Made by a program: the position numbers and the translations under genes. Shown here piece after piece: positions 1 to 42,427 of a stretch of DNA of 42,427 nt (the first letter of the stretch is position 1; the number at the start of each line of letters is the position of its first letter). Source of the DNA: a virus; IMG/VR virus record IMGVR_UViG_3300028831_000408, positions 1-42,427 of that record. The stretch is one strand, 5' to 3'. The notes under the pieces are model-generated. The model was not told the origin of the DNA. It did not search any database and saw only the letters and a list, made by a program, of their open reading frames with translations.

Positions 1-2
1 AG

Positions 3-2204
3 AAAACGTTCGAGGACCGGATCAACAACCGGCTGATGGAGCACATCAATTTTTCGCTGAAGAACTACCAGTTTTATTCCGCCGTGGACCTGGCGTGGGA
101 ACCGCCGCCGCTGGCCTCCAAGATCCATCCGCTGGTGCTCTACGCGCAAAACCGGATCGACATGGGCGCGTGCGCTTCGCAGCTCGCCACGCTCAAATGC
201 GCCGATGAATTTGTGAAGAAGGACGAGAAGGGCAACGTCGTTGGGATCGATCCGCCACGGTTCTTCGACGTTTCAATCAACCTCGTCCGATCGATGATCA
301 CGCGCCGGCTGGCCGCGCAGTCCAACAAGTACAACAACCTTTTCCCTTATTTCAAATACGAGAGTCGCTCGACAAGCCAGGTCGGAAAACTTCGCGCGGA
401 CATTATGAGCCAGCGCACCGACATCATGGCCGATCAATTCGATTATCGGCACACCGATACGCAATGCTACCGGGACGGGCTCATGTACGGGCACGCGATC
501 GATTTCATCCGGTGCGCCTGGGAACGCGACGTGCATTGGTCCGAGAAATCAAAAGCCGAAGGCGATCAGAGCAAACCCGAGTTTGAGAACCGAACCACGC
601 GGGAGGGGCTCGCCTGGGTGAAGCCGCATCCTTCGCGTGTTTTCTGGGATAACGCCTATCCGCTGGCGTCGTTGAATTCCGATTCGGGTTGCACCTATGT
701 CGGTTTCTGGGACGTAATGCGTTACCGCGACATCTCAACAAATCCGGCCTACTACAACCGCACCGAAGTTGGTTACAATCAGGTTTACCTTTCCCTGTTC
801 CAGACCTACGCCCAATACTTCAGCCAGTACTACACGACGATCAATCCGCCGGCTTCGCCGTCCAACTGGAGCGACGCGACCAGCGCGAACGATCAAAAGA
901 ATCTCATCGGTTACTACTCGGGCGACCAAAACGACACGTCCGTTGTGAAGGCCGAGTACTTCGAGAAGCTGGTTCCTTCGGAATGGGGCTTCGGGACCTA
1001 CCCGTATCCGGTCTGGGTCCGCTTCGTGGTTGCCGGATGGAACACGGTAATCTACGCGGAGATCCTGGCTTCGTCACCTGGCGCGGCGCTGACCTACAAC
1101 GAACGCGACGATCGGAAGGTGAACCTGGGCATCGGCCATGAAATGCTTTCCTGGCAGGATCACATGACTAACTTGGCGTCGTACCTCCTGCACGCTCTGT
1201 CGAGCGATAATCAGAAGATCCTGGTGCTCGACACCGACCAGTTGAGTCCGGAGCAGTTGACGATGTTCCGGAAGCGGACGCAGGGCAAAAATTGGCGCAG
1301 CGAAACGACCGTCCTGGAAGTGTCCCGCCTGAAAATGGATACCTTGGGCGTGAAGATCGAAGACATCGTCAACCTGATCGAAACGCGGTCATCGACGCAG
1401 ATCAACCTGATCTTCGAAGCGATGCTTCGGCTGATGAACCTGGTGGAACGCATCATGGCGCTCAGTCCGCAGGAGCAGGGCCAGCCGGCCCCGCGGGAAA
1501 TCTCCGCCACGGAAACCAATCTCATCGCGGGAACCACTGAGAGCGTTTACAACTTCATCTCCGATTCGATCGACGAATTCCGCGCCGCCAAAAAACGGAT
1601 CATTTACGAATCCTACATGGCGTTCGGCGAACAAAACTTCCAGGTGCCGGTCACCGGGCGTTATTCGGTGGCGACGATCACCAAGGCCGGGCTGCAGGCG
1701 GCGGACATGGACGATGAGGACGCCACGCAGAATTTTGGCCGATACACCGGGACGATCATAGGCACCAAGAAGAATCTGGAACACGATTTCATCTTCACCA
1801 GCAGGGACGGGGCGGAGCGCGCCTCGAACCAGCAGGCCGCGCAGACGCTCGGTGAACTTCTCAAATCCATCCTGCCGATCCCCGCCGTGCAGGAATCATT
1901 GACGAAGAACCAGCTCTCTGGAATCATCAACGAACTTTCCCGGTTGAGTGGCGCGTTCGATTTGAAGCTGCCGGATGACGACCCCAAAGGGAACGAACCG
2001 ATTTCGCCGGCCGCCAGCGAAGCGTTCCAACAGGCATTGCAGCAGATCACCGCGACCCTCGAGGAACACGCGAAGCAGTTGGTCGGCATCGAAGGGCTGT
2101 TGCAGAAGATCGCGCAGCTGGGCAGAACCAACGGCGCGCCGCCTTCAATGGCGGGACCGATGATGATGCCTTCCGGCGCTCCTGCGATGCCGATGCCTCG
2201 ATGA
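3..2204 (+). CDS. Portal protein (probable), 5' end outside window
   Basis: Probable portal (head-tail connector) protein, which would form the dodecameric ring at the capsid vertex through which DNA is packaged. The reading frame is open from base 3 with no stop upstream, so the gene may begin before the window; the first ATG inside is at 36 and gives 722 residues, within the range of large podovirus-type portals. The middle is mixed alpha/beta with many aromatic residues. The C-terminal third is helical, and the last 25 or so residues are rich in Met, Pro and Gly. I see no diagnostic catalytic motif. The call rests on size, on composition and on position directly upstream of the scaffold and capsid genes. 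Terminase would be expected to the left, outside the window. A different head-completion protein cannot be excluded. Confidence 0.68.
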   Translation, partial: KTFEDRINNRLMEHINFSLKNYQFYSAVDLAWEPPPLASKIHPLVLYAQNRIDMGACASQLATLKCADEFVKKDEKGNVVGIDPPRFFDVSINLVRSMITRRLAAQSNKYNNLFPYFKYESRSTSQVGKLRADIMSQRTDIMADQFDYRHTDTQCYRDGLMYGHAIDFIRCAWERDVHWSEKSKAEGDQSKPEFENRTTREGLAWVKPHPSRVFWDNAYPLASLNSDSGCTYVGFWDVMRYRDISTNPAYYNRTEVGYNQVYLSLFQTYAQYFSQYYTTINPPASPSNWSDATSANDQKNLIGYYSGDQNDTSVVKAEYFEKLVPSEWGFGTYPYPVWVRFVVAGWNTVIYAEILASSPGAALTYNERDDRKVNLGIGHEMLSWQDHMTNLASYLLHALSSDNQKILVLDTDQLSPEQLTMFRKRTQGKNWRSETTVLEVSRLKMDTLGVKIEDIVNLIETRSSTQINLIFEAMLRLMNLVERIMALSPQEQGQPAPREISATETNLIAGTTESVYNFISDSIDEFRAAKKRIIYESYMAFGEQNFQVPVTGRYSVATITKAGLQAADMDDEDATQNFGRYTGTIIGTKKNLEHDFIFTSRDGAERASNQQAAQTLGELLKSILPIPAVQESLTKNQLSGIINELSRLSGAFDLKLPDDDPKGNEPISPAASEAFQQALQQITATLEEHAKQLVGIEGLLQKIAQLGRTNGAPPSMAGPMMMPSGAPAMPMPR

Positions 2205-2229
2205 GAGATTAAACCAAATGAGAAAACGC

Positions 2230-2268
2230 GACGCGGTGGGCTGTCGTAGCCCGTTACGATACCGCGTC
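2230..2268 (+). repeat. Nested hairpin between portal and HNH genes
   Basis: The 162-bp gap after the portal gene contains an 8-bp inverted repeat, GACGCGGT (2230-2237) with ACCGCGTC (2261-2268). Directly inside it is a second perfect 5-bp stem, GGGCT/AGCCC (2238-2242 with 2248-2252). The two stems would stack coaxially. No T-run follows, so it is not a classic terminator. It could be an RNA processing site, or a structure brought in with the adjacent HNH gene. A 50-codon frame (2218-2370) also spans it and meets the HNH start in an ATGA overlap, but it has no ribosome site and no recognisable features. Confidence 0.5.
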
Positions 2269-2366
2269 ATGGCCGAGAGAGCTTGTCCGTGGTCGTCGGC
2301 TCTGCTTGGGAAGTGCAAAGACGGCGACCCGCTTGATCACGGCAGGCGGGCGCCGCAGGTTGGAAA

Positions 2367-2939
2367 ATGAAACACGGTCACGCCAGAGCAGGAAAATTTT
2401 CAGGCGCTTACAAGGCTTGGCGATCCATGTGGAATCGCAAGGCCAATGATCCTTACTATCTGAACGTCCCTATCTGTGATGCGTGGAAAGAGTTCCTGCC
2501 ATTCTACGCGGAAATGGGAGATCGTCCAGAAGGATTGGAAATTGACCGGATCGACGGAACGAAGGGGTACGAGCCTGGAAATTGCAGATGGGCAACACGG
2601 ACGGTTCAGAACAGAAATAGCCTCAACTGTCGGTGGATTGAATTTGATGGCAAGAGGAAACTTCTGACTGACTGGGCTGATGAACTTGGGATTACGCCGG
2701 GAACGCTTTCCGAGCGTCTGGAAAAATGGGGAGTTGAAAAAGCGATGACTGTTCCTCGCGGTCAAAAGTTCGCCGATCAAACTCACGAGCAGAATCCAGC
2801 CGCCAAGTTGACAATGGCCAAAGCTGAAGAAATCAGAATCCGTTTGCTGAACGGTGCAACTAAAAAAGGATTAGCCAGGGAATTTGGAGTTTCTGACACA
2901 ACAGTCCGCATGATCGAAAGGAGGTTTACGTGGGCGTGA
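2367..2939 (+). CDS. HNH homing-type endonuclease with C-terminal HTH
   Basis: A free-standing phage endonuclease of the HNH type, 190 residues, likely a selfish mobile gene that cuts a related allele lacking it. The diagnostic core is LEIDRIDGTKGYEPGNCRWA (residues 57-76), the DRID...Y.PGNCRWAT motif of this family. It is preceded by YKAWRSMW (15-22) and by CDAWKEF. After the nuclease core come two DNA-recognition segments: a NUMOD-like helix-turn-helix (about 98-130, LTDWADELGITPGTLSERL) and a second HTH (about 148-185, KGLAREFGVSDTTVRMIE). The gene sits between the portal gene and a phosphoesterase, and its final codons form the ribosome site of the next gene. A shorter relative lies on the minus strand at 14974-15351. 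It is an inserted gene rather than an intron open frame, since the portal gene ends in a normal stop. Confidence 0.85.
   Translation: MKHGHARAGKFSGAYKAWRSMWNRKANDPYYLNVPICDAWKEFLPFYAEMGDRPEGLEIDRIDGTKGYEPGNCRWATRTVQNRNSLNCRWIEFDGKRKLLTDWADELGITPGTLSERLEKWGVEKAMTVPRGQKFADQTHEQNPAAKLTMAKAEEIRIRLLNGATKKGLAREFGVSDTTVRMIERRFTWA
2917..2924 (+). promoter_or_regulatory. Shine-Dalgarno of the DHH gene, inside the HNH gene
   Basis: AAAGGAGG lies 5 nt upstream of the GTG at 2930 and within the last codons of the HNH gene. It is one of the strongest ribosome sites in the window and fixes the phosphoesterase start at GTG 2930 rather than GTG 2936. Confidence 0.75.
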
Positions 2940-3919
2940 AGACGTTTGTGTTGTACCACGGAGGTTGTCCAGATGGGTTTGGAGCGTGTTTCGCCGCGTG
3001 GCTGCGCTACGGCGATAATGCCACGTACATTCCGGTGAACTACGGCAAGCCGATGCCGGAGATGGAGGACGGCTCCGAAGTTTTCATCATCGATTTTTCC
3101 TATCCGCGCGAGCCATTGAAGCAACTGGCCCGGAGGATGCGATCGGTAGTTGTGCTCGATCACCATGCGACGGCTCAAGCGGATCTCGACGGTTTGCAGG
3201 TGGAAATTGCCGGAGAATTTTTCAAGACTGAGGCTGGCAAGAATCTGCCAGCATCACCTCACCTCATCCGCTTCGACATGAACAAGAGCGGGGCGGTGCT
3301 CGCCTGCGAATACTTTCACGGCGACGCCATCAAGTGTGAAGTGGGACAGCTCGGGGAATTCTTCGCCTACTTGCAAGACCGCGATCTCTGGAAGTTCGAA
3401 CTGCCGATGAGTCGCGAGGTGTCGATGGCGCTGCGTTCCTACCCAATGGATTTCAAAACCTGGTCGGACCTGAGCGGGATCAGTGTCTCGGGGCAGATTT
3501 ACGAAGCGCCCGGGATCTGCATGGACCGGCTGAAGAAAGAAGGCGTCGCCTGCCGCCGGCTCACCGAGCAGCAAGTGGACATCATGGCGAAGAACCATCG
3601 GTGGGGCTACTTCGATACGAAGTCAGGCAAGGTGGAGATCAAGAACGAATTCGATCCTGGCGGCAACGGCGAACCCACGGTGCCGTCTCACGTCGTCATC
3701 ATGCCGGTGGCAAACGCCACGGTGTTCTTCTCCGAAGTTGGAGAGAAACTTTTGCAGAATCATCCGGGATTCGATTGTGCTGCGTACTATCTCGATCGCG
3801 CGGATGGCCGGCGCCAGTGGGGACTTCGCAGCCGGGAGAACTTTGACTCATCCGCCGTCGCTAAAGCCTTCGGGGGTGGGGGGCATCCCGGCGCTTCTGG
3901 GTTCGTTCAACAACTATGA
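2930..3919 (+). CDS. DHH/DHHA1-family phosphoesterase
   Basis: A 329-residue phosphoesterase of the DHH superfamily (RecJ/NrnA/GdpP-type fold). These metal-dependent enzymes hydrolyse short RNAs (nanoRNA), pAp or cyclic-dinucleotide products. Seen in the sequence: motif I YHGGCPDGFG (H10, D15), motif II IIDFS (D55), motif III LDHHAT (D77, H78, H79), and a C-terminal DHHA1 glycine motif GGGGHPGASGF (315-325). All expected metal ligands are present and the length suits a compact, cytoplasmic NrnA-like enzyme. Start GTG 2930 is chosen from the Shine-Dalgarno 5 nt upstream; it overlaps the HNH gene by 10 bases. The stop overlaps the next gene (ATGA at 3916). Its place between portal and scaffold genes is odd for a metabolic enzyme. 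Substrate is unknown; RNA turnover or removal of host signalling nucleotides are both possible. Confidence 0.88.
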   Translation: MGVKTFVLYHGGCPDGFGACFAAWLRYGDNATYIPVNYGKPMPEMEDGSEVFIIDFSYPREPLKQLARRMRSVVVLDHHATAQADLDGLQVEIAGEFFKTEAGKNLPASPHLIRFDMNKSGAVLACEYFHGDAIKCEVGQLGEFFAYLQDRDLWKFELPMSREVSMALRSYPMDFKTWSDLSGISVSGQIYEAPGICMDRLKKEGVACRRLTEQQVDIMAKNHRWGYFDTKSGKVEIKNEFDPGGNGEPTVPSHVVIMPVANATVFFSEVGEKLLQNHPGFDCAAYYLDRADGRRQWGLRSRENFDSSAVAKAFGGGGHPGASGFVQQL

Positions 3920-4113
3920 AACCGTTCCAACAACGCGTCGTCGATGAGAAGGCAGCGCTCGACGATAAAATCGGTCGGCTGCGCCCGTTCATCGGCGGCG
4001 AAACGTTTCTGAGTCTTCCACGCGAGGAGCAGAAGCGAATGGAACGCCAGCTCCACATCATGGATGAATACTCAGCCGTGCTTGGCGAACGCATCGCCGC
4101 GTTCGAAGATTGA
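3916..4113 (+). CDS. Small conserved phage protein (crAss001_48-related type)
   Basis: A 65-residue, mostly helical, charged protein. It begins with MKPFQQRVVDEKAALDDKI and continues with a second helix (REEQKRMERQLHIMDEYSAVL), a pattern I recognise from a widespread family of small phage proteins described as crAss001_48-related. Function is unknown. It starts in a 4-base ATGA overlap with the phosphoesterase and ends 4 nt before the scaffold-like gene, so it is translated as part of the head operon. The two predicted helices could form a hairpin. Family assignment is from remembered motif similarity only. Confidence 0.65.
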   Translation: MKPFQQRVVDEKAALDDKIGRLRPFIGGETFLSLPREEQKRMERQLHIMDEYSAVLGERIAAFED

Positions 4114-4117
4114 TCCT

Positions 4118-5749
4118 ATGGCCGATACCCCTCCAGCCGCCGCCGCGCCTCCCGCTGCCCCGCCTCCACCTCCGGTGCCCGAACGCGGCGCCGATGATCC
4201 TCAGCTCAAGTCCCTGTTCGACGATTTAGGCGTCGTTCTTGAGAAGCCGCCAGCAGCAACGACCCCTGCGGCATCGGGCAATCCCCCCGGTGCCGCCCCA
4301 TCTTCGACGGCCGCGCCTGCACTTCCCGCCCCTGCTCCTGGTGCTCCCCCTGCGGCGCCGCCACCTCCGGGTACTGCTCCGGGAGGAACCGCCGTGGTTC
4401 CCCCAGGAACGGCCCCAGGATCGCCTGCAAGCGCTCCGGGAGCCGCGCCCGCACCCGGAACACCTCCAGGCACGTCCGCGCCCGCGCCAGGCGTCACCGT
4501 GCGCCGGGAAAAGCCAATTGCGTCAGTTGTTGAAGAAGTTTTGCGGAAAGTGATGGGCGAAGCTCCCACGGCTGCCGCAGCAACTCCGCCGCCGGCAGCA
4601 ACACCGCCGCCTCCAGCCGAGGATCCGTTCCTCGCCAACATGGTGCCCGAGGAGAAGGAAGCGTACGACCTCGCCAAATGGGCGGAGGAGAACGTTCCGG
4701 AGTACAAAGGCCAAAGTCTTTCCGGCAAGTTCCTGAACTTCTATAAGTCGGTGGATCAATACATTACGACCGAGCGGCAGAAGGATCCGAACCGAAAATT
4801 CGATGATACCGACGAGGCTTTTCAAAGCTTCGTTGAAAGCGCGCGGCCGGAGATCGAACCGGCAAGATGGGAGAAGTTGAAGACCGACCGGCTCATCGCG
4901 CAGGTGCAGGAATCGACCACCAAGGCTGTCACAGAGAAGTTTTCGAAGGAGAACGAGGAACTCAAACGCCGCCAGCTCATGCTGGAAAAGCGTCCGATCA
5001 TCGAAGGCAGGATCGGTAGGTTCCGGGATAACGTCGGCAAACTGATGACGGCTGACACCGCTTCACCGTTGCCAACCATTGCCGCAAAGATCGGGACCGA
5101 TGGCGTGGACAAGGCGCTTGAAGCCGATCCGGTGTTCACGCCCATCGTTGTAACTGCTTACAACCACGGCGAAAGGGCGGTTGCCGAGTTCCTGGCCATG
5201 AGCGAGGGCGTGAAGCCATACAATCCAAACGATCAGATTCAGGATTGGATCATTCGCTTTATTCGCAGAGCCGGCGACGTGTTCGCGGCCAACGGCGGCG
5301 AGAAACGCGTCAGGGCCGCGGAGGACGGCACGCAACAGACCTTCCTGCCCCGCGGCAAATACAACGAGTTGTTGATGAAGAATCCGGCGGAGGCCGCGAA
5401 TCACTGGACCTTCAGCGACGAAGACGTCGTCGCGATGCTGGAACGGAACACCAAGGATCACATGGCGGCGTTGATCAAAACCGAGACCGAACGGTTGACG
5501 AAGGCTGGTTATATTCGGCCAACACCTCCTCCTGCCGCCCCGAATGGAGCGCCACCGGCTTCAGGAATGCCAAATCCTGCTCCTGCACCAAACGGCGCAC
5601 CCGGAACACCGCCGCCGCCAGAACCGCCAGGATCACCTCGGGCCGGCGTCAGCGTGGCTCCTGGTCAAGGCGGAGGCAGCGTTCCGCAGCCAGGAGCGTT
5701 ATCAGACTTTGAGCTTCAACAGCTTGGGATACCGCGCAAGGCGGCTTGA
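4118..5749 (+). CDS. Scaffold-like head assembly protein, proline-rich ends
   Basis: A 543-residue protein that probably guides capsid assembly. The first about 165 residues are almost only Pro, Ala, Gly and Thr with repeated PPGTAPG-type words. The central 190-430 region is charged and helical (for example FSKENEELKRRQLMLEKR), as in scaffolding proteins. The last about 60 residues are again Pro/Ala/Gly-rich and end in DFELQQLGIPRKAA, a helical tail that could contact the coat protein. The longer frame starts at 4064, but ATG 4118 lies 4 nt after the preceding stop and avoids a 50-base overlap, so I use it. Position between portal and capsid genes fits the scaffold slot. No protease motif was found. 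The low-complexity arms are unusual for scaffolds and could act as flexible spacers. Confidence 0.65.
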   Translation: MADTPPAAAAPPAAPPPPPVPERGADDPQLKSLFDDLGVVLEKPPAATTPAASGNPPGAAPSSTAAPALPAPAPGAPPAAPPPPGTAPGGTAVVPPGTAPGSPASAPGAAPAPGTPPGTSAPAPGVTVRREKPIASVVEEVLRKVMGEAPTAAAATPPPAATPPPPAEDPFLANMVPEEKEAYDLAKWAEENVPEYKGQSLSGKFLNFYKSVDQYITTERQKDPNRKFDDTDEAFQSFVESARPEIEPARWEKLKTDRLIAQVQESTTKAVTEKFSKENEELKRRQLMLEKRPIIEGRIGRFRDNVGKLMTADTASPLPTIAAKIGTDGVDKALEADPVFTPIVVTAYNHGERAVAEFLAMSEGVKPYNPNDQIQDWIIRFIRRAGDVFAANGGEKRVRAAEDGTQQTFLPRGKYNELLMKNPAEAANHWTFSDEDVVAMLERNTKDHMAALIKTETERLTKAGYIRPTPPPAAPNGAPPASGMPNPAPAPNGAPGTPPPPEPPGSPRAGVSVAPGQGGGSVPQPGALSDFELQQLGIPRKAA

Positions 5750-5786
5750 AATGTTCTCATAGGCGATACACAGCCAAATGAAATAA

Positions 5787-5848
5787 GGCGGCGCCGCAGG
5801 CTCTGGCAGGGAGCGCATCTCCACCAACCCGGCGCCGCCCGCGTTTTT
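5787..5848 (+). terminator. Long-loop inverted repeat plus T-run in capsid leader
   Basis: Perfect 9-bp GC inverted repeat GGCGGCGCC (5787-5795) and GGCGCCGCC (5831-5839), separated by 35 nt and followed by CGCGTTTTT. It could be a rho-independent terminator that lowers read-through between scaffold and capsid genes, or a structured 5' leader of the capsid mRNA. Confidence 0.45.
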
Positions 5849-5860
5849 GGCAACCGCCAA

Positions 5861-5890
5861 ATTTAGTCCGATGGCTAACTCGGGCTAAAT
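5861..5890 (+). repeat. 10-bp stem-loop upstream of capsid gene
   Basis: ATTTAGTCCG (5861-5870) pairs with CGGGCTAAAT (5881-5890) over 10 positions with one G-U pair, around a 10-nt loop. It is followed by CTTTCTT. With the larger inverted repeat just upstream it makes the 233-bp gap before the capsid gene strongly structured. It may be an RNA processing or stability element for the abundant capsid message, or a weak terminator. Confidence 0.5.
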
Positions 5891-5982
5891 CTTTCTTCAG
5901 CAAAATCGCTCCAAACCCTTCACAGGAAAGAGTTCAGGTTCACAATGCTTGCCATAACGACAGCAAAGAAAGACCACCACCT

Positions 5983-7638
5983 ATGAGCCTCCTCGATTCA
6001 TGCAATCCCCGATTGATCCAAGTTGACGATAGCTGCGGCTGCACCCTCACGCGCGCGTCCATCCAAGCATGGACCGCCGCCGACGTTGAAAACCTCGGCC
6101 TGAAGGAAGTCGGCATGGACCGTATCATTGCGCAAACTAAGGAGTTGCGCATGACCGGCGTGAAGCAGCGCGCGCTCACCGATCTTTTGATGAGCCGTAT
6201 GCGTCCGGGCAAACAGGGCGTGCTCGGCACCGATCAGCATAACCGATCCATCATCGCACCGTTTTCGCTTGTGCCACAGCGCAGCGTGGTCAACAGCAAC
6301 TACTTCGTCATCGAATCCGCGGAGGCAACTCCTGGTGCGACCTACACCGATCAACATGCCGGTGCGTGGCGCGTGAAGGTGATCAACGAAGCCGGCGCGT
6401 TCGCCACCTCGCTGGTTCACCTGGAGAAGTATTTTCTGCCCGGGAAGTTTGTTACGGTATTGACGCTGGATCCTTCGACCGGTGTTTCGCGCACCCTCCA
6501 ATTCAAGGTGCTGGGCACGGCGAATGCCGATGCCGGCGGGGTGAGCAAGGCCACCGTGGACCTGGAGCCCCCCTACTCCGCGACTGGCTGGACCGCGCTC
6601 TCCGGGGATGAACAGGACGTGTTCGCGCCCGAGAAAGGCGTGGTGATCAACCTCGCCAATTCGGTTTCGAACTACGAAAGCTGGTGCTACCAGTACCCGG
6701 CGGAGAACACTCTCAAGCTGCGCGATTTCTGGTGGCAAACCGTCCGCACGACGTGGTGCTACAACGACGAGTACGTCAAAGCGCTTCAGGCGCCGCTCAC
6801 CGGGACCTTCTTTCAAAAGTTTCGCACGCTGGCTCTTGCCGAGCAGCGCAAACGCCAGGGAGACCAAGAGGAGCGCGACCGGTTCAACACGCTGTTCTAC
6901 GGCCAGCGCATCAACGAGAAGCAGACCAGCAACGGTTACACGGATCTGCCGCAGGTGGTCGATCCGGCGAACACCGATTGCGTGCTCGAATACAAGGCCA
7001 ACACCTTGGGCGCGCGGACGCAGCTCGCCGAATGCGGAAGGGTCATCGACATGCAGGGCGCCGCTCTGGACATCGACATGATCAAGGCGCTGCTTTACGC
7101 GCTGCGCCGGCACCGCGGATTGGACGGCATGGCCGAGATCGATATTTTCGGCGACCGGTTCACCTACGTCCTGTGGCAGACGGCGTTCATCGCCTATGTC
7201 AAGGACCGCTACGGCCTGGACACAACGCGGTTTTATACGCCGGGCCAGAAGCTGGTGTTCAACAATCAGGTGCTCTGGAACTACGACAAGTTCGAGTTCC
7301 CCGAGGACGGCATCATCGTGAATTTTTTCCACGACGATTATTTCGACGATCATCTCTCGGCGTTTCCGGACGACATCAAGGCGCGCGGCCGGCAGCTCTG
7401 GGTGATCGATTGGAGCGACATCGCCGTCGCGATGGCCGACAGCCGGTCGGTGAACCGCCAGACCAACGTGGCGGATAACCTCTACAACTGCGTGATCCAG
7501 CCAAACGTGAATCACTACCAGTTGCAGAGCCAGACGATCCAGGTGCAGCTCGGCGACGCGAACCGGCATCTGGTGATCGAGAATTTTTCGGACGAATGCG
7601 CGGTGCTCTCGGCGACGCCTTGCACGGCGGCATCGTAA
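5983..7638 (+). CDS. Major capsid protein (probable)
   Basis: A 551-residue protein with the size and place of a major coat protein: after portal and scaffold, before the connector genes, and with its own long structured leader and a strong downstream terminator, as expected for a very highly expressed gene. The N-terminal about 110 residues are helical. The body is beta-rich with many Trp, Tyr and Phe (LRDFWWQTVRTTWCYNDEY; VIDWSDIAVAMADSR), and the C-terminus runs as beta strands (NRHLVIENFSDECAVLSATP). No signal peptide or transmembrane segment is visible. I recognise no sequence motif specific to a capsid family, so the HK97-type fold is inferred from context. A purine-rich AAAGAAAG lies about 11 nt before the ATG. 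Confidence 0.7.
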   Translation: MSLLDSCNPRLIQVDDSCGCTLTRASIQAWTAADVENLGLKEVGMDRIIAQTKELRMTGVKQRALTDLLMSRMRPGKQGVLGTDQHNRSIIAPFSLVPQRSVVNSNYFVIESAEATPGATYTDQHAGAWRVKVINEAGAFATSLVHLEKYFLPGKFVTVLTLDPSTGVSRTLQFKVLGTANADAGGVSKATVDLEPPYSATGWTALSGDEQDVFAPEKGVVINLANSVSNYESWCYQYPAENTLKLRDFWWQTVRTTWCYNDEYVKALQAPLTGTFFQKFRTLALAEQRKRQGDQEERDRFNTLFYGQRINEKQTSNGYTDLPQVVDPANTDCVLEYKANTLGARTQLAECGRVIDMQGAALDIDMIKALLYALRRHRGLDGMAEIDIFGDRFTYVLWQTAFIAYVKDRYGLDTTRFYTPGQKLVFNNQVLWNYDKFEFPEDGIIVNFFHDDYFDDHLSAFPDDIKARGRQLWVIDWSDIAVAMADSRSVNRQTNVADNLYNCVIQPNVNHYQLQSQTIQVQLGDANRHLVIENFSDECAVLSATPCTAAS

Positions 7639-7652
7639 AAGTTCCGCTTGCG

Positions 7653-7676
7653 ATCCTCCGCTTATTCGCGGAGGAT
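7653..7676 (+). repeat. 9-bp hairpin after capsid gene
   Basis: Perfect 9-bp inverted repeat ATCCTCCGC/GCGGAGGAT with a 6-nt loop, 15 nt after the capsid stop. There is no T-run directly after it. It probably protects the 3' end of the capsid message or works with the terminator at 7727. Confidence 0.55.
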
Positions 7677-7726
7677 GGATCCGTTCTGGTTGTGGTTGTT
7701 TGGATGGATTGACCGATGGTTGGTTG

Positions 7727-7763
7727 GCGCTCCGAGTGTGGCAACCCGGAGCGCTTTTTGTTT
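7727..7763 (+). terminator. Rho-independent terminator after capsid gene
   Basis: Perfect 8-bp GC stem GCGCTCCG (7727-7734) with CGGAGCGC (7747-7754), a 12-nt loop, then TTTTTGTTT. This is the clearest intrinsic terminator in the window and separates the capsid gene from the cargo-like genes that follow. Confidence 0.82.
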
Positions 7764-7794
7764 GACGGAGGCTTTCAACTTCCTGCCTTATAGT
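7762..7794 (+). promoter_or_regulatory. Possible promoter for a leaderless message
   Basis: Directly after the terminator come TTGACG (7762-7767) and TATAGT (7789-7794). The 21-nt spacing is longer than the usual 17, so the -35 box may not be used. The TATAGT box lies 4 nt upstream of the GTG at 7799, where transcription would start, and no Shine-Dalgarno is close to that GTG (nearest GGAGG is 27 nt away). A leaderless start is therefore possible. The evidence is weak. Confidence 0.25.
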
Positions 7795-7798
7795 TTCC

Positions 7799-8920
7799 GT
7801 GGACCCAATCCCCTCCATCCTGAACCAAGGGCTTCAGGTAAAACCTCTACTCTCCGCCTTTCACAGCTACAATTCCGGCAGCGCGGATGGCAAACGGTTC
7901 TGCAGCCGCGCCTACGATTCGGACCAGAAACGGTCCCGGCTCATCTGGCAGCGCCGCGTGGATAACGAACTCATCGCCGAGGAGCCGTTGGACATTCCGG
8001 GCCGGGGAAACTTCGAGGATGCCAGGGTGTTCCTGCACGAAGGAAGGCATTTCATTGCGTTCACGGAGGGCAACTACGAACGCAAGCCGTTCATCTCCAC
8101 GCAGCAGATCGCGCGGCTGGGGCCAGACTGGCAGCCGGAGGAGAAGATAACGATTCCGTATGGCGGCAACGGCAACGGCAAACGCTCCGAGAAAAACTGG
8201 CAGTTCTTCAGTCACGAAGGGCACCTGCATTTCATCTACTCGATCGTCCCGCACATCGTCGTGAAGCTGGGATCTCAGCGATCCCCGGTGAACGAGTACC
8301 GCACCGACGCCTTCATTCACTGGCCTTGGGGCGAGGTGTTGCGCGGCGGGAGTCCGCCGATCCGGATTGGTGACGATTACCTCACGTTCTTTCACAGCCA
8401 CGCCGAGCATCGGGAAGCGAACCGCCGATACGCGATGGGCGCGTACATGTTCGAGGCATGGCCCCCGTTCAAGATCATCGCCGTGAGCCAGGCGCTCCTG
8501 CGCGCCAGCGAACAAGACGCCGTCTATCCGAATCCTTCGGTGCCCGATTGGAACCCGTTGGTCATATTTCCGATGGGCGCGTGGATGGAGCACGACGATG
8601 GGCCGGCGGACATCACCGCGACGTGCGGCGTGAACGATTCGTTTGACGCGCTCGTTGGCATCGACCGGATCCATTGGCAGAGCCCGCAGACCTACGCGCA
8701 GCCGAAGCTGCGTTACTTCGAGGCGGAGAACGGGCCGATGCCCCTCATGTCGAAGGGGCAGGCAATGCCGTGGAAACTCAGAAAACTCCGCTCGCCTTTC
8801 TACCAGCCGAAGGGTTACATGGCGACGAGCGATCCGCACATCATCGCTCTCATCGAGAACCGGAAGGATACGAAGGAAATCAGTGAGCGAGTTTTCAAAG
8901 AGTACGAAGCCGGAAGATAA
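7799..8920 (+). CDS. GH130-like beta-propeller protein
   Basis: A 373-residue protein that reads like a five-bladed beta-propeller of the GH130-like (mannoside phosphorylase/glycosidase-related) group. Seen: the blade motif FEDARVFLHEGRHFIAFTE (about 73-91), then SEKNWQFFSHEGHLHFIYS, then a conserved central stretch FFHSH...RRYAMGAYMFEAWPPF, and a late blade FPMGAWMEHDD...GVNDSFDALVGID. In bacteria such proteins often sit in surface-polysaccharide clusters and act on or bind glycans. No signal peptide is present. The GTG start at 7799 is the only plausible start after an in-frame stop at 7763, but it lacks a close ribosome site. It overlaps the zinc-ribbon gene at its end. Its place between capsid and connector, behind a terminator, suggests an acquired cargo (moron-like) gene. 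Whether it keeps enzyme activity cannot be told. Confidence 0.66.
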   Translation: MDPIPSILNQGLQVKPLLSAFHSYNSGSADGKRFCSRAYDSDQKRSRLIWQRRVDNELIAEEPLDIPGRGNFEDARVFLHEGRHFIAFTEGNYERKPFISTQQIARLGPDWQPEEKITIPYGGNGNGKRSEKNWQFFSHEGHLHFIYSIVPHIVVKLGSQRSPVNEYRTDAFIHWPWGEVLRGGSPPIRIGDDYLTFFHSHAEHREANRRYAMGAYMFEAWPPFKIIAVSQALLRASEQDAVYPNPSVPDWNPLVIFPMGAWMEHDDGPADITATCGVNDSFDALVGIDRIHWQSPQTYAQPKLRYFEAENGPMPLMSKGQAMPWKLRKLRSPFYQPKGYMATSDPHIIALIENRKDTKEISERVFKEYEAGR

Positions 8921-9071
8921 AATCTTCGAGGGCGCGCCTCCTCAGAGGGACGGAGTTTGTCCCGTGTGCAAGGGATTGGCGAAGTACCAACCGCGCGGCG
9001 GATTGGTGGCAGCGCAGTATTTCTGTCCGAAGTGCGGCACCGTTCCCGATCGAGGAGTGCGATCCACATGA
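8883..9071 (+). CDS. Small zinc-ribbon protein
   Basis: A 62-residue protein starting at GTG 8883, overlapping the end of the propeller gene by 38 bases. It carries two cysteine pairs, CPVC and CPKC, 20 or so residues apart, typical of a zinc ribbon. The stop overlaps the methyltransferase start in an ATGA. The longer open frame that begins upstream (8643) lies wholly inside the propeller gene and is not used. Function unknown; a nucleic-acid or protein adaptor role is usual for such ribbons. The start codon is uncertain but the cysteine motif and the overlap make the gene credible. Confidence 0.6.
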   Translation: MSEFSKSTKPEDKIFEGAPPQRDGVCPVCKGLAKYQPRGGLVAAQYFCPKCGTVPDRGVRST

Positions 9072-9718
9072 ACGACGATTACGCGGACGTCCACGCCAAG
9101 CGCTACCAGAAAAGCCTGGAATGGATCTCGCCGCTCGCCGACAAGGCGGAGAAGATTTTGGATGTCGGCGGTGAATCTCCATTCACCAAAATCCTTCGGG
9201 AACGCTGGCCGGGAAAGATCGAGCCTTATCTCACGGGCGATCTGCGAAAGCTATTCATCATCGCCAACTGCGATCTGATCCTGGCGATGGAGACGATCGA
9301 GCACATCCCGGACTGCGAGGATCCGGAAACGATTCATCACAGATGGATTGGAACCGGCGCCGAAGGGCTGCTCGCAAGTTGCTGGATGAGCCTCAAGCCG
9401 GGCGGTCATCTGTTTCTGACTACGCCGAATTGTTGCAGCATCACCGCCATCCATCACGCGCTGAATCATCAGCCGCCGATGCTCTACCGTCCGCATGTCA
9501 GGGAGTACTCCGTCTATGAACTGGACGAGATGATCCGCCCGATCGGGTTCGAGATCGTCCGCAGGGAAACCCTGGACGTGTGGCGGAACGCGATCTCCAT
9601 GAGGGAACACGCGCAGATCAAAAGGTTCATTGAGGAGGAGAATTATCCGCAGGAGCTGCGCGGGGAGGATATTTTCCTCTTGGCTCGCAGACCGTTGGAG
9701 ACTACAAAGCCATCGTGA
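9068..9718 (+). CDS. Class I SAM-dependent methyltransferase
   Basis: A 216-residue methyltransferase with a Rossmann-type fold. Motif I is ILDVGGESPFT (30-40), which binds SAM. The acidic strand is CDLILAMETIEHI (68-80), and the post-motif strand is SLKPGGHLFLTTPN (108-121). The E-x-IEHI and LKPGG...TTPN words are typical of the Methyltransf_11/23 group that includes small-molecule, lipid and glycan methylases. It lacks the NPPY/DPPY motif of adenine methylases and the PC motif of cytosine-C5 methylases, so DNA methylation is less likely. The start at ATG 9068 overlaps the preceding stop (ATGA) and leaves motif I 30 residues in, as usual. With the GH130-like gene upstream it forms a small possible glycan-modifying pair. 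Confidence 0.8.
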   Translation: MNDDYADVHAKRYQKSLEWISPLADKAEKILDVGGESPFTKILRERWPGKIEPYLTGDLRKLFIIANCDLILAMETIEHIPDCEDPETIHHRWIGTGAEGLLASCWMSLKPGGHLFLTTPNCCSITAIHHALNHQPPMLYRPHVREYSVYELDEMIRPIGFEIVRRETLDVWRNAISMREHAQIKRFIEEENYPQELRGEDIFLLARRPLETTKPS

Positions 9719-10248
9719 TCTTTTATCACTGCGCCAATGCGAGCCGGTCGGTGAAAGTCTCATCCGGCAAGCGGGTGACGTTCGACGTTTACAAGTACTT
9801 CGCTGGATCCTGGCTCGGGATCGCGGCGGTTGAAGATCCCGAGACGATCGAATTGCTGGACGAACTGGTACGGAAACCAAAATCCGGCATCACTCGCATC
9901 ACGGAGGAGGAGTACAGAGCGAATCTCAAAAAAAAACTTTCTCCTCCGAGCTTCAGACCCTCAACCGTATCGCTGTCTCCGCCTCAAGCAGCAGTCCAAC
10001 CTCTCCCTGCCGGACGCCGTGCGGTCGTGGCTGAAGGCGCAGGCAACCAACCTGCCCCGGTTGTTCCCAAGGTTTACGATTCAGTCGATGACTTCCTGAA
10101 GATCGGCGCGGTGAAAACGCTGGATCCCGGCCCCGAACCGGTCAAGCGGGACATGGGCGAACGATCCGACCGGGCGACGGGCAGACCGTCCAGGCGGCCG
10201 AAGTATCGCAGCGAGGATGATGTTCCAACCGAGGAGGACGCGGCATGA
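9715..10248 (+). CDS. Unknown protein, proline-rich C-terminal half
   Basis: A 177-residue protein of unknown function, starting at GTG in a 4-base overlap (GTGA) with the methyltransferase. The N-terminal about 75 residues look folded (MIFYHCANASRSVKVSSGKR, then FDVYKYFAGSWLGIAAVED). This resembles small phage connector-region proteins in composition only. The C-terminal half is Pro/Ala/Val-rich and ends basic and acidic (RRPKYRSEDDVPTEEDAA), likely disordered. A run of nine A bases (9928-9936) encodes KKK. The gene ends in an ATGA overlap with the next tiny gene, with AGGAGG just before it. Confidence 0.55.
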   Translation: MIFYHCANASRSVKVSSGKRVTFDVYKYFAGSWLGIAAVEDPETIELLDELVRKPKSGITRITEEEYRANLKKKLSPPSFRPSTVSLSPPQAAVQPLPAGRRAVVAEGAGNQPAPVVPKVYDSVDDFLKIGAVKTLDPGPEPVKRDMGERSDRATGRPSRRPKYRSEDDVPTEEDAA

Positions 10249-10343
10249 AAAAGTTCGTTGGTGCAAACAAACATTGGCGGAAGAAACAGCCGAACAAATT
10301 TCGGGCGTGGAATAAGAGGTATTCCAGGAAAGGCAGACTATGA
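10245..10343 (+). CDS. Tiny basic protein, 32 residues
   Basis: A 33-codon gene held between two ATGA overlaps: its ATG overlaps the stop of the upstream gene and its TGA overlaps the ATG of the adaptor gene. A good ribosome site (GAGGAGG) lies about 8 nt upstream. The product, MKKFVGANKHWRKKQPNKFR and onward to RYSRKGRL, is strongly basic (about 13 Lys/Arg) with two Trp, so nucleic-acid or virion-protein binding is likely. Function unknown. The double coupling and the ribosome site are the evidence that it is real. Confidence 0.62.
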   Translation: MKKFVGANKHWRKKQPNKFRAWNKRYSRKGRL

Positions 10344-11467
10344 GCCAGACATGGGCTTCTTTCGTCGCAAGCGTTAAGGATTTTTGCACAGTTGACGGCG
10401 CGCGTCATGGCGTGTCGCTCGGCACGGCCAAGTACTTCGACCGGCAGATCACTGCGGCTTTGCTGGATCTGCAGAGTTTTATTCCCCAACTCAGGGAGGG
10501 GCATCGCAGCACGTTCAAGAAGTTTGACGTGGACGAGGACGGGGAGGCGTCCACCGGAACGATCCCCGATCGCGCGGTGATCACCGACGCGTATTACGTC
10601 ACCAAGACTTGCCATTGTATCCAGCGGCCCTTCGTGCCTTACCCTTGGGAACATCGCCATGATCTCTTTTGCGGAAAGCCGCGGATCCAGGGCTGGCAGT
10701 ATTTCTTTGCGACGGATCCATTCGCCGACAAGTTCATCATCTTCCCGAAGCTCAGCGATACCTCCGAACTCTGGTTGGTCTGGAACGGAGTTAAGGGCAC
10801 GTTCGATGATGCCGACACAGTGAAGTTCGGCGATGAGGAAGCGCAGGCCGTCGCTTATTACGTCAAGGCGCACATCGCGCGAGAAGTGGACAAGGACTTG
10901 GTTCTGGCGGGATCCTACCTCACATCGTACTCCGGCAGTCCATCGGTCATGGGGATCCGGACCCGGCTCTTCATCGATTGGAAACGCAGGGCCGAAGGAC
11001 CGTCGGCCTCCACCTCGCCGCAGCCGGAAAAGATGGGGCAATGCGATTGCGGCAGCATCAAGTGTTGCTGGGCGGGCGGCGAGTGCGGGTTCTTCGGCGG
11101 ATACTTTTATCTTCTGGGTCCGGACGAACTATACCACCGAATTACGATTGAAGGAGATCTCGGCGAGGAAGCATTCGTCATCGGTGAAGGGATCGCGGCG
11201 CCAACATGGGACGCCTGCATCACTGCCAGCGCGGAAGGTTACCTCTTCGCAGGTGGCTGGTTCCATATCCTGAACACTGAGACGAACGAATTCATCGCCA
11301 TCAAACTCAGCGGTTCAGGCGCCGAGACGATCATTCAGTTTAGCCCTCAGAAGGGGCAGATCGGCAGCATCTCGACCAGCGCGGTTGGATACCGGTTCGA
11401 TCCCTGCTTGAAAATCTATAACGTCACCACGAAGGAGTATTGCCCGCTCAACCTTCTGGAAGATTAA
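10340..11467 (+). CDS. Head-tail adaptor-like protein
   Basis: A 375-residue protein that probably sits under the portal as tail adaptor (the slot of T7 gp11-like tubular protein A). The N-terminal half has the helical pattern of such adaptors: ALLDLQSFIPQLREGHR (about 40-56), followed by FDVDEDGEAS and a long helix EEAQAVAYYVKAHIAREV. The C-terminal 140 residues form a separate beta-rich, Cys-rich part (CDCGSIKCCWAGGECG near 234-249, then repeated beta strands) that may be an attached tail domain. Good ribosome site AGGAAAGG before the ATG at 10340. Assignment is from position and length and remains an inference. The cysteine cluster is unusual for an adaptor. Confidence 0.52.
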   Translation: MSQTWASFVASVKDFCTVDGARHGVSLGTAKYFDRQITAALLDLQSFIPQLREGHRSTFKKFDVDEDGEASTGTIPDRAVITDAYYVTKTCHCIQRPFVPYPWEHRHDLFCGKPRIQGWQYFFATDPFADKFIIFPKLSDTSELWLVWNGVKGTFDDADTVKFGDEEAQAVAYYVKAHIAREVDKDLVLAGSYLTSYSGSPSVMGIRTRLFIDWKRRAEGPSASTSPQPEKMGQCDCGSIKCCWAGGECGFFGGYFYLLGPDELYHRITIEGDLGEEAFVIGEGIAAPTWDACITASAEGYLFAGGWFHILNTETNEFIAIKLSGSGAETIIQFSPQKGQIGSISTSAVGYRFDPCLKIYNVTTKEYCPLNLLED

Positions 11468-12115
11468 ATGGCCCTGATCGTCAAGCCGTCGTGTTCAGTG
11501 GAAGTTCCGGCGCCGGCAATCGGCCTGCGCGTGGCTCCCGCGTGCTTTGTTCCAACGTTTTCAAACGCGGAGCAGACCTTCACGGCTTCCTGCCCCGGGG
11601 TGACAATGGGTGATGACGTGACGGTGACGATTCCCGCCGGGCAATTCACCTCCATTGTCAGTCAGGAGGATGCCGATGCGCAGGCCCTGGCCGAAGCCAC
11701 GTCGCAGGCGGAGGCGGCATTGAGTTGCGTGGATCCTTGCAACCTGCCGACTCCAACGACGGTGTACTCGGTCGATGGCGCCGCGGCGTACAACGCCCTC
11801 ACAGAAGCCGTGGGCATTCCTCCGGTTCTCACCCCGACTGGAAATGCGATGATTCAAGGCGTCAACTTTTGGGAGGTGAGCGTCACCGTGGATTTCGGCG
11901 TGCCAACGGGTTATCTGGCGATGCACGTAGGGAACCTGGCGGCGGATCCGAAGATCCTGACGATCTATCCCTGGCAGGATGATTTGCAGCGACAATGCCG
12001 GTATCAAAAGAGCGACTCGAATACGGCTTGCGTGTTCGGCGAGTACACGCTGATCTTCAATGAATTGCTGCGCGGCATTCCGCCGGCAACTTTGCATGTG
12101 ACTTACGCGCCCTGA
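11468..12115 (+). CDS. DUF5977-like virion protein
   Basis: A 215-residue protein directly abutting the adaptor stop. Residues about 35-85 match the pattern of DUF5977-type repeats: Cys-Pro-Gly, then VTIPAGQFTSIVSQEDADAQ, then Ala-rich helix and a second Cys (the ...VPAG.y.S..SQ.dADa.A... signature). The rest is beta-rich. Such domains occur in surface and phage tail proteins and may mediate contacts or adhesion. Between the adaptor and the nozzle it could be a tail spike base or decoration protein. No signal peptide. Confidence 0.6.
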   Translation: MALIVKPSCSVEVPAPAIGLRVAPACFVPTFSNAEQTFTASCPGVTMGDDVTVTIPAGQFTSIVSQEDADAQALAEATSQAEAALSCVDPCNLPTPTTVYSVDGAAAYNALTEAVGIPPVLTPTGNAMIQGVNFWEVSVTVDFGVPTGYLAMHVGNLAADPKILTIYPWQDDLQRQCRYQKSDSNTACVFGEYTLIFNELLRGIPPATLHVTYAP

Positions 12116-12124
12116 GAGATCGAG

Positions 12125-14977
12125 ATGCCATCGGCCTACCAAGCATTAGAGATCCGCCCCAAAGACGGCGGGGCGTTGCTGTCGAATCTTTCTGATGACA
12201 CGGCGGCATTTGCGAACTACGCCATCAAACTGAACTTCCGCCGTTACATCGATCGAGAATTGCGCAGGGAGGGGCACGATTATTTTAAGGGGAACACGGA
12301 GATCGAGCTTGGCAACCAGCCGTTCCCTTACGGTCCTCCGACCGATATTGCTGAAACCGGCGCGTGGGGCGGCATCGCCGACAAGATCCCGGTGAAGAAA
12401 GGATGGTCGTACCTCTACGTTGCGGGCGCCAACGAGGATCATGCGATCAACGGTGAGGACGGGGACAACATCGAAGCCGCGCTGGTTCAGGCCGTCTCGA
12501 ATGAGATTTGGATTTATCCGAAGGCCGAAGCGATCGGCGAGGATCGCACCTATCAGCTTCTTGAATTTGCGCCGATAACGTTGATCCATGAAGCGCGCCG
12601 GCCCAACGGCCAGAAGGCGATCATCGTTGGAACGCCGACAACTTTGTACCGTTACTTCGCCTTGGAGAACGGTGACGTCTTCGAGGAAGGAGTTTTTGAA
12701 GCTGCCCCGGCCGCCGATGCGCCGTGCTTTGCCGGGGACCTGGGCGATTGGATCATTATTGCGGATGGGTTCGATCCGGATGCGCAACGCTGGGAGGCGG
12801 TCTGCATTAACGGCGATTCGATCTTCAACAACGGACGCGATCCGCTGTTTACCTACCGCGTGGAGCAGCTCAGCGCCAAGGCCGTGTATGAACTTCGCGA
12901 ATCCGGCGTCGCCGCGGTGGGAACCATCTGCGAATTCTTCGGCATCCTCATCGCGGAGGATGTTTCGGAGATTCAGTCAGAGAAGCTGATCGAGCTTTTC
13001 GATCCGATCGGAGTCCGCAGGAGCGGGGCGATGCTGGGCGAAATAGACGCGCTCACACTGAGAACGACGCAGGACTTTTTCACCGCCGACGACATCGGCC
13101 GCGTGGTGATCTTTGAAGACGGCGTTCGCGCGGACATCGTCTCGTTTGTCAGCTCCAGGGAGATGAACGTGACCTTCGGCACGCCAGATCATTTCCCGCA
13201 GCGCTTCATGCTGCGAACGGTAACCTCCCAGGATGGTTCGCAATTTTCAGGATCGATCTCGGGAACGCAGACCTCGGGCAGTCCAAACGTCACAGCTTCC
13301 GCTCCGATCTTTTCCGCGCCGATGGTGGGCAAACGGCTCCGGTACGTGAACGGGTGGAGTTCATTGATTGCCACGTTCACGGACAACACCCACGTCATTC
13401 TCACCGACAATGCGCCAGAGACGTTCACCGGTCTGTCCTTTTTCATTGTCTCCGAGCCGGCCCAAGCCTCGGCGGATTTCATCGTGGCTTCGGATTCGGC
13501 GCCGATCTTCACCGCCGACATGGTGGGGCGCAACATCTCCTGGGAAGACGGCACGGTTCGCAGGATCGTTGGGTTCATCGATTCGACGCACGTTTATGTG
13601 GACACGGACATGGCGATCGCTCCGGCCATCATCGGGATCGACAACCCGGCGACCTACGCCGCCTACACCGAACGGCAGTTCATCAATCGCATCGGTTATA
13701 GGCGGATCTGGAGCATGAACGAGATGCCGACGCGCTTTGCCCCCGTTTACAAGGGGAGCATGGAAGCTGGTGGCTTTATTCTGAAGCTGGATCAACCGGC
13801 CAAGTCCATCGCCATAGGCGATCAGCTCATCGTCTCTGGCGCCGGCACTGCCGGTGTGAACCTGTTGGCGACCGTAGAGTACGTGGCGGCAAACCGCGTC
13901 ATCGCGCTGAGCGAACGCGCGGTCCTCACGGTCACCAGCGTTCCGGTCGAAAAAGCGGACGCCGCATCGAGCATCGTGGGATTCGACGATCTTCAGGACG
14001 ATTCCTCGGGCATCATAAAATCCCTGGAACTGGACGGCACCCTGATCACCTACAAGGACACAGCGATCGCATTGACGCGTTACACCGGGAACGTCAGCGC
14101 CCCGTTCCAAGTGACGTTGCGAAAGATTTCCCCAAGCCACGCGCTGTTCTTCAAAAACACCTTGCTCCTGATCAACAATGCCGTGCATGTGTACGCCGGG
14201 AAGAATTCGTTTTACCGGTTGACCAGCGTGGACTTGTTCCCGAGGGAGATTCCAGAGCTGGAGGTGTGCAAGGACCGGTTCTTTTCAAAAGCGAAACTGG
14301 AGAACTCGAAATGGATCTTCGCGTCCGATAATATCCTGACCAAGGAATTCTTTGTCGGCAATTTCCCTTACACCGGATCCGATCGCGTGATCTGCGTGGA
14401 TTATCTAAGCCAGCCCTGGACCGTTTCCACTTCCGACATGACGATCTCCGCCGCCGCGAACCTGAAGCGCCCGCTCGCCGGCGCCGTGATCGGCGAAGTG
14501 GAGGATTGGTTCCTGATGGGCTCGCCGATGGGCGTGATCCTGCTTTACGGACTCGTCACCGTGCAATCCGAGACGTTCGATGGCGCGCTTAAGATCCTTT
14601 TTCGGCGTGAGAAAAATCCCTACGATGCTACGAAAATTTCTTACCCGTCCAAACTGCGGAGCGGACTGTCGGCATTCGGCAGCCTCCATGCCGAGAAGGA
14701 TGTTCGATCTTTTGTGCCGATTCTTTCCAGCAAGTCGCCAAAAACGACTCTACTGTTCAGCCTTTACGGCACGCGCAATCCGGTTGAGACGCCGGATCTC
14801 CTGATGCAGGCGCTGGTTCCCGCCGACGAGAACCTGGTTCCGATGTTTTTCAGGCGGAATTATTTTGCGGACCAACTTGAGGTGGGCGAGGGAATCGATA
14901 ATCCATTGGAGCTGGTTGCCAGGCTCTACGAGATCTCCGGCGTAAAAAGCGCTTCCTTTACTCGTAGAAAACTCTAA
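12125..14977 (+). CDS. Tail nozzle-like protein (tubular protein B slot)
   Basis: A 950-residue, almost all-beta protein, 9 nt after the DUF5977-like gene, with GAGAGATCGAG before the ATG. The length, beta content, and place after the adaptor match large tail nozzle proteins (T7 gp12-like role), which form the tube end through which DNA leaves. I see repeated beta modules of about 65 residues in the 330-500 region: FSAPMVGKRLRYVNGWSSLI and FTADMVGRNISWEDGTVRRI share a pattern of (F)(x)A(x)MVG(R/K)...(V/W)(x)(D/N)G, and ADDIGRVVIFEDGVRADIV is a third copy. These repeats are typical of phage tail structural proteins. The stop overlaps that of the convergent HNH gene by 4 bases. Confidence 0.6.
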   Translation: MPSAYQALEIRPKDGGALLSNLSDDTAAFANYAIKLNFRRYIDRELRREGHDYFKGNTEIELGNQPFPYGPPTDIAETGAWGGIADKIPVKKGWSYLYVAGANEDHAINGEDGDNIEAALVQAVSNEIWIYPKAEAIGEDRTYQLLEFAPITLIHEARRPNGQKAIIVGTPTTLYRYFALENGDVFEEGVFEAAPAADAPCFAGDLGDWIIIADGFDPDAQRWEAVCINGDSIFNNGRDPLFTYRVEQLSAKAVYELRESGVAAVGTICEFFGILIAEDVSEIQSEKLIELFDPIGVRRSGAMLGEIDALTLRTTQDFFTADDIGRVVIFEDGVRADIVSFVSSREMNVTFGTPDHFPQRFMLRTVTSQDGSQFSGSISGTQTSGSPNVTASAPIFSAPMVGKRLRYVNGWSSLIATFTDNTHVILTDNAPETFTGLSFFIVSEPAQASADFIVASDSAPIFTADMVGRNISWEDGTVRRIVGFIDSTHVYVDTDMAIAPAIIGIDNPATYAAYTERQFINRIGYRRIWSMNEMPTRFAPVYKGSMEAGGFILKLDQPAKSIAIGDQLIVSGAGTAGVNLLATVEYVAANRVIALSERAVLTVTSVPVEKADAASSIVGFDDLQDDSSGIIKSLELDGTLITYKDTAIALTRYTGNVSAPFQVTLRKISPSHALFFKNTLLLINNAVHVYAGKNSFYRLTSVDLFPREIPELEVCKDRFFSKAKLENSKWIFASDNILTKEFFVGNFPYTGSDRVICVDYLSQPWTVSTSDMTISAAANLKRPLAGAVIGEVEDWFLMGSPMGVILLYGLVTVQSETFDGALKILFRREKNPYDATKISYPSKLRSGLSAFGSLHAEKDVRSFVPILSSKSPKTTLLFSLYGTRNPVETPDLLMQALVPADENLVPMFFRRNYFADQLEVGEGIDNPLELVARLYEISGVKSASFTRRKL

Positions 14978-15351
14978 TCCGAGCACCTAGAATATCGCGG
15001 AAGGAGTAGCGCCTTTTCAACAGGCCAGCCAAGCCTTAGTCGGTTCCAGACAAATCCATATTGAACATGGAAGTGCTCGCATAACGCGGAAAGAGGAGCA
15101 GTGATTCCTTGCACTGTGAAAACGATGTTATTTCTTTTGTTCCGGCCCTGCGTTGTCCAGTCAGCCCAAACACAATTCCCCGGGACGTAGCTTCCATGAT
15201 TGTCTAGCCGCTCGATCGTCAATCCTTGTGGACATTCTCCCATGTCTGAAAGGAACGTTGATGCAATCCGCCGGAAGTCCGGATTGGAGGAGATAAATTT
15301 TAGTCTTCCATAGACCTCTCCGGGGGTGAAGGATAAAGGCTTGTTTGGCAT
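14974..15351 (-). CDS. HNH endonuclease, short relative, minus strand
   Basis: A 125-residue HNH-type protein on the opposite strand to all neighbours, placed between the nozzle and fibre genes. The core LTIERLDNHGSYVPGNCVWA (44-63) matches the core of the HNH protein at 2367-2939, and the tail (LSALCEHFHVQYGFVWNRLR, then GWPVEKALLLP) matches that protein's NUMOD-like segment. It lacks the second C-terminal HTH, and CRWAT is replaced by CVWAD. It may be decaying or specialised. Orientation and position mark it as an inserted selfish gene. It overlaps the nozzle stop by 4 bases and leaves a 99-bp gap to the next plus-strand gene, where I see nothing else. Confidence 0.75.
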   Translation of the reverse strand: MPNKPLSFTPGEVYGRLKFISSNPDFRRIASTFLSDMGECPQGLTIERLDNHGSYVPGNCVWADWTTQGRNKRNNIVFTVQGITAPLSALCEHFHVQYGFVWNRLRLGWPVEKALLLPRYSRCSD

Positions 15352-15450
15352 AACGGTTCTTGCTCAACTGTTCTGCAAGTGGCGGGCGTCTGGCGTCAAC
15401 CAGCGCTCGCTGCGATTCTGACAAAGATGGCAAATCTTGCAATCAGATAA

Positions 15451-15792
15451 ATGGCCTTCACCCGAAAAATCTCGCAACAACTTGCGGTGCCTGGATCCGC
15501 CAGCCTGCCGGATGACATGCCGCGGCTGCCGGAGGAAATTCGTGCTAGGTTCAAATCCGCCGCCGACTACGAGCGCAACATGGCTGAATGGTGGTTGCAG
15601 ACTCGGCGCGGGCTTCAACGGCAGCAGGAGGAGACAGCGTCCGAACTGACGAAGCGATTCACGACTTTCACAACTTCTGCGGATCAACAAGCTTTGGCAG
15701 ATCGACTGGCCGCGTTGGAGAATACCGTGGCGAATCTGCCGGCTCCGACGACTCCGGAGACGGTCACCGACCTGGACGGAGGTGGTCCGTGA
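15451..15792 (+). CDS. Small helical protein before the tail fibre
   Basis: A 113-residue, mostly helical protein of unknown function. After a Pro-rich start (LPDDMPRLPEEIRARFKS) come long amphipathic helices (YERNMAEWWLQTRRGLQRQQ and onward, then ADQQALADRLAALENTVANL) that look like a trimeric coiled coil, ending in a Pro/Thr/Gly linker. It overlaps the fibre gene by 4 bases (GTGA). Coiled-coil composition and coupling suggest a fibre-attachment or fibre-assembly role. This is inference. Confidence 0.6.
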   Translation: MAFTRKISQQLAVPGSASLPDDMPRLPEEIRARFKSAADYERNMAEWWLQTRRGLQRQQEETASELTKRFTTFTTSADQQALADRLAALENTVANLPAPTTPETVTDLDGGGP

Positions 15793-17381
15793 GCTTCAAG
15801 CTTCGTCCGAGGCGCGGAACGGCTTCGCAATGGTCCTCTGCCAACCCGGTGCTGGACATCGCGGAGATCGGTTTGGAAATGGGATCCGAGAACCGGCTCA
15901 AGTTCGGGACTGGATCGGGCGCGTGGAATTCCCTGCCGTACCTTGAAGGTTGGACGCAAGGCAAGTTCGACGCTGCATTTGCGGCAAAAAACACGGACGC
16001 GCTTTCGGAGGGTGCAACAAACCTCTACTTTTCGCAGGCGGCTTTTGACTCCGCCTTTGCAGGCAAAACGACGGATGATCTCCCGGCCGGTTCCTCGAAC
16101 CTCTATTTTACGGATGCACTGTTCGATGGGCGTTTTGCCGCTGATTTTCCTGCGGCATTTGACACGAGGCTTGCTGCCAAGAGCACGTCGGACTTGGCTG
16201 AAGGGGCCAATCTGTATTACACGGCAGCGCGGTTCGATTCGGCTTTCGCTGCAAAGACAACCGCAAACCTCACAGAAGGCGCGAACCTTTACTACACCGA
16301 CGCTCGCGCTAGAGCCGCCTTCAGCGCCACGGCTCCGGTGGCATTGAGCGCAGGCGTAATTTCGATGCCAGCCTCAACGAACTCCGTTGACGGTTACTTG
16401 ACGAGCGCGGATCACACGACGTTTGCCGCCAAGGAATCGGCCCTGACGTTCTCAAGCCCTCTGAGCCGGGCCGTGAACACGATTTCAATTGCCGTTGCCA
16501 GCGCCTCGGTGAACGGCTACTTGTCGAGCAGCGATTTCAGTTCTTTTGCCGCCAAAGTCAGCACCTCCCGCAGCATTGCCACGACCAGTCCGGTGCTCGG
16601 CGGCGGCGATCTTTCGGCGGATCGGACAATCAGCCTGGATTTCACGACCGCATGGACCTGGACCGCCAATGGCATTGCCGCTACGCCAACAGACCGGATC
16701 ATCCTAAGCAACACGATGGCGGCGATTAGTGGCACGCAGCAGTATTCGCCTGCGTTTCGGTTAAGTGGTCAAGCGTTTGATACAACTCTTTCTGCAAGTA
16801 AATCAGTGGATTGGCGTATCTACGTCCAGCCGCTTCAGGGCGCTACTGCCGTCCTTGGCAGCAACCTACTATTTCAGGAGTCTCATGCAGGCGGGGCTTT
16901 TTCGACGATGTTGACGATTGGATCACAAGGCAACACAGCATTATTCTCACAAAGCCTTGGCACCTCTGGCAGCTTTTCTTTGTCTGCAACTGGAAGTGTG
17001 GCATGGAGCGGACGCGGCTCCATCAAGAGCAGTGCCAACGGAGTTATTGAATTGTACAACAGCGCTGCCAACGATTTTACTCGGCTGAACTTTGGCTCAA
17101 CCGGAGCGACTAGGCCCGCTCTCGCCGTCAGCAGCACGACGCTTAAATGCCGTCTCGCGGATGACAGTGCCGATGCACCTTTCACCGCCAAGAACTTCGC
17201 CTGCGACGGCACGGGCGTGGGGTTTAATGGCAGCGCCACGACGGGCAAGAGCAGTGCATACACCGTTACCAACCAGACTGCCTCTCGCACTCTGGACGTA
17301 AGCACTGTGACGCTCACTGGCCTCGCTAACAATGTGGCAGCCATCATTGCCGATCTCAAGACTTGCGGTCTCTTTGCCTAG
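15789..17381 (+). CDS. Tail fibre with Mtd_N-type N-terminus
   Basis: A 530-residue tail fibre. I place the start at GTG 15789, in a GTGA overlap with the previous stop. A longer frame from 15588 would read wholly through that gene. Residues 2-55 match the N-terminal domain of Mtd-type fibre proteins (KLRPRRGTASQWSSANPVL, then IAEIGLE, then WNSLPYLEGW). Residues about 58-180 are about five repeats of 25 residues with the words (S/T)DLAEGANLYYT and ARFDSAFAAK. Residues 195-260 hold two copies of VxGYLxSxDxxxFAAK, followed by LGGGDLSADRTISL. The beta-rich distal part ends in AAIIADLKTCGLFA, a common fibre C-terminus. It likely forms a trimer that recognises the cell surface. No reverse transcriptase was found nearby, so there is no sign of diversification. 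Confidence 0.85.
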   Translation: MSFKLRPRRGTASQWSSANPVLDIAEIGLEMGSENRLKFGTGSGAWNSLPYLEGWTQGKFDAAFAAKNTDALSEGATNLYFSQAAFDSAFAGKTTDDLPAGSSNLYFTDALFDGRFAADFPAAFDTRLAAKSTSDLAEGANLYYTAARFDSAFAAKTTANLTEGANLYYTDARARAAFSATAPVALSAGVISMPASTNSVDGYLTSADHTTFAAKESALTFSSPLSRAVNTISIAVASASVNGYLSSSDFSSFAAKVSTSRSIATTSPVLGGGDLSADRTISLDFTTAWTWTANGIAATPTDRIILSNTMAAISGTQQYSPAFRLSGQAFDTTLSASKSVDWRIYVQPLQGATAVLGSNLLFQESHAGGAFSTMLTIGSQGNTALFSQSLGTSGSFSLSATGSVAWSGRGSIKSSANGVIELYNSAANDFTRLNFGSTGATRPALAVSSTTLKCRLADDSADAPFTAKNFACDGTGVGFNGSATTGKSSAYTVTNQTASRTLDVSTVTLTGLANNVAAIIADLKTCGLFA

Positions 17382-17642
17382 ATGACCCACGGAGCCATAC
17401 CAGCGAACACGGACTCAGGCGGCGTCTGTATGAGGGTCGGCACCGTTGCAGTGCTCCTAACCGACGTGACGAAGGCCGTGATATTCTCCACGCCGATGCC
17501 GAATACCTCCTACCTCGTCGTGCTAGCGCCGAACGGCCTCACCGGAGCGTTCTCTGCAACGAACCTAACCGTCAATGGGTTCACGCTCAATTTGCCCGGC
17601 GTCCTCGGCGTTGTGGGTTACGTTGCAATCAGTCTTGTATGA
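17382..17642 (+). CDS. Small distal fibre-tip-like protein
   Basis: An 86-residue beta-rich protein whose ATG directly follows the fibre stop. The words VIFSTPMPNTSYLVVLAPNG and LTVNGFTLNLPG match small C-terminal domains often fused to phage fibres, so this may be the detached tip of the fibre, acting as its receptor-binding or folding partner. No signal peptide. The separation from the fibre by a single stop (TAG) suggests either a natural split or occasional read-through that would append it. The stop overlaps the next start (ATGA). Confidence 0.65.
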   Translation: MTHGAIPANTDSGGVCMRVGTVAVLLTDVTKAVIFSTPMPNTSYLVVLAPNGLTGAFSATNLTVNGFTLNLPGVLGVVGYVAISLV

Positions 17643-17878
17643 AAACCGAATCACGATTGCCTAATAAGGTCGAACCGAGCAATGGCGATCCACCGCTTGC
17701 GGATCAGAGGTTCAAGTTGGAATTCACAAAGGCTGAAGCGGACGAGTTTGCCAATCTCATGGACGGTGTGCTCAAGGTTTACGGCCTGCGCGCCGCCCAG
17801 CCGGTAACACGTTGGATCGACCGGTTCAACGAGGCCATGAACAAATCCGTCGTTGACGCAGGCAAACACGAGGCGTAG
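17639..17878 (+). CDS. Small unknown protein, 79 residues
   Basis: Starts at ATG 17639 in a 4-base overlap with the tip-like gene. The product has a charged, disordered start and a helical body (KLEFTKAEADEFANLMDGVL, then RWIDRFNEAMNKSV). I do not recognise it. It is soluble and acidic/basic mixed, without export signal. A longer frame open from 17363 lies inside its neighbours and is not used. Its place in the fibre operon suggests a structural or chaperone role. Confidence 0.6.
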   Translation: MKTESRLPNKVEPSNGDPPLADQRFKLEFTKAEADEFANLMDGVLKVYGLRAAQPVTRWIDRFNEAMNKSVVDAGKHEA

Positions 17879-17890
17879 AACCGGGGCGCT

Positions 17891-18205
17891 ATGGCACTCC
17901 GACGATACACACCCAAGACGTTCACCAAACTCGTTGCTTCTTCAGCCACTCCGGAATTTATTCACGATAACGACATCCGGATGTACGGCCTCATCTTTAT
18001 TGCCGAGAAGGCTGTTGGGACCGAAAACTCCGGCGATGTGTTCATCCAGATCGGAGGGGTTGACGCGATCAAATTGGAACCTGGCCGGCAGTTGACCTGG
18101 CCGCAGCCGCCTTTTGAAGCGGGCTACCTAATGCCCCAAGATTTCAAACTCCGCGTCAGCACGAACAATGACGGAGTCCGCGTCATCTACAACGAACTGA
18201 CATGA
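17891..18205 (+). CDS. Small beta-rich structural protein, unknown
   Basis: A 104-residue protein with beta pattern (RMYGLIFIAEKAVGTENSGD, then VFIQIGGVDAIKLEPGRQLT) and a Pro-rich loop. The composition is like that of small phage proteins that decorate virions or cap tails. It starts 12 nt after the previous stop and ends in an ATGA overlap with the membrane-anchored fibre-like gene. Not recognised further. Confidence 0.6.
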   Translation: MALRRYTPKTFTKLVASSATPEFIHDNDIRMYGLIFIAEKAVGTENSGDVFIQIGGVDAIKLEPGRQLTWPQPPFEAGYLMPQDFKLRVSTNNDGVRVIYNELT

Positions 18206-19476
18206 AATCTTTTCTCGATCGCATGGTCGTTCCAGCCGCGTTCATTGTTGTCGTCGCCTTCATCTTTCTCCTTCTCTACGCCGCCTTCCAACCGATCGAG
18301 GCGCAGCCGGCCTCGCAGATCCGGTTGCGCGATCTTAACGACGTTCGGATCGCAACGACGCCGGCCAACGGGGCGGCTCTGGTTTGGAACAGCGCGGCGA
18401 ATCGTTGGACGAATGGAATCGCGGGAAGCACTGGGAGTTTCACCAATGCGCTCGCCAATCCATTCACGACGAACGTGACGACCGTGACCCCGAACACATT
18501 GGTAAGCGTCGATAACGCCGGCGTCCCCCACGGAAACGGAGTCACCGCGCAGGTCGTTTGGAATTCCCTGTTCAACTCTCTCGATAAGACCGGCCTTTCA
18601 GGCAGTGCACTTGTGTTTGCGAACAGCCCTGTACTGAGCAGCGTCACGAACGCGAGTTTAACGCCAAGCACTCTCGTTTACGCAGACGCCACTAAAAAAG
18701 AATCGAGCGCTATAATCGGCTACGGTCTTGATTTCACGGCGGGAACTTTGAGCGCGCCACTGCTTCTGTCTCAAAACGGAACCAACGGGGCTCCGACGAT
18801 CAACTTCACGAACAGCGCGACTGTGACGTGGACGAAAGCGGGAACGAACTGGCAGGCGAACGTCGCCGTTGTGGGGCCTGCGGGTGAGACGAATTATTAT
18901 GACTTCACTTTCATCACGAACAACATTTTTCTAAGCGGCAAGGGCAACACGCTGATCGTTACACAGGCGCTCACGATTCAAGCCATCAAGACCAATTTGC
19001 TTGCGACCACATCGACCGGCCTTGTTACAAACGCTAATTACGGGACTGGCGTTTCCTGGGACCCGAGCACGCTAACACTCTCAGCGAGTGGCGGTGGCGG
19101 CAGCGCAGGCTCAACCAACTACCGAAGCCTAGTCGTCACACTCACGATGACCGGGACGAACGTTGACGCCGGCCAGATCGACTGGGCGCGGACAAACCAG
19201 TGTTATCGGTTGACGCTCACGAATAGCGCCTTTTTCGGTGATACAGTTTGCACCAATGTCCCCGACACAAACTCCTTCCAATGGTTGCAACTGGACCTAG
19301 TGCAGGATGCGACAGGCGGAAGGAAGGTGACATTCACTAACTCGATCTTCGCGGGCGTCAACGGGACATTCGCCATTACGACCAACGCTAGCGCCTGGGA
19401 CTCTTGCACACTCATCAACTCGCGGCAGACCAACGGCAACGTCGCTGTTTTGCCTTCCAACAACCTGCACCGATGA
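18202..19476 (+). CDS. Fibre-like protein with N-terminal membrane segment
   Basis: A 424-residue protein with two unlike parts. Residues about 9-29 (VVPAAFIVVVAFIFLLLYAA) form a clear hydrophobic segment after a Lys/Arg start, either a signal anchor or a signal peptide cleaved near IEA-QPAS. After it comes fibre-type sequence: LRDLNDVRIATTPANGAALV and VWNSAANRWTNG, then Asn/Thr/Ser/Gly-rich beta repeats, and a C-terminal beta domain (about 310-424) with WDSCTLINSRQTNGNVAVL. The fibre-like body is known from tail proteins, but these normally carry no export signal, so the protein may be displayed in the cell envelope. ATGA overlap at the start and at the end couple it to neighbours. Confidence 0.7.
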   Translation: MKSFLDRMVVPAAFIVVVAFIFLLLYAAFQPIEAQPASQIRLRDLNDVRIATTPANGAALVWNSAANRWTNGIAGSTGSFTNALANPFTTNVTTVTPNTLVSVDNAGVPHGNGVTAQVVWNSLFNSLDKTGLSGSALVFANSPVLSSVTNASLTPSTLVYADATKKESSAIIGYGLDFTAGTLSAPLLLSQNGTNGAPTINFTNSATVTWTKAGTNWQANVAVVGPAGETNYYDFTFITNNIFLSGKGNTLIVTQALTIQAIKTNLLATTSTGLVTNANYGTGVSWDPSTLTLSASGGGGSAGSTNYRSLVVTLTMTGTNVDAGQIDWARTNQCYRLTLTNSAFFGDTVCTNVPDTNSFQWLQLDLVQDATGGRKVTFTNSIFAGVNGTFAITTNASAWDSCTLINSRQTNGNVAVLPSNNLHR

Positions 19477-20402
19477 TGCGTTTTCTCTTTTCGCTATTCT
19501 TATTCGCCTGGTCCCTCCACGCTGCTGGCCCGGTGCGCTGCGCTTTCGACGCGAAGGTTGTGAACTGGAATTATCGCAGCTTCAAAATCAACGCACTCGT
19601 AAACCCGACAATATCCTTGCTCGCTTCTTCGGTTTGGATGGGTGGGATTCGCACCATCGGCTACTACCCTGGCAACGTCGTGAGAGCGAATCTGTTTTGT
19701 GGCACAAGCTACGGAGGCACCAACGGCTGCGGGGATTCAACAGCTGGTGGATACTATGAAATTGGCGCGCCGCAGGTGCCGCTTATCAACGATGTCGGCA
19801 GTGAGCGCGATGAGAGCCTTTCCGTCCCGGCTTATTGGAATTACCGGGAAACCGGGTCAAGCGGCGGTCTTGGTGCTGTATCTTCTGCGCACGCTGTCAC
19901 CTTGGACACCGGCATCACTCCCAGCACTGACCTGTCGTTGAATGATGTTCATGTGGCTGTTTACATGATGGGGAGCGGGGCTGAATCGGGAAATGTTACT
20001 CCGATTGGCGCTGTGTCGGGCGGCGCCAACTTCTGTTGTCTGATGGTGAGTGCCTACGCGGGCGCCAACGTGACGCAGATAGGCACCTACGTTGGTCAAC
20101 CCGCTGCAACAGACACCAACGGAGCGGGCTTTTATATTGGAACCCGAGTCTCGAACAGCGCTGATGGAGTGCGACAATACCACAATGACACTGCCACTGG
20201 AGTTTCAACATCTGTTGGAGCAGCATTGCCAAGCATCCACCTTTTAATTTTTGGTCAAAACAACGGAGGGGCAATCGACAGCTCGACCTTTCATTTGAGC
20301 GGCGGCTACGCCATCGGAAAAACCGTCACCGCGGCGGTGGCCACAAACGGATACTATCAAACATGGCAGCAGTTCGAAACGTTACTTGGGAGGCAGAAAT
20401 GA
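19473..20402 (+). CDS. Secreted lectin-like/fibre-like protein
   Basis: A 309-residue protein, start ATG 19473 in a 4-base overlap (a second ATG follows at 19476). The first 19 residues (MMRFLFSLFLFAWSLHAAG) are a typical Sec signal peptide with likely cleavage after HAA. The mature part is beta-rich and Gly/Ser/Thr/Asn-rich, with four Cys. It ends in a pattern seen in concanavalin-like fibre domains (FHLSGGYAIG, then YYQTWQQFETLLGRQK). The family is not certain. A signal peptide on a fibre-like protein is unusual for a virion component and again suggests export to the envelope. The ATGA overlap at the stop couples it to a tiny membrane protein. Confidence 0.65.
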   Translation: MMRFLFSLFLFAWSLHAAGPVRCAFDAKVVNWNYRSFKINALVNPTISLLASSVWMGGIRTIGYYPGNVVRANLFCGTSYGGTNGCGDSTAGGYYEIGAPQVPLINDVGSERDESLSVPAYWNYRETGSSGGLGAVSSAHAVTLDTGITPSTDLSLNDVHVAVYMMGSGAESGNVTPIGAVSGGANFCCLMVSAYAGANVTQIGTYVGQPAATDTNGAGFYIGTRVSNSADGVRQYHNDTATGVSTSVGAALPSIHLLIFGQNNGGAIDSSTFHLSGGYAIGKTVTAAVATNGYYQTWQQFETLLGRQK

Positions 20403-20494
20403 CGCGCCGCGACAAAATTTGGGCTTGGATATTCACCGGCTTCTGGCTGGCGGTGGTCGTGATTTACGCCGCTTTCTGGCTTAAAGTGCCGTGA
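20399..20494 (+). CDS. Tiny single-pass membrane protein, 31 residues
   Basis: Gene of 32 codons: MTRRDKIWAWIFTGFWLAVV and onward to YAAFWLKVP. A basic start is followed by one transmembrane helix (about residues 8-27), giving a short cytoplasmic N-terminus. It starts in an ATGA overlap with the lectin-like gene and ends in a GTGA overlap with the next gene. Double coupling and the clean helix support it. Holin, signal-anchor or toxin-like roles are possible; none can be shown. Confidence 0.6.
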   Translation: MTRRDKIWAWIFTGFWLAVVVIYAAFWLKVP

Positions 20495-20913
20495 AGCCCT
20501 GCACCGGCCCGCACCGATTCGAGCCATTCAATCCGCGCTACAAACCGATCAATGCTCAAATCCTCAACACCAAGAGACGCCGCTGGCGCGTGTTGTTCTT
20601 CGACGCGGACAGCGGCGCACCGATTCGATTGGGCACAGAGAAGCTACCGTTCATCACGGTCTCCGGTGCTGCTCGCTACGGTGTGTTCATTCCTCTCGTT
20701 CCTGCCAGCGCTCGCAGTGACGTTATCGTGGGAACCGAGCGTTGGAGCGACTATTTCAATTGTCGCCCCGCGCACTCGCGCAGGGCGACCGACCGTTGGA
20801 GCGACTGGCTACCGCATTTGGTGGTTTCAATCCGCGCCCCGAGCGCTCGCGCGGGACGAACAGACGTTCTACTACAGGGCCGAACGCCTGCTGCGATCAT
20901 AACGGACAAATGA
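20491..20913 (+). CDS. Unknown protein, C-terminal half crossed by repeats
   Basis: A 140-residue frame from GTG 20491 (overlapping the previous stop) to a TGA overlapping the next ATG. The first about 60 codons have high GC at third positions and look real (KRRRWRVLFFDADSGAPIRL, then LPFITVSGAARYGVF). From about 20666 a second frame carries a better protein (signal peptide plus Fn3 start). From 20735 both frames run through a set of repeats, which shows as RWSD twice, 18 residues apart. The original C-terminus is therefore uncertain. Function unknown; a virion-associated role is only a guess. Confidence 0.45.
   Translation: MKPCTGPHRFEPFNPRYKPINAQILNTKRRRWRVLFFDADSGAPIRLGTEKLPFITVSGAARYGVFIPLVPASARSDVIVGTERWSDYFNCRPAHSRRATDRWSDWLPHLVVSIRAPSARAGRTDVLLQGRTPAAIITDK
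20735..20806 (+). repeat. 18-nt direct repeat flanking palindrome copy 1
   Basis: CCGAGCGTTGGAGCGACT (20735-20752) recurs as CCGACCGTTGGAGCGACT (20789-20806), 17 of 18 identical, 54 nt apart. It encloses the first palindromic element exactly, so it looks like a target-site duplication or the edge of a duplicated unit. It encodes the VGAT word twice in the Fn3 frame. Confidence 0.75.
20753..20790 (-). repeat. CRISPR-repeat-like palindromic element, copy 1
   Basis: A 38-nt unit starting ATTTCAAT on the plus strand, then a strong hairpin: GTCGCCC (20762-20768) pairs with GGGCGAC (20783-20789), and inside it GCGC pairs with GCGC around a 4-nt loop. On the minus strand it reads as a hairpin followed by ATTGAAAT, the layout of type I CRISPR repeats (hairpin then ATTGAAA(C/G)). 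It is 29/38 identical to copy 2 (offset 71 nt). Confidence 0.6.
20824..20861 (-). repeat. CRISPR-repeat-like palindromic element, copy 2
   Basis: Starts GTTTCAATCCGCGCCCCG on the plus strand and ends GGGACGAAC. Stem CCGCGC (20832-20837) pairs with GCGCGG (20849-20854) and the loop holds the palindrome GAGCGCTC. On the minus strand it ends GGATTGAAAC, as in type I-C-like CRISPR repeats. The gap to copy 1 is 33 nt (20791-20823), the length of a spacer. No cas gene and no further copies are present in the window. Confidence 0.6.
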
Positions 20914-21488
20914 AGCAATTCAAGAGTCAACTTTCGGCATTGATTTTGTTGGCGTGCTCAGGAATTTCGCAAACCATAACCTTGCAGTGGGATGCTTCAC
21001 AGGGCGCTTCAAACTATCGAGTTTATGCCTCTGAAGGAACATCCGGTTTCTCTGTCCGCATTAACACCTCATCAACGAACGCCATCGTTTCCGTTATCAC
21101 AAATTTCTCTACCAGATTTTACGTCACAGCTTTATCCACTACCGGCGAATCAGACCCCTCGAACATCGTAACGGTAGCGCCAACGGGCACGACAACGAAT
21201 CCGCCGCCTGCGAACCTGCCGCCAATCGCGCCTAGCCAGTTACGTGCATCGCTTGTCACGCCGCATCGGATCGACATTGTTTGGACGAGCGATCTTACAG
21301 CCGCGACCGAAGTTGAGAGGGCTTACGAGAATGCGCCGTTCTCGAAGGTCGCGACGGTGCCTGCTGGTACTTTGCATTGGAGCGACAACGGCATTTTCAA
21401 GAAGAATACGTATCTGTACAGGGTGAGAAGCGTTAATCAGTTTGGAGTATCACCCTACAGTAACAATGTGATATTTTCGTCGTTATGA
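20910..21488 (+). CDS. Secreted protein with two Fn3 domains
   Basis: A 192-residue protein, start ATG 20910 in an ATGA overlap (a longer frame from 20742 runs through the repeats and is not used). The first about 20 residues (QLSALILLACSGISQ) are a signal peptide; LLAC could be a weak lipobox, making it a lipoprotein. Then a first fibronectin type III domain (TITLQWDASQGASNYRVYAS to about residue 90), a Pro/Thr linker (TGTTTNPPPANLPPIAPSQL), and a second Fn3 (IDIVWTSDLTAATEVERAY to YRVRSVNQFGVSPYSN). Fn3 domains occur on phage virions, where they may bind carbohydrates, but an export signal suggests the cell envelope or periplasm. Confidence 0.75.
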   Translation: MKQFKSQLSALILLACSGISQTITLQWDASQGASNYRVYASEGTSGFSVRINTSSTNAIVSVITNFSTRFYVTALSTTGESDPSNIVTVAPTGTTTNPPPANLPPIAPSQLRASLVTPHRIDIVWTSDLTAATEVERAYENAPFSKVATVPAGTLHWSDNGIFKKNTYLYRVRSVNQFGVSPYSNNVIFSSL

Positions 21489-21646
21489 GAGTGAAAGGCC
21501 TCTTTGCAGTTCTGTCATCATTCCTCATCATCGGCACAGCGGTCGCAATTCAGGATCATCACGGCTGGCCGAATCACGGGATAATCTCTCCAGGCAATCC
21601 GCAGCCGCATGGATACGCCTCGCCGCACAGGCCGGAGCATCCATGA
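21485..21646 (+). CDS. Small secreted protein, 53 residues
   Basis: Coupled by ATGA to the Fn3 gene. Residues 1-21 (MRVKGLFAVLSSFLIIGTAV, then A) form a signal peptide with cleavage likely after TAVA. The mature part is His/Pro/Gly-rich (IQDHHGWPNHGIISPGNPQP) with seven or so His, which could bind metal. The stop overlaps the next start (ATGA at 21643). Not recognised; short but well placed. Confidence 0.58.
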   Translation: MRVKGLFAVLSSFLIIGTAVAIQDHHGWPNHGIISPGNPQPHGYASPHRPEHP

Positions 21647-21762
21647 GCCTGCTCGGCTATCTCCGCGCGGCAGTTTGCTGGATCATCGGCCATCGCACGC
21701 GCGATCTGGACGGCAAAATATACTGTTTGAGGTGCAAACGTTATCTCCAGCCGATGCCCTGA
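21643..21762 (+). CDS. Tiny protein with CxxC, 39 residues
   Basis: ATG 21643 overlaps the previous stop. MSLLGYLRAAVCWIIGHRTR forms an amphipathic or membrane-associated helix, then DLDGKIYCLRCKRYLQPMP carries a single CxxC knuckle. The pattern (helix, then YCLRCxR) occurs in other very small phage proteins as I remember them. Zinc binding as a dimer is possible. It ends the coupled chain; a hairpin follows 12 nt later. Confidence 0.55.
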   Translation: MSLLGYLRAAVCWIIGHRTRDLDGKIYCLRCKRYLQPMP

Positions 21763-21774
21763 TTGAAAGGCAGG

Positions 21775-21800
21775 CAGGCCGGAACTTGCGCCCCGGCCTG
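21775..21800 (+). repeat. 8-bp hairpin after the small-gene chain
   Basis: CAGGCCGG (21775-21782) and CCGGCCTG (21793-21800) form a perfect 8-bp GC stem with a 10-nt loop. No T-run follows. It probably marks the 3' end of the message of the small genes. Confidence 0.5.
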
Positions 21801-21848
21801 TGACTGGTGAAGTAGGATTAGACAGTTGCACACTGCCACCTTCCAAGC

Positions 21849-21871
21849 ATCCCGCGAGCCACCGGGATTTT
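21849..21871 (+). terminator. Short hairpin with T-run upstream of glycine-rich fibre gene
   Basis: ATCCCG (21849-21854) pairs with CGGGAT (21863-21868) around an 8-nt loop and is followed by TTT. It is a weak candidate intrinsic terminator in the 167-bp gap 21763-21929, which otherwise holds only the hairpin at 21775 and no gene that I can support. Confidence 0.4.
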
Positions 21872-21929
21872 CGCTTGAAAAATCCAGCTTGCCTTCGCGC
21901 GCCGCACAGTTTATGGGCATGGGCCAGCG

Positions 21930-22997
21930 ATGACTGTCCCACCTCTCACCTTCAGACTGGACAAAGGGTCACCCCTTTCATCCGAGGAGTACGATCAGAA
22001 TTTGCAGCTCCTCCGGGATTTCTGTGACGGACTCGCCAAGCTTTTCGAGGTGGTCTTCAACGCCGATGGGACGTTGAAGAACGACAGCGTGGGCACTGCG
22101 GCAATCGTCGATCGGGCGATCACCCAGCAGAAGCTTCATTGGCTCGCCAACTTTTTCTGTGTCGCTTCCGGCGTGGACAACTACACCGGGACGATTTCCC
22201 CAACTGCGGATTTCACGTACGGCGACGGAGCAACCACGGCTTTCTTTCTGCCGGTCCTGTTCACCAACGCGAATACCGGGGCGGTGACGCTGGACATAAA
22301 TTCCGGCGGGGCCAAGGCGGTGACGAAGAACGGAACGGACCCGCTGGTTGGCGGGGACATTGCGGCCGGGAGCATCCACTTGCTTTGCTATGACGGCACG
22401 CAATTCCAGATGGTGTCGCCGCCCAAACCCGGAGCCGGGCATGGGATCCAGGTGATCGGGCCGGGATCCGGCAACTGGACGGTGCCAGTGGGCATTTACG
22501 TTCTGGAAGTGGAATGCGTGGGCGGCGGCGGCGGCGGCGGGGCTTATGTCAATCCTTGGGGTGGCGGGGGCGGCGGCTATGTTTACAAGAGGATGGCCGT
22601 GTCCCCTGGCGACGTGATCGCCTACGATGTCGGCGCCGGCGGGACCGCATCGACCGGGGCTGATGACGCGGGCGACGGGGATGACACGACCTTCGGCGGG
22701 CTCACGGCGGGCGGCGGCAAAGGCGGAAGCGCCGGCAAGGGCGCTGGAGGCTCCGCAACAGGTGGCGACATCAATGTCCCAGGCCAGAATGGAGACCGCG
22801 CCGGAGATCTTCTTAGCGACGCGGACAAGAGAAGCGGCGGAGCTTCCGGACGAGGCATGGGCTTTGGCGGATTTTTAAGTACTGTCGCCTCATCCGAACC
22901 TGTCGGATACGGCGGCGGCGGTTATGGCGACTCGGATTCCGGCGGCGGTCCTAACACCAGCGACGGCGGCGACGGCGTGCTCATCATCAAATGGTAG
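21930..22997 (+). CDS. Glycine-rich tail fibre/tip protein
   Basis: A 355-residue fibre protein. Residues 1-60 form an attachment segment (PLTFRLDKGSPLSSEEYDQN, then LQLLRDFCDGLAKLFEV). Residues 65-165 are beta-rich with phrases common in fibre proteins (DSVGTAAIVDRAITQQKLHW; GAVTLDINSGGAKAVTKNGT). From about 185 a glycine-rich tip follows (VECVGGGGGGGAYVNPWGGG; VSPGDVIAYDVGAGG; end GGDGVLIIKW), the polyglycine-sandwich type seen in phage adhesins that bind host receptors. No signal peptide, so it is likely a true virion fibre, unlike the exported set upstream. Its stop overlaps the cupin start by 7 bases. Confidence 0.8.
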   Translation: MTVPPLTFRLDKGSPLSSEEYDQNLQLLRDFCDGLAKLFEVVFNADGTLKNDSVGTAAIVDRAITQQKLHWLANFFCVASGVDNYTGTISPTADFTYGDGATTAFFLPVLFTNANTGAVTLDINSGGAKAVTKNGTDPLVGGDIAAGSIHLLCYDGTQFQMVSPPKPGAGHGIQVIGPGSGNWTVPVGIYVLEVECVGGGGGGGAYVNPWGGGGGGYVYKRMAVSPGDVIAYDVGAGGTASTGADDAGDGDDTTFGGLTAGGGKGGSAGKGAGGSATGGDINVPGQNGDRAGDLLSDADKRSGGASGRGMGFGGFLSTVASSEPVGYGGGGYGDSDSGGGPNTSDGGDGVLIIKW

Positions 22998-23713
22998 AAC
23001 CATTCGATCAATTAGCCGCGTTTTTTGCCTGGTGGATGCAGGGCGGCATGAGAAGCGGTTGTCCGACTTCGGTTCACGACGGCATCACGCGCATCGGAGA
23101 ATACACCGGACTGGTTCTCTATCGTCAGTCTCCATACCAAGTTGAACTTTGGATCCTGCCGCCGAACATGCAATCGACCGAGCACAGCCATCCGAACGTG
23201 GACATCTTCCTGGTGCATGTAACGGGCGATCTCAAGGTCTGGGTTGGAGAGGAATTGGTGCTCGGCCCAGTGCAGACTGTTCCTGACAAGAACGGCGTTA
23301 CCCGGTCGAACGGCAACTTCATTCGAATCAAACCCGGCCAGCTTCATCGAGCCGAGACTGGTCCTTTGGGCGGGGCCTTTATGAACATCCAGCTTTGGGT
23401 GGACGGCAAACCGAGAAGCACGGACTCAGATTGGAAAGGCGACGCGCTCAACGAGGATCACAAAAAAAAATTGGCGGACCTGAACCGGGAACGTTTGGGC
23501 GAATACGTGAAATCACTCCACGAGAACTCGGAATGCTCCATGAGGGAGCCAAGGAATATTTCGAGGAGGGAACGAACGCTTGCGGACATGGCGGGACATT
23601 CGGAGGCGGATTTTGCCAGCGGACCTTTGATACCTGGTGGCGTGCCGCCATTGAATGCGGCGGAGGAAAAATCTGGGGAAGCTTCAGCGCAGAACAAATC
23701 ACCGGCGCACTAG
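22991..23713 (+). CDS. Cupin-domain protein
   Basis: A 240-residue frame. Residues 35-140 form a cupin beta-barrel: first motif QSTEHSHPNVDIFLVHVTGD (metal ligands H65, H67; D71 in place of Glu), second motif IRIKPGQLHRAETGPLGGAF (H119). Cupins bind a metal and act as isomerases, oxygenases or sugar-modifying enzymes; many phage copies are of unknown use. After residue 160 (KKK, encoded by nine A bases at 23462-23470) the C-terminal 80 residues lie over the GNAT gene in another frame and are probably partly or wholly unstructured. The true end or a frameshift into the GNAT frame is discussed in the findings. It starts in a 7-base overlap with the glycine-rich fibre gene. Confidence 0.75.
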   Translation: MVEPFDQLAAFFAWWMQGGMRSGCPTSVHDGITRIGEYTGLVLYRQSPYQVELWILPPNMQSTEHSHPNVDIFLVHVTGDLKVWVGEELVLGPVQTVPDKNGVTRSNGNFIRIKPGQLHRAETGPLGGAFMNIQLWVDGKPRSTDSDWKGDALNEDHKKKLADLNRERLGEYVKSLHENSECSMREPRNISRRERTLADMAGHSEADFASGPLIPGGVPPLNAAEEKSGEASAQNKSPAH

Positions 23714-23964
23714 GGGCGATACGAACCGATTGGTTCTACAACGAAGCGGTCACGGCGGCGGTGATGTTCTGGTATTCTAGGCCAGGGCACAGGGGGCATG
23801 GCATCCGGTTATTCGACGCGTTTGAAAACTGGGCTTTACAGATTGGGGCGAAGCGCCTAAGTGTTGGCCATCTGGCCCGCCTCATGCCGAAGAAGTTCGA
23901 GAAGTTTTACCGAAGGCGCGGGTACGAACTGAATGAGCTGAACTACTTCAAAACAATTCCATGA
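23533..23964 (+). CDS. GNAT-family acetyltransferase
   Basis: A 143-residue acetyl-CoA-dependent N-acetyltransferase in the style common in phage tail regions. Seen: helix HEGAKEYFEEGTN (3-15), strand ITGALGAIR, then the CoA-binding region FWYSRPGHRGHGIRLFDAFE (the R/Q-x-x-G-x-G/A loop is RGHGIR), and the C-terminal AKRLSVGHLARLMPKKFEKF with YRRRGYELNELNYFKTIP. Substrate unknown. ATG 23533 is the first in-frame start near the domain but gives no first strand; the strand-like IREITPREL lies just upstream in the same frame without a standard start. The gene overlaps the end of the cupin frame by 181 bases, and its stop overlaps the next start (ATGA). Confidence 0.78.
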   Translation: MLHEGAKEYFEEGTNACGHGGTFGGGFCQRTFDTWWRAAIECGGGKIWGSFSAEQITGALGAIRTDWFYNEAVTAAVMFWYSRPGHRGHGIRLFDAFENWALQIGAKRLSVGHLARLMPKKFEKFYRRRGYELNELNYFKTIP

Positions 23965-25031
23965 GCAGCTTTGGAGCAGCATTCTACGGTGCCTACGCGC
24001 AGGGCGAAGCTGCCAAGGACGCCACCCGACAGCGAGCCGAGCAGGCGGCTGCCTACAATGCAGCGCAGGAGCGATTGTTTCACCTCACGCGGGGAAGCGA
24101 AGGATCGGCCTTCCTGCCCGAGTACCTGAAAGGAGCGGAATCCGCAGCCGGATCCAGGGCGACCGACACCGCGGCAGCTCTGCGGGATTACTACGGCACG
24201 CCGGCTGAAATCGCGCAGCGCGGGGCGGACGTAGCCGCGCGCTATCGCCCGCTCCTCGATCAGGGATCCAAAGCAATCTCGGGCATTTTCAGCGGAGAAC
24301 TGGAACGTCAACGTCTCGCCTCGGCGGCGCCTACCTTCGCGGCGCGAACTGCTCTGGCCGATACCACGCGCGCCGGAATGCTGAAGGGCATCCTTGATCG
24401 GCTCAACGCGATCCGCACGGCGAATGCGGCAAAGGGTTACGTCGGCACGGGCAGCGCATCGGAGAACCTTGCCCTGCGGGCATCGATCGAAGGGAACCAA
24501 CAAGCCGGCGCGGCGATGGCCGCGGCGAACCTGCAGAACGAGCAGGAGCGCCAGGCGATCCGCGATGAGATACTCGGCCTGCAGCTTCGCAGTCCGGAGC
24601 TTGCCGGGGCATTGGCGGCGCAATCGGCGAATTTGGAACTGTTGCCGGGTCAGATCGCCGGCCAGATCAGCCGGGCCGAAACGTCGCCTTTGGATTATTT
24701 CAGGATCGGCACCGCGCCGCCTCCATCGCAAACGATGGCGCCTTGGGCGCAGGAGCAACTCAGTCCGTGGGCATCGGTGGCGGCAGCCGGCCAGGGGAAC
24801 CTGTCGGCGCTCGGGAGGTACTACGCCAATCGGGATCTGGCCAGACGTTATGCAGCGCAGAATGCCTACGGCAACGGCTACTACGGCTATCCCAACGGAG
24901 TTGGACCGCAGGGTATCCCGGGTACGGTGGAGCCATACGGTCAAGGTACTGGCGAGGGTTACCCCGGATATTATCCTCCTGACTTCGAAGGCGACGTCGG
25001 CGCAGGCGCGGGTTACGAGGGAGCTGTGTAA
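23961..25031 (+). CDS. Internal/ejection protein (probable), helical
   Basis: A 356-residue protein, ATGA-coupled to the GNAT gene. The first 250 residues are Ala/Gln/Glu/Arg-rich helices (AKDATRQRAEQAAAYNAAQE; AGAAMAAANLQNEQERQAIR), as in internal virion proteins ejected with DNA (T7 gp14/P22 gp7 slot). The C-terminal 60 residues are Gly/Tyr/Pro-rich and low complexity (AYGNGYYGYPNGVGPQGIPG), likely a flexible tail. It has no signal peptide. The role is inferred from composition and from its place before two larger internal-type proteins, where podovirus ejection proteins lie in rising size order. Confidence 0.6.
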   Translation: MSSFGAAFYGAYAQGEAAKDATRQRAEQAAAYNAAQERLFHLTRGSEGSAFLPEYLKGAESAAGSRATDTAAALRDYYGTPAEIAQRGADVAARYRPLLDQGSKAISGIFSGELERQRLASAAPTFAARTALADTTRAGMLKGILDRLNAIRTANAAKGYVGTGSASENLALRASIEGNQQAGAAMAAANLQNEQERQAIRDEILGLQLRSPELAGALAAQSANLELLPGQIAGQISRAETSPLDYFRIGTAPPPSQTMAPWAQEQLSPWASVAAAGQGNLSALGRYYANRDLARRYAAQNAYGNGYYGYPNGVGPQGIPGTVEPYGQGTGEGYPGYYPPDFEGDVGAGAGYEGAV

Positions 25032-26969
25032 ATGGCAACCCAGTACGAAATCCTCCTTCAGCAGCAACTCCAGCAGCCGCATCCGTTGGATGAGTACTCC
25101 TCCGGTCTGGTTCTCCTCGCGCAGCGGCAGGCGCAGCAGCGGTTTCTCGAGGAGCAGGCGTTGGCAGCCAACCGATTCGCTGCACAGCAACAAGCCGCGC
25201 ATCTCGCCGGGCAGAAAGAGATCCTGACTGCAACGCAGAAGGGGCAGGCTGAGATCGAATCTGCCAAGGAAAAGGCGGCATTCGAAAGAACACAGGAGAT
25301 GGTGAAGGGCATGGAGGAACGCGCCAGGATCCAAGCTGAAGCCGTCGAGAAATCGCGCATCGCGGCCCAAAGGGAGGACGAGAAGCAGCGGCTCATCCGC
25401 GAGTTCGGAGAATTGTTCATCAAACGAAAGCCCGGCGAAAGCGACGATGACTACATCGCCCGCGCGCAGGATGAGGCCGTCAAGATCCGCGCCGGTCACC
25501 TGGCCAAGGCCGATCAAAACGCGCAGGCTTACATCGATCAGATCAATACGATCGCCGCCAAGGGTGCGGCTTCTCATCCGCAACGCATGTCGGATTTCGC
25601 TTGGGAAGGTGTAGTTGCAATGGCCGACGATCCGAAGATGCAGCAGCAGCTCCGCGGACAAACCACCCCTGCTCAGAGAGACGCTGCTTTGGCAAAACTC
25701 GGAAGCGGGAAAGAAGCCCGGGCGATGCGAGATTTTTACCAGATCCAGTTGGACAAAGCCCGCACGGCGGTCCCGGTCCTGGAACCGACGCAGGAAGTTG
25801 AGATAAAGCGTTTGGGAATCAGGGCCAATTCGGCAGCCACGGCGTTCGATGAGCTGATGAAGAATCCGAAGTACGCCCCCGCGGTGCCCGAGTACAACCG
25901 GATTATCGGCGAGGAAGATTTTCCGGGTGAGATCGGCCCGCCAAGAAAAGGCGCTGGGGGAGGAGCCTCCAGTTTGGATTTTTCGAAAGCTGTCACCTCC
26001 GGAGCTTCCAAGCCAGCGGGTTGGCGCGCTCCCATGCTTCTCCCTGCCGGGACTGGCGCAGGTGCGGCTCCCGGATCTGCCTCCGCCGCGGGCGCGCCTG
26101 CCGCCAGAGGAACATCGCCTGTCGCAGCGACTGTGCTTCCGCCAACTCCGGACGAGATCTACGGTGGAGGCGGGGCAACCTACGGCTGGAATCCTGGGCA
26201 GAGGATTCCGTTGATCGGCGCGTTCTCCGCGCCGGTGGAACGCTTCGGAAATTGGATCGGAGATTATCGAACTCCGTTGCGTGGGATCTACAACACAGTC
26301 GATCTCATGGGATCCGTCGCGAATCAGTGGCTTGGAACCGATACGTTGCCAACGGCGGAAGCGATGCAGGAACGTGCCGCCCTTCTGGCCCCGCCAGCGC
26401 AAACGCAGAATCCGCAACTCGTTCAGGCGGCACTTCGCGAACTCGGTCTGCCACCGGATACACAGGCGCCGGAACGCGGGCTGCCGCCAACGCCGGCAGA
26501 GATCGCGGCGTTCAGAGCGAGGATCCCGGCCCGCGTCACCGTGCCGTCCACCAACGCGCCGACGCCAATGGAGATCTCCGCGCCGGTTCCTTCGACGCTT
26601 AATCGTCTCAGCAACCAGCAGGCTTTGGAGCAACGGTTGTTGGACAACTACGTTCGCGGCCGTTCAGCTCCGGCTTTCGATCCGACGCAGGTGAACGTCC
26701 AGACTCCGGCGGAGATCGCAGCCGATCGAGCGCGGCGAAACGCCATGCCCGGCATCCGCGCTTCCAGTCCCGCAGAGATCGCGCTGTCCGAGGGAGCCAC
26801 GGCGAATGAACTTCGGAAACGGATCGCGCGTCATCCGAGGGCGCAAACATTCCCGGTGCAACCGCTCAAGGACAAACTCAGCACGATGAGTTTGCCCGAA
26901 CTTCAGACGCTCTGGCGGCAGCTTGGCCCGGAAGATATTGACACGCAGAACGAGATAACTTTTCCATAA
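25032..26969 (+). CDS. Internal/ejection protein (probable), coiled coil plus PAEI repeats
   Basis: A 645-residue protein abutting the previous stop. Residues about 10-135 are Gln-rich coiled coil (LLAQRQAQQRFLEEQALAAN, then QAEIESAKEKAAFERTQEMV). The middle is helical (to about 310), then Pro/Ala/Gly linkers. The C-terminal third repeats a short motif: PPTPDEIYGG, PPTPAEIAAFRARIP, QTPAEIAADRARRN, SSPAEIALSEG, i.e. (T/S)P(A/D)EI at least four times. These look like short linear binding motifs, perhaps docking sites for a partner such as the giant protein downstream. It probably forms part of the ejected core. No enzyme motif is visible. Confidence 0.58.
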   Translation: MATQYEILLQQQLQQPHPLDEYSSGLVLLAQRQAQQRFLEEQALAANRFAAQQQAAHLAGQKEILTATQKGQAEIESAKEKAAFERTQEMVKGMEERARIQAEAVEKSRIAAQREDEKQRLIREFGELFIKRKPGESDDDYIARAQDEAVKIRAGHLAKADQNAQAYIDQINTIAAKGAASHPQRMSDFAWEGVVAMADDPKMQQQLRGQTTPAQRDAALAKLGSGKEARAMRDFYQIQLDKARTAVPVLEPTQEVEIKRLGIRANSAATAFDELMKNPKYAPAVPEYNRIIGEEDFPGEIGPPRKGAGGGASSLDFSKAVTSGASKPAGWRAPMLLPAGTGAGAAPGSASAAGAPAARGTSPVAATVLPPTPDEIYGGGGATYGWNPGQRIPLIGAFSAPVERFGNWIGDYRTPLRGIYNTVDLMGSVANQWLGTDTLPTAEAMQERAALLAPPAQTQNPQLVQAALRELGLPPDTQAPERGLPPTPAEIAAFRARIPARVTVPSTNAPTPMEISAPVPSTLNRLSNQQALEQRLLDNYVRGRSAPAFDPTQVNVQTPAEIAADRARRNAMPGIRASSPAEIALSEGATANELRKRIARHPRAQTFPVQPLKDKLSTMSLPELQTLWRQLGPEDIDTQNEITFP

Positions 26970-26974
26970 CCCAT

Positions 26975-29900
26975 GTGGCCAACTCCATTGTCAGCGCATT
27001 CCGCAGAAGGTATCCGCAGGACCAGCGCAGCGACGATGAACTGACGCTGGCGATTGGTTCAGCTTACCCGGAGTACGCAGACGCCGCTAAGTTTCCTGAC
27101 TTCCATTCGGATCTTCAGCGGTTGACCAAGGCGACGCAGCCTCAGCCAAACGCGGTCCCGCCGGAGATCACCCCGTTCCCGCCAACGCTCGGAGAATACG
27201 GGAAGCAGATGCTCGGCAGCGCGGTTCGAAGTTTTACGGGGACGCTGGGATCCATCCCCGAGGCGGTTGGCTCCGCCGCGCGCATCGCCGGAACCTACTC
27301 GGTGCCCGGTGCGGAATACGTGCCGATGTATTTGGAGACCGAGCCGGGAGTGATCGAGACTTCTTTGACTCGCCTCGGCCAGGCGGTTTCTCCCGAGCCG
27401 GTCCCAGGTCTTGAGAAATCCTTCGTCGCAACCGAACTGCCGGCGGCGGTGGCTTCCGGAGCTGCGTTCATTGCGGGCGGCGCCGGAGCTGGAGCGGCGG
27501 AGATGGGCATTGTGCGCTCGATCGGCGCACGCGCGATTGCCCGGGCGGTTGAGGCCGGCATCGAGAAACAAGCGGCGGTGAAAATCGGGCAGGAGGCGGC
27601 AACGATCGCAGCGCAGCGCCTTTCTTACGGCAACATCGCAAGTCTTGGCGCGCTCAGCCAGGCGCAATCCGGTTACGAAGAAGCGCGCCGGGCCGGCGCC
27701 GATGAACACACGCGCTGGCTTGCTTTCTCCCTGAATATTCCGGTCGGCATGACTGAGGCCGTGCCGTTGGCGAACATCCTGAACCGGATGGACAAACTCA
27801 GCGGCGGAACTTTGAAGCAATCACTCATCCACGCCACGGTGGATTCGTTCGAGGAAGCGATTCAGAATTCGTTTCAGGGCGTTGCGGGCGACTACATCGC
27901 TTCAAGGCTCGCGAAGTATGAACCTGACCGGAAGCTCTTTTCCTCGATCGCGGAGGATGCGGCCTCGGGCGGGATCTCCGCGGCTATCCTGAGCCTTGCC
28001 GGTTCGGCAATAGGCGGGAAGCTAAGGCGCGGGCCTGTTGAATCTGGCGGGCAGCAGCAGCAAACTCCGCCCCCGCCTCCGCCAGGAACCGCTCCAGCCG
28101 GTGTAGTTCCGCCCGCTGCGCCTCCACCAGCGGCACCCGATGTTGCAGCGCAGTACGCGAGTCCGGAGCAGCAGGCTGCCGCTCACGCGCAACGGATGCT
28201 GGAGGTTGCGCGGCGATCCGTGTTCGGCGGGTTCGGGAGCGACGACATTGCTTTCGTTTCACAGTTACCACCGGAACAGCAAGTGACGTATCAGGCTTTG
28301 GTGAACGAAGCCAGAAAGGAACAGGATGCCCTTAATGCACGGACAGAGCAACAGCGTGTTGAGGAAGAACGTCGCAGAAATGATGAACAGCTACGCGCGC
28401 AAGAAGAAGATCGGCAACGTCAAGCCGCGCAGCAAAGCGCACGCGCGGCGAGTGGCGCTGGCGGCGGCGTTCCGGCAGCAACGGGAGTCGGATTAGCGGC
28501 GTCCACCTCCGATGCCGCGCCTGGTAGCCAAGGACAAACGGTCACCGCGCCTGAGAAAGGCATCGTTCCCACGCCGCCGGCATTGGTCTCCATTCCGGCC
28601 TCCGATCTGCCTCCGGTTCTGGAAGCGCTCGCGCTGAAGGTGGCGGATCCGAAGGCCGGCAGATTGACGGATGACGAGATGGCGACCATCCCGAAGACGA
28701 CGGATCCATGGTACGGCCGCTACCAGAAACGAGTGGCCGAGTTGTCCGCCATCTTCAAGGCGAGACCAGGAGCGGTGCCGGTGGCGCCTGTGGTGGCAGC
28801 AGCTCCGGTCCCGGTTCAGCCGGTTGCCCCCGCACCGGTTCCTCCGCGTCCACCTTTGCCTTCGCCGGTGCGCCCGGTGACGGCCCCGTCGCTCAGCAAC
28901 GTTTACGTTCCTGGCCCCGGCCAACCTGCGCCGGTTGGTTTGATCGCCCAAGCCAGGGCCAAAGCCGTGGCGTTGGCAACAACGATCCGGAGGAAGATCG
29001 CCGCGGTGATCCACACCTCGCCGATCTACGATACGATCGCCTTTGATGGGGATTCGCCGCTGACCTTCGAACTGTCTGGGAGAGGCGTAGGTGAGCGGAC
29101 GAGGATGACGCCGATGGACCCGAAGCTGGTTGTCGTGGGTTCCGGCAAACACGAGGGACACAAAGGCACGGTCATTGAAGGTCTGGATGAGGAAGGAATC
29201 CCAAAACCGGGACCGGTGAAGGTCCGTCTGGATAACGGCGACGTGATCAACGTCGATGAAGGCGACTGGAAAACGCTGGCGTCGATCAGGAAGGAAATGC
29301 AAGAAGGTGCCGGCGAACAGACTACACTTGCGCCCGCTTATTTTGAATTTCGCCAACCCCCGGAAGCTAACGATAAAGCCCTGCAAAATTCCGGTATAGT
29401 TAGCCAGGCGTCGGTGACCAAAAAGAAGGTGGATGGCGGCAGCAAGAACTCTTGGACGCACCGCTGGACGGTGTTCCGCCAGGGCAACAAGGTTTACATC
29501 CTGCCGACCTACAAGTCCGAGGGCAGCATCAAGGCGGCTGAAGCCGGCCAGAAGAAGGGAACGCGGGTGGTTGAGCTGATGAAACGGGGGTTTATACCCA
29601 TAGCCTCGTTTCGCGCCACAAATGCCGTACACGCGATTAGGGCCGCAAAGCCTGTCATGGGCGCGGACGAGTACGAACGGACGCTTGCCAGCCAGGCCAG
29701 GGAACGGATGGCAGCCAGCGCACGAACGGCTGCGGCTTTCGAGGCCAGCCAACAGCCGGGCCAGAGCATCAGCACGGAGACCGTGGCTGGGACATCGGCG
29801 CGGACGGTGGAGGAAGTTCCCGGGGCGGAAGAGGCGGTGACCGGGACCGGGCCGGCGGTTCCCGCCGCCATGCCGGTGGAGATTATATTCTCCGCTGAAC

Positions 29901-32900
29901 TTGCCCACGATCTTTTCCCGAAGCTGACGCAGGCGTTGGCACTGACGACGGGGAAGCTTTCGATCAGCAACGAAGCAACATTGAAGGCGATCATCAAGTA
30001 CACGCAGAAAGGCAAATATGGCGAAGAGATCAGGACCGAAGCCGTTGCCCTCGCCCGCGAGATCGGCGAGGCCAATGCCAGCCGTGCAATCCTTAAACGA
30101 ATTGTCCTGGCCTATAACAACAGCCGAACAAGCGGAGAATTTGCTGAAGCGATTTCCAAACTTGGAGGGGCCGGAGCTGTGGCCGCAACAGGCGAGCGAG
30201 GATCACCTGGCGCTGCAGTTGGTCGTCCAGCAGGGCGGCGTAGCCAACCCGCAACGACCGTTGCGGCTGCAACCCCAAACGCTGGAGTGGTTGGACAGGC
30301 TGGCCCAACTCCAACCGTCACCCAATCCTGGCAGCGCAGCCAGCCAAAGTTCCGCGTAGGTGAGGACATCACGCAGGAGCAGGATTATGTGCCTGAGGAT
30401 GTGATCTTGAATGGGGTGTCGCAATCTTTGCAATTGGATGAGGAGTATCGCAGCAAAATAGCGTATCACGCGCAGCAGGGTTTTCTGATGGAAGAGATCA
30501 TGGATCTCATCCAAGCGCAACCGAACGGCGCTCAGTCAGTCGATCCGTCGAACAAACGACCATTCGCTCCGGCAGCCCTTGAAGACGCAGCTCAAACCCT
30601 GCAGATGCACTTGGGGAGCATCGTCAAGGGCGACACAAGGGTTGAAACGTACCCGGAATTTGAGCACAACATTTTACGTGAAGCTCTCTCAAATCCAGAC
30701 ATTGTTCGCATTGCCAAGATGGTGGAAACACCAGGATCGCAGGGAGATATTGAAGGTCGTCAGATTGAATATGCTTTAGGCAAGTTGATGGAGGCCGGTC
30801 TGGATGGTCGTCAGGCTGAAGCCGCGTTGGCCGATTGGTATGAATGGAGGAGTGACATCTACAACAGAGATCCAGGCACGGCCTATTGGATCGAACTGCA
30901 TGTCCTCAACTACAATGGCCCAGAGAAACCGGGAGAAATGGAGCACCGGCACGGCGGGCCGGAACCAAAACTCACCGTGCGCCAAGGCGGGTACGCCAGC
31001 TCTGAGGATGTCCACGCCAAACTTCAGGCCGTGCTGGAACGGCTCGCGGCAGCCGGCGTCGATGTCTCCGTGTTCCAACGCAGGCTGGATGATCTCACCG
31101 GCAAGGATGCTTTCGGAAGATTCACCCGCAGACCCGGCGGAATGCAGGACAGAAACGCCGTGGCTCTGGTGTTCAACGACGTCACCAAGCCGAGCATGGA
31201 CGATCTCATCACGGCCATCCATGAGGCCGTCCACGTCCTTGCCTCGCGCGAATCGCCGGAGATGCAGCGCCGGATGCACCGAGCGATCGAGCGGCTGTCC
31301 GATGTCGCGCTCGGCCTGACCGCGCCGGGCGTGGATCCGCGCGCCACGACGGAGAACATCGGGCGGCTGGATCCGGAGGCGCTGGCGGGTGAACGGCTGG
31401 CTGAATCCCTGGCGCAGGAAGGGTTCGACCCGATCGCCGCGCGCAGCCTGAGTCAACGCGTGATGAGGTTCCTGAAGGATCTTTGGAACCGGGCCTGTAT
31501 GGCCATACAGCAGTCCTTGTTCGGCGAGGATGCGGTGAATCCGGAACGTGTCGTTGAGTACTACCGGAACCGGCTGCAATCCTTCCTTGCCGGCGACCCG
31601 ACGCCGATGTCGTTCGTTGATTTTCTCGGAGGCCAGAAGCTGTCACTGGAACGCGCGGCCAGGTTTTATGTGCCCATCGCGGACTCTGAAACCTTTGCGC
31701 CTGTGGTGGTGGACTGGCAGAACGGCAAGGTAAAGTATGCCCAGGACGTTTCGGCAACGGCGGCAGCGGCGATAGCCGACATCCGTAACGCCATCCGTTC
31801 CGCGGAGACAAAGTTCCGCGACCCAAGCTTCGTTGCCGAAGGGGAACCGATCGGCGGTGAGAATCCCACGATCCGCGGGAGCATCAAATTCGCGGCCGCC
31901 AACAAGATTCAGGATATTTTGGCCAGGGCTTACGACGCGTTCAACGCGACGGGGGCCAACCCGGTGGACGCCGCCGGCGCGCGGCCGATCACGTTCGACA
32001 TATTCATCAGCCAGTTTCAGAGGGAACTTGATCATCCGCAGGCGATCAAGGACGGGATCCAGGGCGAGCTGACGGCGATCTCCGCGCCGCCTGTGAACGC
32101 GGACCTGAACGTGGACGGGCCGGTGACGATGGATAGCGACGCGCTGCGGAAACAATCAAAGGCGATTGCGCTCAATCACCTGAACCAATGGCTCGGCAAC
32201 CTGAACGATGTCTTCAACACGGAGATCCGCAGGCGTGAGATCATTGGCAGGGCGCTTTCCAGAACGATTTCAAAGTCCGAGAAGCTGGCCGGCCAATGGC
32301 AGAACCTGATGTTCTATTTCGAGAACTTCAAAGAGGCGATCGGCGATCTCATTGCCCAGACCAAAGACGACATACGGGAGGGCATCGGCCTGGCCAAACA
32401 CGTCGGCATGTTGACGCAGTCGCTCCGCGAATTGAATTCGCAGATGAGCGATTCAACTCCGACCGCGTACCGAAACCTCATCGACCGGATGGCGAAGAGG
32501 ATCTTCGGCGACGCCGAACATTTCACCGAATTTCTGGAGGACGTTGCGGCGATGGACGTGGACTGGCACGGCCAGACCTTGCCCCAGATCAAGGCGGAGC
32601 TGCGGGTGTTGCTCGATACCAACGCGCTTTTTCACGGCATGAGCCCGGACGAAAAGAACGTGGCATTGGCGTTGGTGGCGTCCTTTGCCCGGACCAACGA
32701 TCATCAGATGGCGTGGCTGGCGGTGAAGGCGAGCAACAACTATGAGGCGCGGGACGCAATCGCCGAGATGTTGAACGAGGCGAAGAAGGATACCACGGCG
32801 AACCTGAACAATGCGCGCGCGCTTGTGAATAAGGTTCCGGCCGCCGCGCGTCAGGCGCAACGGATTCTGGACCAGTACCTCAAGGCCAGGAAGGAAGCGC

Positions 32901-35900
32901 GAACGTGGCTGGACGACCAGGTGCGTAACACCCGGATCATTCAGGCGCAGGCCGCGGCGGCTCCAGTGCTCGGGCAGGAGATACGGAATTTGGAGAGAGA
33001 CCTTGGCGGATCCAGGCCGGTGGCATTGGAGGACGGAGCGCAGCTACCCCTTGTCGTTTCCGCCACGGACACGCCGGAACAGATCTCCGCGCGGGCGCCC
33101 TTCGAATATCACGCGAGCGGCACCAACGCCGCGACACCGGCGCAGGTGGGAACGCTGACGCGCAACTACCGGGCGTGGGTTGAAGCCAACCGCGCGACAG
33201 GCGGGGCGATGGTGAACACGCTCAGCGATCTCGCCGACCGGCTGGATCTCATCGACGCGCGCAAGCAGGCGGTGGGGATGCGGCAGGGGATTCTCGCCAG
33301 AGCGCTGGGTTCGTTGGCCGACGCGTGCTTCCAGAGCGGCTCCGTGAACGCGCAACGCATCGGGAAAGCGCTGACCAGGTTCTCTTCGTTGGAAGGATCC
33401 TACGTGCGCGAGCTGACGAACCTTGGACTGAAAGCCGCAGCCGATCGAACGCGGGCGATGAATGCGCTCGGGATCAAGGAAGTCGCCACGTTCATGGACA
33501 CCTTCCACGACGGCGCCTTCGGTTACTTCGAGAAGCGCAAAGATTTGTTGGAGCGGCCTGATGCCCGTGAAGCGGCGATCAGCGCGTGGCATTCAGCGTT
33601 GCTGGCGAATCCGGCAACGAGATCATTGGTCACGCCGGCTGCATGGCAGAAGCTGCGCAACTATTACGAGCGCTGCGTGGAGTACAACAAGGCCCAGGCG
33701 CGCATCGCGGGTGAGATGGGAATAAAGATCAACGACAACAACCTGGGGATGTTCAGGGATCCGATCGGCGATCCCATGTTCACCACGCCCAGAGGTCTGA
33801 ACACCAGGATCGAGACGTTGTTCCATGAGATGCGGGATCAATGGAACGGGGTGAAGTCGGCCAGGATGAAAGCGGACGAGATCGCACAGAGATTCGCAGA
33901 AGATCCAGCCGCGCTTCAGGCAGCGTTGCGCAGCCGGTTCACGCCGGAGGTATGGCGCCTGTTCGTTGGCGAGATGGCAAAGAGGGACGGGCGCTCGCTG
34001 TTCTCCGGACGTCAGTGGACGTCCGGGAAGTGGACAATCGCCGAGGTGGTGAATGTCCGGCGGGCCTACGCCGAGGCGGGCGGGGATCCGTTGGTGTTTG
34101 CCGCAAAGCTCCATGAGCTGGAGGGCGGCAACGCGGACACACTGCCGGCGTTTGTTGGCGAAACTCTTGAAACATTCCAGAATTATTTCGATGCGATCGA
34201 ACGGATCATGTCGGAGAGTGAGGATGCCGAGAAACGGTTCGGATTGCAGAAGGGCGTGCCGCGTTTCCTGATGGACGCGCGTGTCTCCGAGGATTTCCCG
34301 ACTGGCTGGCTGCGCTACGTCCACATCGACGAGCATCACGCGCGGCAGGCCATCCACCGATTTGCCTTCCACGCCTCGTTTGGACGCAACGGATCCACGG
34401 TGACGGCCGACTTCGACGCCGCCATCAAGGAACTCAGGACCGCGGCGAACGAGTGGACGGAGTACCTCCGGCGGGCGCGGGAATCGAACCTGACAAAGTC
34501 CGGCGGCGACATCATCAAGGCAGCTCGCGAACTGGCGAAGGCCGATGGCAAGAACGTGTCCCTGCTCGAACATGCGGCGCAGAACACCTCGGTCATGGGC
34601 AAGACGCAGCGGCAGATGGAAGCGTGGTTCAGGAGCCAGAGCAATGACTCGGTCGAACCCCGCGTCTTTCTTGAGATGCTGTCCTTTATGACATCGCTCA
34701 TGGTGCAAGGCCCCAAGACCGCGATGATCAATACGATGGATCTCTTTGGCGGGCCGGTCATCCAGTACAAGTTGTCGGCGGATTCGCTCCGGCATATCAG
34801 GGATAACTGGTCGAACTTCGCGCAGTCCGCGTTTGGTTCCCTGTTCCAGACGTTCGGGATCCAACTCAACACGAACATCGAGGACCGGCTGTTGATGCAG
34901 AAGCTTGGCCACACCGATCCGGACAACCAAATCCGGCTGGTGGATCGCCTTGTCTCGGCCGTGAATTCGGAGACGTTCGGCAGCGGTAGGATTGCTGGCG
35001 CCATTATCCGCGGAGGGCGCGTTGCGCGGGCGATCACGCAGTCCGGTTTACCGGCGAGAACCGCAGGCGAGGGATTGTATCCGACGATGAAGGCGGCGCC
35101 GTTCTCCATGATCTCGCGCTGGATGAACGAGGCATTCATCCTGGCCAACTGGGGAAGGTTCAGGGGTTTTGCCGCTCGGGCTGTTGACTATCTTCGCGCG
35201 CATCCGGAGGCCGTTGCCGATGACAACTTCCGGTTCACGCCGGAGATGATGGGTTATCAGAAGGGCATCTTCCTGAACGAGGCCGAGTCGTTCAACGCTC
35301 TCAAGGAAGCGATGAACCGGTGGGGCATGAGCCTTGAGAACGTGGCGAAGAACGCCCTGCATCCTGGATCCCCGCTGTTCACCGATGATCAACACCGGGC
35401 GCTGGCCGAGATGGCGTTGGAGGAACTTTCGCTGGAAAGCTCGCCCAATACGGCGCCGCGCTGGGCCGCGAACCCGGTGGGCCGCGTCACCATGCCGCTG
35501 CTCCGATGGTCGTTCGCCAGAACCAACCAGTTACGCAAGGCGTTTCAGGAGCCTTCCGGCGAAAAGAACCTGCACTCGATGTTGTCCGGCCTGAAGATGC
35601 TGGCCCTGGCGACCGGCGTGGGCATCGGTTACGCCCTGCTCATGGGCAAGTACGACGAGGAACTGACCGGCAAAAAGTCCAACATTCGCGGGTTTGGGCA
35701 GGACAATAATCTCCTGGCAATGGTGGAGATGACCGCGCGCATGGGGTCACTCGGTCTCTGGGGCGACGTGGCTAACACCTTGGGCAACTACGCCGGCACC
35801 GGGGACCTGCGCGGGATGAGCCTGGACAACCGCGTGGTGTTCGTTAACTCGCTCCTCAACACGATGGCGGCGGTGGCCACGTTCGCCAAGCAAGGCGAGG

Positions 35901-36529
35901 CGACCTACGCGACGGTGTACCGCCAGCTCCTGCAGGCGCTCGGCGGGTCCGGCTATTTGCAGATCGCGCAGATCCTCAACAACGAGCTGTCCCTGGACAA
36001 CGCCGAGGCCCGCGTCACCAGCCGGATCAACGTGAACAACTGGCTGCGCGCGGTCGGCAGGGAGATGAATCTGGACGTTCGCATCGGACGCGGCGCCGGC
36101 GCCTACGCCGAGACGAACACCATCAAGCCGTGGGTTGGCGAGATGTTGCTCGCCGCGCTCGCCGACGATCAGGCCGACTTCATCCTGTCGTACTCCAAGG
36201 CGGTCAACGCTGCTCGAGCGGAGGGCAAACCGGATCCAGTGAAGCACGTTCAGCAAAGCTATGCGGCTTACAATCCGCTGCGCACTGTGTTCGTGACTCC
36301 GCCCACTGAAGCCGAGTACGCGCAACTCCTGATGCGCCTGCCTCCGAGCGGGCGGGCCGACGTGCAAACCGCAATGCTTTTGTTCAATAAGTTTGGCGGC
36401 GAGATCGGCGTAAAAGATTACGAAGGCAGGGTCGAGAACGCGAAGCCGCCGCCTCTGACCACGCCGACGAGGTCCGCCGGGCAGGTTCGCGGCAGCGTGG
36501 CATCGAATCTATTTCCGGTGTACCGTTAA
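26975..36529 (+). CDS. Giant internal virion/polyvalent-type protein with HEAVH motif
   Basis: A 3,184-residue protein, start GTG 26975 (an ATG two bases before is in another frame and stops soon). It is probably ejected with the genome. Seen in order: Ala/Gly-rich hydrophobic helices (about 140-200, 320-350), Pro-rich linkers and a Gln/Glu/Arg coiled coil (about 365-495), Pro/Val linkers (about 610-650), a KOW/SH3-like stretch (about 715-770), and a zinc-peptidase motif ITAIHEAVHVLASRE (H1416, E1417, H1420; a later ERLAESLA could supply the third ligand). Long helical stretches follow to about 2600. Near 2870 lies one transmembrane-like segment MLALATGVGIGYALLM, and then a conserved-looking C-terminal part. 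This resembles phage polyvalent proteins, whose separate domains protect incoming DNA. Peptidase activity could digest host envelope or defence proteins. Domain boundaries are my estimates. Confidence 0.7.
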   Translation: MANSIVSAFRRRYPQDQRSDDELTLAIGSAYPEYADAAKFPDFHSDLQRLTKATQPQPNAVPPEITPFPPTLGEYGKQMLGSAVRSFTGTLGSIPEAVGSAARIAGTYSVPGAEYVPMYLETEPGVIETSLTRLGQAVSPEPVPGLEKSFVATELPAAVASGAAFIAGGAGAGAAEMGIVRSIGARAIARAVEAGIEKQAAVKIGQEAATIAAQRLSYGNIASLGALSQAQSGYEEARRAGADEHTRWLAFSLNIPVGMTEAVPLANILNRMDKLSGGTLKQSLIHATVDSFEEAIQNSFQGVAGDYIASRLAKYEPDRKLFSSIAEDAASGGISAAILSLAGSAIGGKLRRGPVESGGQQQQTPPPPPPGTAPAGVVPPAAPPPAAPDVAAQYASPEQQAAAHAQRMLEVARRSVFGGFGSDDIAFVSQLPPEQQVTYQALVNEARKEQDALNARTEQQRVEEERRRNDEQLRAQEEDRQRQAAQQSARAASGAGGGVPAATGVGLAASTSDAAPGSQGQTVTAPEKGIVPTPPALVSIPASDLPPVLEALALKVADPKAGRLTDDEMATIPKTTDPWYGRYQKRVAELSAIFKARPGAVPVAPVVAAAPVPVQPVAPAPVPPRPPLPSPVRPVTAPSLSNVYVPGPGQPAPVGLIAQARAKAVALATTIRRKIAAVIHTSPIYDTIAFDGDSPLTFELSGRGVGERTRMTPMDPKLVVVGSGKHEGHKGTVIEGLDEEGIPKPGPVKVRLDNGDVINVDEGDWKTLASIRKEMQEGAGEQTTLAPAYFEFRQPPEANDKALQNSGIVSQASVTKKKVDGGSKNSWTHRWTVFRQGNKVYILPTYKSEGSIKAAEAGQKKGTRVVELMKRGFIPIASFRATNAVHAIRAAKPVMGADEYERTLASQARERMAASARTAAAFEASQQPGQSISTETVAGTSARTVEEVPGAEEAVTGTGPAVPAAMPVEIIFSAELAHDLFPKLTQALALTTGKLSISNEATLKAIIKYTQKGKYGEEIRTEAVALAREIGEANASRAILKRIVLAYNNSRTSGEFAEAISKLGGAGAVAATGERGSPGAAVGRPAGRRSQPATTVAAATPNAGVVGQAGPTPTVTQSWQRSQPKFRVGEDITQEQDYVPEDVILNGVSQSLQLDEEYRSKIAYHAQQGFLMEEIMDLIQAQPNGAQSVDPSNKRPFAPAALEDAAQTLQMHLGSIVKGDTRVETYPEFEHNILREALSNPDIVRIAKMVETPGSQGDIEGRQIEYALGKLMEAGLDGRQAEAALADWYEWRSDIYNRDPGTAYWIELHVLNYNGPEKPGEMEHRHGGPEPKLTVRQGGYASSEDVHAKLQAVLERLAAAGVDVSVFQRRLDDLTGKDAFGRFTRRPGGMQDRNAVALVFNDVTKPSMDDLITAIHEAVHVLASRESPEMQRRMHRAIERLSDVALGLTAPGVDPRATTENIGRLDPEALAGERLAESLAQEGFDPIAARSLSQRVMRFLKDLWNRACMAIQQSLFGEDAVNPERVVEYYRNRLQSFLAGDPTPMSFVDFLGGQKLSLERAARFYVPIADSETFAPVVVDWQNGKVKYAQDVSATAAAAIADIRNAIRSAETKFRDPSFVAEGEPIGGENPTIRGSIKFAAANKIQDILARAYDAFNATGANPVDAAGARPITFDIFISQFQRELDHPQAIKDGIQGELTAISAPPVNADLNVDGPVTMDSDALRKQSKAIALNHLNQWLGNLNDVFNTEIRRREIIGRALSRTISKSEKLAGQWQNLMFYFENFKEAIGDLIAQTKDDIREGIGLAKHVGMLTQSLRELNSQMSDSTPTAYRNLIDRMAKRIFGDAEHFTEFLEDVAAMDVDWHGQTLPQIKAELRVLLDTNALFHGMSPDEKNVALALVASFARTNDHQMAWLAVKASNNYEARDAIAEMLNEAKKDTTANLNNARALVNKVPAAARQAQRILDQYLKARKEARTWLDDQVRNTRIIQAQAAAAPVLGQEIRNLERDLGGSRPVALEDGAQLPLVVSATDTPEQISARAPFEYHASGTNAATPAQVGTLTRNYRAWVEANRATGGAMVNTLSDLADRLDLIDARKQAVGMRQGILARALGSLADACFQSGSVNAQRIGKALTRFSSLEGSYVRELTNLGLKAAADRTRAMNALGIKEVATFMDTFHDGAFGYFEKRKDLLERPDAREAAISAWHSALLANPATRSLVTPAAWQKLRNYYERCVEYNKAQARIAGEMGIKINDNNLGMFRDPIGDPMFTTPRGLNTRIETLFHEMRDQWNGVKSARMKADEIAQRFAEDPAALQAALRSRFTPEVWRLFVGEMAKRDGRSLFSGRQWTSGKWTIAEVVNVRRAYAEAGGDPLVFAAKLHELEGGNADTLPAFVGETLETFQNYFDAIERIMSESEDAEKRFGLQKGVPRFLMDARVSEDFPTGWLRYVHIDEHHARQAIHRFAFHASFGRNGSTVTADFDAAIKELRTAANEWTEYLRRARESNLTKSGGDIIKAARELAKADGKNVSLLEHAAQNTSVMGKTQRQMEAWFRSQSNDSVEPRVFLEMLSFMTSLMVQGPKTAMINTMDLFGGPVIQYKLSADSLRHIRDNWSNFAQSAFGSLFQTFGIQLNTNIEDRLLMQKLGHTDPDNQIRLVDRLVSAVNSETFGSGRIAGAIIRGGRVARAITQSGLPARTAGEGLYPTMKAAPFSMISRWMNEAFILANWGRFRGFAARAVDYLRAHPEAVADDNFRFTPEMMGYQKGIFLNEAESFNALKEAMNRWGMSLENVAKNALHPGSPLFTDDQHRALAEMALEELSLESSPNTAPRWAANPVGRVTMPLLRWSFARTNQLRKAFQEPSGEKNLHSMLSGLKMLALATGVGIGYALLMGKYDEELTGKKSNIRGFGQDNNLLAMVEMTARMGSLGLWGDVANTLGNYAGTGDLRGMSLDNRVVFVNSLLNTMAAVATFAKQGEATYATVYRQLLQALGGSGYLQIAQILNNELSLDNAEARVTSRINVNNWLRAVGREMNLDVRIGRGAGAYAETNTIKPWVGEMLLAALADDQADFILSYSKAVNAARAEGKPDPVKHVQQSYAAYNPLRTVFVTPPTEAEYAQLLMRLPPSGRADVQTAMLLFNKFGGEIGVKDYEGRVENAKPPPLTTPTRSAGQVRGSVASNLFPVYR

Positions 36530-36571
36530 TTACGGGTTGCACCTACTTGCGGCCATGCCACAGTAAAGAGC

Positions 36572-36952
36572 ATGGTCTTGATCCTGCTCTCCGCGGCCGC
36601 GGGTTTGGTGATTGGCTGGCTGGTCCGGCATTACTTCAAGACGCCCGGGTTCAAGAGCGACACGACGCGGTTCTTCAAGCAGGGCGGTTCAAATGTTAAA
36701 TTCTACACTCCGTCCACGCTTCGCCTGGTGCTCTACGCCAGTTTGGCCTCAATCAATTTCAGCGATGAAAAGGTCGGAGAATGGGACGTGCTTGAAGCGC
36801 AGGGCAAAGTTGTCAGTCAACGACAATACGAACGGTTCAGGCTCGGCAACGCAAGACAGGTGCTGATTGTCTGCATCGCATTCGTGGATCAATCGCTATC
36901 CAAAGCCAATCGCAAGAAGGAAGAGGACAGCACGCGCCCTCCGCTGGGATGA
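36572..36952 (+). CDS. Small single-pass membrane protein
   Basis: A 126-residue protein with one N-terminal transmembrane helix (MVLILLSAAAGLVIGWLVRH, about 2-19), then a basic and mixed cytoplasmic or periplasmic part with a second mildly hydrophobic helix (RLVLYASLASINF; RQVLIVCIAFVDQSL) and a charged tail (KANRKKEEDSTRPPLG). AAAGAG lies 2 nt before the ATG. Only 3 nt separate its stop from the histidine kinase gene. The kinase has no membrane segment of its own, so this could be its membrane partner. A holin or spanin-type role is also possible given the lipoprotein downstream. Family not recognised. Confidence 0.6.
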   Translation: MVLILLSAAAGLVIGWLVRHYFKTPGFKSDTTRFFKQGGSNVKFYTPSTLRLVLYASLASINFSDEKVGEWDVLEAQGKVVSQRQYERFRLGNARQVLIVCIAFVDQSLSKANRKKEEDSTRPPLG

Positions 36953-36955
36953 TTT

Positions 36956-38482
36956 ATGGGAAAACTCAAATGCCTATTGCTGGATGACGATGAGAACTTC
37001 TCGCTCCTAGTGGCTCGCGAGCTGCGCGACGTGGCCACGATTGATGCCGCCCACAATGGACGGGAGTTCAAAACTAAAATCGAGGCAGAATGGGATTGCG
37101 TGCTGGTGGATCTTGCGTTGCCTGACATGGACGGCGAGGAAGCGATCAGACTGGTGCGAATGCTGCATCCCCCGGAAACTCCCGTCATCATCCTGACCGG
37201 CTCAGTCGGAGCGCGGCAAGCCGACCTCGCCTGCGAAGCCGGCGCCTCCCGGTTCTTCATCAAGGACGAACTGGCCGGACTGTCGCGGGCCGTGCAGCAG
37301 GCGCATGAGCACGCCGTCACGGTGCGCAAGGCGGCTAGGGCGGCGAAGGAGGCGGCTGATTTGCGGGCACAGTCAATCAGAGACCAGCGCGTCGAAGTCA
37401 TCGGCTCTCTCAGCGCCGGGATCATCCACGATTTCAACGGCATCCTGGCGATCCTGATGATGGGCACGGAGCACCTGCGCAAAGCCCCGAACGATGAGCG
37501 GGTGAAGGACCACATGATGAGCGCGTGCAAACGCGGCGCCGAGATGACGGCGCAACTGCTCGCCTTCGCGCGCGGAGCCAACGGCGCGGCGTTCAAAAAT
37601 CTGAGTCCCGAGTACCTGTTGGGCGAGGTGGAAACCCTGATCCGACCTACGTTCCCGCAGAACATTCATATCGAATTCAAGGTGGCGCTCGGCACGTCTC
37701 ACGTCCGCGGTGACGCCACGCAGTTGATCCAGGTGCTCACGAACCTCGCCACGAACGCGCGCGACGCCATGCCTGACGGCGGCTCGCTCAGCATCTACGC
37801 GCAGGACGTGTCAAATCTGCCTGGAATGTCCGGGAATTGCGTTGTGTTCTCGGTGAGTGACACCGCCAAAGGCGGAATCGCGGCGGACATCCTCCCCTAT
37901 ATTTTCGAGCCGTTCTTCTCAACCAAACCGCCCGGGAAAGGAACAGGTCTTGGGCTTCCAACCGTGCGCAGGATCGTTGAGGCTCATCACGGCCTGGTGA
38001 CCGTGAGCACGACGAAGGAAGGATCCAAGTTCGAGGTGTTCATACCGGCTGCGCCGTCTGCCGGCGACACCGAGGAAGCTCAAAGGCTGGCCTTTAACGG
38101 AGGCGGGCTTACGGTTCTTCTGGTGGACGACCAGGCGAGCTTCAGGGATCTGGCGCAGATGCAGCTTGAGAGACTCGGCTTCAAGGTAATCACGGCGGCG
38201 AATGGCCCGGAGGCTTTGAACTTCTTCAGGACCGGCCACAAGATCGACGCGCTGCTCACGGATCTGGCCATGCCGATTATGACCGGAACGGAGCTGGCCA
38301 GGAACCTGCGATCGAACGGCCACACCGTGCCGATCATTTACTTGAGCGGGCACGACGCCTCGCCGCCGCACGATCCCGAACCGCAAGCCGTGGTTCAGAA
38401 ACCCTTCACCAGCGAACAACTCATGGCCAAGCTGAAGCAGGTGTTGACTTCGCCCGTGGCACCGAATAAACCAAGCCCATGA
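36956..38482 (+). CDS. Hybrid histidine kinase, REC-HisKA-HATPase-REC
   Basis: A 508-residue soluble two-component protein. Receiver 1 (3-118): acidic pocket D10-D12, phosphoacceptor D52 (CVLVDLALPDMDG), T81, K103. HisKA (about 140-210): SLSAGIIHDFNGILAIL with H158 in an HDFN box. HATPase (about 220-365): N box NLATNARDAM (N267), G1 SVSDTAKGGIAADIL (D302), F box YIFEPFFSTK, G2 GKGTGLGLPTVRR. Receiver 2 (385-500): D391/D392, D436, S464, K482. All phosphotransfer residues are present. The G1 box differs from DxGxGI (A for G and one extra residue), which may lower ATP binding. There is no sensor or membrane domain; input may come through receiver 1 or the small membrane protein just upstream. 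It is coupled to a lipoprotein gene by ATGA. Such a protein is highly unusual in a virion-gene operon; it may be an acquired host gene. Confidence 0.92.
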   Translation: MGKLKCLLLDDDENFSLLVARELRDVATIDAAHNGREFKTKIEAEWDCVLVDLALPDMDGEEAIRLVRMLHPPETPVIILTGSVGARQADLACEAGASRFFIKDELAGLSRAVQQAHEHAVTVRKAARAAKEAADLRAQSIRDQRVEVIGSLSAGIIHDFNGILAILMMGTEHLRKAPNDERVKDHMMSACKRGAEMTAQLLAFARGANGAAFKNLSPEYLLGEVETLIRPTFPQNIHIEFKVALGTSHVRGDATQLIQVLTNLATNARDAMPDGGSLSIYAQDVSNLPGMSGNCVVFSVSDTAKGGIAADILPYIFEPFFSTKPPGKGTGLGLPTVRRIVEAHHGLVTVSTTKEGSKFEVFIPAAPSAGDTEEAQRLAFNGGGLTVLLVDDQASFRDLAQMQLERLGFKVITAANGPEALNFFRTGHKIDALLTDLAMPIMTGTELARNLRSNGHTVPIIYLSGHDASPPHDPEPQAVVQKPFTSEQLMAKLKQVLTSPVAPNKPSP

Positions 38483-38928
38483 GAAAACTCCTCAACTCGA
38501 TCGTCTTGGCGGCAGCCGTGTGTCTTGCTGGATGCAACAGCGGATGCGGTGTGCTCGACAAGGGGACGAAGGAAAAGCCCAGTCCCTATGGCGGGACAAA
38601 CTCACTGGGGGAATTAAAGACTCCCGATCGGATTCTTTACGATGCGGACTTCTCCATCGCTACGGCTTACGAGGTTGTTCACAGCTTCGTGAAGTACGAG
38701 TTCGACAACAGGGCCGCTCTGGCTGCGACGCCCAAGATCAAGGAGACAGCCGACCGGATCCGGGCCGGCGCCCCGGGCTGGTTCAAATCCGCAGTGAAGG
38801 TACGCGATGCTTACGCGAAGGATCCTTCCGCCGATAACAGGAAGGCGCTCGACAAGGCGCTGGATGTTTTGCAGCAGGCTGTCGTCGAAGCCAACCGTCA
38901 CCTGTCCGAGCAACCCCTGACCCCTTGA
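38479..38928 (+). CDS. Lipoprotein, unknown
   Basis: A 149-residue predicted lipoprotein: MRKLLNSIVLAAAVCLAGCN with lipobox LAGC (C19), so it would be lipidated at Cys19. The mature part has a short Gly/Pro/Lys linker and then helices (TAYEVVHSFVKYEFDNRAAL; RIRAGAPGWFKSAVKVRDAY; ALDKALDVLQQAVVEANRHL), soluble and likely in the periplasm. It starts in an ATGA overlap with the kinase. A spanin-like lysis role or a receptor-masking role is possible; Rz1-type outer spanins are usually much shorter. I recall similar helical lipoproteins in other phages but cannot name a family. Confidence 0.75.
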   Translation: MRKLLNSIVLAAAVCLAGCNSGCGVLDKGTKEKPSPYGGTNSLGELKTPDRILYDADFSIATAYEVVHSFVKYEFDNRAALAATPKIKETADRIRAGAPGWFKSAVKVRDAYAKDPSADNRKALDKALDVLQQAVVEANRHLSEQPLTP

Positions 38929-38933
38929 TTCCT

Positions 38934-39146
38934 ATGGACGCACTGACAATCGCAAGCGGCGCTATCCTCATACTGAAGGCCGCGATGCAAGAAATCGAGC
39001 AGCAGGTTAAGGATGGCAAGATCTCCGTCGAATCACAGGAAGCGCAGCTCCGGAAGATCGATGCCATCCGTGATGGGAATTTCAGCGGACCTGAGTGGGA
39101 GATAACACCCACGCCTCCGCCACCAACCGTTCCGCCCTCATCTTGA
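38934..39146 (+). CDS. Small unknown protein, proline tail
   Basis: A 70-residue protein from ATG 38934; TTG 38925 is a possible alternative, overlapping the previous stop. The N-terminal segment (ALTIASGAILILKAAMQEIE) is mildly hydrophobic and may lie in a membrane or in a coiled coil. Then follow charged helices (QQVKDGKISVESQEAQLRKI) and a Pro-rich end (TPTPPPPTVPPSS). No function recognised. It is the last gene of the plus-strand operon; holin or lysis-accessory roles are conceivable. Confidence 0.5.
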   Translation: MDALTIASGAILILKAAMQEIEQQVKDGKISVESQEAQLRKIDAIRDGNFSGPEWEITPTPPPPTVPPSS

Positions 39147-39248
39147 TTTAACCGCCGCGGGCCGGACTGTTGAAGGAACAGCGCAACGTTCATAGACAGG
39201 GCTAAACTCCGGCTGTCCTTGTGGACGAACGCGGCGACCTCCTACCTC

Positions 39249-39488
39249 CTACTCCTCCTCCTGTTCCTTCCTGCTCTCGTTGATCTGGTCCTGCAACGGA
39301 CCCACGCCGCCCTGGTTGAGGATACCGCCAGCTAGACCGTTTAGAGCGATGCCAGTTTTTGCGTCCGGCACGGACGTCGCGATCATTGGCTCGCCGCTCA
39401 CAGGATCGAAGCCGATGAAAACCCACCCGTCGCTGTATTGGTTGAGGAACTTCTCGATGTCCCGAATGTTTTTCTCAGCGTTGGTCAT
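39249..39488 (-). CDS. Small unknown phage protein, last gene of the minus operon
   Basis: A 79-residue protein, ATG at 39488 overlapping the stop of its upstream neighbour by 4 bases. The words NAEKNIRDIEKFLNQYSDGW, VFIGFDPVSGEPMIATSVPD and GGVGPLQDQINESRKEQEEE suggest a small folded protein with an acidic helical tail. Not recognised. The 102-bp gap 39147-39248 between the convergent operons holds only weak hairpins (CTGTT/AACAG at 39167-39181; GACAG/CTGTC at 39195-39217) and no clear terminator. Confidence 0.55.
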   Translation of the reverse strand: MTNAEKNIRDIEKFLNQYSDGWVFIGFDPVSGEPMIATSVPDAKTGIALNGLAGGILNQGGVGPLQDQINESRKEQEEE

Positions 39489-40180
39489 TGCGTTGTTGAT
39501 TCCACTGGAATGGACGGACTGAAGCCAGGCTTGCCCATTGTTTGTTTGTCCGAGTTCTTTCTGCCGCCGTGAAGTTTGTAGCGCACCATTGCCTGTAAAA
39601 GCATTCCACGATGAGAGGTGTCCGAGATGCGGCGCACTTGCTCGGACATTCCGATGAGCGCTTCGGTGAGGAACTTCTCCTCTTCCAACAGCATCATCCT
39701 GCTTATCGGCCCTTTCTTCATTTCCTTGCGAATCTCGGAAAGGCGCTCAATGACTTCGCGCAGTTGCGAGCTGAGTTGAATGCAAATGGTCGTCATGGTG
39801 GCGCCGACGATCTGGACGCTTTCAACGAACTGGTTCTGGCCGAAGTGCTGCATCCCGACGGCGCGCTGAACTTCCTCGGGCGTGAGGCCGAGCCGGTCCA
39901 GACCCTGGGCGAGCATCTCGTCCTCCTTCGTGATGCTGATGATCAGTTCCTTTTCATCGGTGGAAACCACCGCGGGCGCGCCGTTTCCATTTCGATGAAG
40001 AGCTTCAGCAGTGGTCTGGCTTTTGTTTTTGCCGGCTCCATGCTTGAATCGAAGTTCATCGCAGATACTGATTTGGCATTCTATCGCGTGCACGGTCCTC
40101 CCGATCGCTATTGCTGCCAGTTCCCGATCGCCGTTGAATTGCGTGAGCGCAGTGTCGATGAGTTGTTGTTCCTCGGTCAT
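39485..40180 (-). CDS. Unknown helical protein, possible Fis-like HTH
   Basis: A 231-residue protein. I start it at the ATG at 40180, 2 nt after the integrase stop; the longer frame from 40381 would overlap the integrase end. Residues about 5-35 (LIDTALTQFNGDRELAAIAI, then GRTVHAIECQI) look like a Fis-like helix-turn-helix (N-G-D-R...AA..IG.T...I...I). The remainder is helical (ICIQLSSQLREVIERLSEIR, then KEMKKGPISRMMLLEEEKFL), with a Lys/Arg-rich end. A DNA-binding or terminase-small-subunit-like role is possible but unproved. It is part of the integrase operon. Confidence 0.5.
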   Translation of the reverse strand: MTEEQQLIDTALTQFNGDRELAAIAIGRTVHAIECQISICDELRFKHGAGKNKSQTTAEALHRNGNGAPAVVSTDEKELIISITKEDEMLAQGLDRLGLTPEEVQRAVGMQHFGQNQFVESVQIVGATMTTICIQLSSQLREVIERLSEIRKEMKKGPISRMMLLEEEKFLTEALIGMSEQVRRISDTSHRGMLLQAMVRYKLHGGRKNSDKQTMGKPGFSPSIPVESTTQ

Positions 40181-40182
40181 AG

Positions 40183-41229
40183 TTATTGCACTAACGATCT
40201 CAGGTAATTGAGCGTGGCACCATCCCCAAAGTGGCCCATGCGCTTTGCGATCTCCTTGAGCGGCAGCCCCGACTTGGCCAGCTCCGTTGCATACGTGTGT
40301 CGAATGCAGTGGATCGTCATGTGTCCCTCTATTTTGGCGGCGCGCAGCAGCCTTCCGAATTCCTTCTTGTTGGTCTGCCATACCTCTACCGGAATCTGGT
40401 TGAAGACGCGGCCGGGCGGGGTGCTGCTCATCGGCTGGTTGAACGGGTGCTTGGCCAGCAGATCGAACACGGGCGGCAGCTCCGGCGGCATGGGTAGGGA
40501 GACACGCCTATCTCTTTTGTCTGTCCACACGACGATATGGTCCGGATGGATGCACGCCGTCTCCATGCTGATCACGTCACCCCAGCGCAGGCCGGTGTAG
40601 CGCGCCACCATGAGGGCGCCGTACCAGAATGGCATCTGTTCTTTCTTCGCCACCTCAATGAGCCGCTCGAATTCCTCCGGCGTGAACGGCCGGCGCGGCG
40701 TGGATTCGTTCTGCTCATGGGTGAGCAGGTGCCGTTTGACCCGGACATTCGCCACCGGGTTGGCGCACCATCCTTCGTTCTCGCAGTACTTGAAGAAGTT
40801 ATTCAGGCCGGCGCGATGCACCTTCCTGGTCTCGGCCTTCGAATCGCACTCCTCCGTGTTGTTGATCCAACCATCGATCTGCGGCGCGCGAATCTCGGAG
40901 AGAACCTTGGGCCAGCCAATCTCGCGCAGAAAGAATCGGACGACCTTCTCGTACCGGAAGGCGGTTCCCTTCTTGCGGCTTGCGTTGAGGTTTGCGAGCC
41001 ATTCCGTGAACGCTTCCTTGGACGTGACGATCCTGCCGCAGAGCGCGTGCATCGAGGCGGCGTTGGCCACCAGGTTGATGGTGCGGGACAATTCGATCTG
41101 TTCGATGCGCGCCTCCTTGACCACCTGCTCGGCCAGGGCGCGGTCGGTCTGCTTGGTGTTGATCGTTTTGTAACCGAACTTGGTGTGGAACCCGACGAAC
41201 CAGATTCCGTTTCGTTGCCAGAGTTTCAT
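40183..41229 (-). CDS. int: Tyrosine-type integrase
   Basis: A 348-residue site-specific recombinase that would integrate the phage into its host chromosome. Catalytic residues are visible: R215 (YTGLRWGDVISM), K238 or R241/R242 in the TDKRDRRVSLP strand, H307 and R310 (IHCIRHTYATELAKSG), H333 (MGHFG), and nucleophile Y342 (LNYLRS). The N-terminal about 60 residues (MKLWQRNGIWFVGFHTKFGY) form an arm-type DNA-binding strand region, followed by a core-binding helical domain with KKGTAFRYEKVVRFF (87-100). The length is typical of phage integrases. It shares a 4-base overlap with the cysteine-cluster gene upstream. An attP site was not found; it may lie beyond the right edge. The integrase makes a temperate lifestyle likely. 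Confidence 0.93.
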   Translation of the reverse strand: MKLWQRNGIWFVGFHTKFGYKTINTKQTDRALAEQVVKEARIEQIELSRTINLVANAASMHALCGRIVTSKEAFTEWLANLNASRKKGTAFRYEKVVRFFLREIGWPKVLSEIRAPQIDGWINNTEECDSKAETRKVHRAGLNNFFKYCENEGWCANPVANVRVKRHLLTHEQNESTPRRPFTPEEFERLIEVAKKEQMPFWYGALMVARYTGLRWGDVISMETACIHPDHIVVWTDKRDRRVSLPMPPELPPVFDLLAKHPFNQPMSSTPPGRVFNQIPVEVWQTNKKEFGRLLRAAKIEGHMTIHCIRHTYATELAKSGLPLKEIAKRMGHFGDGATLNYLRSLVQ

Positions 41230-41804
41230 TTGAATTCAGCGATGTATTGGTGACGTGCCTCAGTCTCCGGCTGCGGTCCAATCAGGATCTCAGCCAGCAG
41301 GATGCACAGGTGATCCACGGTCATCCGTCCTTCGATCTTCAGGTTCGCAAACATGATCTCCTTCAACAGTTCATCGTTGAAGTAAGCGTGCTTCTGTTCA
41401 CGCCGTTTGTCTATGTCCTCGCAATAGCTGCGGTGTTTGAATGCGAAGTGCGCGCGGCATTCGGTTGGGCGATGATCGTACACACTGCACCGCGTCCCTT
41501 TGAGGATCGGGCAGGGCGGCATTACCGGGATGTAGTTGTAAACGTTCGGGCGCTCCGTTGTTTCCTGGCCGGAGGCGTAGAACGCCTTGAGCCACGGTTC
41601 CAATTTGGTTTTGAGCGCGGCCTTCTCCTCCTCGGTGAGCAGCGCGACGATGCGTTCGGCCTCCAGCTTGCTGGCGTACACCGGCTCACGGCAACAGGCC
41701 GGGCAGTTGTCACCGCACGCGGCGCCGCCGGCCTTGGCGATCGCCCTGCCGAACACCTCGCTGGAGGCGGTGTGAACGCGATCGAGTTGATCGAAGGCAT
41801 TCAT
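41226..41804 (-). CDS. YkgJ-like cysteine-cluster protein
   Basis: A 192-residue protein with the cysteine cluster of the YkgJ/UPF0153 family: CGDNCPACC (C30, C34, C37, C38), then PPCPILKGTRCSVYDHRPTE with C98 and C106, then C116 and C128. These proteins bind zinc or an iron-sulfur cluster; their biochemical role is poorly known. Between are helices (SKLEAERIVALLTEEEKAAL). It overlaps both neighbours by 4 bases (41226-41229 with the integrase and 41801-41804 with the 124-residue gene), so it is co-translated with the integrase. A role in lysogeny control or redox sensing is only a guess. Confidence 0.8.
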   Translation of the reverse strand: MNAFDQLDRVHTASSEVFGRAIAKAGGAACGDNCPACCREPVYASKLEAERIVALLTEEEKAALKTKLEPWLKAFYASGQETTERPNVYNYIPVMPPCPILKGTRCSVYDHRPTECRAHFAFKHRSYCEDIDKRREQKHAYFNDELLKEIMFANLKIEGRMTVDHLCILLAEILIGPQPETEARHQYIAEFK

Positions 41805-42175
41805 CGTTTGATCTCCTTCGCGATGTGCTGACGGTATTTTAACACAAGAGGTTTTAGGATCGTCTCGAACTCATGGGATTTTCTCAGGTAAAGGAACTTG
41901 TGTTCCTGTTTGAGATAGACTCGTTTACGATTCATGGACGCGGGATCCGTGAAGCTCGTGCCGCACGCCACAAGAAACGCTCTCATCTTTCCAAAGGGAA
42001 CGCTGTCCCAATCAGTGAGCGCGCTTATGGTATTCACCTCGTACTCGCTGAGCGCTCCTGCCGAGAACCACGAGATTTCCGCCGTGGTCAACGGGGGTCC
42101 GCTTTTCTTTCGCGCGAGCAATCTCACCAAGATCGGTGGATATTCGCGCGCATAGTTGTAGAAGGAGGAGATCAT
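41801..42175 (-). CDS. Unknown protein, 124 residues
   Basis: Start ATG at 42175, with Shine-Dalgarno GAGGAGGG 7 nt upstream (complement of 42183-42190) and an ATGA overlap with the small gene before it. A longer frame from 42364 overlaps that gene and has no comparable ribosome site. The protein is helical and basic (ISSFYNYAREYPPILVRLLA, then LTTAEISWFSAGALSEYEVN, then SLTDWDSVPF-type and ILKPLVLKYRQHIAKEIKR segments). No known domain is recognised. It could be a regulator or recombination accessory, given the integrase operon. Confidence 0.55.
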   Translation of the reverse strand: MISSFYNYAREYPPILVRLLARKKSGPPLTTAEISWFSAGALSEYEVNTISALTDWDSVPFGKMRAFLVACGTSFTDPASMNRKRVYLKQEHKFLYLRKSHEFETILKPLVLKYRQHIAKEIKR

Positions 42176-42351
42176 TGCGGCGCCCTCCTCGATCGCCGGA
42201 CCTCGCCGGGTTTCGGCTTGCGCCATGCGCCACGCCGCCAGATACGATACTCGCCGTTCTTCAGCAGCTTCCAAGAGGAGCACCAACAACCGTGTGTGCG
42301 TTCGCGCAACCAACGCGGATCGGTTGCGCGCTTCCGAAGTCTTGACGGCAT
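42172..42351 (-). CDS. Small basic unknown protein, 59 residues
   Basis: ATG at 42351, stop overlapping the next gene's start. Very basic (about 18 Arg/Lys) and Trp-rich: PSRLRKRATDPRWLRERTHG, then KNGEYRIWRRGAWRKPKPGE. It could bind DNA, perhaps as a directionality factor, but no domain is recognised. It lies close to the contig end; the upstream promoter of the operon is outside the usable sequence. Confidence 0.45.
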   Translation of the reverse strand: MPSRLRKRATDPRWLRERTHGCWCSSWKLLKNGEYRIWRRGAWRKPKPGEVRRSRRAPQ

Positions 42352-42402
42352 GATGTAGGTGCAATTCAGGTGATGCCTCGGCAGCGATTCGTCGAACGGT
42401 TC

Positions 42403-42427
42403 AGATCGGAAGAGCACACGTCTGAAC
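42403..42427 (+). other. Illumina adapter sequence at the contig end
   Basis: The last 25 bases, starting AGATCGGAAGAGCACACG and ending TCTGAAC, are the start of the Illumina TruSeq read-1 adapter. They are not biological. The genuine sequence ends at about 42402, so any feature reading into this end is unreliable. Confidence 0.97.

Follow-up and report, generated by a model that had tools for sequence, protein, structure and literature searches.

A phage-borne hybrid histidine kinase with two receivers and a predicted receiver-controlled phosphorelay

Does a hybrid histidine kinase gene found on a viral contig belong to the phage that carries it, and what might a kinase with two receivers and no evident sensor do there? 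The locus that raises this question lies at positions 36956-38482 (+) of the window, that is, the whole IMG/VR record of 42,427 bases analysed here. The open reading frame starts with ATG, contains no internal stops and encodes 508 residues in the order REC-DHp-CA-REC, all features of the window described below lying on the plus strand. The first receiver, REC1 (residues 1-118; 36956..37309), carries the phosphoacceptor D52 (37109-37111) and retains the acidic residue D11 together with T81 and K103. A signalling helix (37280..37426) leads from REC1 into DHp helix 1, where the phospho-acceptor H158 (37427..37429) is followed by a retained D159 and, at the position designated H+4, by G162 (37439-37441). 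The CA domain (HATPase_c; residues 214-366, 37595..38053) has a canonical N267 (37754-37756), FEPFF motif and G2 box GKGTGLGL (37934-37957), along with an altered G1 box, DTAKGGI (residues 302-308; 37859..37879). Finally, the second receiver, REC2 (residues 386-498; 38111..38449), matches Pfam Response_reg and holds the receiver residues D391, D392, D436, S464 and K482, with D436 (38261-38263) as phosphoacceptor. The complete relay described in the original prediction, comprising D52, H158, N267 and D436, is present in full, and these four residues are invariant across the ten phage homologues introduced below.

Profile searches and structural modeling agree on this arrangement. Pfam recovers the two receiver stretches (E 4.9e-33) and HATPase_c (E 5.7e-20) in the window kinase; HisKA stays below the Pfam reporting threshold there, reaches 1.5e-8 in the homologue L142, above the cut-off, and 2.9e-4 in the homologue G004, below it. 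An AlphaFold2 model built on a 31-sequence alignment (mean pLDDT 88) contains REC1 at residues 1-108, an unbroken helix, residues 109-176, that runs from REC1 into the DHp domain and bears H158, a second DHp helix at residues 181-207, and thereafter the CA (214-365) and REC2 (386-498) domains. Neither the Pfam search nor the model contains a sensor or transmembrane domain, in agreement with what had been proposed from the sequence. The match to PHROG 5982 (E 3.5e-72) aligns only the DHp-CA-REC part of a longer profile that carries no functional assignment.

The kinase had been supposed to be an isolated case. When the window protein served as sole query, IMG/VR yielded no relative. Alignment-based scans of the same collection, on the other hand, recovered a recurrent family in uncultured phages of several kinds and a gene arrangement common to other phages. 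The search for orthologues yielded ten distinct full-length members on viral contigs, namely those of the window, G004, L012, L013, L014, L017, L138, L139, L142 and L143; the L014 protein recurs identically in L016, and the L139 kinase is also found on L140 and L141. The kinase contigs that were checked bear terminases, a portal, major head proteins, tape measures or tail fibres, the kinase homologues sit among tail, head or lysis-type genes, and tape-measure proteins are present in the phages of L014, L017 and L142. These phages are far apart: the capsid-module protein of the window is only 30% identical to that of L012's phage and about 30% identical to that of G010. In INPHARED, no record covers 80% of the kinase query, and the partial matches, all below 40% identity, lie in many cases in unannotated or host-like records.

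In the phylogenetic tree, the window kinase and six others form a clade without bacterial members (support 100/99), and L017, L142 and L143 form a second clade (100/100). A single clade of all ten phage kinases has an AU p of 0.46, and we claim monophyly for the groups of seven and three only. L018, considered as a further member of the phage group, falls among bacterial kinases, and the corresponding 11-member clade is rejected (AU p 9e-5). Across all ten members, D11, D52, K103, H158 and D159 of REC1 and DHp are invariant, as are N267, D302, G329/331/333, D391, D392, D436 and K482 of CA and REC2; H158 and D159 are also invariant in the 31-sequence alignment. Every relay residue has thus survived across widely divergent phages. 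Codon comparison of L013 with L014, the one pair close enough to measure, indicates purifying selection between these two (dN/dS about 0.09, with dS near saturation); the dN/dS of the window kinase was saturated and was left out.

Whether the window gene is the phage's own can be judged from G004, a related phage contig of 77,687 bases found by queries with the capsid-module and giant-protein genes. Its capsid-module protein is 87% and its giant-protein C-terminus 75% identical to those of the window, and the genes flanking the window kinase on both sides have homologues in it, which places the kinase gene inside a phage genome. G004 encodes its own full-length kinase, about 40% identical to that of the window, at a different genome place between fibronectin-like and fibre-like genes; at the equivalent place the window has a gap of about 440 bases and no kinase-length open reading frame. 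The kinase is thus common to both phages, but has been either relocated or separately acquired. A signalling helix longer by 14 residues in both copies favours common descent of the two, though they are unpaired in the tree.

The opposite view, that a kinase from a host chromosome was passively captured in recent times or that bacterial sequence was misplaced in the contig, starts from the bacterial origin of the family. Hybrid kinases, many of them from Verrucomicrobiota, are the bacterial proteins that come nearest, with 34-40% identity over DHp-CA-REC2. They resemble the window kinase over this portion and are longer between REC and DHp, usually measuring about 760-800 residues, roughly 240 of which form an extra region at that point that is absent from the phage members; its length is typical of a PAS-type sensor, which length alone suggests as a candidate. 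Compact bacterial REC-HK-REC proteins do exist (L060 and further loci), Verrucomicrobiota chromosomes among their sources, and their profile scores are about 360-466 bits, as compared with 640 bits or more for three phage members scored alongside them. Near-identity to a host gene that lacks phage relatives, named beforehand as the mark of passive capture, was searched for, and the outcome was the reverse, with the closest relatives on phage contigs and bacterial identity of at most about 40%. The third-codon-position G+C of the kinase is like that of neighbouring genes, and both flanks match G004, which has its own copy elsewhere. On identity, flanks and tree we reject passive capture, which we consider highly improbable. 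As to the host, the kinase relatives hint at Verrucomicrobiota; searches run without a positive control, and hence of no evidential weight, gave no match for the capsid-module protein and the lipoprotein in 388 Verrucomicrobiota genomes and no tRNA gene in the window as a host clue.

Closer comparison with kinases of solved structure points to the manner in which REC1 may act. The best fold match by Foldseek is LvrB with a phosphorylated REC (PDB 8vc9; E 8e-26, 24% identity); the two superpose badly over their whole length (TM 0.3-0.4, rmsd about 21), which a flexible monomer model would lead one to expect. In LvrB of Leptospira, phosphorylation of the REC domain activates the kinase, and full-length structures reveal that the signalling helices then coil and the CA domain is freed (PMC13269768). 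LvrB, the prototype REC-controlled kinase and the closest solved relative in architecture, shares with the window kinase a long helix connecting an N-terminal REC with DHp-CA, a knee Glu and a pivot Gly; unlike the window kinase it is bacterial, lacks a C-terminal REC and is about 24% identical. The continuous helix between N-terminal REC and DHp that characterizes LvrB-type kinases is found in the AlphaFold2 model, and the knee Glu (E147, at H-11) and pivot Gly (G150, at H-8) stand at the same offsets as in LvrB. Based upon this fold match and these offsets, we take REC1 as the input, and by analogy the predicted mechanism and fold are those of an LvrB-type kinase plus a C-terminal receiver.

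The spacing of the signalling helix is in keeping with such control. From K103 to H158 there are 42 residues in eight members and 56, or eight heptads, in the window and G004, a whole number of heptads in both cases, and the 14-residue insertion keeps the heptad phase, which fits the requirement of a coiled-coil signalling helix. Among 21 compact proteins, a set that takes in bacterial ones, 15 have a span from the REC lysine to the His that is divisible by seven, these counts not being independent owing to shared descent. ShkA is a soluble hybrid kinase whose two receivers both lie C-terminal to the kinase, one of them being a pseudo-receiver; in the window kinase, by contrast, one receiver is N-terminal and both retain the Asp. 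ShkA of Caulobacter (PDB 6qrj) and CckA (PDB 5idj, 5idm) were also recovered as structural matches, with a related DHp-CA core.

The reading that we favour, to which we assign an even chance, is that of a phage-maintained, soluble, receiver-controlled hybrid kinase that reads and drives a host phosphorelay. We infer the following sequence of events, which covers the turnover of ATP, the route of the phosphate, the partners in the host and the purpose served. Late in infection or in a lysogen, a host kinase or phosphotransfer protein would phosphorylate D52 of REC1. Phospho-REC1 would dimerise and zip up the heptad-phased signalling helix, which would free the CA domain for autophosphorylation of H158. 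The phosphate would then move from H158 to D436 of REC2, and REC2 would hand it on to a response regulator or phosphotransfer protein of the host; in relatives the recipient may be a stand-alone receiver that the phage itself encodes. In this manner the phage could read the state of a host phosphorelay and drive the relay in its own interest. The proposal that a phage-borne, sensorless hybrid kinase takes its input through REC1 accordingly survives in a qualified form: the enzyme is apparently active and REC1 is its likely input, LvrB working in the same way.

Two departures are peculiar to the window copy. First, its G1 box reads D302-T-A-K-G-G-I as compared with DTGxGI in the family, a Gly-to-Ala change plus one inserted residue, and the insertion occurs in none of 30 aligned relatives. 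The altered G1 box already remarked upon is therefore real, but unique to this copy, and it retains the key Asp, D302, which makes the adenine contact in enzymes of this class. Second, and overlooked in the original prediction, H+4 is Gly in the window alone, as opposed to Asn in 154 of the 161 homologues where the motif was found; the other nine phage members have Asn, and G162 lies outside the Asn/Thr pattern of bifunctional kinase/phosphatases. Taken together, G162 and the G1 change imply that the window copy may be partly impaired, and an alternative reading is that it is a modified or decaying kinase whose chief role is not kinase activity but that of a phosphate sink, or of a platform to which the host relay binds. 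Both its Gly at H+4, the single case among the homologues scored, and its G1 insertion speak for this. Against it stand the preservation of H158, D159, N267, D302 and the G2 box, an uninterrupted frame of 508 codons, and a CA domain modeled at a pLDDT of about 85-97, with the G1 region at about 95. In HisKA kinases, moreover, the H+4 position serves phosphatase, rather than kinase, activity. We therefore regard a sink as unlikely; the sequence suggests a kinase whose ATP lid is modified and whose phosphatase activity is slight.

The neighbouring genes offer candidate partners for the receiver-controlled kinase. A gene for a membrane protein of 126 residues (36572..36952, +) ends 3 bp before the kinase ATG; that of a 149-residue lipoprotein (38479..38928, +) overlaps the kinase stop by 4 bp (ATGA); and that of a small protein of up to 73 residues (38925..39146, +) comes closely after the lipoprotein gene. 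These four genes probably constitute one transcription unit. A kinase beside membrane-protein, lipoprotein and small-protein genes recurs, in varying order, in the window, L012, L013, L014 and L138, and the L139 kinase has lipoprotein and small-protein genes alongside. A homologue of the membrane protein lies directly upstream of the L138 kinase (E 7e-18), with a weaker one in L012, and a small-protein homologue comes after the lipoprotein gene in L014. The membrane proteins of L013 and L014 show no detectable homology to that of the window, and the lipoproteins of L138 and L139 match each other and not that of the window; the recurrence is therefore in part one of gene type and position.

A separate scan for the lipoprotein family yielded nine contigs. 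Among those outside the query set, L218 encodes a 367-residue REC-DHp-CA kinase (9119-10222, +) without REC2, beside genes for the same lipoprotein and small protein. In that phage, if not elsewhere, the second relay step can be dispensed with; from sequence, the core may be a kinase activity under REC1 control, to which REC2 was added. In L222, also outside the set, a stand-alone receiver overlaps the lipoprotein start, and in L221 and L223 no signalling genes were found near the lipoprotein. In L215-L217, which represent L143's phage and close kin and supplied one query sequence, a stand-alone receiver adjoins the lipoprotein. G011, G012 and G013 all possess a stand-alone receiver as well as the kinase, and in G013 this receiver adjoins a homologue of the window's 149-residue lipoprotein. 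The stand-alone CheY-like receivers of the three second-clade phages lie at L206:10899-11426 (+), L209:3811-4620 (-) and L211:5570-6427 (-). Some 15 kb separate the kinase and lipoprotein genes of G004, which makes the cassette non-obligatory, and the gene positions support a link between receivers and the lipoprotein family that is not universal. No stand-alone partner receiver was found in G004. The window is probably an incomplete genome, G004 being 77.7 kb, and a partner receiver may lie elsewhere.

Because the kinase gene is coupled to a membrane-protein/lipoprotein cassette, envelope stress or lysis timing would be a plausible theme for the relay. A second alternative carries this further and places the input within the phage itself: damage to the envelope, or superinfection, would be sensed by the membrane protein and lipoprotein, these two would act on the signalling helix or on REC1, and the kinase would time lysis or superinfection exclusion. 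The close linkage of the window's four genes and recurrence of the cassette in unlike phages are consistent with such an input, as is a Phage_holin_10 gene (Pam3 gp28 family; L221:2117-2287, +; E 7.8e-19) directly before the L221 lipoprotein gene, the only direct hint that the lipoprotein belongs to a lysis cassette and the basis on which a lysis role is suggested. Set against these observations, the genes stand apart in G004, the complete REC1 has been retained, suggesting phosphate input, and the lysis role of the cassette proteins is putative, the window membrane protein and the L215 lipoprotein having no reliable Pfam or PHROGs match. Envelope input is therefore possible, though we think it doubtful. 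Equally tentative is a broader version, in which several phage lineages would keep a cassette devoted to signalling. Its components would be a small protein, a lipoprotein, an inner-membrane protein and either a stand-alone receiver or a REC-controlled hybrid kinase; with it the infecting phage or prophage would sense the condition of the envelope or of a host relay and, by phosphotransfer, time lysis or lysogeny.

Gene position also bears on when the kinase would act. Its assignment to a late virion operon is fair, resting in part on gene order, with few virion genes named by PHROGs; the portal and capsid names used for the window derive from gene order and size, as neither PHROGs nor Pfam recognises these proteins. 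The kinase gene comes just after a giant virion-module gene, and the G004 kinase lies between tail-fibre-like genes, an arrangement that would suit a kinase packaged with the virion, injected, and acting at the start of infection. Late expression is the simpler account of the gene place, and virion association is putative; we consider packaging very unlikely.

Phage histidine kinases as such are already known. The AgrC homologue of phiCDHM1 is a phage histidine kinase without its own response regulator, of the Gram-positive quorum-sensing type, whose proposed origin is the phage's own host species (PMC3901668). Unlike the window kinase it has no receivers and belongs to an unrelated system, and it looks like a transferred host gene, whereas the window kinase belongs to a phage-exclusive clade. 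A search of the open-access literature for 'phage-encoded histidine kinase', a scope outside which most subscription papers fall, returned no match. The apparent novelty lies in a clade of REC-controlled hybrid kinases that is exclusive to phages and accompanied by a recurring cassette. Phages seem to keep up a signalling protein that might connect with the phosphorelays of the host, and concrete candidate partners are suggested by the membrane/lipoprotein cassette that recurs. Whether phages run a phosphorelay hub of their own, by which host signalling is read and steered, becomes a testable question.

Several other genes of the window merit description. The giant virion-module gene (26975-36529, +) encodes a single protein of 3184 residues, the first 1008 of which have no PHROGs match; its G004 counterpart measures 3286 residues. 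Two fibre-like genes of 424 and 332 residues (18202-20402, +) have counterparts near the kinase in the otherwise different phages L017, L138, L139 and L142, suggesting from sequence a shared, exchangeable module. HNH-like and DHH/DHHA1-like genes (2367-3919, +) lie between two virion-module genes that stand closer together in G004.
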